Shown here: positions 1-64,000 of the stretch, in pieces
How the letters are laid out: every line of letters starts with the position of its first letter
How positions within the stretch are numbered: the stretch's first letter is position 1
Notes under the pieces: model-generated
What the model was told of the DNA's origin: nothing
What the model saw: only the letters and a program-made list of their open reading frames with translations
Database searches by the model: none
DNA from: Aphrocallistes beatrix
Taxonomy: Eukaryota; Porifera; Hexactinellida; Sceptrulophora; Aphrocallistidae
Direction of reading: 5' to 3'
NCBI GenBank assembly: GCA_963281255.1
Contig: OY725498.1
Coordinates: forward strand, 124,001-188,000
DNA length: 64,000 nt
Made by a program: the position numbers and the translations under genes

Positions 1-2891
1 GGTTTTCAACACATCGATCTCTTCTTCACAGACGGAAGCACCCCCCCGGACACTATACTCTCGTGAGTGCCACTTTTCACACCTCTGTGACAGCGATGAG
101 TTTACAATTTGTTTGTTTAGAGACTTCCTGAAAGTGGCGGAGAATGCGAAAGGTGGCATAGCTGTCCACTGTAAAGGTGAGTGGGGTTAAGCTAGCGCAG
201 AGGTGTGGCTGCTATCTCTATTTTGATTGGCTGTTTTAGCTGGACTGGGGAGGACTGGTACGCTGATCTGCTGCTACATGATGAAGCACTACGGATTCAC
301 TGCCACTGAGTCCATGGCCTGGCTACGGTGAGTTGGACCAGGGATAACTCTCTAAGCACTGAACCTCGTAATTAATTAATTAATTAAACTAATTATATTC
401 CATGTGGACCAGGGATATAATCTTTGGTATCGATAAACTAAGTTGACTTAATTCATTGAAAGATGACGAAAAATTATGAATTATTCAATTAATGAATTAT
501 TCAAAATCTCAAACATTAGTGCAGATTCTATGCCCAAAAGTGGTTAAAAGGTTCTCATGTTATATACCTCGAACATTGCGAGTCAGTTCCTAAGCGAAAT
601 ATCAAATATTTTTTTCATTATTTTAGTTTCAAATTTTGAGTAATTCATTGATAATTCATTGATAATTCATGAATTAGTCTTAGGGATAAACCGACAAAAT
701 GCTACTCATAAGTTCACATTATTGAAGAATGAGTAGAGTGTGGAAATCGTTCATTGGTCAGAAATCTATCACTGTCACTCGTGAAAATAAAATCCATTTT
801 TTTTTTTTGACAAAACAGAACCAAAATATGTCAAGAAGTAACACTTCAAGATTTCTCAATATAATATGACTAATGGCACCATGGATTACAGATTCTATTT
901 TTAGGATCTGCAGGCCTGGCTCTGTGATTGGTCCGCAGCAGATCTACCTCCTCGAGTAAGTTATCTCATCCCAGAATAGAACTCCTATAAATAGAATGTT
1001 ATGTGAGTCTGTGCAGGAAACAAGAATCCATGTGGAGGGACGGAGAGAGGGAAAGGAGAGACAACCAATCAACTGTCACGGAGCCTCTCTTGGAAGTGTC
1101 CCTGATGGATTGTGCCACCACAGAGAAATCAAATCGATTGGTTACTCGCTCTCAGAAGGTGCTACAACCCTCCGACACAATTAACACATCGCCACACCTA
1201 CCACTCAGTAGGACACATCGCGCATACCAGAGACCCGTTTCCGTCGTTGTGGAGAAGCTAGATGCCATAACACTAGGTACGAATAAAATATACTTACTCA
1301 AAAGAACAATTTCACACCTTGTGTTCTAAATTTAGAAAACAGCAGACATGGGAAGGTAGTGGGCAGGTCTAGCACTACTAGCTGTGTCCCAGCCCTCCAT
1401 CCCGACACCAAACCACTTCACACCTTCACCAAGCAAGAGACGCCTCCCACTCACTACGTTCTGCATCAAGACGAGAACGCAGCTCCGGCTAACTCAGGCC
1501 TGACTCAAGGAGACGAGCTGAACCGAATCAAGTACTCTCGCTGTCTCAAGAAGAGCGAATCAAACTCTGACTCTAAGCTACGCGCACTCAAACCCAACAA
1601 CCTCACACGGTGAGTCTATAAATAGATTGTGTCGCTGACTGATACTGAGGAACAACATATTTGCCAGCGGTCCCGATTTTTTCTTCTATTGAGCTAATTT
1701 TGACGAGTGTCTAGCTTTTACATGAAATTTCGCCATTTTGTCCCGCTTTTTTTTTGTTTCGATGCATAATACTTTTCTATTGCATCTCTATTTTATGATA
1801 GCTCAGGTTGGAATCTATGGTACCTATAAATAGATTGTGTCTTGTGCCACAATTTGGTGGCGGTGGTTATCAAGTTACGATTAAACCATTGAACCACAAG
1901 GTCATTTGAGTAAACTAAATCTCACGATTCTACGGATAATCTCAGAACAACAAAACCATCCATGGTTACGCAGTATAATAATCTCACAGCAGTCCCTATA
2001 AATAGAAGCGAGAGGCTATTGCACAGTTTTAGATTAAATTTCTAAACTGAAAAGCGACAATCATTCCGAGTCAAATCTTAGATTATTCGAATCAACAAAA
2101 CATTTGTAAATATGAATATTTACCAGCATTTGTGTCTGATTGGAGTGACTTAGTTCAAATATTCCGACACAACAGCGTTGCTAGGGTATTGAGTATTTCC
2201 TTACCAACTGAATCTAAGATCGGAATGTGAGTGGTCGAGCTCACAGCTGAGAAGTACTCCGGTCAGTCAGCTGATCGTATCCACTGGTTTCTATTTTTAG
2301 AATGCTCCATCAGCTGATTCCTGTTACCCCCTACGTAGTTGCGCGCGCCATTCCGACGTTCTTCTAGTCAAGTCTGTATCTAGGGTAGAACGCGGAGTGT
2401 CTAATTATAGAGTGCGCCCTTTCATTAGATTTGAGTTTGAATCTGAAATGGAAGTGGCAGCCGTGTGTCGCCCTGAGGTGGCAAGAGTGGGTGGATGGAA
2501 GGTGTCAATGGCGGAGGCGCCATATCTAACTGTAATCTGATTGGTCCAACTAATACCATGCTAACTAATGTATGCATAAAACCCATTGTGCTATTTATAG
2601 ATAAATATTATATTTTTAGAACGGAGACTCCCACTGGCGGCAAGACAAAGCCTCACAATTCATTTATATTCAAGTAAGACTCACATTCCTCAAACACCCC
2701 CTAACAACGCACATGTGTTATATAATTCTATTTATAGAATGCCCTCGTGGCATCCCGACAGCTCGCGTGCCACTTCTCAGAAGCACAAGATCACAGCGAC
2801 ACTTCTCCCCAGCCACGCCTCTCCCAACCCGACACAGTTCATGCGACAGAAGAACACGAGAGCTGGTGCTTCCCATACATACAAATTGTAA
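1..2891 (+). CDS. CDC14: CDC14-type dual-specificity protein phosphatase, 3' part of the gene (5' end outside window)
   Basis: CDC14 phosphatases remove phosphate from CDK-type Ser-Pro sites during mitotic exit and at centrosomes or cilia. Supported exons are 1-62, 121-176, 240-327, 905-955, 1017-1276 and 1360-1609; 2620-2673 and 2738-2891 are likely tail exons, with a TAA stop at 2889-2891. All junctions are GT/AG and phases match. Exons 2-3 encode the catalytic loop [11 protein letters not shown] (the CX5R motif with Cys and Arg present), followed by the family signature [13 protein letters not shown] in exon 4 and EKQ.SMW in exon 5. Later exons are Ser/Thr/Lys-rich, like the divergent CDC14 tail, so the last two are called from phase and composition only. 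Introns are short (58 bp to 1 kb). Another small exon between 1609 and 2620 cannot be excluded. Confidence 0.93.
1650..1822 (+). repeat. Dispersed repeat with 'tcccgc' motifs, copy 1
   Basis: An AT-rich segment containing spaced 'gtcccg' and 'tcccgctttt' words. It resembles segments at about 11440-11680 (reverse), 16975-17140 (reverse) and 53014-53225 (forward). One edge reads 'aacaacatatttgcca' and the other ends near 'ggttggaatctatgg'. It lies in a CDC14 intron. The family is unassigned; a small DNA transposon is likely. Confidence 0.55.
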
Positions 2892-3526
2892 TTAGTTACG
2901 CTAGCACCGCATAGGAATGTGACGACACATTCTCCTGTAGGATAGAGGTTGCTAGGTAGAATTGTGTCCGAGAAGACCACTGTCCGTAGGAACTGTGTCA
3001 GTCCTTGGCCGTTTGTAAATTTAGACTTTATTCAGTATCAACAAACTCCAAATAAGGATTTGGTCCTAAACTCCTCCATTCGCAATATAATATGACGTAT
3101 CACTGACACACAGAAAGTGACCCATACTTAACACCTCTAGGCTTGAATTCCTCCGTAGTTAGGGACCTACTGATAGGAATTCAAGCAAGTGGCACGAGTG
3201 TCGAGTCTCTGTCCCCCGCCTAAACTGTCCGACCTAAAACTTGAATTACGGTAGAGACTGAGTAACGTTAAACTCTATTAGCTCTGTCATCTCAGTGTTT
3301 AGTTAGACCGTGACGTCATTGAATGAGATAATTAATTTTATAAATAGCTGTGTCCTAAATATTTTTTCAACGAAGGGAAGGGAATAAATTCTGATTAATT
3401 CGTGGAGATATTTTCACACCTATTCTATTTTAGGAGATCAACTACAGTCTACCCTGACCCACTCACTCGCTTTCGTAAAATTAATCCCAAATTTAACACC
3501 TTTAATTTTTAACTGATTCAGAATTA

Positions 3527-3558
3527 TAACAACAACAACAACAACAACAACAACACAA
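3527..3558. repeat. (AAC)n microsatellite
   Basis: About ten head-to-tail AAC units in intergenic DNA. Confidence 0.9.
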
Positions 3559-3937
3559 CTCCTCACAGCTGTAGATATCTCATATTTAATTTTATCTACA
3601 TTAAACAGATTATTTTCCTATTTTTAGACACAGTAATGTTAACCATCGTTTCTAACTCTACCTAACATAGTTGTTGATATTTTAATTGTTTATACTCAAT
3701 AACACATTCTTATTATAGACTATACTCTTATTTCCGGTCTACTTACTACAGTTAATAATTTAGTGTTTGTTTACTATTTAAAATACCACATACAGTCGAA
3801 ACCGTTTTTTCTCACTCCGGTTTATCCTTACTTATCCGTTTTTTCTTACTATTTCAGAATCTTAATTATGTAAAAAATTCCAAATCTCTATTATTTTCCA
3901 TCGTTTTTTTCTTGCTGTTTGAACCTATAAAGAAATA

Positions 3938-4210
3938 CAGTCGACTCCGCTTAATAGGGTCACATCGGTCAGAGGACATTTTGCCCGATTAAGCGGAGGA
4001 CCCTATTAACCGAAAATATTTTGTATTAGCTTCTATGTGTGAGAGCTATTCCGGTCCTGCCAAAAGTGGCCCGATTAAGCGGAGGACCCTATTAACCGAA
4101 AATATTTTGTATTAGCTTCTATGTATGAGAGCTATTCCGGTCCTGCCAAAAGTGGCCCGATTAAGCGGTTGTCCCGATTAAACAGTGACCCTATTAAGCG
4201 GAGTCGACTG
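3938..4210. mobile_element. TA-flanked MITE, 'CAGTCGACTCCGCTTAAT' family (Tc1/pogo-like)
   Basis: The terminal inverted repeats start CAGTCGACTCCGCTTAATAG at the left, with the exact reverse complement at the right. The element is flanked by TA on both sides (3936-3937 and 4211-4212), as expected for a mariner/Tc1/pogo insertion. The interior has a duplicated block of about 105 bp. It has no coding capacity. Related copies are at 17312, 52723, 53600, 54872 and 60367. Confidence 0.85.
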
Positions 4211-4720
4211 TAGTAAGAACAAACCTGTTTCGACTGTATTTTGTTTGTATCTTATATTGGGCTGTGTGGTCAAATCGTTACAATTTTAATACATCAAAAG
4301 TCTGAGCATTTTCACAGACAGACATAGCACTAATTTCAGAACTGTGCTCCTAAACCTGTGAGGTGTGAAACTATTATGAGTAGACTCGAATGGACCACCC
4401 ACCCTGTGTTCTATAAATAGGATGAGAACAGCTGACTCACGATGAGACAGCTGTTCTCTCATGGTTGATTGGTAATGTGAAATGTCAATTCTGAGAATGA
4501 AGAAAACAAACAAAAGTGCAAACAATACTCTAAAAAATCTGCTTCTAATTTTAGTATCAGAGGTGAGAAAATTGCATTTGTAAATGAACTGCTGTGCTTT
4601 ATATTGATAAATCTGACTGGGTGGTTCTAAAAATAACTTGAAATCAACAACAACAACTCTTCACGGCTTCCCCTTCTAAAAATAGAACACAAATAAACAA
4701 TTGTTTACAAATGAAATGAT

Positions 4721-7700
4721 TTAAAGTGAACAACAAACCCCGAAAATAGTGTCAGTCAGCTGTTTGTATGCTAAATCCAGATCCGCGTTAACTATCTTGA
4801 CATCATACATTCCAGGTTGATCAGCTAAACGAACGTACAATGAAACAGCATAATACACTCCTCCGTTACTCGATCAGCTGATAATGTGATACATTGAGAA
4901 ATAGCTCACCGAATTGCATTTCCCTTTTCGCTATTTTTAATCTTTCCTGAATGACGATCTCCTCCTCACTGCCTCGTTTCTTCAGTCTCAGTTCCTGCAA
5001 GTGGCACGTTTAATACCCCGCCACTTCTCAAAGTGTCGGGACACAAACCACTTAGCATGGTGGCATGGTTATAATTACTTAATAATAAACTCACCAGTTC
5101 CTCCAAACTCGGGGGTTCGATGAAGATGTAGATAGGATTCATGTCTGTTTTCTTTATATTCTTGACACCCTAGATAATAAACAAACTTGTTTACTCGGCG
5201 GAAATGTCAACAGCTTTCACAGGGAACAAATCTTCAATTCAGATTGTGAGCAGTAGAGACATTTCTCTGGAAGAGATGGGGGACGTTCTGTCCGACTTCT
5301 TGAAGAGGACGAACGTTAGAAAGTCTCTGAGTGGGAACGAGCAGATTATTTACGACAAGCTGTCAGCGGGGATAAACCAAACTGGAACTGAAACTATGAG
5401 GCCGCGAGTGAAAGCTGAAAAGACCTCTGAACTATAAGCATATGTGTAACACCTTTAATTTGCTTCTAAATATTAAATTTGAGTCTCCACCAATGAATTC
5501 GTAGCTTTCGTCTCTGGCAGAACTTGCTCCCTGATTGGCTGTCATGGAGACAGGCGTATCGGAATAGTATAAAAGGAAGTGATGCACATAAACTCATTTT
5601 ATTTGTAATCTCAACTCAATTGCGGAATGTGGCGATCAGTTCGAGAAGTGGTCGAGGAGATTTTCTCAAACTCTACCAACACTTCACACTTCAACACGTC
5701 CCTCCACACGAACAACACTTCATCGCACCCCGGCAACCACTCGGACCACCTCTCACACGAGCACAACGATGGCACAGAGGCAATGCTCTTCCTCTTCCTC
5801 GCCATCATGGCGGGCGCCATGATGCGCTTCCTCTTCAAGCGCCTGCCGATCCCCTACACCGTGATGCTGATCATCTGCGGGCTGGTGGTCGGGTTCGTCG
5901 CCAAGACAGAGCCCGCCCTCACCAAGTACACGGCCATCGCGCACATGAACCCGCACCTGCTGCTCCACGTGTTCCTGCCCATCCTCATCTTCGAGAGCGC
6001 CTTCAGCATGGACGTCCACACCTTCAAGAAGACACTCTCGCAGACCATGGTGCTCGCGGGGCCCGGCCTCATGATCTGCACCTTCCTCACCGCCATCATG
6101 GCCAGGTACATATTCACGTACAACTGGAACTGGTTTGAGGCGCTAACTTTCGGTTCTGTCCTCTCCGCCACCGACCCAGTGGCCGTAGTGGCTCTCCTGA
6201 AGGAGTTGGGCGCCTCCAAGCGGCTCGGAATCACAATCGAGGGAGAATCGCTGCTCAACGACGGCTTCGCCATAATTCTCTTCAAAATATTCTTCAACTT
6301 CGTCATCCCCAACTCCGAGATGGGAGGTGTCAAGATGTTCATATTCATCATCAAGATCCTCTTGTGCGGGCCGCTGGCGGGCATCGGGATGGCTCGAGTG
6401 ACACTCTTCCTCCTCTCACACGTGTACAACGACGCCCTGGTGGAGATCACGCTGACCCTGGCCTCCACCTACATCACCTTCTGGATCGGAGAGCACTTCG
6501 AGATCTCGGGCGTGCTGGCCGTGCTCATCCTGGGAATCGAGATCAACAGCCAGAAGGCCAACATCAGTCCGGAAGTGGAGGTCTTCCTGCACAGGTTCTG
6601 GTCCATGCTGGAGTACCTGGCCAACACGCTCATCTTCATCATCGTGGGCGTGGTGATCGCGGACTCCGTGTTCATCGGGGTGGAGGCCATGGACTGGCTG
6701 TTCCTGGTGGCGCTCTACGTGGCTCTGCAGGTGATCCGCCTGGTGGCCATCGGCGGGCTGTGGCCCATCCTCACCAAGATCGGGTACGAGATCTCGTGGC
6801 GGAGCATCCTCGTCATGACGTGGGGCGGCCTCAGGGGGGCGGTGGGGCTGGCGCTGGCGCTGATCGTGTCGCAGGACGCCAGGGTGACCAGTCCGACCCT
6901 GGGCAGCAAGTTCCTCTTCCACACGGCGGGCATCGTCCTCCTGAGTCTGATGATCAACGCCACCAGCGTGAAGTACCTGCTGCGCGTGCTCGGCATGTTC
7001 GACATCTCCGTGGCCAAGCTGCACACCATGAAGACGGCCGTGGGGACGCTGAGGAGGGACCGCCGCCGCTCCATGAACATGCTCAAGTCTGACAAGTTCC
7101 TGGCGGACTCCTCCTGGGAGGTGGTGGAGAAGAACACGCGGATCCGGAACCCCTACCGCGTGGGGGGCAAGGGCGGGAAGCGGGAGCACCCCATGGACAA
7201 CCCCTTCAACCTGGCCGGCACGCAGTGCCCCAACTGCGACGAGCGCCTGGCCTCGCAGCTGCGGCCCAAGGAGCTGCAGGAGCTGAGCGAGGAGGTGCGG
7301 CAGCGGATCATCAAGGCGGAGAAGATCTCCTACTGGAAGCAGTTCGAGCTGGGCATGCTGGACAGGGACGCCGTGAGGGTTCTGCTGCACACGGCCGACA
7401 CCATCATCGACCAGGACAACAAGCTGATCGAGATGAAGGACATCCAGCACCACTGGCGCGTGCCGGCCGTCGTCACCAGGCTGCGCCTGTGGCTGGAGAA
7501 ACTGATCACGCTGCAGAACCGGTATGAGAACCGGTCCCTGCCGGAGCCGCGCTTCCGCTGCCTGCGGCCGATATTCCGGATGGTGAACACGCCGGTGTTC
7601 GACTACGTGATGATCTTGCTCGTGACGGTGAACGTGCTCACCATCCTGGCGGAGACGCTGCTCTTCTACCTGACCGGGGTGGAGCACTTCAGCTTCATCC

Positions 7701-10700
7701 TCGTGAACACCATCTTCTGCGTGGTCTACATCGTGGAGTGCGTGCTCAAGCTGTGCGGCCTGCGACACTACTACTTCTACTCCGCCTTCAACATCCTCGA
7801 CTTCCTGGTGCTCATCTTCTCCGTGATAGACACGCCCATCATGATCCTCATGTTCATCCTGCCCTCCCAGGGCGTGAACTCCCAGTTCGAGTCCTCCTTC
7901 AAGAACCTCTCCTTCATCAAGGTCATCCGCATCGTAAGGATCATCCGCTTCGGCCGCGTGCTGCGACTGACAAAGCTGCTGCTGCCCTTCTGTCTGCGCG
8001 TGGTGGAGTACTTCCTGAACCGGAAGCTCAAGTTCGGCTACGACGTGGGGAAGGGGTACATCGTGGGGAAGGAGGAGATGATGAAGACACTCTGCAACCT
8101 CACCTTCACGCCTCAGCCCATCCTCAACCGGTTCGTGCAGGCGTCAGAAAACGCGAGACTCGACACCACCCGACAGCTGGGACTGATCCGCAAGGACCAG
8201 CCGGGCATCGCCGTCTCCATCAAGACCACCCAGGCCACCCGGTCCGTCCTGAACAAGTGCAGCGAGACGATCCGCGAGCTGCAGTCGCGGGGCATCATCG
8301 ACGAGGAAGAGGCGCAGAAGCTGACGCAGCAGGTGGAGGCCAAGAAGAAGAACGTTCAGCACGCGCCGCACAGCATCGACTGCTCCGAGCCGCGGATCCT
8401 CCTCCAGAACCTGCCCTGGGTCTACGGCCTGGACAGGTCCGCCATCGACTACATCATGGAGCGCGCCACACTCATCAACTTCGAGACGGGGGAGATGATC
8501 ATCCGGCAGGGGGACCCCCCGGACGGGATCCACCTGATCATCAACGGACTGGCCAAGATCACGCAGAACACTCTCCTCGCGAACACAGACCCCGCCATCG
8601 ACGAGCGCTCGCGCCGCTACAGCAAGGTGCAAGGGGAGAGTTGGCCCGAGACGCACGAACGGGTGGTCCCCTCCTCCGCCGGGGGGGACGGCCCCATCCG
8701 CAAGTGCACCTCCTGCCAGTCCGATGTGTCGCAAGGGGATGAGGACACCATCTGGTCCGACTTCATCGGGACGGGGATCGTCCTGGGGGAGATGGGGGTG
8801 CTGCTCAACAGCAAGAAGAACGCGACGGTCATCAGCGAGATCCCCGTCCAGACCCTGTTCATCCAGACGGACACCCTCTTCCAGGCCATGTCCCAGTTCC
8901 CGGGCCTGGGGCAGATGCTGTGGAAGGTGCTGGGCATGCGCATCGCCGGGAAACTGCTGCTGGGCCTGAGCGAGTACGACGAGTGCACCTCGCAGGAGAT
9001 CCAGCTCATCTGCCAGGACTCCTACGTCCTGAGGCCGCAGGACTCAGGACTCATCTGCGTGGACGAGAAGGTCAAGCACGTGGTGCTCATCTCCGGCGGC
9101 TGCTGCGACGAGAAGAACCACGCCTTCAGCTTCCAGTCCCCCGAGATCATCCCCCCGGGTGTCCGCGTGGTGCGCGCCCTGGCGCCGGAGACGCGCCTGC
9201 TCGTGGTGCCCAAGGAGAGTCTGCGCGCCCAGCACGGCGGGCCGGCGGCTGCGGACGGCGAGGACGAGTCGGAGGAGGAGCCGGACCTGACGGAGCGGGT
9301 CTACCTCCTCCTGGCCTCCGTCCCGCACGTGGGGCGGCTGTTCTCGCGCCAGCGCTCCAGCTGCTCGCTGGACCTCTACTCGGACTTCACGCAGCACCAG
9401 GAGGACAAGGTGCGGCGCAGGTACCTCAGCAGGATCAACCGGAACGTCCGCAACTCCATCTGCAAGCTCTACCCGGCTTCCTCCGCCCAGAAGTTCTCCA
9501 GCTCCGTCCACGCACAGGACTCGCCTCTCCGGCACTCCCAGATCCAGGGCTCCCTCCCCTCCGCCCGCGACACCTCTCTTCACACCCCCTCCATGGCGGT
9601 CTCCTACTTCAAGAAGATCCGGGATGGAGAGACGTAACCGCAAAGCTCAGCTCAGCTCAGACTCTGCTTATTGTGTAGAATAGCGATGTGTGTACTGCTG
9701 CGTAATGAATATGAACTATACCGTGACGTCATCCTAGTACATACAACCACAGACATACAAACAAATGCACTGTTCTAATAATAGAACACATTTCACACCT
9801 CTCTCATGCCACAGCTTAACTCCATACAATAGCAGTTCTATTCAGTAGAGCATATGCAGAAACCTGACCTAACCTCACAGTAGGCACTATAGCCATAGTA
9901 ATAGTATTGAGTAGTATTTAAGTCCAGTTCCAGTATGAACCAGTGCTATTATTATACGTTAGTAAACAGAACACATTCGTAAACAAGTCGATGGGCCTAA
10001 TCGGGGTGTTGTTCCTCTCCCTCCTCTCTCTCCACCTGTGCCGCGGGATGGACACAATCCAAGTGGAGCTGACCACTCAGCAGAACCAGAACTCGCTACT
10101 TCCACTGCACATGCCCAAGTTCACGCGCCTCACGGACCAACCTTCCCACCTCTTGAAGCTGTCCCCCTCCCAGCTAGGTGTCCTGTTCTCACACCTCCTC
10201 GGACTGAACCCCTCCGAGAACCTGCACTGGGGGGGCGTCACCTCCTCCAACTTCTTGTTCCGTCCTCGCGCCATCGCACTCCTGACTGTGGACGGAATGG
10301 AAGAGAACAAACCTCTCTCTCTGCCACCCGAAACCACTTCGTACTCAGTGGTGAGGGGCAGCAGCCTCTCCGATTGGCTGAAGGGAGGATTCAACCCGAG
10401 CATGCTCAGATCCAGGTAAGCCACTCTGCCACTTTACTTCCGAATGCATGATCCGAGACATTTGACCAATAGAAGATCTGAACTTGTGTCGCTCTAGTGC
10501 AGTGGTTCTCAAACTTTTTCCCTGGCGACCCCCCTAACAATTGTCAAATGAATTAACGACCCTAATTTTTACCACAGTAAACCCATATTCAATATAGCTG
10601 TCCATATATTTTCGCTTTTTGGCTTCTGTGGCCATAACTTTTGACTATTTAGAATTTTAGATTGAATGTAATTAAAATATAAACATGATACTGAAGGTAT

Positions 10701-13406
10701 TAAAGATGTACATATTGATCAAGAAGTCGGGTAATTACAACGTAGGTGAAAAGAATAAACTTGAATCAGAACTTGATAATAAATTTAAGGAAACATCAAC
10801 GTGTACTTTCAAAGATGAATTGTATCTCGCGACCCCAGTTTGAGAAACACTGCTCTAGTGTATTGGTTCTGCGACCAATCACTGCTTAACTTTGTGTCTA
10901 GGATAACTGAGCTGCTGGGAGGAGAGAGTGAGCCACTCATGGTGTCGGTGAGCTCGGAGAAAAGGATTGTGTCGGCTGGACCCAAGGGACAGAAGATGCT
11001 CAAAGGGTACTATAACCCTAGCAACAAAGGAATTTCAGAAGTGTCCGATTATGTCCATGTCGACACCTCAGAGAGAGAAGCCAGGAAGAAGTTGGAACAG
11101 CTGGACATAGGTATCCACCTCGTGTCTCTAGATACTGATTCAGTGAATCTAGGAATTCGAGCTAATAGCTCTGCCATTCAATATCTCAGTTCAAAATAGG
11201 ATTAGTTCGAATAATGGAGATAAATTCTAAAAAGATCTCTCCATATGGACGGCTAATTCCTCCCTTTTTTAAGGTTGAGACCTTGGTGCAACTAACCATG
11301 GTGCTAACCACTGAAAATATGAGTCTGGTGTAATATTTACACCAAGGGCCTTTACTTTCGTTCGCACGATGCTCATTTCAATCCTTAGGAAACTCAACTT
11401 CAAATTGACTTCGAATATATTTTGTTAATAAAAATCCGATGACACACCCATACAAGCCAACCTGAGCCATGATTTAAAGCGAGACACAGCGTTGAATTTC
11501 GCGGGACATGCGGGACGCAATAGAAAAATATTATACATAGAATACAAAAAAGCGGGACATAATAGGGAGATTTCATGTAAAAGCGGGACACTCGTAAAAA
11601 TAGCTCAATAGAAGAGTGAAAAAAGCGGGACGTCCCGCCAAAAACGGGACAGTTGGCAAGTATGCACCCCTAAGATATTTTTTTCTTAACTGGCATTGTA
11701 TTCTTGTCTGCTCTGATAAGAAGAATCAATGCTATATCATTGAGATAATGTCCCCGTGTTATCCATGGTCCATTTATACAATTCCATTCAGATGAGTCTG
11801 TGACGTATTCGAAGGAATCAGACACAATTCTGATCACGAGGCCAGATGGCGCCCAGGTCCTCTTCAACCTCAAATACGCGGCAGATCTCAAATTCTTTAC
11901 TGAGATAATGATTGCTATGGATACGATAAGAAAAATGCAGGACAGGGAAGAGACTTACGACAACATTCCAGACCTGATTGCCATCTCCTTCACCGCGCTC
12001 AAGGATCTCAGACTCAAATACGGGGACTCGAGTCCTCAGGTGTGAAAATTGTGTCGCTGTAACACCTTCCTTCTTAACATCCTAATTCCCGCTCCTATTT
12101 ATACTCTAGGTGTCCGCAGCCATCCAGCTGTACTCCTCTCTACTCCCCAAACTGACCAATCAGATCGCGGCTCTGTACGGGGGACAGCTGGCGGTGTTCG
12201 GACTCTCTCTCATCTGGACGAACCCGACGGGACACACCCTGGCCCCCTCCGTCTCAGATCTGTACCAGCTGACCCAGCAACACCTCGAGAACCCAGACAT
12301 GGAGCACTTCCAGGTATTTGATTGGTCAATTCCTGCTCTGCACTCTCGACACTATAGTACACGCTAACCATGGATGTGTGCGAATAATAGAAAGAGTTGG
12401 ATGTGAATCAATTTGGAACTGAAACTATAAGAAATTTTTTCGTGTATCCATGGTCCATTAATGGTATTTCTTTCTAGCTCAACTTCCCTGAAGTAATTCT
12501 AAAAGAAGAATCCTACCCTCACATTCCAGAGGTCTGCTCCCAGGCAACCAAGATCAGCCACAGAACTCAGCTGCTCCGCATCAGTTGCCCGCACAGATTC
12601 AGGCGGGGAATAGTGACGGCATTCCAAAGCAACCAAACGGGTGAGATGATCGACTCTAACTCAATCACGGAAGACTACACATCCGAATTTCCCTACATCT
12701 TCAACATCGTGCTGCTCATCATAATCCTCTTCGCTCTCAGCCTATTGGCCATCGGCTGGGTCATGTGGTTCATGGACCCGGGAGAGGACTCGATTATTTA
12801 TAGAATGACAGAGCCCGCCAAACTCAAGACGGAGTAGAGTGTGTATTTATAGTAACAAGGTTGATTGTACTAAGAATAGAAGTGTTAGTGATTATTTGTG
12901 TTTACCTCTGAGTCTATGTCCAGGATGCATATGTTTCCGTTCTTCCGGATTAGCTCCACTGCGTTTACGCTAGTAAACAAACTCGTAAATACAAACAAAC
13001 AAATACCGTCAGCACTGATCTGATTGGTTACCTTGTCCCGTATAGATTCCCCGCGTATTCCGTGAATTCTATAAATAGACCTGCTTTAATGTCAGCTTCA
13101 AACTGCTCCCTTGTCACGAAATGATAATCTAACAAACAAACAAATAAATAAATAAACAAATATGTAAACAAACAACAAATAACCAATGAGGATACCGCAC
13201 TTACGTTTGCCGTCCACTTCCTTTTCTCTCTTCTCCCTGGTGGTATCTATAAATAGAGGTGTGAAGGCAGGGCGGGGGAGGGGTGGCAGAGGGAACTCAC
13301 GTGAGACGGAGAACTGGAAGTGTCCGGGGTACTCCTTCAGGAGTCTGTGCAGAAGTGTGCTCTTCCCGACTCCAGACGGTCCTGACACGACGACGGGCTG
13401 TGACAT
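4721..13406 (-). CDS. GUK1: Guanylate kinase, seven exons, hosting two genes in its largest intron
   Basis: The enzyme phosphorylates GMP or dGMP with ATP. Exons in transcription order are 13301-13406, 13205-13246, 13032-13128, 12906-12969, 5095-5169, 4910-4994 and 4721-4824. They total 573 nt, giving 190 aa, close to the usual 190-200. The P-loop GPSGVGKS is at residues 9-16. Residues 35-47 carry the GMP-binding SHTTR..R..E pattern (Arg, Arg and Glu kept). Next come the NLYGTS strand, the ILDIDSEGVKNI motif across the exon 4/5 junction, IYIFIEPPS and the terminal [14 protein letters not shown]. The D of the usual DYHF is H here. Intron 4 (5170-12905) is 7.7 kb and contains the Na+/H+ exchanger and ATP6AP2 on the other strand. 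The exon 2 acceptor is embedded in the word CTATTTATAG. Start is the Met directly before the P-loop strand. Confidence 0.95.
5204..5437 (+). CDS. Small unrecognised ORF, 77 aa
   Basis: An ATG-started ORF that begins 35 bp beyond guanylate kinase exon 5, inside the large intron and on the opposite strand. The product is charged and helix-prone, with no signal peptide, membrane segment or family motif that I recognise. There is no clear TATA box or downstream exon. It could be a genuine short gene or a chance ORF. The absence of any transposon similarity slightly favours a gene. Confidence 0.35.
   Translation: MSTAFTGNKSSIQIVSSRDISLEEMGDVLSDFLKRTNVRKSLSGNEQIIYDKLSAGINQTGTETMRPRVKAEKTSEL
5568..5575 (+). 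promoter_or_regulatory. TATA box of the Na+/H+ exchanger gene
   Basis: TATAAAAG lies 59 bp upstream of the ATG at 5627. A CCAAT-type word (reverse ATTGG, about 5533-5537) lies some 30 bp further upstream. Spacing predicts a transcription start near 5600 and a leader of about 30 nt. Confidence 0.7.
5627..9637 (+). CDS. SLC9C1: Sperm-type Na+/H+ exchanger with voltage sensor and cyclic-nucleotide domain (SLC9C family)
   Basis: A single 4,011 bp exon encodes 1,336 aa, near the length of known sperm NHEs. Residues 14-40 hold several N-x-S/T sequons. A CPA-type exchanger core follows (about 50-460), with [13 protein letters not shown] near 181 and GESLLNDG near 206-213, which contain expected ion-binding residues. 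A four-helix voltage sensor spans about 655-800; its S4 has R/K every third residue ([16 protein letters not shown], near 770). A cyclic-nucleotide-binding fold lies at about 945-1095; in its phosphate cassette ([14 protein letters not shown]) the usual Arg is Lys, and a Ser/Gly/Cys-rich insert splits the beta roll. In sperm the family couples membrane voltage and cAMP to cytoplasmic alkalinisation. The gene is intronless, strikingly GC-rich against AT-rich surroundings, and nested in the guanylate kinase intron. Confidence 0.95.
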   Translation: MWRSVREVVEEIFSNSTNTSHFNTSLHTNNTSSHPGNHSDHLSHEHNDGTEAMLFLFLAIMAGAMMRFLFKRLPIPYTVMLIICGLVVGFVAKTEPALTKYTAIAHMNPHLLLHVFLPILIFESAFSMDVHTFKKTLSQTMVLAGPGLMICTFLTAIMARYIFTYNWNWFEALTFGSVLSATDPVAVVALLKELGASKRLGITIEGESLLNDGFAIILFKIFFNFVIPNSEMGGVKMFIFIIKILLCGPLAGIGMARVTLFLLSHVYNDALVEITLTLASTYITFWIGEHFEISGVLAVLILGIEINSQKANISPEVEVFLHRFWSMLEYLANTLIFIIVGVVIADSVFIGVEAMDWLFLVALYVALQVIRLVAIGGLWPILTKIGYEISWRSILVMTWGGLRGAVGLALALIVSQDARVTSPTLGSKFLFHTAGIVLLSLMINATSVKYLLRVLGMFDISVAKLHTMKTAVGTLRRDRRRSMNMLKSDKFLADSSWEVVEKNTRIRNPYRVGGKGGKREHPMDNPFNLAGTQCPNCDERLASQLRPKELQELSEEVRQRIIKAEKISYWKQFELGMLDRDAVRVLLHTADTIIDQDNKLIEMKDIQHHWRVPAVVTRLRLWLEKLITLQNRYENRSLPEPRFRCLRPIFRMVNTPVFDYVMILLVTVNVLTILAETLLFYLTGVEHFSFILVNTIFCVVYIVECVLKLCGLRHYYFYSAFNILDFLVLIFSVIDTPIMILMFILPSQGVNSQFESSFKNLSFIKVIRIVRIIRFGRVLRLTKLLLPFCLRVVEYFLNRKLKFGYDVGKGYIVGKEEMMKTLCNLTFTPQPILNRFVQASENARLDTTRQLGLIRKDQPGIAVSIKTTQATRSVLNKCSETIRELQSRGIIDEEEAQKLTQQVEAKKKNVQHAPHSIDCSEPRILLQNLPWVYGLDRSAIDYIMERATLINFETGEMIIRQGDPPDGIHLIINGLAKITQNTLLANTDPAIDERSRRYSKVQGESWPETHERVVPSSAGGDGPIRKCTSCQSDVSQGDEDTIWSDFIGTGIVLGEMGVLLNSKKNATVISEIPVQTLFIQTDTLFQAMSQFPGLGQMLWKVLGMRIAGKLLLGLSEYDECTSQEIQLICQDSYVLRPQDSGLICVDEKVKHVVLISGGCCDEKNHAFSFQSPEIIPPGVRVVRALAPETRLLVVPKESLRAQHGGPAAADGEDESEEEPDLTERVYLLLASVPHVGRLFSRQRSSCSLDLYSDFTQHQEDKVRRRYLSRINRNVRNSICKLYPASSAQKFSSSVHAQDSPLRHSQIQGSLPSARDTSLHTPSMAVSYFKKIRDGET
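9991..12837 (+). CDS. ATP6AP2: ATP6AP2 (prorenin receptor, V-ATPase accessory protein 2)
   Basis: A type I membrane protein needed for V-ATPase assembly and linked to Wnt and renin signalling in animals. Exons are 9991-10415, 10902-11110, 11792-12039, 12110-12313 and 12478-12837, totalling 1,446 nt (481 aa, longer than the roughly 350 aa human protein). The ATG at 9991 opens a clear signal peptide (residues 1-20). A transmembrane segment lies at about 439-460, and the short cytosolic tail carries the family signature [12 protein letters not shown]. The luminal part is poorly conserved, as usual. Intron 1 carries a fresh hAT-type MITE. The gene lies wholly within intron 4 of guanylate kinase, downstream of and co-oriented with the exchanger gene (about 350 bp apart). 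Confidence 0.92.
10500..10852. mobile_element. hAT-type MITE in ATP6AP2 intron 1
   Basis: The element has imperfect terminal inverted repeats beginning CAGTGGTTCTCAAAC and ending GTTTGAGAAACACTG. A perfect 8-bp target duplication CTCTAGTG flanks it (10492-10499 and 10853-10860). It is 353 bp, AT-rich inside and non-coding. The perfect duplication suggests a recent insertion. Confidence 0.9.
11440..11680 (-). repeat. Dispersed 'gcgggac' repeat, copy 2
   Basis: Located in ATP6AP2 intron 2, in reverse orientation to the copy at 1650. It contains repeated gcgggac words and ends 'ggacagttggcaagtatgca'. Non-coding. Confidence 0.6.
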
Positions 13407-13673
13407 AGCTATGTATGCTATTCGTAGTGAGGAGGAGGGAAATCAGTATTATTTCAAAGTATATACGTCATAATAAAGGAGTAATTTCTTGAGAGAGAGG
13501 GGGATCGTTACAATTTTCACACCTTCCCAACTCCCCTATATGGTACTCTTTCCTATCTCGCAGTATCGGAATGCCACACCTTGGCATTCCAGTCACTCCC
13601 TCCCTCTCTTTCTTAGAAGTGTCAATAATTAAGGAACAGACAATTCCCCTCCAAAAACACTGAAGTCCTTATA

Positions 13674-13840
13674 CAGTCAGGGTCGCTTAATATGAACATT
13701 CGTTTATTATGAACTAACCTCCTGGACCTAATTTCATTTTAGATAGGATTTGTATTGAATCAAGTTCGCTTAATATGAAGTATCTCTATTATGAACATAT
13801 TTTTGGATCCCTGGTGGTTCACAATAAGCGACCCTGACTG
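13674..13840. mobile_element. TA-flanked MITE, 'CAGTCAGGGTCGCTTA' family
   Basis: The terminal inverted repeat CAGTCAGGGTCGCTTA is perfect at both ends, and TA flanks it (13672-13673 and 13841-13842). It is 167 bp, non-coding, and lies between guanylate kinase and the Rab gene. The rest of 13407-14233 holds no gene that I can see. Confidence 0.85.
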
Positions 13841-14233
13841 TACTAATATTATAATCACGACTTATAACGTCTCACAATTCAGCTCTTGTTGTATTCCGCT
13901 GTTAGTGCAGTTCTATTATAGAGCAATGATTGTAACGTCCGTATGTGCGATACTGGAAATTCTATTGGACCTAATCGCACTAAATTTGGACAATATATTC
14001 CTTATATGGTAGTGATTTGCACCTGGGTACAACTGTCTTCACATCTTTTCACAAAAGGTGTTAAATTGTACTGACCAATCAGGTTCCAGAGAATAAGCAT
14101 TAATAATCGCTATATTAAACACATACCATACGCCCTGCTCGGTAACTACCTAGCATAGCAGCGCCATTCAACACACTCCATTGCACAATATCAACATCTA
14201 CAACAATCACAAGTGGCACAGTGGCACAGTGGC

Positions 14234-15483
14234 CTAGTGGCAGCATCCACCTCCCTGGGATGGCTTCAAGTGTTCAGTTGTTTCGTCGAATGAGTGGTGC
14301 TTCATCACTTGCTTCACGAAGCCACTCACAGCCGTCTCTATCGAGTCTCTATTTTTAGAACTCACTTCGTGGAATGCTCTTATGTCGTCTTGCTCGTTCG
14401 CGAAACTTTGTGCCCGCTTCGTCTCCACTTCTCTGTTCTCCTCCTGGTCTGACTTGGTGCCTAGAGGTGTTAGTTCCGGTTAGAGATATAAATAGAATCC
14501 CCCTTCCTCAAATAGCCAATCACTGGCTTCCTTACTTATTTCTCTGAAGTTCTTAGTATAAATTGGGAAATGGAAATCTTCGGATATTCCCAACCAAGGG
14601 GATATAAATATATTTTCAGCACCTTAGAATAAATACCAGAAACCCATTTCGGTTGTCTCCATGCCTAAGGTGCATAGCTGTAGTTAAGGAAATTCCTCCT
14701 CCCCATGAAGCTAGTTGATAACAACTGGCGCCCAAACTACTCGGAATGTTAAGAGTTTGGATCAATTCTAACTAGCATCCATAGTCCAGATTAGTGGAAC
14801 AGAGTCACCATTCCTTATCCATAGTTCCCTACCGTAACCAAGTGGAGGAGTGGCAGAATGGCACAAGTGGCAGTGACAGTGGCACAAGTGACAAAAGTGG
14901 CACAATGGCAGTGACAGAGTGACAAGTGGCAGAATGACAAAAGTGGTGGAAGTGACAAAGTGGCATAGTGACAAAAGTGACATAGTGGTAGAAATGACAA
15001 AGGTGGTAGAAGTGAGAAGTGGCAGAGTGACAAGTGACATAGTGGTATAGTGGCATACTGACCTAGCAGGAGCACTGGGGTGTGCGGGCGTGTGTTCTCC
15101 TGTATCCTCCCCATCCAGACGTTCAGCAGGTCGAAGCTCCTATTGTCCGCTATTGAGTATGTGAGACAGACCCCGTCAGCCCCTCTGTAGTAGCTGGCAG
15201 TGATGCTGTCGTAGGTCTCTGTACCCGCTGTGTCCCATATCTCCACCGTCACCTCCTGCTCCCCCACCTCCAGCACGCGGTCCATGCAGTCCAGCAGACC
15301 AATGGCGAAGCTGTCTGTCGTGGGGGTTTCCACTTGTGGCACTCCCTCTCGGCTGCAGTACGTCTTGACCAGGGTGGTCTTGCCCGTGTGGAGGTTCCCT
15401 ATCATCAGGAGTTTGATCTTGCATGGTTGGTTCGGAGTTGTCACCTGTCTGTGACGGCTAGTCTTACGCCCGCGCTCTGCCAT
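14234..15483 (-). CDS. Rab-family small GTPase, subfamily uncertain
   Basis: A membrane-trafficking GTPase. Two exons, 15063-15483 and 14234-14460, join in phase to give 648 nt (215 aa). Residues 29-36 form the P-loop GNLHTGKT. The switch region has a Thr cluster near 53-56. WDTAGTE at 83-89 is the DxxG motif; most Rabs have WDTAGQE, so the usual catalytic Gln is Thr here. YYRGADG follows. The guanine-specificity motif formed across the intron is TKSD (142-145) instead of NKxD, and the last motif is SSK. The C-terminus GGGCCH carries the two prenylatable cysteines. The N-terminal extension of about 20 residues is basic. The TAGTE and TKSD changes make normal GTP hydrolysis and guanine binding uncertain. 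The intron is dominated by a GTGACA/GTGGCA minisatellite. Confidence 0.88.
14841..15056. repeat. Degenerate GTGACA/GTGGCA minisatellite in the Rab intron
   Basis: More than 200 bp built from variants of 'agtggca' and 'agtgaca' spaced by 6-12 bp. It fills the intron next to the donor site of Rab exon 1. The words 'gtggcac' and 'agtggca' also recur singly throughout 1-21 kb. Confidence 0.85.
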
Positions 15484-15919
15484 TCTAATTATAGAACTCT
15501 AGAGGCAGTTTCTAAATTTAGATAAGTGGATTTAAGGGACACATGGAGTTATAAGTACAATAAGATTCAGAAAATAGTTTCCATTATTACTGACGTGATA
15601 AGGTACGGAGCATGTCCTACAGCTAAGAGTCGTTCTAGGCGAATAGGAATGTCTATTTATAGAACATATCTGCATGCTCAGTGGATATTAATAGAACTGA
15701 GTTTATTCAAAATAAGACGAATCTGTCTCAATTTCAAGAATTTGACTTAACGAACGAGATTAGTGTTCTACCAATCAATTATGCGGATACAAATTCAAAA
15801 TTCTAATTATAGAATATAATCACGGAATTAGAACTGAGCAAGAACTGAACAGAACTCGCCAGGATATATTTAGAATGATTGCTCACACTTGAATCAGAGC
15901 CAGGACACAATTTTCACAC

Positions 15920-18900
15920 CTAGAACCCGATAGGGTGCTTCGCCTTTGGGCCACCTTCTTCCACCACTTCTCTGGCAATCTCCATTTTCTGCTGATCCAC
16001 TTCCAGCCAATCAGAATCTCTGAGGGAAGACAGGTTCCGTGTAACGCGGGCTTGTGCCTCCTGACACCAAGTGGTCGCTAGCGCCACTTGGTGGCTCGAG
16101 GTGTCGCATTGTGTCCGCACTGCCTGTGAAGCGCGCGCGATTACGACTGCCATGGCGTAGGTGTCGATGGCGGCATCGGACAGTTTTCTGAGTTTGAACT
16201 GTTCGTGGATGACATTCTTTCCGTGCAACATTAGCAACCGTTCCACCGCCACTCCGAACCTGTTCACGCAGGCGAGCAGCTGATTGGCTGATTGCTGGAG
16301 CGCAGGGTGTGCTGAATGGTCTCTGGCGCCCACTATGCTCCTGTTCTCATGGAGACCAACTCTGCGACCCAGGAAGTCCAGGAGGACCCCAGGGTGTGAA
16401 AGAGGGGACTGCAATGCCTTTTGTAACCCTTTCAGTCTCTCCCCTGCCACTTGCAATCCCTGTAGCGACACAAACAGCTTCAACACCTCGTTGGACCCTT
16501 CGAATATCTTGAAGATCCTCAGGTCCCGCATAACTCGCTCCAGCCCGCACTCCCGCATGAACCCCATGCCCCCGTGGACCTGAATCGCCTCGTCCGCCAC
16601 TCGCCACGCGGATTCCGACGCGAAGACTTTGCTTATCGCTGCTTCCAGCTGGAATTCAGTCACGCCTGTGTCCATCACGCCGCAGATCTGATAGGCCATT
16701 GACTCGGTGACGTAGTGGCGTAGAGTCATGTCGGCAATCTTCTCTTGAATTACGCCGAAGTTGGAGAGATAGTCCCCGAACTGTTTCCGTTCTCTCGCGT
16801 GCCGGACCGTTTTCTCTATCAGCATTCTCATGGTGCCGGATAACGCACCGGCCATGCCGAACCTGCCGTTGTTGAGAATGTTCATTGCTACCTTGAACCC
16901 CTCTCCCTCCTCCAATATCCTGTTCTCCACTGGTACCTATATATGCATAAAGTAACACCTCTTAACAGCCATAGCAGACACACCAACTGAGCCTTGAGAT
17001 AAAAACAGAGATAAAAACAGGATGTGGCTTTGAATTTAGTGGGACATGGCGGGACGCAATAGAAAAGTATGATACTTAGAATCCCATAAAGCGGGACATA
17101 ATGGGGAGATTTCATGTAAGCGGGACAATCGATAAATGACCCATACAAAGAGATACCGTAAACTGGGGTGACTTTGTCCCACACAATAGCAATTAAATAA
17201 ATTTCAAAATCAAACTTATGAATCAATGTAATCGCATTGATAATATGTTGAATGAAACTCTCAATATATCCAAGATATTTAAACCGCAATATTTCTAAGT
17301 GTTTGAGTATACAGTCGACTCCGCTTAATAGGGCCACATCGGTCAGAGGACATTTTGGCCCGATTAAGCGGAGAACCCTATTAACCGAAATATTTTGTAT
17401 CAACCTCTATGAGTGAGAGCTATTCCGGTCCTGCCAAAAGTGGCTCGATTAAGCGGTTGACCCGATTAAACAGTGAACCATATTAAGCGGAATATTTTGT
17501 ATCAACCTCTATGAGTGAGAGCTATTCCGGTCCTGCCAAAAGTGGCTCGATTAAGCGGTTGACCCGATTAAACAGTGAACCATATTAAGCGGAATAACAT
17601 TCCGTGTCACTTGTGAAAACAGATTGGTCAATGTTTAGGATTGGAATCTATAAATAGAACAGGTCAGACCTTGACGTTATCGAAGTGGACCTCTGCAGTG
17701 TTGGAGCACCTGATCCCCATCTTCTTCTCCGGTGGTCCTTGCGTCACACCTCCAAACGCCTTCTCCACGATGAAGGCAGAGATCCTCTCCTTCACCAATC
17801 CACTTCCGTCCTTCACCGGAGTCTTAGCGAACACTGTAAATATGTCTGCAATCCCTCCGTTGGATATCCAGATCTTCCCTAAACGGTTAAACGATTAAAC
17901 GATTAAACAGGTAAAAAACTAAACAGTTAAACGAACGCCTCTGGAAAGATTATCCCTATAAATAGTATCACAAATACAAATTCTCAAAGCTATAATAGAT
18001 TCCTCCTCTTGTTAAAGCTAATAGAATTAACACTGATACTCTAATCGGATAAAAGTGTTTGAAATCCTTACTATTTTCCATCATAATTAGTTATAAAGTG
18101 GGTCTATTCATGAGTGAAATGTAATCAAACTTTAACAGATATTGTAATTTAGATTTTAAATTCATATTCTACACATTCAATTACTCAGTTAGATGCCTTC
18201 TATTGATTTATTCATTTCCAAGGTTAAGATTCATCAAAATGTGCCACTTTGTGCCACTCCACGTCATAATGTCTAATGGTAATGGGAGTGAGAAGTGGCA
18301 CAAAGTGACATAGATTAATAATAATTCTAATTATGAATGAATAAATCAATAGAAGGCATCTAACCTGAGTAATTCGAATCTGTAGAATATGAATTTAAAT
18401 AGAAATTATAGTATCTGTTACAGTTCCATTACATTTCTCTCCACGAATAGACTCAATTTATAACTAGTTATGATGGAAAATATAAGGATTTCAAATACTT
18501 TGTCGGTTAGAGTAGCTCACTGCCACTAAACCACTTCTCACCTCCGTTCAGGACATAGTGTCGGCCGTCAGGAGTCAGCTGAGCGCGGGATCTGATAGAG
18601 AAGGCGTCACTGCCACTCGTGGGTTCAGTGAGACAGTAGGCTGCCACGTGTTCTCCTGTCGCCAGCCTAGGCAAGTACTTCTCCTTCTGTGATTCATTCC
18701 CGTACAGGAGAATGCCTACACGTGATTGGTCAGGAGAGAGAGCGGGGGTATAAATAGGGAGTTAGAACGGAGTATGCACACAACTCAACTCAGAATTAGA
18801 AGGGATTAAGTGCCAGTTGTTCCCCTCGGTTAGTTGTCCCCATGGACAACTGATAACTGACCATGGGGCAATATTTGAGGGGGGGGGACACCTGGTACCC

Positions 18901-20072
18901 ACACAATGCCCTCCTTTCTCAAGAGCGAAAAGGGAGTGCTCCTTCTAAAAAGTTTAATTTATCTTATATATTAAAACGCTAGGACTTTTTACAAAAATAG
19001 GCTAGAGGCTGGCTTCCAATGTTTGACATGAAGTTTTCAGGGGTGTGGAGTTAGAATATTATATTTTCGGATCCATATGAGAAATTATTCGTTAACATTC
19101 GTTTACAATATTTATATGAAGTAAAAAAATCCCAAAATATGTTAGGTTGAGTAACTCCAGGCGCCCGCAGTGTTCGCAAGCAAGCGAAGCGCGATTGTAA
19201 AAAATAATTTGGGTTTACCAGCAAGGATTATTTAGGAGCGCTTTGGGAGTATAATTTTAAGCTTCAAAGTATTAGGAGCGTGGAAATCCAGAAAAACCCT
19301 AATTACCCTATATTATAATGTCATTTATCGATATAGGCGTATGGGACTTTTGAGGTTTGAGACTAGGAGCGTATCTCTGGATGGCGGGCATACCTAATTT
19401 ACGGAATTGATGGAATGGTTCGGGATATTATAAATGCCCGATTTACGGAATATTCTGTAAATTAAGCATTTAAAATTCCGACATTCCGACAAGTTCCGTA
19501 AATTAGGTATGTCTCTGAGGGCTGTATAATACCCTGACTTACCTTTGAGTCCGATGGACTGGTGCGCGCCTAGAACGATCCCGAATCCGAGGTCATAGCG
19601 GCCCATGATCTCAGTCATGCGGCAGTACTGAGTGCTGTTCAGTCCCAGTCCGCCGTACTTCTCCGGGATCTGGAGTCCGAAGGCTCCCTGCGTCTTGGCC
19701 TTGGCCATCATTTCAGGATCCACGAATCCCTGTTCGTCGTATTTGGGAGTGTCGAATTCTTCTAGGAAGAATTTGTCCGTTGGATCGACGTACATCCGCA
19801 GCGTTTCTGATTGGTCAGCTGTCAAGGTGTTAGGGTAGGGGAACAGCTGATCCGTGTGCAACTGTCCAGTGAACAGACCTTCAGATTGTGTGATAATTAT
19901 AGAATTGTCTACTTCACACCTCGAATTGTCTCAACAAACCGGAAACGAAGGATTTGCTGTCTGCATCTGGTTTGGGTGTCGGAGTGGAGTCTGAGGACTG
20001 ACAGCGAATCAGATTCCGCGGAAACTGAGGTGACAAGTGGCGCAATGGCAGCCTCGTCAAGACTCTCAGCAT
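15920..20072 (-). CDS. ACADVL: Very-long-chain-specific acyl-CoA dehydrogenase, mitochondrial (ACADVL)
   Basis: An FAD enzyme catalysing the first step of long-chain fatty-acid beta-oxidation at the inner mitochondrial membrane. Exons in transcription order are 19940-20072, 19543-19878, 18542-18715, 17670-17878 and 15920-16936. They total 1,869 nt (622 aa; human about 655), with all phases agreeing. Residues 1-30 are Arg/Leu-rich without acids, as in a mitochondrial presequence. Recognisable blocks are the [10 protein letters not shown] region, [22 protein letters not shown] (flavin/substrate contacts), [21 protein letters not shown] and FEGSNE with the catalytic Glu at about 430. The long C-terminal extension ending HPIGF is typical of VLCAD and ACAD9, not of the short tetrameric dehydrogenases. 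ACAD9 is the main alternative. Introns contain a MITE and a long inverted repeat. Confidence 0.95.
16975..17140 (-). repeat. Dispersed 'gcgggac' repeat, copy 3
   Basis: Reverse copy of the repeat seen at 1650, 11440 and 53014. It sits in the intron before the last ACADVL exon. Confidence 0.6.
17312..17593. mobile_element. Truncated MITE of the CAGTCGACTCCGCTTAAT family
   Basis: The left end is intact and preceded by TA. The interior carries a tandem duplication of about 115 bp ('attttgtatcaacctctatg' blocks). The right terminal repeat is cut after 'attaagcgga'. It lies in an ACADVL intron. Confidence 0.75.
18036..18522. mobile_element. Long inverted-repeat (foldback) MITE in ACADVL intron
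   Basis: Two arms of about 190 bp (18036-18225 and 18332-18522) are diverged reverse complements; matched blocks include gaaatccttactattttcc and atgccttctattgatttatt. The roughly 105 bp loop holds its own smaller inverted repeat (ccactttgtgcc / gtggcacaaagtg). The internal layout resembles the elements near 55.8 and 57.6 kb. Confidence 0.8.
18962..19198 (+). mobile_element. Helitron-like non-autonomous element, family B
   Basis: It begins TCTTATATATTAAAACGCTAGG and ends with the GC-rich 'gcaagcgaagcgcgattgt' hairpin end. Sequence closely matches the longer element at 32319-32960 (both contain ttttcggatccatatgagaa), so this copy is internally shortened. Located in an ACADVL intron. Helitron assignment rests on the empty-site comparison at 32 kb. 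Confidence 0.65.
19386..19517. mobile_element. Small palindromic MITE, 'CATACCTAATTTACGGAA' family, copy 1
   Basis: The ends 'gggcatacctaatttacgga' and 'tccgtaaattaggtatg' are reverse complements, and the interior is also built from 'tttacggaat' words. It is inserted in a repeat whose uninterrupted version is seen at about 54190-54240, with an imperfect 8-bp duplication (tctctgga / tctctgag). It lies just beyond the donor of ACADVL exon 2. Confidence 0.7.
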
Positions 20073-20185
20073 GCTAGTATGGAATGGAGAGAATCTAGGA
20101 TTGTTTGTTTATTTGTAAATACCACATGTGTTATATACTCGAATAAACCACCTGCTACACTCACACAAATATGTCCTCTTAATGG

Positions 20186-20270
20186 ACATACCTAATTTAC
20201 GGAATGAAATGGAACGGTTCCGGAATTATAAATGCCCGTTCCATTCCGTAAATGAGGTATGTCCCTCTTA
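20186..20270. mobile_element. Small palindromic MITE, 'CATACCTAATTTACGGAA' family, copy 2
   Basis: The ends 'ggacatacctaatttacgga' and 'tccgtaaatgaggtatgtcc' are near-perfect reverse complements, and the whole element folds into one hairpin. The flanks ctcttaat / ctcttaaa form an 8-bp duplication with one mismatch, as in hAT insertions. Confidence 0.75.
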
Positions 20271-20468
20271 AATGTAGTATACAGAACTAATATTAATTAT
20301 CACCCTGTTACTTCAAATGTAAGTTTTATTTATAGATTTGGAGTGAAATGTTTTCGTCAACAATTTGTTTGTTTGTTTGTTTGTTTCCCTTCAAATTGCG
20401 TAGTCATTCAATTCACAGTAAACAATTATAAAACATTTACAGTCACTAATACTTAAAGAAGCATCAAC

Positions 20469-21785
20469 GTGAATAAATTATATAAATTAATAGGCCTCAA
20501 CACAGAATCTATAACTATCAGTCTAGCGCCTGAGAGTGTCGGGTGGCTGAATCATAATATTGTGTCACAATTGTGTTACCAGAGTGCAGCTATTGATGAC
20601 TCAGTTCAGAACTCGGATTGGGTTGCAATGGTTCAGAATTTGTATAAAAGGAAAAACAGACAGTATTGTAGAGAAATGGATAAACTGAAAACAGCGTTGA
20701 GGGATGTGGAAGGATTAGCCAAAGTGGCAGCCAAACTGCCACAAGGCAGATCTAGAGGGTCTTCTGTGACAGAGTCGAACTGTGATTCGTTAATTTACAA
20801 GATCCCGAACTCAACTTTGTCACAGAATAATAATGTTTTGCATTTGGAAAGCAGAAACTCAATCGAATCTATGCCGAAATTGATTTCTCAAAGTTTTGAA
20901 GAAAATGGAAAAGATGGTCACATTGAAGTTCCGAAATTGGGAGACGCGTTGGATGAAAGGAATGTGAGAGATGTCGCCGAATTCCTGAATAAGGCCGTGC
21001 TATGGATACGTGATGGGATGAAAGGAATGCTGGCTAATACGCTTGAGAATGGTCTGAGTGAGGAGCGGGATTTGGTGAAGAAAACGGTTGAGGAGAATAA
21101 CCAGAAAATTCTTGAACTGAAAGAGTTGCATCGCCGAATTATAAGCGAGAGGGAAGACCTTCTAACCAAAGTGACAAAGTCAGAAACGGAAGTGGTGGAA
21201 AAAGTGGTCGAGTGTGGCAACCTTCTGAAAGAAATGGAAGAGCTAGAAGGAGAACTGAGAACCAAAACCCAAAAGCTACAGAGAACGATCCACCAGAAGA
21301 ATCTACTTCAAGTTGAAGTTGAAAAGCTGAAGAATATCACAGAAATTCTGCAGAGAAACTTGAATGAGAGTCGAGAAAATGAGCAGAAGACCGCGACGGA
21401 GATTATCCAAGTGAGAGCCAGCCTAACCAACAGAGAAGTCGAAGTGGTGGACTTAGAATCCAAGCTAGTCCAATTACAGGAAAAACTGGAATATTTTGAA
21501 GAAAACGGAACTGAAAAGGACAAACCAACAACAAATAAGAAAACACAAACACAAACTTATTTCGTACAGATGCAGAAGACAAGCGAGCTGTTGGAAAATA
21601 TCTCCAAGCTAAGAGAGAAAGCATCCCAGGACGACGAGAGTATGGCGACCATGGAAAAGTTGGTGCGGGAGTTAGTGAGGGAGCATGAGACCTGTAAAGA
21701 CACCCTCTTCCTCCTCCGTAGAGATATGCTGGGAGATGTCCCTAGAAACATTCTCAACCTAGCAACGGAAAGGAAGACTAGCTAG
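20469..21785 (+). CDS. Unrecognised coiled-coil protein, about 385-440 aa
   Basis: I do not recognise this gene. The reading frame is open from just after 20456 to the stop at 21785. The first in-frame ATG is at 20628, so either translation starts there (386 aa) or the upstream part belongs to a spliced exon (an acceptor-like TAG lies at 20491-20493). From about residue 170 to 420 (counted from 20469) the sequence is rich in E, K, L and Q with heptad spacing, indicating a long coiled coil. It is polar with no membrane segment, so a cytoskeletal, centrosomal or ciliary scaffold is possible. An AATAAA lies 60 bp downstream of the stop. Confidence 0.75.
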   Translation: MNKLYKLIGLNTESITISLAPESVGWLNHNIVSQLCYQSAAIDDSVQNSDWVAMVQNLYKRKNRQYCREMDKLKTALRDVEGLAKVAAKLPQGRSRGSSVTESNCDSLIYKIPNSTLSQNNNVLHLESRNSIESMPKLISQSFEENGKDGHIEVPKLGDALDERNVRDVAEFLNKAVLWIRDGMKGMLANTLENGLSEERDLVKKTVEENNQKILELKELHRRIISEREDLLTKVTKSETEVVEKVVECGNLLKEMEELEGELRTKTQKLQRTIHQKNLLQVEVEKLKNITEILQRNLNESRENEQKTATEIIQVRASLTNREVEVVDLESKLVQLQEKLEYFEENGTEKDKPTTNKKTQTQTYFVQMQKTSELLENISKLREKASQDDESMATMEKLVRELVREHETCKDTLFLLRRDMLGDVPRNILNLATERKTS

Positions 21786-21845
21786 TAAAATATTTGTATT
21801 TTATCATTGCCCCTATTTATTTTTACATAGCTATTTATTGTAAAT

Positions 21846-21851
21846 AATAAA
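21846..21851 (+). terminator. Polyadenylation signal after the coiled-coil gene
   Basis: Canonical AATAAA, 60 bp after the stop codon at 21785. Confidence 0.5.
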
Positions 21852-22729
21852 TTAAAGGTGTCAAATGCTTCATAGGTGGTCTAATGCGTTGGTTTAACAT
21901 TAAATGAATGGGAAATTGAATTATCCGGTACAGTTCTATTTTAGAATGTTCCTAAGAATACTAGTTCTTCAAAGTTCTAAATTTAGTAGCGTACAAATTT
22001 TGAGTTTGAAGGTGTGAATAATTAATGTTGTACGAGACTTACTTTACACGAATCAAATCCTGACAGAACACAGCTCTGAACTTATAAATAACAACAAATT
22101 CTAATGGATAAGTAAACAGAGAATAGACTGAGTTGATATTGTTTGTGTTTTTAATTCTAACTTGTGGATATCAGTTGTAATGAATACTCGCGGAGAATAA
22201 GAATTAGAACTCGTTGCGTAACAACGATAACAATATAAAGAATGTATAATAAGTACAACAGATAATCTATACTGCAAGGCACCTGCAAGCTTACTCAGCA
22301 CAGCATGGAGTTACGTCGAGCGATTAGAGTAGAAATTCGATAGATAATCAATATTGAATAAACAACAACACAAATCATCCAACGTAGTTGTAGCCAATCA
22401 ATTTATTGTAGTCAAAATGAGAATTAGATGATTTTAGCTAATACTGTGTGCAACATATGTGCAACGTATAGCATAATATCCTGTAAAGTAGCTTACATAT
22501 CGTTTGCTGGTAAAGTAGAAGGAAGAGAGATGTTACATCATAACTTTATTCAGGCCAATCAAATCTAGTAGCTTCCAACCCAAATAGCTTAAGACACAAT
22601 ACGTGTAGGAATTGATGTTGTAAACGCCTTAATACTATCAAGCGACACTATTTGGCCATAACTCCACTAGACTTACTGGGTCAAATGTTAGCTGATATCT
22701 GGATGACTGGGAAATTAGTAGACTCGCAT

Positions 22730-23078
22730 TGGTTGAAATGTTTGTTTACATAAATAATTTGTGTATATTAATGAATTTAGAGTCTAAAGATAGTAAAACA
22801 TGAAATTGAGTTGTTCGTGAAAACTGCTCACGGACAGAAAAGTGGATGAAATAGGACACAACAAGCAATTAATAATGTGTGAATACTTAATCGTTTTCAT
22901 TATGAATTCAATTCATAATAGAAATATAACTATGGTGTGATAACAACAACAACTCAAATCCTTTTTCGGGTTTGAAGTTATGTTTATTTTGTTTAATATT
23001 AACCAAATATGTCTAATTGTATCGACAAAAACAAAACCACCTCGTTATAAAACTGTATACATTCATAGATAGACAAAC
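22730..23078. repeat. Duplicated segment D1, copy 1 (paralogous to 35.56-36.43 kb)
   Basis: Shares long stretches with 35560-36430, including gtctaaagata, acatgaaattgagttgtt and the (aac)n block before 'tcaaatcctttttc'. This copy lacks the Helitron-like insertion present in the other, so it gives the empty target site. It is non-coding. The rest of 21800-24110 shows no gene. Confidence 0.8.
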
Positions 23079-23079
23079 G

Positions 23080-23740
23080 CGTTCGCTTGTTCGAACTGCG
23101 CGGCTGGCGGACACTTTATGTCTGCCAGAGGCGCCTTTGGGCGTCTAGCAGGGTTGCCGTGGGAATGGGAATTCCCATACCCATGGGATGGGAATGGGAA
23201 TGATTTTCCCGCCGTGGGGTTCCTCATAGGATTCCTATGGAGATTCCCATAGGATTGCTATAGGGATCCATGGGGATTCACATAGGGTCCTATAGGAATC
23301 ATCATGGGGATTCCCACAGGAATTCTAAGGGAATGGGATGGGAATGGGAATTTAAATTTCATTCTCACGGCAACCCTGGCGTCTAGGCTCACTTTGATTA
23401 ATTATAAGGTAGATAACATCTCTAAACTGTCTGTCTTACTGTTAGAATCGATATCACTCGAAAAATCATCAAATTTGTCAATTTTTTAATTTTTTGATGC
23501 GTAATGATGACGTTATAACAGAGCGATAGAGTCGCCATTTTTTGATGATAGTTGCATCATATGTGAAGTATATTAATATACACATTCTATAAAAATTTCA
23601 GCCTTCTATCACTTAAAATGGCTGAATTATGGTCGAAAAACTGAAATTTCAAACTAAAAAAAAGTGACAATTACTTTGTAATTCCATGATGAATCGACAT
23701 TTTCGTCTGAGCTCAGAGGTGAGGCCCTAGCCAAGACTCA
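23080..23740 (-). mobile_element. Helitron-like element, family A, partial and in reverse
   Basis: Carries the GC-rich end (gcgcggctggcggacac), the conserved 'gaatcgatatcactcgaaaa' block and the 'cattttcgtctgagctcaga' block of family A. The ATCCTTACTATTAAAACTCG end is missing. Interrupted by an hAT MITE at 23149-23378. Confidence 0.65.
23149..23378. mobile_element. hAT-type MITE made of 'gggaatgggaattccc' repeats, nested in a Helitron-like element
   Basis: Terminal repeats CAGGGTTGCCGTG and CACGGCAACCCTG (1 mismatch), with a perfect 8-bp duplication GCGTCTAG (23141-23148 and 23379-23386). The interior is a self-complementary array of variants of 'cccatgggaatgggaa'. Confidence 0.92.
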
Positions 23741-24114
23741 GCCAGTCCTCATCCAGAGTCTACACTCCTGACATAAATAACTTCACTCTCACAATAGTAA
23801 ATTATTGTGCGACCATAGCACATATTTGAAAATATAAAAAATACAAATTATTGACAAACCTTAAAGCAAAGTGTGTGTTTGATATTCATTTTAAAATATC
23901 AAATCGAAAATGAATCTTGTATATTTTAGCACAATATTATATCGGTGTCTGAGAAACATAAATAAATTTCACGCACTGTCTTTTTTATGAGTATTGTTTA
24001 TATTGTATATACAATATATATAATATATTTGTATTTACTCTTTTGAATACATTTATATTAAAATAACTAATTTTAACATTAATTCACAAACTTTACATAA
24101 TCTAATTAGATAAA

Positions 24115-24591
24115 ATGGCAACTATCCACATAACAGATCACAAAGGCAAAACTATTAGCTTGCGAATTTCTTATTCGGAAATAGAGGTATGTTAAGCAAT
24201 ACATTATTCAAATATTAGTTCTGTTAATTCATTATAAGGTAAACATGTATTTGGACGCCCAATGGACAAGAGGCTAAAACAAAATATTTATCATTCATCG
24301 AGTGTCTGTTAAACAGGATTCATTATACTAGTATGTAATTTACTTTAGAATTATTCAGTTTGGGACTTGAAGAAACATATTAAAGAAAAGATGGGAGTTG
24401 CTGTAGAACGTCAACGCTTGAAATATAAGACACAAGAGCTAGGTTCTGGGAAACTTCGGGATTATGGAATCACTGATGATGCAAACATTGTTCTGGTGAA
24501 TTGTTTTTACACAAATAATAATAATAATCCTTACTATTAAAACTCATTTATTGTTTGTTTGTGTATCCTTACTATTAAAACTCGATTAATC

Positions 24592-24635
<44 letters not shown>

Positions 24636-25576
24636 ACGAATTGATTGAAGAAACTGCCGGGCACAGAAAGCTGATTTTTGGCATGTGGGAGTATTTTGGC
24701 TATGGCTCCAGTAAGTTATGAGTTCAGAGCAAAATGTCGACTCATCATGGAATTATGACGTCATTGTCACATTTTAAAAAGTTAAGCAACACAGTTATTT
24801 GGGCATAACTCAGCCATTATAGGAGATAGAAGGCTGAAATTTTAATAGAATATGTATACTAACATACCTCACACATGATGCAACTATCATCAAAAATAAT
24901 GACTCAACACTTTGTTATGATCATTACTCATCAAAATTTTAAAAATTGACAAATTTGGTGTTTTTTCGAGTGATATCGATTTTAAAACTAAGATGGACAT
25001 ATTTAGAGATGATATATCCCGTTTAATTAACCAATGTCACCTCCAGGCGACCGAAGGGAGCCTCCGGCGGACACAAAGTGTCCGCCAGCCGCGCAGCGCA
25101 AGCAAGCGAAGCGCGCTTGTAATAAACACCCTCGCTAATCTATTTTCCATAATACAATTTGTTCCAGATGGCCTCTACTCAGTCTGAGCCCAAAAGCTCA
25201 ACCAATCCTCATCCCGAGTTTACACCCCTGATTATACAAGTACATGACTTTACTCTCACTATAGTAATTTATAGACAAACTTTAAAGCAAAATGCATCTG
25301 ATAATGCTCATTTTAGAAATATCAAAATAAAATTTGAGTATCATGTATATACTGACATAACTTTTTAATAATACTCAAGGATATATCTTATTTTAGTTTC
25401 TTCCAGATGAGGACCACTCTGTTGGCGTAGCTGCTTTTGGTGCTGCAACAGGGGCAACAGCTGGAGCAGCCGTGGGAACACTAGGTGGACCAGCTGGCAT
25501 AGCGATAGGAGGAATGATTGGTGGAGCTGCTGGTACATTTACTTCACTCTTTGGATATCTTCTTGGGAAAAAATAA
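24115..25576 (+). CDS. Ubiquitin-like domain plus glycine-zipper protein, gene 1
   Basis: Three phase-0 exons, 24115-24186, 24349-24495 and 25397-25576, give 132 aa. Residues 1-73 form a ubiquitin-like fold: a GKT turn near residues 11-13 and DLKKHIKEKMGVAVERQRL, matching the helix of ubiquitin, then LRDYGITDDANIVL. Exon 3 (residues 74-132) is a glycine zipper: repeated GxxxG, a central GGP, then AIGG..GGAAG and the end SLFGYLLGKK. The GGP turn with two apolar Gly-rich helices predicts a membrane-inserting hairpin. There is no C-terminal diglycine, so it is unlikely to be a conjugated modifier. Intron 2 carries a Helitron-like element. ISG12/IFI6-type proteins are a remote alternative for the C-terminal half. 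Function unknown. Confidence 0.8.
24565..25120 (+). mobile_element. Helitron-like non-autonomous element, family A, in intron 2 of Ubl-zipper gene 1
   Basis: Begins ATCCTTACTATTAAAACTCG followed by a (TA)n tract, and ends with the hairpin-forming 'gcaagcgaagcgcgcttgt'. Other conserved blocks are 'gaagaaactgccgggcac' and 'tttggcatgtgggagta'. Nearly full-length relatives are at 26261 (reverse) and 35622. Confidence 0.75.
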
Positions 25577-25734
25577 ATTTGATTGAATAATTTCCCTATA
25601 GCATATCTAGATTTTTCTTCTCAATACTAAAATATGTACTAAGACTTTTTACTATTATTATTTTCTCTAGTATTATTGTTTTGAACTTGTGTTCTTAATC
25701 TTCTTGTTCTAAAATTTTTATCTCCTCAAATTAT

Positions 25735-26220
25735 ATTGAATGAGGGAGTACTCAGTACACAGTTACCAGTAAAGAGCACTGATTAAAACTGATACATAAG
25801 TTACGATTATATCTCTAATTAAAATAATATTAAGCAAATTAGTACACAACATACTCTGAGAGTTCCTATATCACTGCTCTACAGCAATTATAATAAAGCA
25901 GCTAGTATGACTCATTCTTAATTCATTTTTCTTGCTTTATGGCTCATTCTTAAACTAGTATTCTACAATATGAGTCATTCCGAATGTACTTTCTCGTTGA
26001 ATGATTCATTCTTAAAATAGTATCCTATGATTAATGTATATGGAATGAGTCATTCCATATACACTAATCGATCTCTATGAAGGTATAAGTACATGTGTTT
26101 AATTATATTATACTAACAAATTGAATCTTTGCAAAAAATATTTTCTGAAAAAGTAGTAGGCAGTGATTGGGTTAAAGTTTGAAATTGTCAAGCTAGGCTT
26201 TGAGTGATCATAAATTGTCT
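25735..26220. repeat. Duplicated 3'-flank segment D2, copy 1 (empty site for the family B element)
   Basis: Lies downstream of Ubl-zipper gene 1 and is repeated at about 32250-33310 and 36970-37440 (shared words: tactcagtacac, ttagtacacaacatactctg). It reads uninterrupted 'atatctctaatt' where the 32-kb copy has an insertion. Confidence 0.8.
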
Positions 26221-26260
26221 CAATCTAAACAAAATATCTTCTAATTAGTTGTAATAATAA

Positions 26261-26817
26261 CAAGCGCGCTTCGCTTGCTTGCGCTGCGCGGCTGGCGGAC
26301 ACTTCGCGTCCGCCGGAGGCTCCCTTCGGTCGCCTGGAGGTGACATTGGTTAATTATAAGGGAGATATCATCTCTAAATATGTCCATCTTATTTTTAAAA
26401 TCGATATCACTTGAAAAAACACCAAATTTGACAATTTTAAAAATTTTTTGATGAGTAATGATGACGTCATAGTAAAGTGATGAGTCATCATTTTTTGATA
26501 ATAGTTGCATTATATGTGAGGTATGTTAGTACACAGATTCTATTAAAATTTCAGCCTTCTATCTCCTATAATGGCTGAGTTATGCCCGAATAACTGTGTT
26601 GCTTAACTTTTAAAAATGTGACAATGACGTCATAATTCCATGATGAGTCGACATTTTGCTCTGAACTCAGAACTTACTGGAGCCATAGCCAAAAGACTCC
26701 CACATGCCAAAAATCAGCTTTCTGTGCCTGGCAGTTTCTTCAATCAATTCGTTACAGATATATATACACACACAAACAAACAATAATCGAGTTTTAATAG
26801 TAAGGATATGAGCGCCG
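26261..26817 (-). mobile_element. Helitron-like element, family A, full-length copy in reverse
   Basis: Starts with the GC-rich end 'acaagcgcgcttcgcttgct' and finishes with 'gttttaatagtaaggat', the reverse complement of the other terminus. Internal blocks match 24565-25120. There are no long coding ORFs. Confidence 0.75.
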
Positions 26818-27168
26818 ATGCATCTGAAATAATAAAATGATTTTTTTTTAAATTTGGGAAAAATGAATAAAAATTTGCATAAGCTTTCAAATGGTGAGTT
26901 TGAGGGAAAGTTCGAATATCTAAATGAAATTTTCAAATTTCCTCTACCCTCAAAACACCAACCGACCTGTATCCAGAATTTTGCGCCCCTGAATATGTAT
27001 AACTTCACTCTAACAATAATATACTATTGAATGACAGCGCATATTTGAGAACACAAAATATTGGCAAACTGCAGAGCATTGTTTTAGAAATACCAAATCG
27101 CAAATTTGAGTATAAAAACTGACATTGCGTTTTAACACAATACTTTTTAGGAGTATATCTTCAATTAG

Positions 27169-27372
27169 TTTCTTATGGCGGATAATGACCATTCCACAGC
27201 AGTCGCAGCTGGAGGTGCTCTAGCTGGTGCTGGAACAGGAGCAGGAGTTGGAGCAACCGTGGGATTGATTGGTGGACCAGTTGGAGCGGCAGTAGGAGGA
27301 GCGATTGGTGGAGCTGCTGGTGCAGTGGTTGGTGGAATTGCGTCACTCTTCGGATATCGTTCAGGGAAATAA
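27169..27372 (+). CDS. Stand-alone glycine-zipper exon/gene 2
   Basis: After an acceptor-like 'caattag' the frame reads Phe-Leu-Met, as in the third exon of the Ubl-zipper genes. A Met at 27175 would give 65 aa. The sequence has Gly/Ala repeats every four residues, a central GGPVGAAVGG, and ends SLFGYRSGK. I see no ubiquitin-like exons upstream, where transposon DNA lies instead, so this is either a short zipper-only gene or an orphaned exon. The intact frame suggests it is recent or under selection. Confidence 0.6.
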   Translation, partial: FLMADNDHSTAVAAGGALAGAGTGAGVGATVGLIGGPVGAAVGGAIGGAAGAVVGGIASLFGYRSGK

Positions 27373-27712
27373 CTTTGACTGAACAACTTTCCATACATGT
27401 TTTGAATTTTCTTTTTCAATATATGTACTAAATAGTGTGTGTTTTTTTACTCTGATTATTTCTCTAGTATTGCTCTATTGGACTTGTTTGCTTAATTTTC
27501 TTGTTTCTTAATATGTTATCTCCTCAAATGCTGTATTAAATTTCTTTGTACCTACTTCATTAAATATTCCAAGCTTTTAGTTGACAATATACGTACATTT
27601 GGTTAGTGACCATAGTGTGATCACATATCAGATAATTTTTAATTAGAAATGAAATTTATTCTAGTGTCAAAACTCTTTAGATTCGGATACGTGAAAGTTG
27701 TCATTAAATGTC

Positions 27713-28124
27713 TACCGTATTGCTTCGAATAAGCGCCCGGGCGCTTATTTATTTCGTGCACCCTTTAGACCCGGCGCTTATTCAAACCGGCGCTTATTCA
27801 AGCCCCGGCGCTTATTTTTTTCATTCGCTATCTTGACCCGGCGCTCTTTTTTTTGTTTACTACATTGACTGGCACTTTTATTTTTGCCACAAATGAGAAT
27901 GTTAGTTCTATTAAAAAAGGATAATGTAATGTTTCAAAAAGAATTTCTATCTATGCCACTACTGAGAATACTAGTTTGATATGATTTTCAGAGAACTAAA
28001 ATGCCCCAGCGTCCGTCGCTTATTCGAGCCCCGGCGCTTATTCAAGCCCCGGCGCTTATTTATTTCGCTCACCATTTAGACCCGGCGCTTATTCAAACCG
28101 GCGCTTATTCAGGGAAATACGGTA
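27713..28124. mobile_element. MITE with 'cggcgcttatt' tandem words
   Basis: Ends 'taccgtatt...' and '...aatacggta' are inverted. The interior has repeated 'ccggcgcttattcaa' words on both sides of an AT-rich core. Non-coding; the family is probably mariner/pogo-like. Confidence 0.75.
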
Positions 28125-28194
28125 TATTACTTTGAAATTCCACATTCTAATCTAATCTTAAAGTTAACACAGTGGAAGCCGTTCAATCAGGACA

Positions 28195-28250
28195 GCCCGA
28201 GAGTTCTCTGCTCTTGAACTCATGTCTGAAGAGGATCCGGATATTTCGGT
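28195..28250 (-). pseudogene. Fragment resembling the first visible exon of the coiled-coil/zipper gene at 60.7-64 kb
   Basis: Antisense to the zipper genes, this stretch matches the 63.9-kb exon around 'ttctctgctctt.aactca'. Translated on the minus strand it gives FRHEFKSRE against FRRELKSRE. It is short and closed by a stop. It suggests that related long genes once lay within this cluster. Confidence 0.4.
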
Positions 28251-28754
28251 ATGTGGACGATACACATACTGAATTATCCTGAGGAAATGTTTTTGAGCAA
28301 CATTGTATAACATAATAAGACAAATTCAACATTTTGGATTCTTATGATGAGTCATCGTCACTTGAGTACATATATCTATCTATAAGTATCAGAAAGTGTC
28401 AAGATATATGTTGAGCATTTATTCGCTGAAAGTTTGTTTCTATCACTTTTTATTTTCAACTTATAGCTTCTGGTAAAGGGTGTTAAATTCAAAACAATAT
28501 AATTATATTCGTACTACATAGTGTGAAATAAATAATTTAATTTAAAATCAAGATTGAAAAAAATAGTCCGTTATATATATAATATGCACCTGCCGAAGAT
28601 GCCCTGAAAATCGATGTCATTACACTGTAAAATAACTGGAAATGTGAATGCTTACATTAATAATTATCCTAAATCATCTGTAAGCTGAGCTATCAGTTCA
28701 ATGCTTGCAATACTCGTGATTCCACATGAAAGGTTTTTATATCTTCTAATTCCT

Positions 28755-28975
28755 TTTGGATGATAGTTGTGTCATATGTGATATATATTAATACACATTC
28801 TATTAAAGTCTCAGCCTTTTATCACCTAAAAGGTTATTGTCAAAAAACTGAAATCTCAAATTATTTAAAGGTGCCAATGACGTCATAATTCCATGATAAG
28901 TTCACATTTTCGTCTGAGCTCAGAACTTAGAGGAGCCATAGCCAAAAGACTCCCACATGCCAAAAATCAGCTTAT
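28755..28975 (-). mobile_element. Fragment of Helitron-like family A
   Basis: Internal blocks only (cattttcgtctgagctcaga, gactcccacatgccaaaaat). Both termini are missing. Confidence 0.6.
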
Positions 28976-29403
28976 GTGTACATGCATAAGATGGAAACGC
29001 TTGTCAATGGCCAGGTTGACGAGAACCTTACACGAGCAAGAGCAAGGATGAAGGCTAATTACGCAAAGGAAAGAGCGACACTGAATTGGACCAAGCGATT
29101 GAGTTTACTCGAGAAACCAGAGAAGAAGTAGCAGTTTCCAAGCGTTTACGTTTAGTTATCACAGCGTTTAAGTTTAAGTAACGTTTAGGTTTAGTTATTA
29201 CATGCATGTATCCATAGTAGTTCTGTTCTTTCCTCGAATGGACCTCCCATGAAGTTATTTATCTTCTTGTTTACTGTAGGTGAACTTATTCATGTATTTC
29301 TTTCGGTGTACACTACTAGGTAGGGTTCTGCTCATTGTATCGATCTACTTATTAAATCTACTAATTGTAACTTCTGATTTACATCGTTACATACTACTAT
29401 TAG

Positions 29404-29592
29404 TTTCCTATGCCGAGTAGTGCCAAAGGAACTACAGCTGAAGGTGCTACAACAGGTGCAAATATTAGAGCTGGTGCGGGAAAGCTAGGTAGATCAGTTG
29501 GAGCAGCGATAGGAGGAGCGATTGGTGCAGTTGCTGTTGGTATAGTTGGTGGAGTTGGTACACTCTTTGGATATATTGCAGCAAAAGATTAA
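29404..29592 (+). CDS. Stand-alone glycine-zipper exon/gene 3
   Basis: Preceded by an acceptor-like 'ctattag'. The frame reads Phe-Pro-Met with a Met at 29410 (60 aa). The zipper pattern is present but weaker: the central GGP is replaced by GRS, although AIGGAIGA and the TLFGY ending remain. No ubiquitin-like exons are visible upstream. It may be decaying. Confidence 0.5.
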   Translation, partial: FPMPSSAKGTTAEGATTGANIRAGAGKLGRSVGAAIGGAIGAVAVGIVGGVGTLFGYIAAKD

Positions 29593-29770
29593 CTGATTGA
29601 TTATTTCTTCATAGCATATCTAGAATTTTCTCCTAAATTACACTAAGACATTTACCTATGATTATTTCCCCTGGTATTGCTGTTTCGAATTTATGTACTT
29701 AATGTTCTTGTTTATTAAATGTTATTTCCTCAAATTCTATATTACATCTCTTTGTATGTACTACTTCTGG

Positions 29771-29867
29771 GGCATGCCTAATTTACGGGACGGGACGGGA
29801 CCAACCCGGAAAATCTAGGTGCCTAATTTACGGGACTGTCCCGTCCCGTCCCGTAAATTAGGCATGG
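29771..29867. mobile_element. Palindromic MITE of 'taatttacggga' words, copy 3
   Basis: Nearly the whole element folds on itself: 'gggcatgcctaatttacggg' against 'cccgtaaattaggcatggcc'. Flanks tacttctg / tacttccg form an 8-bp duplication with one mismatch. Confidence 0.8.
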
Positions 29868-30339
29868 CCCTACTTCCGTTAATATTCAAAGCTTTTAGTT
29901 TCCTATTTTGGTTAAGTAACCATGGTGCGATTAAATGTCAGACAATTTTCAATAATAAATGCAATTCATTCTCGATTCAAAACTATTTTTAGATTCGGAT
30001 AGGTGTAAATTATCACTAGATTTGGTCTCGATTAAGCGGTTTCTACATTATGCAATATAAGAAACCAATTTTAACATCATAGGCCTGAAAATGGACTCAT
30101 TATTTGTACAAATATTTTCTATATAATCGAGATTGGAGTCGACGATTGAGGTGGATTTTTGTCTGGGGGCAAAGCAGCATCGGATTTGTCCAGAAATCCT
30201 CCCAATATTTGAAGTCAAAGTTCATAATTGAGCTTCAAATGGCTATATTTATAGTCGAAAACTGATATTTCTAATTATAAAAATGTGAAAATGAAGTCAT
30301 GATTCTATGATGAGTCGACATTTTCGTCTGAGAGCAGAA

Positions 30340-31000
30340 CAGCGCCGGCGCCACCGGTCCGGTTGGTCCGGTTTTCACCGGACCACTTTTAAGAAAAAGC
30401 TAAAGTGGTCCTGTAAAACCGGACCACTTTTAATAGTGGTCCGGAAAGGTCCGGTTAGGTCCGGTTGTTGCGTTTTTAATACGATTCGCTAGATCATACA
30501 CTTCATTCAATAAGATTGAATAATGTCTACATCTAGTAAGAAAGAGTGTTGATTGTACTAAGGTAGCAATGTGATGACAACTAGTAGCCAAAAACGACTG
30601 ATCAAAAATGTCTGGCGATTGTTTCAACTATTGCTTGTGTTACCTGCCACCAATGCCACCTCAGAACGCACATTTAGTGCTTTACGCAGGATTAAATCTT
30701 ATCTAAGGTGCACTATGGCGCAGTCTCGGCTGAACCATTTAATGATTTTACACTATCACCAAGATCGAACAGACTGTCTCCAACTTGAGCCAATTGTTAA
30801 TGAGTATGTTCTCAGAAATGAGGCTCGACAATCAACATTTGCTAGTTTTTAGTCACTCCTGTTACTAATATTAATTATTTGTGCTCGTATTAGACTATAA
30901 GTTATCAGTAGTCACATCCTATAATCCTACATCTGATTGAACCTGAACTTTCGTAGCTAAGTTCAACCGGACCACTTCAAATGAGGTGGCGCCGGCCCTG
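30340..31000 (+). mobile_element. hAT element remnant with transposase C-terminus
   Basis: Imperfect terminal repeats CAGCGCCGGCGCCACC and GGTGGCGCCGGCCCTG bound 661 bp. A block of 'ggtccggtt' repeats follows the left end. The interior retains the end of a transposase (next entry). Confidence 0.75.
30571..30852 (+). pseudogene. hAT transposase C-terminal dimerisation domain, truncated
   Basis: About 93 codons contain the hAT dimerisation signature LPATNATSERTFSALRRIKS and LNHLMILHYH. The DNA-binding BED finger and the catalytic core are absent, so this is a fragment within a deleted element. The intact stop at 30850-30852 matches the natural C-terminus. Confidence 0.85.
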
Positions 31001-31659
31001 CAGAAAGATGCAACGAGCAGACAAAGACATCCTTTGAAATGGCCCGAAGGTGAGGAATGGCCTGACGATTTCTCTGATGAGTCCTCATAGGACACTTTCC
31101 ATATGCATCCTGAGCTAGAGATTTTTAGGAACAAGGGTTATGTAACATTTAGGCTTAGTTATCACATGCATGTATCCATAGTAGGTCTGGTCTTTCCTCG
31201 AATGAACCACCCAAGAAGTTATTTACCCTAAGATATATATGTATACTGTGAATAGTCTAGTAGTTTAGTTTTCTTGCTTACTCTAGGTGTGTTAACTTGG
31301 GTGAAACTAAGACAAATCGTGACGTTTAGAAAGATTACAGGATATCTACTCAAAAGGTAATCTGACATGATCAAGGATCTGAATTCACTAGCAAGGTAAT
31401 TAACAACAATTGCATGAATTTTTATCCATTCTTATCGATTTCATTCCAAACATTCTTTAATTTAACATTCATACCTTACAAAGTTTCTTTTAAAATACAC
31501 AATTATATATAACAATTACAAGTTTAAATTTAAAATTTGATCTATTTGAAACTATGTACCAAGGAGCTGTGTTTAATTATAAGAAATATTAATAAGAACC
31601 TATTTTAAGAACCAATTTTTAGAATGTTTTTGCACTCCACATTTCAACATTTTAAATCA

Positions 31660-31850
31660 CCAACCAAACACCAATGAAGACAGAAGCAGGAGCAGATGAT
31701 TATGAGTTACAAATAACGATAATGAATGGATCGATCAAATTGAAGAAAATCGATCGAGACAGAGTGAATCTGCCACTAGAAATATTAAGAAAGAACAAAA
31801 TGTCCAAAAAGAAAACATACGATCGTTAAGTAAAAGTAATAGGTGAGTTT
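31660..31850 (+). pseudogene. Fragment of the GIN1-like integrase family
   Basis: The frame NIKKEQNVQKENIRS before a donor-like 'aatag|gtgag' matches the RHIKKEQKIQKRNFDR block before the donor at about 42072. Only this region is recognisable. Confidence 0.45.
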
Positions 31851-32249
31851 CTCAATGATTTTCTAATAATACAACTGGAACTAATATTTTCTATACTTGC
31901 TTTGTCGATTATTTTACATTCTTATTTGCTGACGCAAATCTAATTCGTATTATTTTGGCTAATCTTAGTTTGCATGATGCATCACAGCTTTGATCAAATG
32001 ACTTGTCACAACCACATGATACCACACACACATTGCGAATATTTTGCTTGTCCGGTTCTGAATTCGAATTTATTCTTAGAACAGAAAATCATTCTTGCAT
32101 AATTGATGAATGGATAGAAAGGATGATTCTATTTTCACGAAGCGAAAATCTAATGATTTCTCTAGAAGTGCGAATTATCCTGCACTATAGTTTTTGCATA
32201 ATAAAATAATCTGAGTTGTGATTTGTACAATGTCCTCGTTTTTTGAATC

Positions 32250-33310
32250 AGGGAATACTCAGTACACAATTACCAGTACAGAGCACTTATTAAATCTGAT
32301 ACATAAGTTACGATGATATCTTATATATTAAAATGCTAGGATATTTTTTTTTTGTTTGTTTGTTTGTTCGAATTGATTGAAGAATTGGCAAGTCGTAGAG
32401 ATACGAAAATTGGCATGTAGGTTTCAAATGATGAATCTACGATTAAGTTCTAAGATCTAAGCGAAATTTTCACACCTCTGCAAAAAAAATGGGAAACAAT
32501 TTTTCACACCTTTTCTATACAATACTATGTACGGCTTCACTCTCACAATAGAAATCATTATACGACAATATTGTAGGCTGTAATTGTAATTAATACTTCA
32601 AAGCAATAAGTTTTATGAATGTCTCAATTATATATTATAGTGTATAGCAGTTAAAAAGGTTATTTGTATATTTTCACACCTTTATATACATATTTTCACA
32701 CGATTTGACGAATTTTGAAAATTATGCTAGAAACTAGCTTCCAACAGTTGACATGGGGTTTCTAGGGGTGTAGATTTCGAATAACAAATTTTCGGATCCA
32801 TATGAGAAATTTTTCGTTGACCTTTGTTTGAAATATTTATATAAAGGAAAAAAATCCCAAAATATGTTTGATTGAGTGTGACTCCAGGCGCCCGCAGGGC
32901 GACTCTGCGGACACGCAGTGTCCGCAAGCCGCGCAGCGCAAGCAAGCGAAGCGTGCTTGTCTCTAATTAAAATGATATTAACCAAATTAGTACACAACAT
33001 ACTCTGAGAGTTCCTATATCACTGCTCTACAGCAATTATATTAAAGCAACTAGAATGACTCATTCTTAATGCACTTTCCTACTTTCTGGCTCATTATTAG
33101 AATAGTATTCTACAATATGACTCATTCCATATGCATTAATCGATCTCTATGAAGGTATAAGTACGTGTCTTTTATTATTATAGAATACTAACAATTTAAA
33201 TCGGAAATATTTTCTGGAAATCAGTAGGCAGTGATTGGGTTAAAGTTTATTTATGTATTTATTAATTTGAAATTGTCGAACTAGACTTTGGGTGATCATA
33301 AATATCTCGA
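32250..33310. repeat. Duplicated 3'-flank segment D2, copy 2 (interrupted)
   Basis: Matches 25735-26220 on both sides of the element at 32319-32960. The flanks read 'gatgatat...ctctaatt' around the insertion. Confidence 0.8.
32319..32960 (+). mobile_element. Helitron-like non-autonomous element, family B, with internal empty site at 25.81 kb
   Basis: Begins TCTTATATATTAAAATGCTAGG and ends with the GC-rich 'gcaagcgaagcgtgcttgt'. Compared with the uninterrupted copy of the flank (25801-25830), the insertion leaves no target duplication; the exact border is ambiguous by 1-2 bp. Absence of duplication plus a terminal hairpin supports a Helitron/Helentron mechanism. Confidence 0.78.
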
Positions 33311-33394
33311 AATCTGAAAATATTTACTTCTCAACGAGAAAAACCAAGGTTTTTTTGCAAAAATACCTTTCAATTGCAATATTAATATGAGCAC

Positions 33395-33725
33395 ATCAAA
33401 ATATAATGCTAGGATTTTTTTATCTCATTAGGTGTACTGCAGTGATATTATAGTATATACACATATTGAATTTAAGGGTAAAATAAACAGCTGAAATTGG
33501 CATTACAGTCAGGATTAGTTAGGTTAGTATTAAGCAAATCCCTTTTATCATAAACTTTTTTCTCCAGGTCTGAATCCATGTATTAACCGTAGATGAATGA
33601 CATTTTTAGTAAGGAATTAAAATAGTACCTGACCGATCCTTAAATATTCCCAAACGCCCGCAAGGATACTCTGCGGACACTGTGTGTCCGCAAGCCGCGA
33701 AGTAGAACAAGCGAAGCGCGCTTGT
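33395..33725 (+). mobile_element. Helitron-like element, family B relative
   Basis: Starts near 'aatataatgctaggat' and ends '...aagcgaagcgcgcttgt'. It sits immediately upstream of exon 1 of Ubl-zipper gene 4, where it could supply promoter sequence. Confidence 0.6.
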
Positions 33726-33784
33726 TTGTATTAGAATACTATTTTCCATTAATTCATATAACTAACATAGTCTACTTAGATAAG

Positions 33785-34725
33785 ATGAAGAGTGTCTACA
33801 TATCAGGGTTCGATGGCAAAACTAGTACTTTGCAAATTCTATCTTCGAAAATGGAGGTATGTTAAACGAATATACGATTCAAATATTTATTCTGTTAGTT
33901 CATTATAAAAGTGAATATATACCTATACTGGACACCCAATGGACAATAGGCTAAGATGAATAACATTTAGAGAGTGTCTGCCAAATAGGATTGAAATTCT
34001 ATTTAGCAGACACTCTCCAGATGTTATTCATCTTAGCCTATTGTCCTTTGGGCGTCCAGTATAGGTATACCTATATTTACTTTTTCTTTCTTATTTTAGT
34101 ATTATTCTATTTCGGATTTGAGGGAGCATATTAGAGATAAGATGGGAATTCCTGTAAAACAACAACGCTTGGAATATGGGCTGAAAGAACTAGAAGATAC
34201 TCGTCATGGTGTTGCAATGACATTTCAGGATTATGGAATCAAGGGTGGTGCAACCATTGAACTGGTAACTCTAATAATAATTCTTACTATTAAAACTCGA
34301 TTAATGTTTGTGTCTATATATAGTTTTTGGCTATGGCTCCAGTAAGTTCTGAGCTTAGACGATGATGTCGACTCTTCATCGAATTATGACGTAATTGTCA
34401 TCTTTTTTTTATAATTAGAAATTTCAGTTTTTTTATGTTAACGTTACTCGACTGAAGTTGTTTGAGTCGTTCAAATATAATAGTCTATAATGTGAACTTT
34501 GTAGTTTCAAATTGGTAATACATTCAGGATTAGTTAGCTTAATAATAAGCAAATTCCTTTTCATCATTAATTTTCTCTTCCAGTTCTGAGTTTCGTGATT
34601 AACCGTGGATGAATGACATTTTTAGCAAGGAAGTAGAAAAGCAATCGACCGTTCTTTAAATATCCCCAGGCACCTGCAGGGCTACTCTGCGGACAAAGTG
34701 TCCGCAAGCCGCGCAGCGGAAGCCC

Positions 34726-34773
<48 letters not shown>

Positions 34774-35118
34774 TAATCGAGTTTCAATAGTAAGGATTTA
34801 GTACTTGAAATTTAGGTCCTAATCATACTTTTGAGGTGTATATTCTATTAGCGTCTTACGGGGGAAACAGGATTTGATGTCAAAGCTTATACAGATTCAA
34901 GAATATCTACTATGGATACTCGTGGAGATAAGAAAGCTGCTGTTGTAGCTACTGTTAGTATTGCAGGTGGTGCTGCAACAGGAGCAACTATCGGAGCTGG
35001 TGCGGGAATGATAGGTGGACCAGTTGGTGCGGCGATTGGAGGAGTGGTTGGTGGAGCTGCTGGTGCTGCAGTGGGTGGAGTTACTTCACTTTTTGGATAC
35101 TTTTTTGGAAAAAACTAA
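33785..35118 (+). CDS. Ubiquitin-like domain plus glycine-zipper protein, gene 4
   Basis: Exons 33785-33856, 34100-34264 and 34852-35118, all phase 0, total 504 nt (167 aa). The ubiquitin-like part is the clearest of the family: DLREHIRDKMGIPVKQQRL parallels the ubiquitin helix and following strand, then a KELEDTR loop and FQDYGIKGGATIEL. Exon 3 adds a polar linker of about 33 residues absent from gene 1. The zipper follows: GAATGATIGAGAG, the GGP turn, GGVVGGAAGAAVGG, and the SLFGYFFGKN end. Intron 1 contains an inverted pair of segments (about 33920-33990 and 34005-34075). Intron 2 is full of Helitron-like sequence and a (TA)n tract. Predicted role unknown; membrane insertion of the zipper is inferred. 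Confidence 0.8.
34281..34799. mobile_element. Composite of Helitron-like ends and (TA)n tract in intron 2 of gene 4
   Basis: A family A left end ('ttactattaaaactcgatta', 34284) is followed by scrambled interior, a family B-type GC end (gtccgcaagccgcgcagcg, about 34701), a (TA)n tract at 34729-34771, and a reversed family A left end ('aatcgagtttcaatagtaag'). Confidence 0.55.
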
Positions 35119-35559
35119 CCTCGGTTGGCATAGGATCAGAAGGAGCATATATTATACTTTGATTTTCCTAATATATGTACTGGATTATGCACTAAGGCTT
35201 TTTATCATGTTTTCCCCTAGTATTGCTGTTTTAAACTTGTGTGCTTAATTTTCTTGTTTCATAATATGTTATCTCCTCAAATATTGTCTTAAATTCTTTG
35301 TACGCATTTCTGTTAAATTGTCTAAACTTTTAGTTTATTTTGGTAAGGTGACCATGGGGCGATTAAATTTAAAATATCAACCTTTCCTAGATTCAGATAC
35401 ACATAAGATATCGCAAAAGTTCATCTACTTTGAATTCCGACATTTTAATAGAATTAAAAGTTTCAAATAGTGGCAGACGCTTAATCGACACAGCTCCGTA
35501 GTTTGCATTTTGTTTCCAATATGCACTATAAGAAACCATTTCTGGATGAATGGAAAATT

Positions 35560-36430
35560 GGTAAAAATGTTTGTTTACACAAATAAATTGTGTATATAAA
35601 TGAATCCAAAGTCTAAAGATAATCCTTACTATTAAAACTCGATTAATGTTTGTATATATATATATATATATATCTGTTACGAATTGATTGAAGAAACTGC
35701 CGGGCACACAAAGCTGATTTTTGGCATGTGGGAGTATTTTGGCTATGGCTCCAGTAAGTTCTGAGTTCAGAGCAAAATGTCGACTCATCATGGAATTATG
35801 ACGTCATTGTCACATTTTTAAAAGTTAAGCAACACAGTTATTCGGCCATAACTCAGCCATTATAGGAGATAGAAGGCTGAAATTTTGATAAAATCTGTAT
35901 ACCAACACGTCTCACATATGATGCAACTATCATCAAAAAATGATGACTCATCACTTTGTTATGACGTCATCATTACTCATCAAAAATTTTAAGATTGATA
36001 AATTTGGTGGTTTTTCGTACGATATAGATTATAACAGTAGGACAGACGTATTTGGAGATGTTATCTCCTTTATAATTAACCGATGTGACCCTAGGCGACC
36101 GAAGGGAGCCTCTGGCGGACACTTTGTGTCCGCCAGCCGCGCAGCGCAAGCAAGCGCGAAGCGCGCTTGTAAACATGAAATTGAGTTGTTTGTGAGAATT
36201 GCTCAAAGAAAGAAAAGTAGATGAAATTAGACAAAACAAGCAATTAATAATTTGTGGATACTTAATTGTTTTTATTTTCAGTCCAATTACAAATATAACT
36301 ATGCTGTGATAACAACAACAACAACAACTCAAATCCTTTTTTTGTTCAATATTAACCAAATGTGTCTGGTTGTATCAACAAAACAGAATCACCTCATTAT
36401 AAAACTTCTATCTTCATAAATAGATACTGA
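35560..36430. repeat. Duplicated segment D1, copy 2 (interrupted by a Helitron-like element)
   Basis: The non-element parts (35560-35621 and 36171-36430) match 22730-23078. It ends just before a decayed zipper copy. Confidence 0.8.
35622..36170 (+). mobile_element. Helitron-like element, family A, full-length, with internal empty site at 22.79 kb
   Basis: Begins ATCCTTACTATTAAAACTCG and ends 'caagcgcgaagcgcgcttgt', which can form an 8-bp stem (CAAGCGCG/CGCGCTTG). The paralogous unfilled site at about 22785-22803 reads 'ctaaagatagtaaaacatg', so no target duplication was made. Two ATGACGTCAT-like words lie inside. Confidence 0.8.
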
Positions 36431-36559
36431 GTAGGATTAAAGGACGCTTATCTCTCAGAGGATCCCAAAGAGTTCGTTTGTAGCACATTTAGTTCATGCA
36501 AGTTAATATTGTCTATAACGAGTAGTATTAAAGCTCGAAATTCTTCACCATTTTGACAC

Positions 36560-36717
36560 ATGCTAATATATAATGAGGAAGCTGTAGCTGACTGTGAGCA
36601 CGCTTGTGGACAGGAGTTGGAGCAACCGTGGGATTGATAGATGGACCAGTTGGCATAGCAATAGGATGAGCTATTGATGGAGCTGTTGGGAGTGTAGTTG
36701 GTGGAGGAAAAGAGTAA
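36560..36717 (+). pseudogene. Decayed glycine-zipper exon, copy 5
   Basis: From 36613 the frame reads GVGATVGLIDGPVGIAIG, then an in-frame TGA, then a degraded continuation ending in TAA at 36715-36717. The N-terminal part is frameshifted. Segment D1 copy 2 lies just upstream. Confidence 0.75.
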
Positions 36718-36969
36718 CTTTGACTGTATAATTTCTCCATAGTATGTTTTGATTCTTCCTTCCAATTTATGTGATGAATTACTAAGACTTTTTAATCCTT
36801 GATAAATATAGAAAAAATTTAGCCAAATTAGTTTGAAGAAAGATCATGGCTCCATGGAAATAGGATCATCTCATTGGTATGCTGTCTCCTCAGGTAGTTG
36901 TTCAGACGGAAGATTTCGTTTTGGAGGAAGGAGAGTTGCTCGAGGTGCTTCAGTTCACGAAATTCTGTG

Positions 36970-37440
36970 TCTCATCCTAGTTTTATTGAATGAGTACTCA
37001 GTACACAATTACCAGTAAAGAGCACTAATTAAATCTGATACAAAAGTTACGATGATATCTTTAATTTAGATGATATTAACCAAATTAGTACACAACATAC
37101 TCTGAGAGTTCCTATATTACTGCTCTACAGCAATTATATTAAAGCAACTAGTATGACTCATTCTAAATGCACTTTCTTACTTTCTGGCTCATTATTACAA
37201 TAGTGTCCTACAATATGAGTCATTCCATATGCATTAATCGATCTCTATGAAAGTATAAGTACATGTGTTTAATGATAGTATATTAACAATTTTGTCTTCG
37301 CAAAACTATTTTCTATATATTAGTAGGCAGTGAATTGGTTGAAGTTATTTGTGTATTTATTAATTTGGAATTGTTGAGCTAGGCTTTGGGTGATTATAAA
37401 GAATATAAATATCTCGAAATCTGATAATACATCCCAACGA
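36970..37440. repeat. Duplicated 3'-flank segment D2, copy 3
   Basis: Third copy of the flank seen at 25735 and 32250, following the decayed zipper copy 5. No insertion at the family B target site ('gatgatatctttaattt'). Confidence 0.78.
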
Positions 37441-37520
37441 TAAAACCTAGCTCAAATTTTTGAGTACTAGAAACTGACATTAAGTTCTAATAATACTTTT
37501 AGGAAAATATCTTCTATTAG

Positions 37521-37706
37521 TTTCTTATGGCTGATGCTGCTAAAGGCGCTGCAGCTACACTTGGAGGTGCTGCAGTTGGTGCTGCAACAGGTGCAACTAT
37601 TGGAGCTAGTGCAGGAATGATAGGTGGACCAGTTGGCATTGCGATAGGAGGAACGCTTGGTGCAGCTACTGGTGGTATAGTTGGTGGAGTTGGTTCACTC
37701 TTTTGA
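37521..37706 (+). pseudogene. Glycine-zipper copy 6 with premature stop
   Basis: The exon opens Phe-Leu-Met after 'ctattag' (Met at 37527) and runs as a good zipper with a central GGPVGIAIGG. A TGA at 37704-37706 stands where the relatives have the glycine codon of LFGY, one G-to-T change away. The original frame continues six codons to TAA at 37725-37727. The truncated product would be 59 aa and keep nearly the whole hairpin, so loss of function is not certain. Confidence 0.7.
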
Positions 37707-38639
37707 TTTCTTGTAGGAAAAGATTAACATTGATTATTTCTCCAAAGCATATCTTGGCTTTTCTTCTCAATGTATTGAATTACTCTAAACTAATATTTTG
37801 ATTATTGTTTTGAATTTGTGTGCTTAATTTTCTTGTTTATTAAATCTTATTTCCTCAAATGCTGTATTAAATCTCTTTGTACGTACTCCTGCGACTTCTG
37901 GCTCTTCCCTAAACTTAAAGGTCAGCTTCGTGGGAGGAGTTTCCAGTAACGAGGAGTTGACCGGCGCCCTTTTTGTGGCGATCGAAGCCGTCCCCAAGAA
38001 TAATTGAAAATGTGGTTTAATTGGTTCACTCGTATGCAAAAATGTATAGACTGTAAGGGAAAAAAATATGTAGAAATATATTTGATATCTATCTTTTTAA
38101 TATATGAGCAGCATAACTTTTCGAGTGCCCCTCGTAATGCCAATTAGGAATGCAATTTATAAACTTTTTAGATTCAGGTTTGAGTTATTCGACAGTGTTT
38201 ATATATTCAGTAAAAACTAAACAACCAAGGAACAGATTATAAAGTGGAAAATAATTCGACAGTTAAGCTTACTAAAAAAACTTAATAATTTCAGAGACAA
38301 AAATCACTCAGAACATTTGACGTTGAAAAGAATATGAATAACAGATACTTGTATTGGAGAGGAAATTGACAATACAGCACTGTTTATTGAGAAAATAGAG
38401 AAGCAATCAAGACAATGATTGGTGTGATAGGTAGCACTGTGAGTGGGAAGTAATTGGAAGCTTGGCAGGTCCAGGATAATTTCAAATTTCAATATCAGAC
38501 TCTAAGTTCAGATTTTGTGCCAATGGAACATCTCTGGCATATTATCGTATTTCTCTAAAGTAATTACAGTACATGATTGTAGCTTATAGATACGTATATA
38601 GCAGTAATATAATACATTTAAACACTATTTAAATAAGTG

Positions 38640-38830
38640 AATAATCAGTTTCCTACTAGGTAGCTAGGATATCAGATATCTCATTAGGTGCCTGCATTGG
38701 TATATAACAATTGAATTTGGGATAATTTAAAACATTTTCAAACAAAATCTCTTCATTGAGCTACATCCTGATCTGTTCGAGAGTATTGACATCTCAAGTG
38801 AGTTCTATCTTGTTCTCTAATAAAAAAGGT
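38640..38830 (-). repeat. Inverted copy of a segment repeated at 55.4-55.6 and 59.3-59.5 kb
   Basis: Shares 'tatcagatatctcattagg' and 'ctcgaacagatcag'-type words in reverse orientation. Non-coding. Confidence 0.6.
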
Positions 38831-38973
38831 CATTTATCTATTAATCATTAATTCGGAATGACAGAAGAAAATTTTATGTTTATGATAAATTAAATTTGCT
38901 CATTATTTAGCTAACTAATCTTGAATGTACTGTCGATTTTGAGACCACATTGAACGTAGTTTACTTAGATCAA

Positions 38974-40695
38974 ATGGAGAATATCTACATCTCAGGATTT
39001 GAAGGCAAAACTATAACCTTCCACATTCCGTCTTCGAAAATGAGGGTATGTTAGGCAAGATATTTTATTCAAATATTTATTCTGTAAAGCATTGTAAAGT
39101 CAAAGTATTTTGGTTGCTCGAGAGACACAGGGCTGACCCAAATTATCATTTACAAAGTATCTGTTAAGCAGGATTGGCTATACGTGGGTATGTATGTATG
39201 TATGTGCTTTATTTCTTTAGAATTATACAGTTATGGACCTAAAGAAACAGATTAGAGATCGGACGGGAACTGAGGTAGAATCTCAAAGATTGCTGTATGG
39301 AGTAAAAGAGGTAGAAGATACTCGCAATGTTATGATGACATTGCAGGATTATGGAATCACGAGTGGTGCAAACATTCTACTGGTGACTCTTTTGCCAGGT
39401 ACTTTTAAATATTAACTGCGCAAAATGTTCGCGAGTTCGAAAATATAATATTCTAAAATCTATACCCCAAAATCCACAAGTCAAAATTTGAAAAATATAC
39501 ATTATTTTTATCTGTACTATAGTAATTTTAATAGATGTATAGAAGTTAGTTCTTTAGTTGAAACAATGATAGGCTATTGTAGATTATGCAAATCAGTAAA
39601 TGAGGAATTGAACAAAAAAAAGAGAGAACTAGAGAGGATACGGCGAGATCTAGAAGAAAGGGAACAAACAATATTGGAGAGGGAATACAGATTGGGGGAA
39701 GGAGTCAAATTAGAAAGTGAGGCATTGGACAAAAAAAGGAGAGAACTAGATATGTTTGAACGAAATCTAGAAGAAAGGGTTAGTTCTATACGAAAAAAGG
39801 AAGGAGCGATTCTTTTAAAGTCAACAACATTTAATATTAACAGATAGTAGTAATTTAATAAAGGGTTCTGTATAGCGGTTTGATTTACTGAGACCGCATA
39901 TTTAGACGGTGAATTATATTAAGCAATATTGAGTTCTACCATAAACCAGAATGTTAAGGGCTATTCTGTGAAAATTTGAGATTTGATAGAAGATAATATT
40001 TATAGTAAATCTTATGTGTTTTTTGTTTGTGCAAATTCGAATATCTAAACGAAATTTTGACCGCTCGGCAATAGAAAAGAAGAAAGTTTCACATTTCTGA
40101 TGCATTAAATTATAAATGGTCATAGTCACTATAAATATTAGCAGGGCCATGTCTACCAATATAATTTGTTGAATACTTTTGTGCCTTATTTTCCATAATA
40201 CAATTTGTTCCAAATGAACTCTACTAACCCTGAACCCAAAAGCTCAACCAATCCTCATCCCGAGTCTACGCCTCTGATATAAATAAGTTCACTCTCACAA
40301 TAGTAAATTCTTGTAGAGAGCACATATTTGAGAACACAAATTTTTGGCAACTCTCAAAGCAAAGTGTGTCTGTTAATTCTCAAATTAGAAATATCTAATC
40401 GAAAACTTCATTACTAGAAACTGACATTACATTATAATAATACTTTTTATATATCTTCTATTAGTCGGATGCTATTGAACAAAGGCGTAGCAATGCCTCT
40501 CCGAATGAAAAGAACAAAGCTACAGTTACAGCTGGAGGTGTTGCAATAGGTGCTGGAACAGGTGCAACAGTTGGAGCAGGGGTGGGATTAATCGGTGGAC
40601 CAGTTGGCTCGGTGATAGGAGGAACTGTTGGTGGAGCTGTTGGTGGTGTAGTCGGCGGAGTTACTGCACTCTGGGGATTTGTTTTCGGGAAATAA
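38974..40695 (+). CDS. Ubiquitin-like domain plus glycine-zipper protein, gene 7
   Basis: Exons 38974-39045 and 39221-39382 encode the ubiquitin-like half (GKT turn, DLKKQIRDRTGTEVESQRL, LQDYGITSGANILL). Exon 40465-40695 encodes a polar stretch and a full zipper (GAGTGATVGAGVG, GGP, GGTVGGAVGGVVGG, ending TALWGFVFGK). All are phase 0, giving 154 aa if spliced directly. The first two exons could also read through their intron to a TAA at 39413, giving a ubiquitin-like-only product. The 1.1 kb second intron contains a coiled-coil ORF (39488-39847, separate entry). Aromatic changes (Phe to Trp in LFGY) are conservative. Confidence 0.78.
39488..39847 (+). CDS. Coiled-coil ORF within intron 2 of Ubl-zipper gene 7
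   Basis: An open frame of 119 codons without an ATG at its start (first in-frame ATG about 39566). Residues 36-105 are strongly heptad-like with two related E/R/K-rich blocks (KKKRELERIRRDLEERE and KKRRELDMFERNLEERV). A good donor, AGG|GTTAGT, follows the second block in phase 0, but I find no phase-0 acceptor upstream. It may be an alternative exon, a separate gene piece or a relic. It echoes the coiled coil preceding the zipper in the 60.7-kb gene. Confidence 0.4.
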   Translation: MKNIHYFYLYYSNFNRCIEVSSLVETMIGYCRLCKSVNEELNKKKRELERIRRDLEEREQTILEREYRLGEGVKLESEALDKKRRELDMFERNLEERVSSIRKKEGAILLKSTTFNINR

Positions 40696-41417
40696 AGTCT
40701 TAATTGGATAATTTCTCCATGACATATTTTTACTTTTCTACTCATTATATGTGCTAATTTATGTACTAAGACTTTTCCTATGATTACTTCTAGTAGTGTT
40801 GCTCTAAACATATTTGCTTAATCCTCAAATTCTGTATTACATCTCTTCGTTTGTACTTCTGTGTTGAATTCCAAGCTATTACTTGTATGTAGTTTACCAT
40901 CTGTGTTTGATAAAGTGTCTATAGTGCTATTAAATATCAGATAATTTTCATCGAGAAAAACTTTTTTTAAATCTAATGAGCACTTAGATATCTTTAAACA
41001 TTTGTAAAATGAAAAGAGAATTTTTAGTTATGGCCAAAATGATCCCAAACGCGAACTGAACTACAAGAATTCTTCAAGTAGACATGTTCCATACTAACTG
41101 AGACTGGAATGGAGTTGTACAGGAAATTATCTGCTGTGAATAAGGGAATGGGATTCCAGGTCAATAAGGATTTCTTGAAGTTTCAGAAGCAAGAAACCAA
41201 GTGAATAAGCTGAGAACATGCGACAAACTGTTAATGGAACTAAAGAAAGTTCAAAATGTCTTTGGTTGTCAGATGGAAGAGATCAAAAAGGGTCTAGATA
41301 GCTGTGATAGGGATCACCTTAATATTCACCACTCAAAATGCAATATAAATATCTTGATAGCTTTTTCATTTTAGACTAAGTAACTTTCAACCATGGTAAC
41401 TTGTTATATACTATACA

Positions 41418-41497
41418 AGTGCGCTACGCTTGCTTGTGCTGCGAGGCTTGCGGACACTTTGTGTCCGCCGGAGGCTCGCTTCGCTCGCCTGAGGTCA
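41418..41497 (-). mobile_element. Helitron-like GC-rich terminal fragment
   Basis: Matches the reverse GC end (tgcttgtgctgcgaggcttg, ggacactttgtgtccgccgg). The body is missing. Confidence 0.65.
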
Positions 41498-41529
41498 ATA
41501 GCACGATTGATGGCATTCGTAACAAATAA

Positions 41530-42502
41530 GATTAGATTGGCATTCACGAAGATGTTCGACAATATGTAAGAAATTCCCATTCAATGAATTAGAATGACAC
41601 TAATAAATTTATTGCTTTTTTATCCTTTTAGATAAAAACCTGTCACGACTGCCAATCTAATGCAGCACTTCAGCCCCAACGAGAACTCCAACCCATTCCA
41701 CCTCCACTAAACCCCTGGAATCACTGTAGAATTGATCTCATTTGCAACATGGCCCAAGATTCTTTCGGATTTGAGCATATTTTGGTTATTATCTGCTACC
41801 TGAGCAAATTTGCAGTTGCACGCCTCTCAAAACTAAGACATCCAGGGAGGTATTGAGTCACTTGCTAGATTTAATATTCGGAGTTCCTAAAGTTATCCAG
41901 AGTGACCAAGGCAAAGAATTAGCAGATCCTATGAGCTACTGAATAATGGTGATGAGTGGATTGAAAGAAATAGATGAAATTCGTGATGCTGACAGAATGT
42001 TTGCTATCGACACATCAAAAAGGAACAGAAGATTCAAAAACGGAATTTTGACCGCAAACTAGAACGTAACAGGTGAGTAATTCTTATTTTTAGTTTGGTT
42101 CCAATGACAGCAAGTAATGATAATGACGATAACATCACCAGAGCTATTTTCTCGAAGAAATTTGCATTCACATAACTTCTCACACTTAAAATAGTTTCTG
42201 TTGACGTAAATTCAATTCACCTTTACTCAAAAATCTTTATTTAACTAAGTAGCTAAATTTAGGTCGGAATTCGCTGAAGGAAACCAAGTATTTGTACACA
42301 ATATAAAAAAACAAACATTTTCCTGGAACCAAAATGCAAAGAAATATCTTGGACCATATTCAGTAGATAGAGTGACGCCAAACCATATTATTGCACATAC
42401 AGATTTCAACAGCAAAAAGACAACTAAGATACCAATCCACCTTTCTCGAATATATCATACACGCACTAATTCTACATGTAGTGAAATATTAGTTGCTTTT
42501 TA
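41530..42502 (+). pseudogene. Spliced gypsy-type (GIN1-like) integrase relic
   Basis: Exon 1 ends IHEDVRQY at a GTAAGA donor (about 41565). Exon 2 starts after TTTTAG at 41631 with IKTCHDCQ, the zinc-binding CxxC of retroviral-type integrases. The core follows (PWNHCRIDLI with the first catalytic Asp; FGVPKVIQSDQGKE with the second), broken by frameshifts and stops, and then KKEQKIQKRNFDRK before a donor near 42072. Exon 3 (42263-42502) reads GNQVFVHNIKKQ and IPIHLSRIYH. Introns within an integrase fit a GIN/Ginger-like or domesticated gene, not an active LTR element. No LTRs are visible. Inactive as it stands. Confidence 0.8.
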
Positions 42503-43229
42503 ATAAATGCTATCAATTCCTACAAATTTGAATAATATTAGAATCGATAAGTTATTTACTTTGTCTGTTAAATTGGATACCAAAATTATATTCTTTTAAT
42601 CGAATGATTAGGTTGACTGATTAAGGGCGGATAATCTGCAAAACTGGATTGAGGAAGCGAATAATAAGTTAGATATACCTGTTTTTTATAAATGTCTCAA
42701 GCAAACTTTAAAATATTCAGTACCAAAAAAACATAGAATTTACCCTGGTTCCTAATAACCGATGTTGTCTGGCTTTCAGTCCATGACCTCCTAATTACAC
42801 CATTGCCTTCCAGCGACAATCATTGTTCAGACTAGAAAGTATGAATACTGCACAAATTACGGCCAATAGTCTTGGTGCCAAAGTTTGCAAATTTTAAAGC
42901 TTAAAAGAATTTGAGAAGAATGAATAGTAAAGATGTTCGTTGTGTGTTCAAAATCCACAGAACTTAATCCTTCCAACACTACCTACCACGAGACCACTAA
43001 CTTACCATAGCCAACCTTGTCAGAAAGAAGAGATATCAGTTACAATCAATAATCAGAATTTTCAATAAATTTACAACTACTTGCGTAACCAATTGTAAAT
43101 TCCTAATGATAGTAGTTTCCATAGCAACCATTGACGTCCATCGGTGTTCTATTACATACATAAATACAGATTGTATCTAAGCAAAAGTATATTATTCTAT
43201 TCAGCAATATTCTCTGCAAGTCATAAGCA

Positions 43230-44474
43230 ATGGCAACAAATATCCAAAATATTCCTCAAATTGTCCATTACGACACACTTGAACATTTCAACCACATCGC
43301 CGCGCAAATCATGGACACATTGAACGGTCTGATCGAACAGCTGATCGAGAGAAGAGACACTCTCTGTCAAGAAGTGGAACATCTTCGCGATGACTTCCAC
43401 AACAAAGAGGCCACTCGTAAGGCAGCCATCGAAGAGATGAATAAAACTCAGCTGCAACTCGAACAAATTGGGAAAGTGAACATTAACCGCACCGCTCACG
43501 AGCAAACAGAACTCCTGTACGAACAGGCCAAGCAGCAGCTGTCTGTTCCCACCAAACTACCCAACCTCTCTTTCGCCTGTCCCACCCTCTCCCTCCTTCA
43601 GACCCAGATAGAACATTTCGGGATAGTCCAGCTGGAATCGCCGCATTATTCTCAAAAGACACAGCCTATTCGAACCGCTGGGACGAAGAAGGAAGGTGAT
43701 GAGCAGCTCATTGGTATGGGAATGTCTCTAGACGAAGGGGAAGATAAGGTGTACATAGCGGACTATGGGAACAGCTGCATACGGGTACTGTCCTTCAAAG
43801 GAGAGTTCCTATCTCACTTCGGAGAGGAAGCACTGTCCAGGCCTTGGGGGATATCAGTCACTGATGACCACATCTTCGTAACTGACGTTATTCATAACAG
43901 GCTATTCCAGTTCTGCAAGAACAGCCACCAACTACTCAACAGGGCTGGTGGTATGGGAAGTAATGAAGAACAGCTGTTTGCTCCAGTGGGACTAAGTGTG
44001 GACTGGAATGGATACGTGTTTGTAGCTGACCAATGGAACAACAGGGTAGCCGTGTTCTCACACCTCCTACACTACAAGCAGGCTATCGGGAAAGGATCGC
44101 TATCACGCCCTTTTGACGTTAAGCTAACGACAGACAAAGTGGTGGTGCTAGACAGGAGTCCCAGCTGCATCCACTTCTTCTCCAGAAGTGGAGACCTCCT
44201 TTCCTCCTGCGTGTCTCATGGAGAAAGTCAGGGATGTTCGGTAGATAGACCCGATTTCTTCTGTTTTGACAGTGAACAGAACATCATCATCAGTGACTAT
44301 GGACACCATACTATCAAGATATTCTCAAACTCTGGAGAGCTCCTCCACGCCATTGGAAGGGAAGGAAGCGGAAAAGGAGAATTCATTCTTCCACGTGGTG
44401 TTGCCATTTCTAACTGTCTCGGCATTTTGTTTGTATTATCTGACAATCCTGATTATTCATTACAATTGTTATGA
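43230..44474 (+). CDS. Coiled-coil plus NHL-repeat protein, copy 1 (RING-less TRIM-NHL-like)
   Basis: An intronless 414-aa gene starting at ATG 43230. Residues about 14-90 form a coiled coil, and 150-414 form an NHL beta propeller with repeated 'G(M/L)S(L/V)D..(D/N)..V(Y/F)(I/V)AD..N..(I/V).VFS' units (near 162, 205, 253, 300 and 350). The first half of a TRIM protein (RING and B-boxes) is missing, so no E3 ligase activity is expected; it may bind RNA or protein through the propeller. A tandem paralog lies 870 bp downstream with a similar promoter region. Alternative view: a truncated TRIM2/3/71 relative. No signal peptide or membrane segment. Confidence 0.85.
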   Translation: MATNIQNIPQIVHYDTLEHFNHIAAQIMDTLNGLIEQLIERRDTLCQEVEHLRDDFHNKEATRKAAIEEMNKTQLQLEQIGKVNINRTAHEQTELLYEQAKQQLSVPTKLPNLSFACPTLSLLQTQIEHFGIVQLESPHYSQKTQPIRTAGTKKEGDEQLIGMGMSLDEGEDKVYIADYGNSCIRVLSFKGEFLSHFGEEALSRPWGISVTDDHIFVTDVIHNRLFQFCKNSHQLLNRAGGMGSNEEQLFAPVGLSVDWNGYVFVADQWNNRVAVFSHLLHYKQAIGKGSLSRPFDVKLTTDKVVVLDRSPSCIHFFSRSGDLLSSCVSHGESQGCSVDRPDFFCFDSEQNIIISDYGHHTIKIFSNSGELLHAIGREGSGKGEFILPRGVAISNCLGILFVLSDNPDYSLQLL

Positions 44475-45345
44475 AGTTCATTGTCGAGTAATGTTAGCAA
44501 ATTTAACTATAGTGTATAACTAGGAGTGAGGGTAGATACATATATTACTGGGTAAATTGGGTATTTTTGTGGATTTTTATGCTCCTAAAGACATTGCGGC
44601 TTAAAATCAAACGCCTAAAGGAGCGTCTTGCGCTCCTAGATAATCCCTTGGGGAAGACATAACGATAAATCCAGGTTGAACCATGAATCAAATACTGACT
44701 CTGACATAGTCACTTGTAGTCCACGAAATACTTACTGGTCCACAGAAGATATCAGGGGTTCATATGTTCCACAATTTTATATTACGGTTAATGGGTCCAT
44801 AGAATATATGAAAATTGCTATTATGTTCCACAGCCAAAATAGTTTTAAAACCGCTGCACTAAGATGTCCAGGTACAATTGAATAAACTATTTTTGTAGTC
44901 ACTCTGATCTTTCTAATTTTGATTGAAAATGTGGTCACTTGGAACTAATGAATACGTTATGATAATATCTCCTTGCTACCCGTCAGTTGCTACAATTCGA
45001 TCTATTGGATAATTCTGAGAATCGAAATGGAGTAAAAACCTATTCCTTCCAGATTTTATAACATTGACGCAACCAATAATAACCTACCACAGCCAATTTT
45101 GCCAGAAAGAATAAATATCATTTATAATCAATAAATTAGAATTTCCGACATATTTCCAACGACTTGCGTAACCAATTATTTATAAATCCCTAACATTATG
45201 GTAGTTTACATAGAAACCATTGACATCCATTGGTATTCTATTACACGAGCGCGCCTCGCTTGCTTGTTCTATCAATACATAAATACAGATTGCGTCTTAG
45301 TCAAAGTGTATTATTATATTCACTCCAAAGATTCTTTCATTAGCA
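44475..45345. other. Intergenic region between the two NHL genes
   Basis: No gene seen. From about 45045 it is a copy of the sequence upstream of the first NHL gene (about 42990-43229), showing that the promoter was duplicated with the gene. It contains the 30-bp insertion at 45246-45275. Confidence 0.65.
45246..45275 (-). mobile_element. 30-bp insertion derived from a Helitron-like GC end in the second NHL promoter
   Basis: The paralogous upstream region (43151-43160) reads 'attacatacataaatac' without it; here the same flanks are split. The insert contains gagcgcgcctcgcttgcttg, matching the reverse of the element terminus. Confidence 0.65.
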
Positions 45346-46590
45346 ATGGCAACAAATATTCAAAATACTCCTGAAACTGTCCTTTATGACACAGTTGAAC
45401 ATTTCAATCGCATCGCCAGGCAAATCATAGACACAGTGAACAGCCTGATCGATCAGCTGATCGAGAGGAGAGACACTCTCTGTGAAGAAGTGGCACATCT
45501 TCGCGATGATTTCCACAACAAAGAGGCTACTCGTGAGGCAGCCATCCGAGAGTTAGATCTAGCTCAGCTGCAATTGGATCAAATTGGTAAAGTGAACATT
45601 AACATCCCCACTCACGAGCAAGCAGGACTCATGTACGAAGATCGTAAGCAGGAACTGAGTATTTCCACCCCACTCCCCAACTTCTATTTCTCCTGTCCCA
45701 CCCTCTCCCTCCTTCAGACCCAGATAGAACAGTTTGGGGAGGTAGTCCAGCTGGAAGCACCGCACTACTCGCAAAAGACACAACCCATCCGAACCGCTGG
45801 GACGAAAGGGGAAAGTTTTAATCAGCTTAATGGTATGGGACTGTCTCTAGACGAAGCGAATGAGATGGTGTACATCGCGGATTGGTGGAACAGTCGCGTA
45901 CAGGTACTTTCCTTCGAAGGAGAGTTCCTATCTCACTTCGGAGAGGAGGTACTATCCGGACCTTGCGGAATAGCAGTCACAGAGAATCACATCCACGTAA
46001 CCAGCCTTCACAATGACACGCTATTCCAGTTCTGTAAGAACAGCCACCAACTGCTCAACAGAACTGGTGGTAGGGGGTGTAATGAAGGACAGCTGTCTCT
46101 TCCACAGGGTTTGAGTGTGGACAGTAATGGAGATGTATTTGTAGCTGACCATTCGAACAACCGAGTATCCGTGTTCTCTAACCTCCTACAATACAAACAG
46201 ACTATCGGACAAGGATCGCTATCTGAACCTAAAGACGTGAAACTAACGACAGATAAAGTGGTGGTACTAGACAGGAGTCCCTACTGCATCCACTTCTTCT
46301 CCAGAAGTGGAGACCTCCTTACCTCCTGCGTGTCTCAGGGAGAAGACCAGGGATGTTTGGTACGGAATCCTCGGTTCTTCTGCTTTGACTGTGAGCAGAA
46401 TATCCTTGTTAGTGACTGGGGACACCATGCCATCAAGGTACTCTCAAACTCCGGGGAGCTCCTCTACACCATTGGAAGGATAGGGAACAAGAAAGGAGAA
46501 TTCATGTTTCCATATGGTATCGCCGTTTCTAATCCTGGCTTTATATTTGTATTGTCTGATAATCCTACTTATTCTTTACAATTGTTCTGA
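45346..46590 (+). CDS. Coiled-coil plus NHL-repeat protein, copy 2
   Basis: An intronless 414-aa tandem paralog of the gene at 43230, same length and layout. The coiled coil is at about 14-90, and the NHL propeller runs from about 150 with blocks such as GMGLSLDEANEMVYIAD, GLSVDSNGDVFVADHSNNR and PFYGIAVS-type ends. Conservation is high in the N-terminal ERRDTLCEEV.HLRDDFHNKEATR region and moderate on the propeller loops, suggesting divergence of the binding face. No RING or B-box. It is followed by a MITE at 46733. Confidence 0.85.
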   Translation: MATNIQNTPETVLYDTVEHFNRIARQIIDTVNSLIDQLIERRDTLCEEVAHLRDDFHNKEATREAAIRELDLAQLQLDQIGKVNINIPTHEQAGLMYEDRKQELSISTPLPNFYFSCPTLSLLQTQIEQFGEVVQLEAPHYSQKTQPIRTAGTKGESFNQLNGMGLSLDEANEMVYIADWWNSRVQVLSFEGEFLSHFGEEVLSGPCGIAVTENHIHVTSLHNDTLFQFCKNSHQLLNRTGGRGCNEGQLSLPQGLSVDSNGDVFVADHSNNRVSVFSNLLQYKQTIGQGSLSEPKDVKLTTDKVVVLDRSPYCIHFFSRSGDLLTSCVSQGEDQGCLVRNPRFFCFDCEQNILVSDWGHHAIKVLSNSGELLYTIGRIGNKKGEFMFPYGIAVSNPGFIFVLSDNPTYSLQLF

Positions 46591-46732
46591 AATATTCGTT
46601 TAGTTTGTTTGTATGTTTTCTATTAGTGTCTAATTATAGAATTGTAAAGTAGATTTGATTTATTTGAAAACTTAATTAGTTATTGCGAGTGTCCTACAAG
46701 AGTGGCACAGTGGTTTGATAGTTTTATTTATA

Positions 46733-47031
46733 CAGTGGAACCTGTATATAACGGCCACCCAAGGGACTGGACAAAATTGGCCGTTATATACAGGTGATTA
46801 TCAACGTAGTGTAATAGATATAAAGTTCTTAGAAATCCATTATTTGAAGTAATTACATGAAATGTGTTTATCGTTCGTAACAGGTCCTGTAATAAACACA
46901 TAAAAAGGTGAAAAGGGTGATGGCCGTTATGCACAGTTTTTCGGTCAGTAAGAGACTACAAACGGGTGGCCGCTGGCCGCGTTGAACAGGTGACCGCTAT
47001 AGACAGGTGACCGTTATAGCAGGTTCGACTG
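46733..47031. mobile_element. TA-flanked MITE, 'CAGTGGAACCTGTATATAAC' family
   Basis: The terminal repeats CAGTGGAACCTG and CAGGTTCGACTG (reverse) are imperfect, with TA on both sides (46731-46732, 47032-47033). The interior holds 'ggtgaccgctat' words. Non-coding. Confidence 0.82.
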
Positions 47032-47399
47032 TATTTAAAGGTGTGAAAATGCTTGTTTCTGATTGTCTATTTAGGCAGATAAAATGAGGTCGCTTACGCG
47101 AGTCAGTTACTTAAGAGCTATTCACGATTATTGACGATTAATCGATGCTTCCTTCTAGGAAATTAGAGATCTTTACCCGCCCAGTCTCAGAATTCAATGA
47201 CCAATTTTTCCGGAATGTTCTTATCCACGGTTGGATCTAGCCCTGAATCCCAGAGAGAGCTAAGAGAATCTGAAATGTTTTCAGATGGATAGCCTCCAGA
47301 AAGAGATGCTACTGTAGGATCGGATGGGATGAGGTTAAAGATGTCTGATACGCTTTATTGGGCAAAGATCTTGACAATGACGAATCTCTTTGGAGTATG

Positions 47400-48321
47400 G
47401 GGTGTACGATAGAGACACGATCATGTGTCTCAGGACAGAGTGCCATATCACGGAGGTATGGCGGCTGCCACCACGTGATGGCACACCAGGAGCGACACAG
47501 GTGTGCCACTTCTCCTCCTGAGGGAAGAGGTGTCGCTGTTAAGGGAGTTGGAAGTGGCAGAGTTAGATGGAGATAGGGGCGTAGCCAGTGGCACCGACAA
47601 GAGCCTGCCAGGGGCTACGGTCCGTCTTAACTGGTCCTGCAGGAACATTTTCTGGCCCTGCAGGATATTTAGTGGGCCTGCGGGCAGGCCCTGCAGGCCC
47701 ATTGGCTACGCCTATGGATGGAGAGTGAACATATCCAGACACAGAGAGGGATAAGTTGTGTTCTGAGGTGTGAAATGTTAAATATTTAGTTGTTAGTTCA
47801 TTCTAAATGATTGCTACTATGGATGCACTACACTAACTTGACCTCTTCATAACATTGTAGTAACTTGATAAGCATGTCAGCAAAATTGTGTTGCGCGACA
47901 AAATTCTTTATGGCAAAACCCCAGATGATAAATTGTTGCATCCATGATCCATGTGGGTTTACCATACTAAATGTGTCGCATGCCATCAAAAGATGGTACT
48001 AGAGACAATGTGCTGGCGATGTTTATCTTATAGATATTGTGTGTATTTGTTTATTTCCAGTTCTAAACAGGTCTTCAAATATCTTTGGAGAGATGGTTAT
48101 ACTTAACAGAGGGAACTAAATTTGGAGGAGACTATCTAACATACCCAGACGACACAGCCCAGGTACATTCCACACATATCATGGTTGTCAAGGAGGCACA
48201 GGAGTTATTCTTACCTAGAGAAATGATTGGAGGAGGAAGAGTTGGAAACTGGACGAGTAAGAATGTCTCGTTTTGCACCATGGATAAGTCAGGAGAAAAT
48301 GTCTACATGAATCTCCAGTGA
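47400..48321 (+). CDS. TSEN34: tRNA-splicing endonuclease subunit Sen34-like (exon model partial)
   Basis: Sen34 cuts the 3' splice site of intron-containing tRNAs. The C-terminal exon (48071-48321, TGA stop) is well supported: TKFGGDYLTYPDDTAQVHSTH and TSKNVSF carry the Tyr, His and Lys catalytic triad, with the His 8 residues after the Tyr and the Lys 31 after the His, as in human TSEN34. An N-terminal segment VPLLLLREEVSLLRELEVAEL at about 47500-47570 matches the start of the family. The first residues need a tiny intron or are frame-disrupted (47400-47500). A MITE is inserted right after this block. The acidic, variable middle of the protein is not resolved. It may be a functional gene with exons I cannot place, or damaged. 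Confidence 0.75.
47573..47720. mobile_element. hAT-type MITE inserted at the end of the Sen34 N-terminal exon
   Basis: Terminal repeats 'taggggcgtagcca' and 'tggctacgcctatg' are near reverse complements, with a perfect 8-bp duplication GATGGAGA on both sides. The interior repeats 'ggccctgcagg'. The Sen34 reading frame stays open through the whole element. Confidence 0.8.
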
Positions 48322-48949
48322 GGTGGAATTGTATGAGGCAGTAAGCAATGGAGATTGTTTCTTGAATGAAATATTACTATACTAAGAATAAAGTGTGAGA
48401 ATATGATTAATTATCACCTCGAATGGACATTATGTGGATAATTATCGTGTATTTTTGTGAATTGTGGCTGCAATACTTGGAACAACTTGACACGACACCT
48501 TAACTTCATCTCTGCCATTAAGGAATGTAGAGATTTAGGAAGCGAAGTCAACCTTTGTTTTAGAATATCATATTTCTTTAATTTAAAAATACTCGAAAGT
48601 TTGTCACTAAATTAGTTGCTACGAAGTGTTCTAACTGAAACGTCGAGATCCGAGAATAGTGGCGGCTACGGAAATTTTAATTTGGAGGAAACTTAAATTC
48701 GACGGTCCTAGAATTAGACTATAAAGAAGACGATCGATTAGAATGACTAATAACAGTTGCGACCGCAAAAAAAGAGAAATAAATATAGAATTTGTGAACA
48801 ATAAATTCAGAATTACTAAAATAAAATTAGAAATTCAACAGAAAATAGAATAAATCCAATTCCAACAGAAATAGAACTAAATTGGTAAACAAGCTTTGAG
48901 TATAAGAAACACAAACAAATAAACAGAATTAGAAGAAACAATATATAAT
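48322..48949. other. Intergenic region between the Sen34-like and NLR 3' ends
   Basis: AT-rich, with no coding signal. The two genes converge here. Confidence 0.6.
48387..48392 (+). terminator. Polyadenylation signal of the Sen34-like gene
   Basis: AATAAA 66 bp after the stop codon. Confidence 0.5.
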
Positions 48950-51900
48950 CTAATTTAATCCTAGTTTTATAGAATAGAGTTCAGCTGTTTTTTTGAGGTT
49001 AGCGACGGGATCGGATTCTGGAATGTGGAGGTCATTATCACTGAGGTAAAGTGTCTTCAACTGCGTTAGAGTGGGAATGAGGTGTGTGAAAAAGACACAC
49101 GCTTTGGAATTCAGTTCACATCTAATTACTTCTAACTGTCTAATGTTAGGATGATGCAGCAGTCCTGTGCATAGAGATGGCACAGCTTCAGATAGTGGAA
49201 CTCTCCATAGACTCAAATAAAGTAAGGAACTGAGTCTATTCACTGCAAGCCAGACAGTGACGTCATCATGTGGTAGTGTAGTGTAGCGTAGCTCAATCTC
49301 TACCAAGTTGGAACATGAGAACAGAGGTAAGAGGAGTTTATCACAACTGCTGAGTCCGATAGTTTCTAAAAAACATAACTCCAAACCTTTCAGTGAGTGA
49401 GTGCTAGCATTCAGTAGCTGCAGCAGATGTTGTTCATGTCCTGTGGTTATAGGTTCTTCATAATGATCTAGGCATAGATATTTGAGGTTGGATACACTGC
49501 TGATGTGTGGTAGTAGAGAGTAGCAGTATTCTCCATACAATGTTATCTCCTGTAGGTAGGATAGTTGTGGTAACTGAGTATGTAGTATCTGAGTAGTATC
49601 TTCAATGCCATAGTAGTGTAAAGCTAACAGCTGAGAAGTTGTAGATAGACCTCGAACCAATTCGTGGTGACTAAAGCTGTCAAGGTGCAAGTATTCAGTA
49701 TGAATCAGCTGATTCACTATCTGCTGGTAGCACTGAGGTGATAGTTCAGAGAGAAATAAGAACAAACTTGTGGAGAGTTGGAATATAGAAGTAGTGGCAT
49801 AATCAGCTGGGTTAGTTTCACTGTAATTACACACATACAGTTCTAAACTAATCTTTGTTCCATGAGATGTCAGCTGATTCTCTGTGATGACGTCACAGTA
49901 AGCGGATAGAGTTGAGTAGTCCTGTCTACTCGACCTTAATACTAAACAGCTGAGAGAACAGGAAGTCAGCTGTGATACCAACGAACAGAACTGTGTCAGT
50001 GTTAGGGAAGAGGTGTCGAGCTTGATGAGTTGAATCGAGTGGAGGAGTGGCAGAGACTTGACGAAACACTCCTATTCGTTGGGTGATGTGGCACTCCCAA
50101 AATACAAGTAAAGTGTCTCAGGTAAGAATTTGCGGAAATATTGAAATGATTCGTGAAGTGAATCTGAATTGGACTCAAATAGCAATTCTGATAACGACAC
50201 TAATTGCTGCGTAAACTCGATACAACCCATGAAGTGAGGTAATTCTGTATATTGATAATACTTGTATATCATTGGCATCTGATCCATAGAGACAGGATGT
50301 GTTGGAAGGTATTTATACAAGATATAGTGCACTGGAAATACACTGTCTGAAGACAACAGACCGCACAAAAACCGGAAAACCATTCGGAAAATTGAAAAGT
50401 TGGCATTCGAACTCACGATGTACCGAGTGCTCAAGCACTGGTCTCCTCTTGACGACACACTAAGCCAGATGGCACTCACGAACTCTTGAATGGTCAGGTG
50501 TGCGAACGACCAAACGCGACTCATTCTCCCCAGATCATCCTTCCGAACGTGTTCCTCAGCCAGACCCAAGCACTGGCAAGACTTCTCCACTTTATCCACT
50601 TTCAATAGGACGTCTTTTGAGGAGATCAAATCGCGACCGTAGACGCCCAGATACGCAAGCTCGCCGATGCGATACAGGCAGTCTAGCACGGTAGGGTCCA
50701 ACTGGAACAGTCGCTTCTTCTTGGCCAACTCCTTCAGCCTCATTCGGAACAGCTGTCTCCTGATGAGGTAGGTGACGAGTTCCGTGTAAAGGTGAGTCAG
50801 TGTGTAGGCTGTCACGTCGTCAGACCCTCGGACTAGGGCGGCGAAGAGAGAGGCGTTGACAGGGATGAGAGACAGCTGACTCACCTCATCGTGGAGGTAG
50901 AGAAGCCGCTTCAGCTGTTTCAGTTTAGTCTCGTCAGTCAGCTGAAGCGTGAAGTACTTGTCTCGATTCTCCGGCGAGAACCCCAGCACTTGGAAGAATT
51001 GGTCAATGAGGAAGCTGTGGGAGGAAGACATCACGGTGTAGGCTCCAGGCCTAGTGGTCAGCAGGATGGTGGATTGGGTCAGAGCTCTGCGAGTGAGGAG
51101 AAGGAAGAGCAGCGATTCCTGGAATGGGACCTCTTTGGTGAATTCATCGAGGCCGTCGATGATGAGAAGAAGTCGGTCGCCGTCCGATTCTACGAGGTGC
51201 TTTGCGAGTTCTGTGGTCCAGCTGGGACCGACTGGCATAGACAGGCACAGCCACTTCTGAATGAACTCGCTACTCACTGATTGGCTGGCCTTATCTCGAG
51301 AAGCTTCCAAGTCATGCCAGTCCTGGCTGCGGCAAGGGACTGAAAGGGAGTATTTGAACTGAAGAAGTTCCCCTTTACCGAAACGAAGAGCCGTTCTATG
51401 GCACAAGAAACTCTTCCCACTGCCCGGGTTCCCTATGATACACCATATCTGAGGAGTTGAAGGATTGTATCGACTGAGCTCTTCACTGAAATTTATTGGT
51501 TCGATATCGATCTCTTTGTTGGCGATCTTTCTTATGTAGGCTATCTCATTGTATGTGGTCTCATCTTCCATGTTCACTGGTCTCGGTTTCTGTTTTATAA
51601 TCGTCAGGGGAACGTAGATGGATTCCAGATTCACTGGTTCGTCATCTTCAAACATTTGTTTTACATTTCTGTTATTCACTTCCATAAACTTCCTCACTGA
51701 ATCTTCCCATTTCAGGATTTCTTTCTCAAGGGCTCTGATTTCATTCTCGAGTAAGTTGATGAATATTTCGTTTGAATTATCTGTGAACGCAGTACGATAC
51801 TTCATGACTTCTTCTTCAACATCATTACGCTTTATTTCAGTCATCAGCTGTATCAGTTCGGTGAGGTGATTGGATATGTACCCCTCCTTCACAAGGATTC

Positions 51901-52315
51901 TCATCTTGCTAGTGAAGCTCATGCAGTCTTCTATGCCGGAGACGATTAGGGAAATGCGGGTCCAATCAATATCAGCCAACTCTGACTTCAGGAGTCGGAG
52001 GAAGGACTTCACAGGAGTTTCATCTTCTTGATGTGAGACTGTCCCTTCTAACTTCTGTTCAGAAGCCAACCAGGGATACTGTCTTGCAGTCTCGGACAAA
52101 TCAGGTCTGCCGATTGCTTGCAGACCTTGATCGAACAGATAAGGGCTGTGCTTGTCCCAGTTTTTCAGGACACTAAGCAGCTTGGTTCCGCTGGAGATGT
52201 TCTGGCTAAGACCGGGTGGAATGTTAAGGAGACTGGTGAGTCTCTGTACGTTGTCCTGTGTCAACTGGTCTCCGACATCCATCAAGCCAGCGTATTGAGG
52301 AGCTTTCTTCGCCAT
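48950..52315 (-). CDS. NLR receptor: death-fold + NACHT + LRR, with one in-frame TAG
   Basis: One frame runs from ATG 52315 to the stop at 48950, broken only by TAG at 50074-50072 (codon 748). Upstream part (747 aa): residues about 15-85 form a helical death-fold (DED/CARD-like, LLSVLKNWD and IGRPDL), then a linker coiled coil (about 150-215). NACHT follows with Walker A GNPGSGKS near 295, Walker B LLLIIDGLDEF near 380 and sensor-like TILLTTRPG; a helical and winged-helix region continues to the stop. Downstream part (373 codons) holds leucine-rich repeats (for example SNLKYLCLDHYEEP, LVEIELRYTTL, LKTLYLSDNDL). Animal NLRs oligomerise on sensing microbes or stress. The gene is intronless. The TAG could be a real truncation giving an LRR-less form, a readthrough site, a null allele or an assembly error. 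Confidence 0.9.
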
Positions 52316-52722
52316 TCGAATTGTGTCTAAAGGACAAACTCAATGAAAGGAAGGCAAATTTTATTGAAAAGGAAAATGGCTAATTGAGAATAAGTTGAGA
52401 CTAATGGGGCAAGCCAACCAGACCCTCCTTACCTACTTTCTAAAATCATTTATAGTCGAACCGGTTTTTCTCCTTATCTTTTTTCAGATTAATATAGCAA
52501 AAATACATCGATAGTGAGAATAAATCAGAAATAAACAGATGTAATAATAAAATGTTGGTAATTATAAACCGATTATAAGAATATACCACGAGCCCTGTAA
52601 TAAAGAACCGATAGAATCTAGTAGTAACCTGAAATATCTTACTATATACGTAGAGTAAGAATAAACTCATAGTAAGGATAACCACTATATCCACAACTTA
52701 TTTGTCATGCACTCACTAAATA

Positions 52723-52874
52723 CAGTCGAATCCCCTTAATTAGGACAAGTCTCCAGGAACGCAATGGTTTCCATAAATCGAAGCTAACAGCAAATTTCAT
52801 TTGTTAATTGAGAATTACGTTTAATCGTACAAAATATCTTGGGCCAAAGTATCACGATTAAGCGGAGTCACATG
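52723..52874. mobile_element. MITE of the CAGTCGACTCCGCTTAAT family, diverged
   Basis: Ends CAGTCGAATCCCCTTAAT and attaagcggagtcacatg, flanked by TA. 152 bp. Confidence 0.7.
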
Positions 52875-53013
52875 TATCTACAAAATATCAAAATGTTTGG
52901 AACAGGAAGTAAGGCTCACTACAAAACCCCGATTATCAATTATTAGTGAGATAAATGTGAGGCTAGACGGCAACGAAGAGATAACTATGATGCAACAATT
53001 ATACTGAGGAACA

Positions 53014-53225
53014 ACATATATGCCAACTGTCCCGTTTTTGTGAGGCGTCTTGCTTTTATCACTCTTATATTGAGCTAAATTTCTCAGGGTCCCGCTTTTT
53101 CATTAAATTTCACCATTATGTCTCGTATTTTTGTGGATTATGTGTATACTACTATTCTGTTCATCATGGTTCTATTGCGTCCCGCTTTTATCATGGTTCA
53201 GGCTGGCATCTGTGGAACAAATAAC
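53014..53225 (+). repeat. Dispersed 'gtcccgctttt' repeat, copy 4
   Basis: Matches the repeat at 1650-1822 in the same orientation (gaggaacaacatat, gccaactgtcccg, tcaggctggcatctgtgg). Confidence 0.65.
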
Positions 53226-53277
53226 TGAAATAGAAATATCGGACTGAATCCAAAACTACGAATAAATCCGCGATCTA

Positions 53278-53950
53278 AAGGATTCTGAGCAACAATATTC
53301 TGGTGATGTTGCCAATGATGAGAATTAAATGCAGACAAAATGGTTCAATGGAAATAGTATATGCTGGTAATGCTATTAGATGATGCATCGGATAACATAT
53401 TTGTGTTATTACAGCCATTGGAAGATTAGGTTAGCGAAGAATGTGAGTCAACAGACTGATAGTGCAGCTCCATTAGTTACTAGAGGACATTTGTATAATA
53501 TATAACCTTAAATCTGTTTTAAACAATGTTTTCCATGTCATCCATTCTAAGTTCAAGCATAGGAATGCACAGGTTTGAATCTCTACCATATAAACAATAC
53601 AAGTGACTCCGCTTAATCGGAACTTTATGGTCCCCGATATTTTATCCCGAATAGCAGAATTCCCAATTAACCAATGCAAGTTAGTATTACCTACTATGTA
53701 AGGAAACGTTTCAGTTCCTGGATACTCCCAATTAAGCGGTTGCCCCGATTAAGCCGAGTTAACTGTAAAGGATTCTGAGTGACAATATTCTGGTGATGCT
53801 GCCATTGATGAGAATTAAATGCAGACAAAATGGTTCAATGGAAAGAAAGTATGCTAATAATGCTATTAGGTGATACATATACTACAATCAATAATGCTTC
53901 TGTGTAAAATATTTACGTTAATTCTGCCATTGGAAGACCAGTGTATCAAA
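53278..53950. repeat. Local tandem duplication around a MITE
   Basis: About 180 bp starting 'ggattctgag.aacaatattctgg' occurs at 53278 and again at 53768. Between them lies a TA-flanked MITE (53600-53765; ends caagtgactccgcttaatc and gagttaactg). Non-coding. Confidence 0.75.
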
Positions 53951-54089
53951 AAATGTAGTCGACAGAATGATATGGGGCGCCCTAGCAATGGGAATCTGTG
54001 GGAATTCCATAGGAATACCAACATATTCTCATATGGGATGGGACAAGGAATTATCAAGCGAGATGCTCCTTTATGTGTGTGCCCTTAAG

Positions 54090-54240
54090 CCACAAAGTGT
54101 TTAGCAGCGTAAAATCCAGAAAATACCCAATTTACCCAAAAGTATAAAGTTAATTATCGATTTAGGCATAAAATTTATAAATTTTAGGTTAGAAGCGTAT
54201 CTCTAGAAGTCTGTATAATACCCTGGATGAGATGGGAATG
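54090..54240 (+). repeat. Dispersed repeat sharing 'gcgtatctct...ctgtataataccctg'
   Basis: Matches about 19215-19540, where it is interrupted by a palindromic MITE. This copy is uninterrupted. Confidence 0.6.
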
Positions 54241-54871
54241 ACTTTAGCCTATGATGGGTATTCCCACATGTGGAAATCTGTGAGAATACATTGTGAAGTC
54301 CTATTTAACAATATTCATTATACACATAATCCTGTTTTCGTTATTTGATCATTTGTATATTTTTCCTTCGTTCCTTAACCATGATTATCCTAACTGAATT
54401 ATCACACTAGGATATGCAAATTCTATGGGATCTAGTGTGTAGGAGTGGCACATCCACTCAAAAAGTGGTAGGGCGGAATATTTGGCACTTATCTCCAATA
54501 GAGATTCAAAACTGGTTCGGCTAAGACGTACCAAGTTTTTAAAACTGGTTTATTGTACAGTACATGATTTAACAAGTATTGTCGTCATTCTAATATACTT
54601 TCAATTCAATTGCATACTTTATACAACTCTTACTATTGATTTATCTCAGTAACAGTGCTGCTATACTACTTAGTAATACTAGAATGAAGTCGAATCTTTA
54701 TAGATTTTGTTTCGTCAATTTGAAATTTTATTTTCGTAATAAGAATGTCCAGGATTACGGATCATCTCTAATATCTCAGACATTAGGGATTCTTAAAGCC
54801 GGAGAAACGACTGCAATATGGCTCAAAGCATGAATGTCAACATTCGATCAATCTCCACCATATAAGGAATA

Positions 54872-55040
54872 CAGGTGACTCCGCTTAATCGGGACACTTT
54901 AGTTCCGGATATTTGTACCGATAAAGCAGAATCCCCAAGTAACCGATGAAAGTTAGTACTACCTTCTATATAAGGGAACCATTCCGTTCTTGGAGACTTG
55001 TCTCAATTAAGCAGTTGCCTCGATTAAGCGGAGTTGACTG
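54872..55040. mobile_element. MITE of the CAGTCGACTCCGCTTAAT family
   Basis: Ends caggtgactccgcttaatc and gattaagcggagttgactg, preceded by TA. 169 bp. Confidence 0.72.
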
Positions 55041-55781
55041 TGAATGGACTAAATTCGGTGTAATTTGGTCCAATATAATTTCAAGGAATGAGCAGACCAA
55101 CGTACGTACGTTCGATGCGGATATAAGACATTTTCTAGGTGGCATGTGCGCCGAACCTGGGGGGTTCGAGCCTCCCCATGTATTCGAAGACTACACATAG
55201 ACACAATACAAATTTATGGCTAAGCCCCTCCTAGAAATCCAAAATTGCTCAATAGATTTCGAAAAGTTCGACGCCCATGCTAGGAGCTGCATTGAAATGT
55301 TTCTGAAGAACAAATAATCGACTAATACAGTTACTGAGATACGTAATAGGCAGTTTAAATGCTTGTGTGAGAATTAAAATAATTAAAGCATACAAGATAG
55401 AACTCACTTGAGGTGTTAATACTCTCGAACAGATCAGTTTCAAAATTTTAACTTTAGTTCAATGAAGATAGTTTTTAGAAATGTTTGAAATTGTTCCTAA
55501 TTCAACTATTATATATCAGTGCAGTGCACCTAATGAGATATCTGATATCCTAGTTACCTAGAAGGGAACTGATTATTCACTTATTTAATGATACATATTC
55601 TAGTGTATTATATTTCTACTAGTATACTATATCTAGTACAGTATATGCTATCTCTTCTCTACTGTAATCCTAATTCCATTGGCATGAAATAGTTGAGTTA
55701 TTGCTTTCAAAGATACATACTACATTAGCCGGACAAAGGATTTGTAATTTCGATTAAACTGTTTATATTTATATATGCATT

Positions 55782-56245
55782 ACCTGGCCAAAAGTATCGG
55801 AACATTATATTGCTTTCATCATAAATAATACTAGAATGGGTGTCTCCATTGAGGTCAATTCTTTAAACTCACAGCAGCTCATTAAAATCTGATATCAAAT
55901 GCGAATTCAACACACTGGATTTACTCAGTTTAGAAGTTTTCTATTCATCAATTATGCCTAAAGGGAATTAATATCGCTTGTGCCACCTTGATCCACTTGT
56001 TCCCATAATATACAATAGCGGCAAGTGGAACAAAGTGATACAGGAAGTAGTAATTACCTTTTGGAAATGATTATCAATAGGAATCTTCTAGACTGATTTA
56101 TTCGAGTGCGTATATTTCGAAATTGGTGTTATTTTTCATTAACCTTGGTGGTTTTAATTGATTGGCGTCCATAAATAGACCCATTTTAGTATTACTTATG
56201 ATGCAAAGCAATATGTTGCTCCAATTCTTTTGGGCAGGTAGTGTA
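55782..56245. mobile_element. Tc1-like foldback MITE with TIRs of about 200 bp, unit copy 1
   Basis: The left end 'tacctggccaaaagtatcgg' and the right end (reverse of tacctgcccaaaagaattgg) lead into long inverted arms (catcataaataatactagaa / catcataagtaatactaaaa). The loop contains ccacttgttcccataata with its own inverse. Confidence 0.78.
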
Positions 56246-56708
56246 TTTCCTAGTATATATGCCACCCACGACGCGTAAGCAATCGAAGCGCGCTTGTATA
56301 TACATATATATTAATCGAGTTTTAATAGTGAGGATATTGGAACACAATTATAAACAAATAAAGCAAATTATTCTTGGTTATTATACGAATTATAAAGCAA
56401 GTTTCAACATTGGATGATTTGTATTTTGAGATCAATATTATAGTGTGTCAAGTCACCATGAATTGAAACTGCTGAAAGTACTCATAATACCGAAAGTATC
56501 TAGATTCATTATTTTACAAATCTCAGCTAATTCTAAGAATCTTAGAATTTGGAAATTCTAAGATTTATTCTTAGAATTCATAAATAATTATTTAGAGATT
56601 CTCAGAATTTGATGCTATTCTTGGAATCATTATTAGAGCTACAATAAGAATTAAGTTAAGAATAATTTCAAGATTTTAGTGAACAAGGCCCCTGATCGAA
56701 TCTCCACC

Positions 56709-56850
56709 CAGTGGCGTAGCCAGGGGGGGCAGCCGGGGCCAGGCCTCGATATGAACCCCACCGCTTCTGTATTTCTGCATAGCAGGCCCGCTGAAATATT
56801 TGAGCGCCCCAGGTGTTCCAGGTTGAGATCAACGTCTGGCTATGCCACTG
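56709..56850. mobile_element. hAT-type MITE 'CAGTGGCGTAGCCAG', unit copy 1
   Basis: Terminal repeats CAGTGGCGTAGCCAG and CTGGCTATGCCACTG. Flanks tctccacc / tgtccacc form an 8-bp duplication with one mismatch. 142 bp. Confidence 0.85.
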
Positions 56851-57631
56851 TGTCCACCATATAAGGAATACAGGTGATTATTGGGATACTTCGTCCCGGA
56901 TTTGTCTCGCTATAAGCAGAATTCCCAATTAACCGATTATATTTAGTAGTATAAAGTCGTAAGAAGTTTTTAAATCTGGTTATTGTATAGTACAGGGTGT
57001 AACAAGTATTGTCGTCATTCTAATATACTTTCAATTCAATTGCATACTTTTATACAACTCTTACTATTGATTTATCTCAGTAACGGTGCTGCTATACTAC
57101 TTAGTAATACTAGAAGTCGAATCTTTATAGATATTATTTCGCCAATTTGAAAGTTTGAAATTATTTTCGTAGTAGGAGTATCCAGGATTACGGATCATCT
57201 CTCCTATGTATCTCATATGTTGTACTTATTATATGTTGTACCGATATTGTACCGATGAAGCAGAATTCCCAAGTAACCGACCAAAGTTAGTACTACTTTC
57301 TATATAAGGGAACCATTCCGTTCCTGGAGACTTGTCTCAATTAAGCAGTTGTCCTGATAAAGCGGAGCTAACTATATACGGACTAAATTCGGTGGAAATT
57401 TGCCCAATAGAATTTAGGAAACTGATTATTCACTTATGAATGATACCTATTCTAGTGTATTATATTTCTACTAGTATATATCTAGTACAGTATATGCTAT
57501 CTCTTCTCTACTGTAATCCTAATTCCATTGGACATGAAATAGTTGAGTTATTGCTTTTAAAGATACATACTACATTAGCCGAACAAAGGATTTGTAAACT
57601 CGATTAACCTGTTTATATTTATATATGCATT

Positions 57632-58045
57632 ACCTGGCCAAAAGTACTGGAACAGCATATTGCTTTGCATCATAAATAATACTAAAATGGGTCTCTCCAT
57701 TGAGGTTAATTCTTTAAACTCACAGCAGCTCATTAAAATCTGATATCAAATGCGAATTCAACACACTGGATTTACTCAGTTTAGAAGTTTTCTATTTATC
57801 AATTATGCCTAAAGGGAATTAATATCGCTTGTACCACTTTGATCCACTTGTTCCCATAATATACAATAGCGGCAAGTGGAACAAAGTGATACAGGAAGTA
57901 GTAATTACCTTTTGGAAATGATTATCAATAGGAATCTTCTAGACTGATTTATTCAAGTGCGTATATTTCGAAATTGGTGTTATTTTTCATTAACCTTGGT
58001 GGTTTTAATTGATTGGCAATTCTTTTGGGCAGGTAGTGTATTTCC
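57632..58045. mobile_element. Tc1-like foldback MITE, unit copy 2 (arm deleted)
   Basis: Matches 55782-56245 but lacks about 60 bp of the right arm (junction at gattggcaattctttt). Confidence 0.75.
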
Positions 58046-58365
58046 TAGTATATATGCCACCCACGACGCGTAAGCAATCGAAGCGCGCTTGTATATACAT
58101 ATATATTAATCGAGTTTTAATAGTGAGGATATTGGAACACAATTATAAACAAATAAAGCAAATTATTCTTGGTTATTATACGAATTATAAAGCAAGTTTC
58201 AACATTGGATGATTTGTATTTTGAGATCAATATTATAGTGTGTCAAGTCACCATGAATTGAAACTGCTGAAAGTACTCATTATATCGAAAGTATCTAGAT
58301 TCATTATTCTACAAATCTCAGCTAATTCTAAGAATCTTAGAATTTGGAAATTTTGAATCTCCACC

Positions 58366-58530
58366 CAGTGGCGTAGCCAGGGGGGGGGTAGCCGGGGCCA
58401 GGCTCCGGTTAGCGAAGCTGAGGCTCCGGTATGGACCCCACCGCTTCAGTATTTCTGCATAGCAGGCCCGCAGAAATATTTGAGTGCCCCAGGTGTCCCA
58501 GGTTGAGATCAACGTCTGGCTACGCCACTG
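58366..58530. mobile_element. hAT-type MITE 'CAGTGGCGTAGCCAG', unit copy 2
   Basis: Same ends and flanks as the copy at 56709, with a 23-bp longer interior due to a 'gaggctccggt' duplication. Confidence 0.85.
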
Positions 58531-60366
58531 TGTCCACCATATAAGGAATACAGGTGATTATTGGGATACTTCGTCCCGGATTTGTCTCGCTATAAGCAGA
58601 ATTCCCAATTAACCGATTATATTTAGTAGTATAAATTCGTAAGAAGTTTTTAAATCTGGTTATTATATAGTACAGGATGTAACAAGTATTGTCGTCATTC
58701 TAATATACTTTCAATTCAATTGCATACTTTTATACAACTCTTACTATTGATTTATCTCAGTAACGGTGCTGCTATACTACTTAGTAATACTAGAAGTCGG
58801 ATCTTTATAGATTTTATTTCGCCAATTTGAAAGTTTGAAATTATTTTCGTAGTAGGAGTATCCAGGATTACGGATCATCTCTAATATGTATCTCATATGT
58901 TGTACTTATTATATGTTGTACCGATATTGTACCGATGAAGCAGAATTCCCAAGTAACCGACCAAAGTTAGTACTACCTTCTATATAAGGGAACCATTTCG
59001 TTCCTGGAGACTTGTCTCAATTAAGCAATTGTCCTGATAAAGCGGAGTTAACTGTATAAGGACTAAATTCGGTGCAAATTTGTCCAATAGAATTTCAAGG
59101 AGCGAACAGACGCACGTACTTTCGACCCCGATCATGACATAAGTATATCTATGCTAGGAGCTGCATTTAAAATGTTTCTGAAGAACAAATAATCGACTAG
59201 TACAGTTACTGAGATACGTAATAGGCAGCTTAAAAGCTTATGTGAGAATTAAAATAATTAAAGCATACAAGATATAACTCACTTGAGGTGTCAATACTCT
59301 CGAACAGATCAGTTTCAAAATTTTAACTTTAGTTCAATGAAGATAGTTTTTAGAAATGTTTGAAATTGTTCCTAATTCAACTATTATATATCAGTGCAGT
59401 GCACCTAATGAGATATCTGATATCCTAGTTACCTAGAAGGAAACTGATTATTCACTTATTTTAATGATACCTATTCTAGTGTATTATATTTCTACTAGTA
59501 TATATCTAGTACAATATATGCTATCTCTTCTCTACTGTAATCCTAATTCCATTGGCATGAAAGAGTTTATAGTTTTTAAAGATATATGCTACACTAACCG
59601 AACAAAGGATTAGTGAACTATATTATTTCCCATATAAATAGTACTAAATAGGATCTTTCCATGAAGGGAAATGTATTCAAACTCTAATAAATAACAAGAG
59701 TTTGGATTAAGATCCGAAAGTTTCACATTGGAATTAGTAATTGTTGAAGATTTCCAATACTTTGCTCCACTCAATGAGTAAATTATCATCCTGTGATTCA
59801 AGAGATATCTCATCACCATCATGTGTAGTGGTAAATAGGGACATTAATAATTTGGAAACCTTGGAAATTAATATGATTAGAAATATTCTACAATGGTAAT
59901 TCAAAAGCGCAGGTTCCGAATTTGAAATCTGGTTGGTCGTATCACTTGTGTTTCGGAGTTTTAATCTTCGTGAATAGACTAAATTTATTATTAAATGCAC
60001 GTGGATAGTGACGCATACAAATACATTTGTCCAGGCAGTATATCATCATTCCACACCAAAATTTCAAATATATCATTTGAATGGATACAGATAGAAGTAG
60101 ACTTATTGTTGAGAGAAATTCTAAATGGATGGGAAAATCATTTTTAATGGCAACACATTATAAATAGCTCATAAGATAAATTGCTAATAAAAAAGCATTC
60201 CGCAGACGAGATATAATTGTGCTTCCACATTCCTCGATTATGACAAATCAGGGCAACTGAGTTCCAGCCACGAGAAAATAAATATTCTGGGGTCCCAAAT
60301 TCTTAAATATTTGAGAAAATGTCTCACCTCACTGCCCTCTCTAAGGGCCTGTGACGAATTGTAATA

Positions 60367-60534
60367 CAGTCAACTCCGCTTAATCGGAACACCTGTTAAT
60401 TGGGACAAGTTCCAGGAACGGAATAACTCCCTTACATAGAAGCTAATATTGAATTTCATCGGTTAACAGGGTCTCTCCGTTTAATCGGGACAAAATGTCC
60501 GGGACTAAAGTGTCCCGATTAAGTGTAGTCACCT
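60367..60534. mobile_element. MITE of the CAGTCGACTCCGCTTAAT family
   Basis: Starts CAGTCAACTCCGCTTAATC after TA and ends with the diverged inverse (attaagtgtagtcacct) before TA. Confidence 0.72.
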
Positions 60535-60688
60535 ATACTATGTAATTATCATTGGAATGTAGAGTATGCTCGCGTCCGTCTGTGAAAGTCATGGAATTTA
60601 GCAAAGTAAACTAAAGTAATAATATTGCATGTGATAACTAGTAATATGGAAAGTGATTCAAGATAAATTCAGAATTGATAATGGGCTG

Positions 60689-63600
60689 CTACCACCATTT
60701 GAGCGATCCAACGAACCCAAAGGTGGCACCAACAGCTGCTCCTACCAACATTCCAGCTGGACCCGCCACGCTCCCAATGATTGCTCCAGTGGCAGCGCCA
60801 GCCGCCACGCCTACAACTGCATCGACTGCCACATCAGACTGCTCTCCTTCATTATTAGTTGAGTCGATTTCTCTGGCAATGTTAATAATCATTACAAAAA
60901 AATCACCAATTTCGCGATGGAGATCTCGAAGACCCATGTTCCATATTTCATCCAATACTAATGCCTTTCTAATGTTCTCTCGCATCACCTCGGGATCATC
61001 ATCATAAAAAGGTACTTCGTCCTTAGCTTTTAGCTCTTTATACTTCTTTTCCAATTTCAAATACTCTGGATCATTTTTGTCTTTGAAGTTATCTAGAGAT
61101 TCTTTGATTTCTCTTAACATCTTCTTTCCGTTTTGTCGAATTCTCTCTATTTTTTCACTTTCTAATTTGTTATCTTCCCTTAGCTTGTTTTCTCTTTCAA
61201 TCCTTTCTTCTTGACGTTTTATTTCTCGCTCTTTTTCACGTTTTCTATCTTTTTCTGTTTGTTCTAACTTCCGTTTTTCCATTTCAACAGCAAACGCATG
61301 CATAACTTTCAATGTCTTCAGAAACTTTTCTAAGTCATATGTTCTCAATTGATTCACAACATCCACAATTTCCAAAACTTTTCTCATAACCACTTCATCG
61401 ATCAAACGCCTATCTGTCAAGTCCATTCCTTTACTCGCAGTATTGATATCCTTATACAATCTCATTCCAGTGTCAGCTAGCTTGCTCTTATGCTTTCTGC
61501 CCTCAGTGGAACGATTCACTATTTTTGTGGATTTGTGGATCTTATCAAAATTATCGTCTGAACGATTGTCTTCACGTTTTTGTTCGCAATCCTCTCCCGT
61601 TTCTGTTCGTATTTCGGGCCCATCAATTCTCTTCTTTTCAAAACTGAAAACTTTGCCCTCATTTGCTGAAATTTTGAAGATATCTGAATATGCATCAGAC
61701 CTGACCTCGTTTCTGAAATATTTCGCTTCTGTTTCAGGGAAACCGTCTGGTTGATCGTCATCTATCAGCTTGCTGTCCTCCGTTACCATCAGCATACCTC
61801 TGTCCTTAAACTCTCCTCCATAGAAACTCAGCTTATCTACCATATCAAGTGTTCTCTGTTCCTTGCATTCCTCAAATTCCTTGACAACTAACATCACGTT
61901 ATCTACTCCGTAACGAGATCCGAAACCAACTTTGCTTAATTCCAGATCGATTTTAGCTTCATCTATATTTTTCTTATCAGTAGGTATGTACACGTATTTA
62001 GTGACGTCATTTTGTGAGTGTATCTTACAACTGCTGGATTTGGTAGAGTCTTGTATTCGTTTCTTGTCCTGTTCACTATTGTTGTAGATCTCAGCTTTTA
62101 GTTTCCAGTAGACAGCTTCTTGTAAGCAGTAGTAGAATACCGCTGAATAGTTCTCTTCTACTTTTCGAAACTTCTCTGACACCTAGTAACAGTACACAGA
62201 TAAATATTATAATGTGATAGACCGTTACAAACTGGTCCCTGTCTAATGTTCTCTTTCTATTTGAATCGACAAGAAAGTTCAAGATTTCTACTTACTAACA
62301 TTCCCTAATAATCCCTCTTAAATAACATATACCATCGCTGCGGCTACGAAAATACGTTCAAATTATGACAAACGAGGGTTCAACTCACCTGTTTAAACTG
62401 TTCGTTTATGTTTGCATCCGTCCCAATCCCAAGTTCGACATAGGAGTCAGCTTCTGTTGCTGCAGCTTGCTTCTTCGCTCTGTACTCTCGAGCCTTTCTA
62501 CAGTAGAATGCAGATTCTTTCAAGTAGGCTTGACTATTCTTAGGATAATCCTCTGTGCGAAATTGTTTGACACTAAAATCCACTTCTTGGAAAGAGTCGT
62601 TGATTCGTTTCTTGATTTCAGAGATGTTAACGGCTGCATTCAGCTCTTTCACATAGTCAATCTGGCTCATATCATCCGCAATGGTCAAGTCAACCAGCTT
62701 ATCCCAGTCTATACACATAGATCTAATTATAACAGACAGGTCAACCGTTACTATGTGATATCTGTTGGCCTAGTAGGGTAAATGCTTGGGGGCTATTTAC
62801 TATATACTACATTCATCGTACGTATATAATCAAGAGATAAAATCTAATTATTTTCATTTTTTACAATTGTTCTACGCTTATTACGTCCGCTTCTGTCTCC
62901 TTTCGTGCGAATCTCTTCAATGAAATAATTTTGCTCGGGAAATTTCTGACTAATGTACTATGTCCTATTCTGTGGAATCTTTTGCCCAGGTACAAATCTC
63001 CACTAAATAAAGAATATATTGTCCAAATTAGGTGTAACTTGGTATATAATTTCTAGCAACGAGCAGACGGAAGTACATCTACAATACAACAATCAAGCCA
63101 AAAGGCATCTCCTAACTAGGAGTTTCACTAAATACAGTAGAACTTCAGTTATCCGAACCCCTTGGTTGACCAAACTAAAATATTCAAAATTTATAAATGA
63201 TGCATCCTTGAGTTGAAAATTGAATGTACTATACTGCCATCATTCTATATACCATTGACGATACGTACATAGATCAATATGTATTTTATCCATATTAATA
63301 ATCCATTATGACTACTTAGTACTACTGACCAACTTTTCTATATAATTACATAACAACTTCAGTAATCCGAACCCCCTCGGTCCCAACCCGTTTGGACAAC
63401 TGACGTCCGACTGTACAGTCAAAGGCGTGATAATTTTGAACATGCACATATATATGCTAATACGTATATCATCAGAAATTTTCTCGACAGCTAATTTTAC
63501 TTGCCGTGTGTTAATTTTATAAAGAGGTACCTTATTCGGTAATGCGGAAATTGTTCGACTTTACGAAAAAGGAAATAGTTCGACTTTTTATCATTAGGAT

Positions 63601-64000
63601 TAATGGTGTTTTATCTTCGAACTATTTCCTTTTTTGGAAAGTCGAACTATTTCCACTATACCCCTTATTCTATGTGATTCTCACCAGCTTGTCGCTTCAT
63701 TTGTCCTCTTCTGGCCCTTAGTGTCATTCCTGGCATAGCACTACCCTGTGTTATGCTCTCTTCAATCCGAAGAGTCTGCTCGATCTTCATTTTATTCCCA
63801 TCAATATTCGAATCGTGTTTCTCTGACAGCTTACCATCCTGTATGCTAGCTCCTGCATCTATCATATCCCTTAACACCTTCTGAGCTTCGTCTCCTGTCC
63901 CAGTGATTAGAGTCAGCTGGCTAGGTTCTCTGCTCTTCAACTCACGTCTGAAGAACTCAATGTCACTCTCTGACAAACTTCCTCCGATGGGTTTCTTATC
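60689..64000 (-). CDS. Large coiled-coil protein ending in a glycine-zipper hairpin (5' end beyond window)
   Basis: Exons in transcription order are at least 63685-64000 (continues off the edge), 62389-62708 and 60689-62182. Phases agree: the first ends in one base completed by 'ac' after a TATAG acceptor. About 710 codons are visible. I do not recognise the N-terminal part. The middle carries helical segments (KRINDSFQEVDF, ESAFYCRKAREYRAKK, YYCLQEAVYWKLKAE). A strongly charged E/K/R coiled coil runs from about residue 300 to 400 of the last exon. The final 45 residues are a glycine zipper: GVAAGAATGAIIGSVAG, a GP turn, then VGAAVGATFGFVGSLKWW. This end matches the zipper of the Ubl-zipper family. 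Plausibly a membrane-targeted self-assembling protein; function unknown. Confidence 0.75.
63135..63413. mobile_element. Tigger/pogo-like MITE in an intron of the coiled-coil/zipper gene
   Basis: Left end CAGTAGAACTTCAGTTATCC and right end (reverse) CAGTCGGACGTCAGTTGTCC, with TA on both sides. It contains an internal repeat of the left end at about 63357. Confidence 0.75.
63535..63660. repeat. Inverted repeat with 'ggaaatagttcgac' arms
   Basis: Arms aaaaaggaaatagttcgac and gtcgaactatttccttttt surround a short AT-rich loop, with further 'attgttcgactttacg' words outside. Intronic, 25 bp from the donor of the 63.7-kb exon. Confidence 0.75.

Follow-up and report, generated by a model that had tools for sequence, protein, structure and literature searches.

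Do the three pairs of ubiquitin-like (Ubl) exons in this stretch of Aphrocallistes beatrix DNA (contig OY725498.1; the window is the whole 64,000 nucleotides analysed) continue into the glycine-zipper exons that lie downstream of them, and what kind of protein would result? The answer that we tentatively favour, at somewhat less than an even chance, is that in genes A, B and C the Ubl exons have acquired a membrane hairpin as a new ending, and that the products would be non-conjugatable, membrane-anchored and similar in action to MUB/UBL3, though outside that family. The features concerned are collected in Table 1.

Table 1. Ubl exon pairs, zipper exons and neighbouring genes, in positions of the window.
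Feature	Position	Strand	Remarks
Gene A exon 1	24115..24186	+	24 codons, start of ubiquitin fold; donor GAG/GTATGT
Gene A exon 2	24349..24495	+	49 codons, remainder of ubiquitin fold; ends ...NIVL, without di-Gly tail
Gene A exon 3 (putative join to exon 2)	25397..25576	+	Zipper FLPDEDH...SLFGYLLGKK, then stop; no start codon ahead of zipper
Intact zipper copy without adjacent Ubl	27169..27372	+	FLMADNDH...; codon 3 is an in-frame ATG of its own
Intact zipper copy without adjacent Ubl	29404..29592	+	FPMPSSAKG...; codon 3 is ATG; zipper pattern the weakest
Gene B exon 1	33785..33856	+	24 codons
Gene B exon 2	34100..34264	+	55 codons; ends ...ATIEL, without di-Gly tail
Gene B exon 3 (putative join to exon 2)	34852..35118	+	Zipper extended further at the N-terminus; ACG as codon 3
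Broken zipper copy	36560..36717	+	Stops ahead of zipper, TGA inside; DNA family D2
Zipper copy shortened by TGA after SLF	37521..37706	+	TGA seven codons before usual end, the sole break
Gene C exon 1	38974..39045	+	24 codons
Gene C exon 2	39221..39382	+	54 codons
Gene C exon 3 (putative join to exon 2)	40465..40695	+	Zipper preceded by a polar N-terminal stretch, SDAIEQRRSNAS...; in-frame ATG absent
NACHT protein gene (neighbour, context)	50072..52339	-	PF05729, E 6.3e-18
497-aa protein	60689..62182	-	Predicted long helix and C-terminal glycine zipper, the zipper itself not confidently modelled

Ubiquitin-like exon pairs and their di-Gly relatives

The exons of A, B and C are all multiples of three in length and have GT..AG borders. 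The first-pass annotation had taken exons 1 and 2 to encode a ubiquitin-like fold, and the Pfam ubiquitin profile (PF00240) agreed in every case, with E values of 3.8e-7 (full A model), 6.9e-9 (B) and 1.2e-9 (C) and scores of 30.2, 35.8 and 38.2 bits against a gathering score of 25.4; judged from sequence, the Ubl identity of these exons is firm.

What that annotation did not see is the origin of the Ubl half, which is probably the di-Gly family on contig C1 of the same genome. This contig carries at least 14 paralogous Ubl copies (exon-2 matches) in ~316 kb, and in all 12 of the paralogues examined exon 2 ends in xGG followed by one to six residues and a stop. The paralogue L008 aligns end to end with ubiquitin, its LVTRLPGG falling on LVLRLRGG. 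Such an ending looks like that of the precursor of a ubiquitin-type modifier, and the array would be an unusual set of modifiers of this type. RING-like ORFs lie ~1.1-1.2 kb behind two of the C1 Ubls (L022 and L024), with scores under the Pfam cut-offs.

None of the window genes retains the Gly-Gly tail (0/3 vs 12/12 C1 paralogues; exact p 0.0022, the paralogues not being independent), and the C-terminal Gly-Gly that a conjugatable modifier has after processing is accordingly absent from all three. Given the di-Gly ending of the C1 Ubls examined, it is the lack of the conjugation tail that would be derived. A dispersed repeat (D10) starts ~20-35 bases past the exon 2 donor of gene A and the same repeat follows exon 2 of gene B; exon 2 of gene C, read unspliced, ends in ...LLVTLLPGTFKY and a stop, with LPGT where the C1 paralogues mostly have LPGG. 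The tree has a branch (87/84, not starred) with A, B and C on the same side. The dN/dS of the Ubl part against L008 is 0.49 for A, 0.35 for B and 0.28 for C; among the window genes it is 1.44 (A-B), 1.00 (A-C) and 0.59 (B-C) and for the zippers 0.64-1.56 over 15 pairs, and these latter values therefore give little sign of recent amino-acid constraint.

Zipper exons and the predicted hairpin

Seven glycine-zipper exons lie on the same strand as the Ubl pairs, five intact and two broken, and the reading frames bear out the earlier description of extra copies, intact at 27169 and 29404 and broken at 36560 and 37521. One register is common to the zippers at 25397, 27169, 29404, 34852, 37521 and 40465; the GGP turn is present in five of these six, with GRS at that position in 29404, and GxxxG counts exceed those of composition shuffles in five (p<=0.001; p=0.053 for 29404). 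Genome matches to the zipper at E<=0.1 number at least 14, 13 on C12 and one on C9, and no zipper on C1 is among the 14 listed. Gap totals in the zipper alignments are multiples of three in 21/21 pairs, a regularity left unused as evidence because the compared stretches had been cut to whole codons. An extra exon beginning MASTQSEPKSSTNPHPE... (25168-25239) was considered and rejected: the corresponding stretch ahead of 40465 contains an in-frame stop and, as we read it, lacks a good donor.

AlphaFold2 models the zipper as a helical hairpin (helices 2-32 and 37-66, mean pLDDT 67), in support of the double helix, rich in Gly and turning at GGP, that had been proposed from the letters; with its repeated GxxxG, two helices and turn, the predicted structure is a glycine-zipper hairpin in the loose sense. 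The best 19-residue hydropathy is 1.39 for 25397 (A), 1.65 for 27169, 1.92 for 29404, 1.58 for 34852 (B), 1.39 for 37521 and 1.63 for 40465 (C). The usual 19-residue cut-off for membrane helices is ~1.6; the zippers of A, B and C lie around or below it and are borderline. Foldseek returned ten hits for the hairpin, membrane or pore proteins by title and all with E>1, including 6lo8_A (Tim17/Tim22-like), with a TMq of 0.72 but an E of 2.5.

Because the zipper dN/dS is near 1 and the hydropathy is borderline, decay without fusion is a serious rival, whose chance we put only slightly below that of the favoured reading. On this view the Ubl pairs are C1 modifier copies in decay or without a tail, the zippers are separate short genes, or what remains of such genes, with an upstream control block of their own, and neighbours duplicated in tandem produced the layout. 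The two broken copies among seven are in line with it, as is a neutral simulation in which, indels ignored, the probability that a zipper stays stop-free is 0.42-0.63 at 0.10-0.20 substitutions per site; with indels at 5% of substitutions, however, the probability of its remaining intact is 0.27, 0.14 and 0.07 at 0.10, 0.15 and 0.20 per site (assumed rates). Moreover, the Ubl bodies are open in 3/3 genes despite the loss of the tail, which was lost beside the repeat in A and B and by point changes in C, and this speaks against simple decay.

The putative join of exon 2 to exon 3

The first-pass annotation gave the three genes a common three-exon, phase-0 layout, of which the exon pairs, the zipper exons and the phase have held, and the join of exons 1 and 2 to exon 3 has to be treated as putative. 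All three candidate joins keep phase 0, and by a donor-site table the intron-2 donor ranks first among the open-frame GTs in A and C and second in B. Nevertheless these donors are weak, a point in favour of decay without fusion: G at +5 is found in 0/3, against 14/14 intron-1 donors, and in C1 relatives the donor GT lies in coding sequence for V-T.

The zipper frames begin directly after a ..TTAG acceptor in 7/7 readable copies (six in the window and one on C9), which share it by descent and so do not amount to seven tests. An ATG at codon 3 is present in 4/4 readable zippers without a Ubl and in 0/3 with one (p 0.029, or 0.071 with the broken 36560 counted; the pattern was noticed after the fact), and 34852 has a later in-frame ATG ahead of the zipper. 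Start codons of their own are what separate zipper genes should have, yet the zippers adjoining a Ubl lack that ATG and still keep their frame from the acceptor, which argues the other way. Phase and lost start codons favour an exon 2-3 splice, and the weak donors oppose it.

The 130 bases ahead of zippers 25397, 27169, 40465 and the C9 copy are 72-89% alike, and more alike than the exon (67-75%) in five of six pairs; of the 15 pairs that include 29404, 34852 or 37521, 14 have a flank less similar than the exon. The block shared by the four is possibly a promoter of the zippers themselves, and its occurrence on C9, where Ubl searches of the same genome list no match, is again as expected without fusion.

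It is improbable, in our estimate, that a single Ubl promoter drives transcripts with different last exons, namely 25397, 27169 or 29404 for A and 34852 (or 37521) for B, to give several Ubl-zipper isoforms. As this would require, the readable zipper exons have a common acceptor phase and are all found downstream on the strand of the Ubl pairs; but the zippers without an adjacent Ubl keep their codon-3 ATG, as does the Ubl-less C9 copy, and the introns would span ~2.7-4.9 kb with repeats.

A proposed membrane-anchored Ubl among known systems

Larger proteins clustered nearby also end in a C-terminal zipper, and the 497-aa protein likewise carries a module of this kind. An AIG1/GIMAP-like reading of these larger proteins, suggested by the appearance of their middle part, was dropped, as no Pfam AIG1 match at E<=1 was obtained in the six members scanned and the AlphaFold2 model of a larger zipper-tailed protein was poor (mean pLDDT 51.6). 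These zipper-tailed proteins, the neighbouring NACHT gene and the entries for a pre-pore and a microcin in the non-significant Foldseek list would suit a fusion whose zipper acts as an effector that damages membranes, with the Ubl to switch or deliver it, much as in cell death under NLR control. We consider this improbable: every Foldseek hit has E>1, the NACHT gene is connected with the zippers through its position, and similar hairpins also occur in non-toxin membrane proteins such as Tim22.

In the reading that we favour, A, B and C would derive from small Ubl modifiers of a family with a di-Gly tail; the former tail-bearing exon would now stop before the conjugation tail, at the position of ubiquitin Leu69, and the shortened exon would be spliced to a downstream zipper exon. 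The product would be an unconjugatable ubiquitin fold tethered in the membrane by a C-terminal helical hairpin, which might hold ubiquitin-pathway enzymes or Ubl-binding partners there as MUB/UBL3 does; the Ubl as recruiting domain, suggested earlier, is plausible. Perhaps such a protein would belong to an immune region of NLR type, as one of its rapidly changing parts. Should the splice prove real, a change of last exon can make a membrane protein out of a protein tag, and apparent before-and-after forms coexist in one genome. The C1 Ubls are predicted to be processed after Gly-Gly and conjugated, and the window versions to be neither. A wider picture, which we hold to be on the unlikely side, is that of a construction kit, made in an animal lineage out of an enlarged array of di-Gly Ubls, in which the Ubl exon pair serves as a free modifier, is re-ended with a zipper hairpin or stands before a PARP-type or Cys-rich domain; the window would then be a case of a conjugation tail swapped for a membrane hairpin, its membrane Ubls acting as decoys or platforms for the enzymes of the free Ubls beside NLR-type genes.

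No protein or paper with the Ubl and glycine-zipper combination was found, in agreement with the first-pass view that no named family has it, although the database genes are apparently predicted without introns; of the database proteins found, 10/10 scanned lack a ubiquitin domain and eight carry a Pfam glycine zipper. The suggested likeness to IFI6/IFI27 was not sustained: the spliced A model and the three zipper pieces scanned gave no Ifi-6-16 Pfam match at E<=1. The zippers share their pattern with the bacterial YMGG-like glycine zipper (PF13441; E ~1e-3 to 7e-3), at 16.6-19.6 bits against a gathering score of 28.9 (spliced A model; 27169, 34852 (part) and 40465), and so stay below membership. 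Modifiers of the ubiquitin/ISG15 type belong to the same family and have the Gly-Gly tail that the C1 paralogues examined share, together with a short extension, and that the window genes lack. TMUB/HERPUD-type proteins join a Ubl domain to transmembrane segments; they are longer, with ordinary transmembrane helices, and are not known to have a glycine-zipper terminal exon.

A further likeness is to MUB/UBL3, which binds the E2 backside and is located at the plasma membrane. As described in PMC4996978, MUB/UBL3 has a ubiquitin fold, no C-terminal Gly-Gly and a membrane anchor at its C-terminus, all of which the window genes have or would be expected to have. The C-termini of zipper exons A, B and C (LLGKK, FFGKN and FVFGK) contain no CaaX box; the anchor of MUB/UBL3 is a prenylated CaaX box, whereas that of the window genes would be a Gly-rich helical hairpin.

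Ubiquitin-like exon pairs and their di-glycine relatives

The assembly searched comprises 100.5 Mb in 28 contigs, and the window is C12:124001-188000. An animal source is indicated by the introns, by NACHT and NHL genes and by the sodium/proton exchanger with its cyclic-nucleotide domain; general resemblance may hint at a sponge. Three intron-bearing exon pairs (A, B and C) encode a ubiquitin-like (Ubl) fold. Exon 1 has 24 codons in each pair and exon 2 has 49, 55 and 54 codons respectively, with GT..AG borders in phase 0. The Ubl identity given to these exons by the first-pass annotation was borne out by Pfam ubiquitin matches above the gathering threshold (E 3.8e-7 for the full A model, 6.9e-9 for B and 1.2e-9 for C) and by matches of the C Ubl to single ubiquitins in PDB (E about 1e-6 to 3e-5, among the 60 matches listed). 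Seven zipper exons, named here by window start, lie downstream on the same strand: five are intact, including 27169 and 29404, one is shortened by a TGA (37521) and one is broken (36560), a tally that agrees with the earlier one.

When the C Ubl was searched against the whole assembly, 46 matches were obtained at E<=0.1 (exons counted separately), with at least 14 exon-2 matches on contig C1, spread over 11.67-11.99 Mb. The tail count is based on 12 of these 14; in all 12, exon 2 closes with Gly-Gly, one to six residues and a stop (LPGG in 8; LQGG, IHGG, VRGG and LPGGGG in one each). A rule-based first exon of 24 or 25 codons with a GT donor was present at 10/12 loci, the exceptions being L019 and L022; for L022 the genome search placed an exon-1 match about 1.3 kb upstream of exon 2. 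Given the Gly-Gly, short tail and stop, and since ubiquitin can be aligned with L008 over its full length (LVTRLPGG of L008 opposite LVLRLRGG), the C1 copies are, judged by sequence, shaped like precursors of ubiquitin-type modifiers, with putative conjugation.

In contrast, the window Ubls stop short of the di-Gly tail, where ubiquitin has Leu69, and unspliced read-through to the stop (A VNCFYTNN, B VTLIIIL, C VTLLPGTFKY) yields Gly-Gly in 0/3. Since the D10 repeat follows the donor in both A and B, tail loss may have been a single event there and another in C. In a tree, a modestly supported branch (87/84, 84% of 200 bootstrap trees) separated A, B and C from the other copies; only one of the 16 inner branches was starred. 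The contrast with the C1 relatives, which suggests the direction of change, is the main gain over the first-pass annotation and allows a sharp test.

Coordinates of the features discussed
Feature	Position	Detail
Ubl exon-2 array, possibly an expanded ubiquitin-type modifier set	C1:11672431-11988204	loci L008, L011-L013, L016, L018-L020, L022, L024-L026
Zipper and upstream block regions compared	window 25203-25734, 40249-40822; C9 L053:7343-7950	
Related larger ORFs, most with C-terminal glycine zipper	C12:184692-246092	e.g. window 60689-62182
Tandem units of Ubl exon, coiled-coil-like ORF and PARP-type ORF	C16, about 3.07-3.08 Mb	L055, L056
Single-exon Ubl, Gly-Gly and Cys-rich proteins	C20, about 482-492 kb	L057, L058
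Sodium/proton exchanger with cyclic-nucleotide-binding domain, single long ORF	window 5609-9637	opposite strand also with long open frames
Two adjacent single-ORF NHL-repeat proteins	window 43227-44474 and 45301-46590	
hAT transposase dimerisation fragment	window 30562-30852	Pfam E 3.7e-8

The proposed splice from exon 2 to exon 3

The proposed three-exon, phase-0 layout stood for the sizes and phase of exons 1 and 2, and the join to exon 3 is putative. Our tentative reading, held at not quite even confidence, is fusion of the Ubl to the zipper plus membrane anchoring. Intron-2 donors are in phase 0 in 3/3; scored with a general donor table, they come first among the open-frame GTs of A and of C, and second among those of B. 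TTAG directly precedes the zipper frame in all seven readable copies, including that on contig C9, which, the copies being related, counts as one observation and not seven. Moreover, an ATG stands at codon 3 in the four readable zippers without a Ubl (27169, 29404, 37521 and C9; 4/5 once the broken 36560 is included) versus 0/3 of those lying behind one, although in B an ATG follows further along the same frame. The p value is 0.029 (0.071 with 36560), for a pattern spotted post hoc.

That the Ubl pairs and zipper exons are not fused is a serious rival reading, held with almost the same confidence. G at +5 occurs in 0/3 intron-2 donors against 14/14 intron-1 donors, and the same GT is coding sequence in the C1 relatives; both count against the splice. 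The 130 bases upstream of A3 (25397), 27169, 40465 and C9 are 72-89% alike and the exons 67-75%, the flank being higher in five of six pairs (40465 versus C9: 89% and 68%); this flank looks like control sequence of putative free-standing zipper genes. Where 29404, 34852 or 37521 is a member of the pair (15 pairs), flank similarity is 42-73% and falls below that of the exon in 14.

A degenerate copy of the upstream block, lacking a zipper, lies right before gene A (window 23680-24010). A short frame, MxSTxxEPKSSTNPHPExTPLI, has two copies, before A3 and C3 (window 25168-25239 and 40214-40282), the second ending in a stop.

The glycine zipper and selection

GxxxG counts exceeded composition shuffles in 5/6 zipper copies. 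The best 19-residue hydropathy was 1.39-1.92 across six zippers; with 1.6 as the usual threshold for a membrane segment, the Ubl-linked ones (1.39, 1.58, 1.63) are either close to it or under it. As first described, a Gly-rich double helix with a GGP turn was predicted by AlphaFold2 for the six window copies (helices 2-32 and 37-66; mean pLDDT 67). Foldseek with this model gave no significant match; the ten chains listed, none significant, are membrane or pore proteins by title (those named being Tim22, TraT, AhlB pre-pore, complex I and microcin E492 complex). Against its own genome (E<=0.1) the zipper matched 13 places on C12, the window's contig, and one on C9; six of the former are C-terminal portions of longer ORFs of 233-510 residues. 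The 497-residue member of this group in the window, used as query, returned eight proteins, itself included, the other seven coming, as read, mostly from one assembly (5/7). A GAIGGAIGG repeat is strongly extended in one of the related larger ORFs (C12:210463-211881).

Nei-Gojobori dN/dS for the Ubls was 1.44 (A-B), 1.00 (A-C) and 0.59 (B-C) within the window, and against L008 it was 0.49 for A, 0.35 for B and 0.28 for C (L008-L026 0.30); the low values against L008 and high A-B and A-C values thus point to long-term constraint on the Ubl, followed by relaxed or accelerated change once the copies had split. Zipper values were 0.64-1.56 over 15 pairs, indicating no clear amino-acid constraint beyond the open frame. 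In neutral simulations at assumed rates, with indels at 5% of substitutions, the probability of an intact zipper was 0.27, 0.14 and 0.07 at 0.10, 0.15 and 0.20 substitutions per site; ignoring indels, that of no stop was 0.42-0.63. The chance of at least 5/7 intact zippers is 0.0002-0.03 at per-zipper probabilities of 0.1-0.3 and 0.23 at 0.5, so that the open frames are no more than suggestive.

Other endings of the Ubl unit and comparison with known systems

Behind each of two Ubl matches on C16 come a coiled-coil-like ORF and a PARP-like one; the two PARP-like ORFs were matched by eye to the tandem copy L055:3348-4037 (Pfam PARP, E 5.5e-8). The C20 Ubl ORFs are single-exon and continue past Gly-Gly into a Cys-rich stretch (Pfam ubiquitin E 7.5e-12 in one). 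Together with the C1 and window contexts, the Ubl unit of this genome thus appears to carry a variety of endings.

In the protein database, model A alone had no match at E<=0.01, and a profile built from all three joined models matched 11 proteins; in the ten scanned by Pfam (P0018 excluded), a glycine zipper was present at E<=0.01 in eight and a ubiquitin domain in none. The database seems to be built of genes predicted without introns, so that absence of the combination there means little. Literature searches did not find glycine zipper with ubiquitin-like and sponge, glycine zipper with NACHT, or ubiquitin-like with Amphimedon and expanded gene family; glycine zipper with ubiquitin-like domain occurred together in one listed SMN paper. 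The first-pass annotation, which knew of no such family, made a good observation, and the combination was without prior report in the literature and database searched.

According to PMC4996978, MUB proteins have a ubiquitin fold but lack Gly-Gly; a prenylated CaaX box keeps them at the plasma membrane, and they restrain an E2 subfamily. The window proteins fail the CaaX test and are therefore not MUB members, but they likewise have no Gly-Gly, and a similar mode of action is proposed for them.
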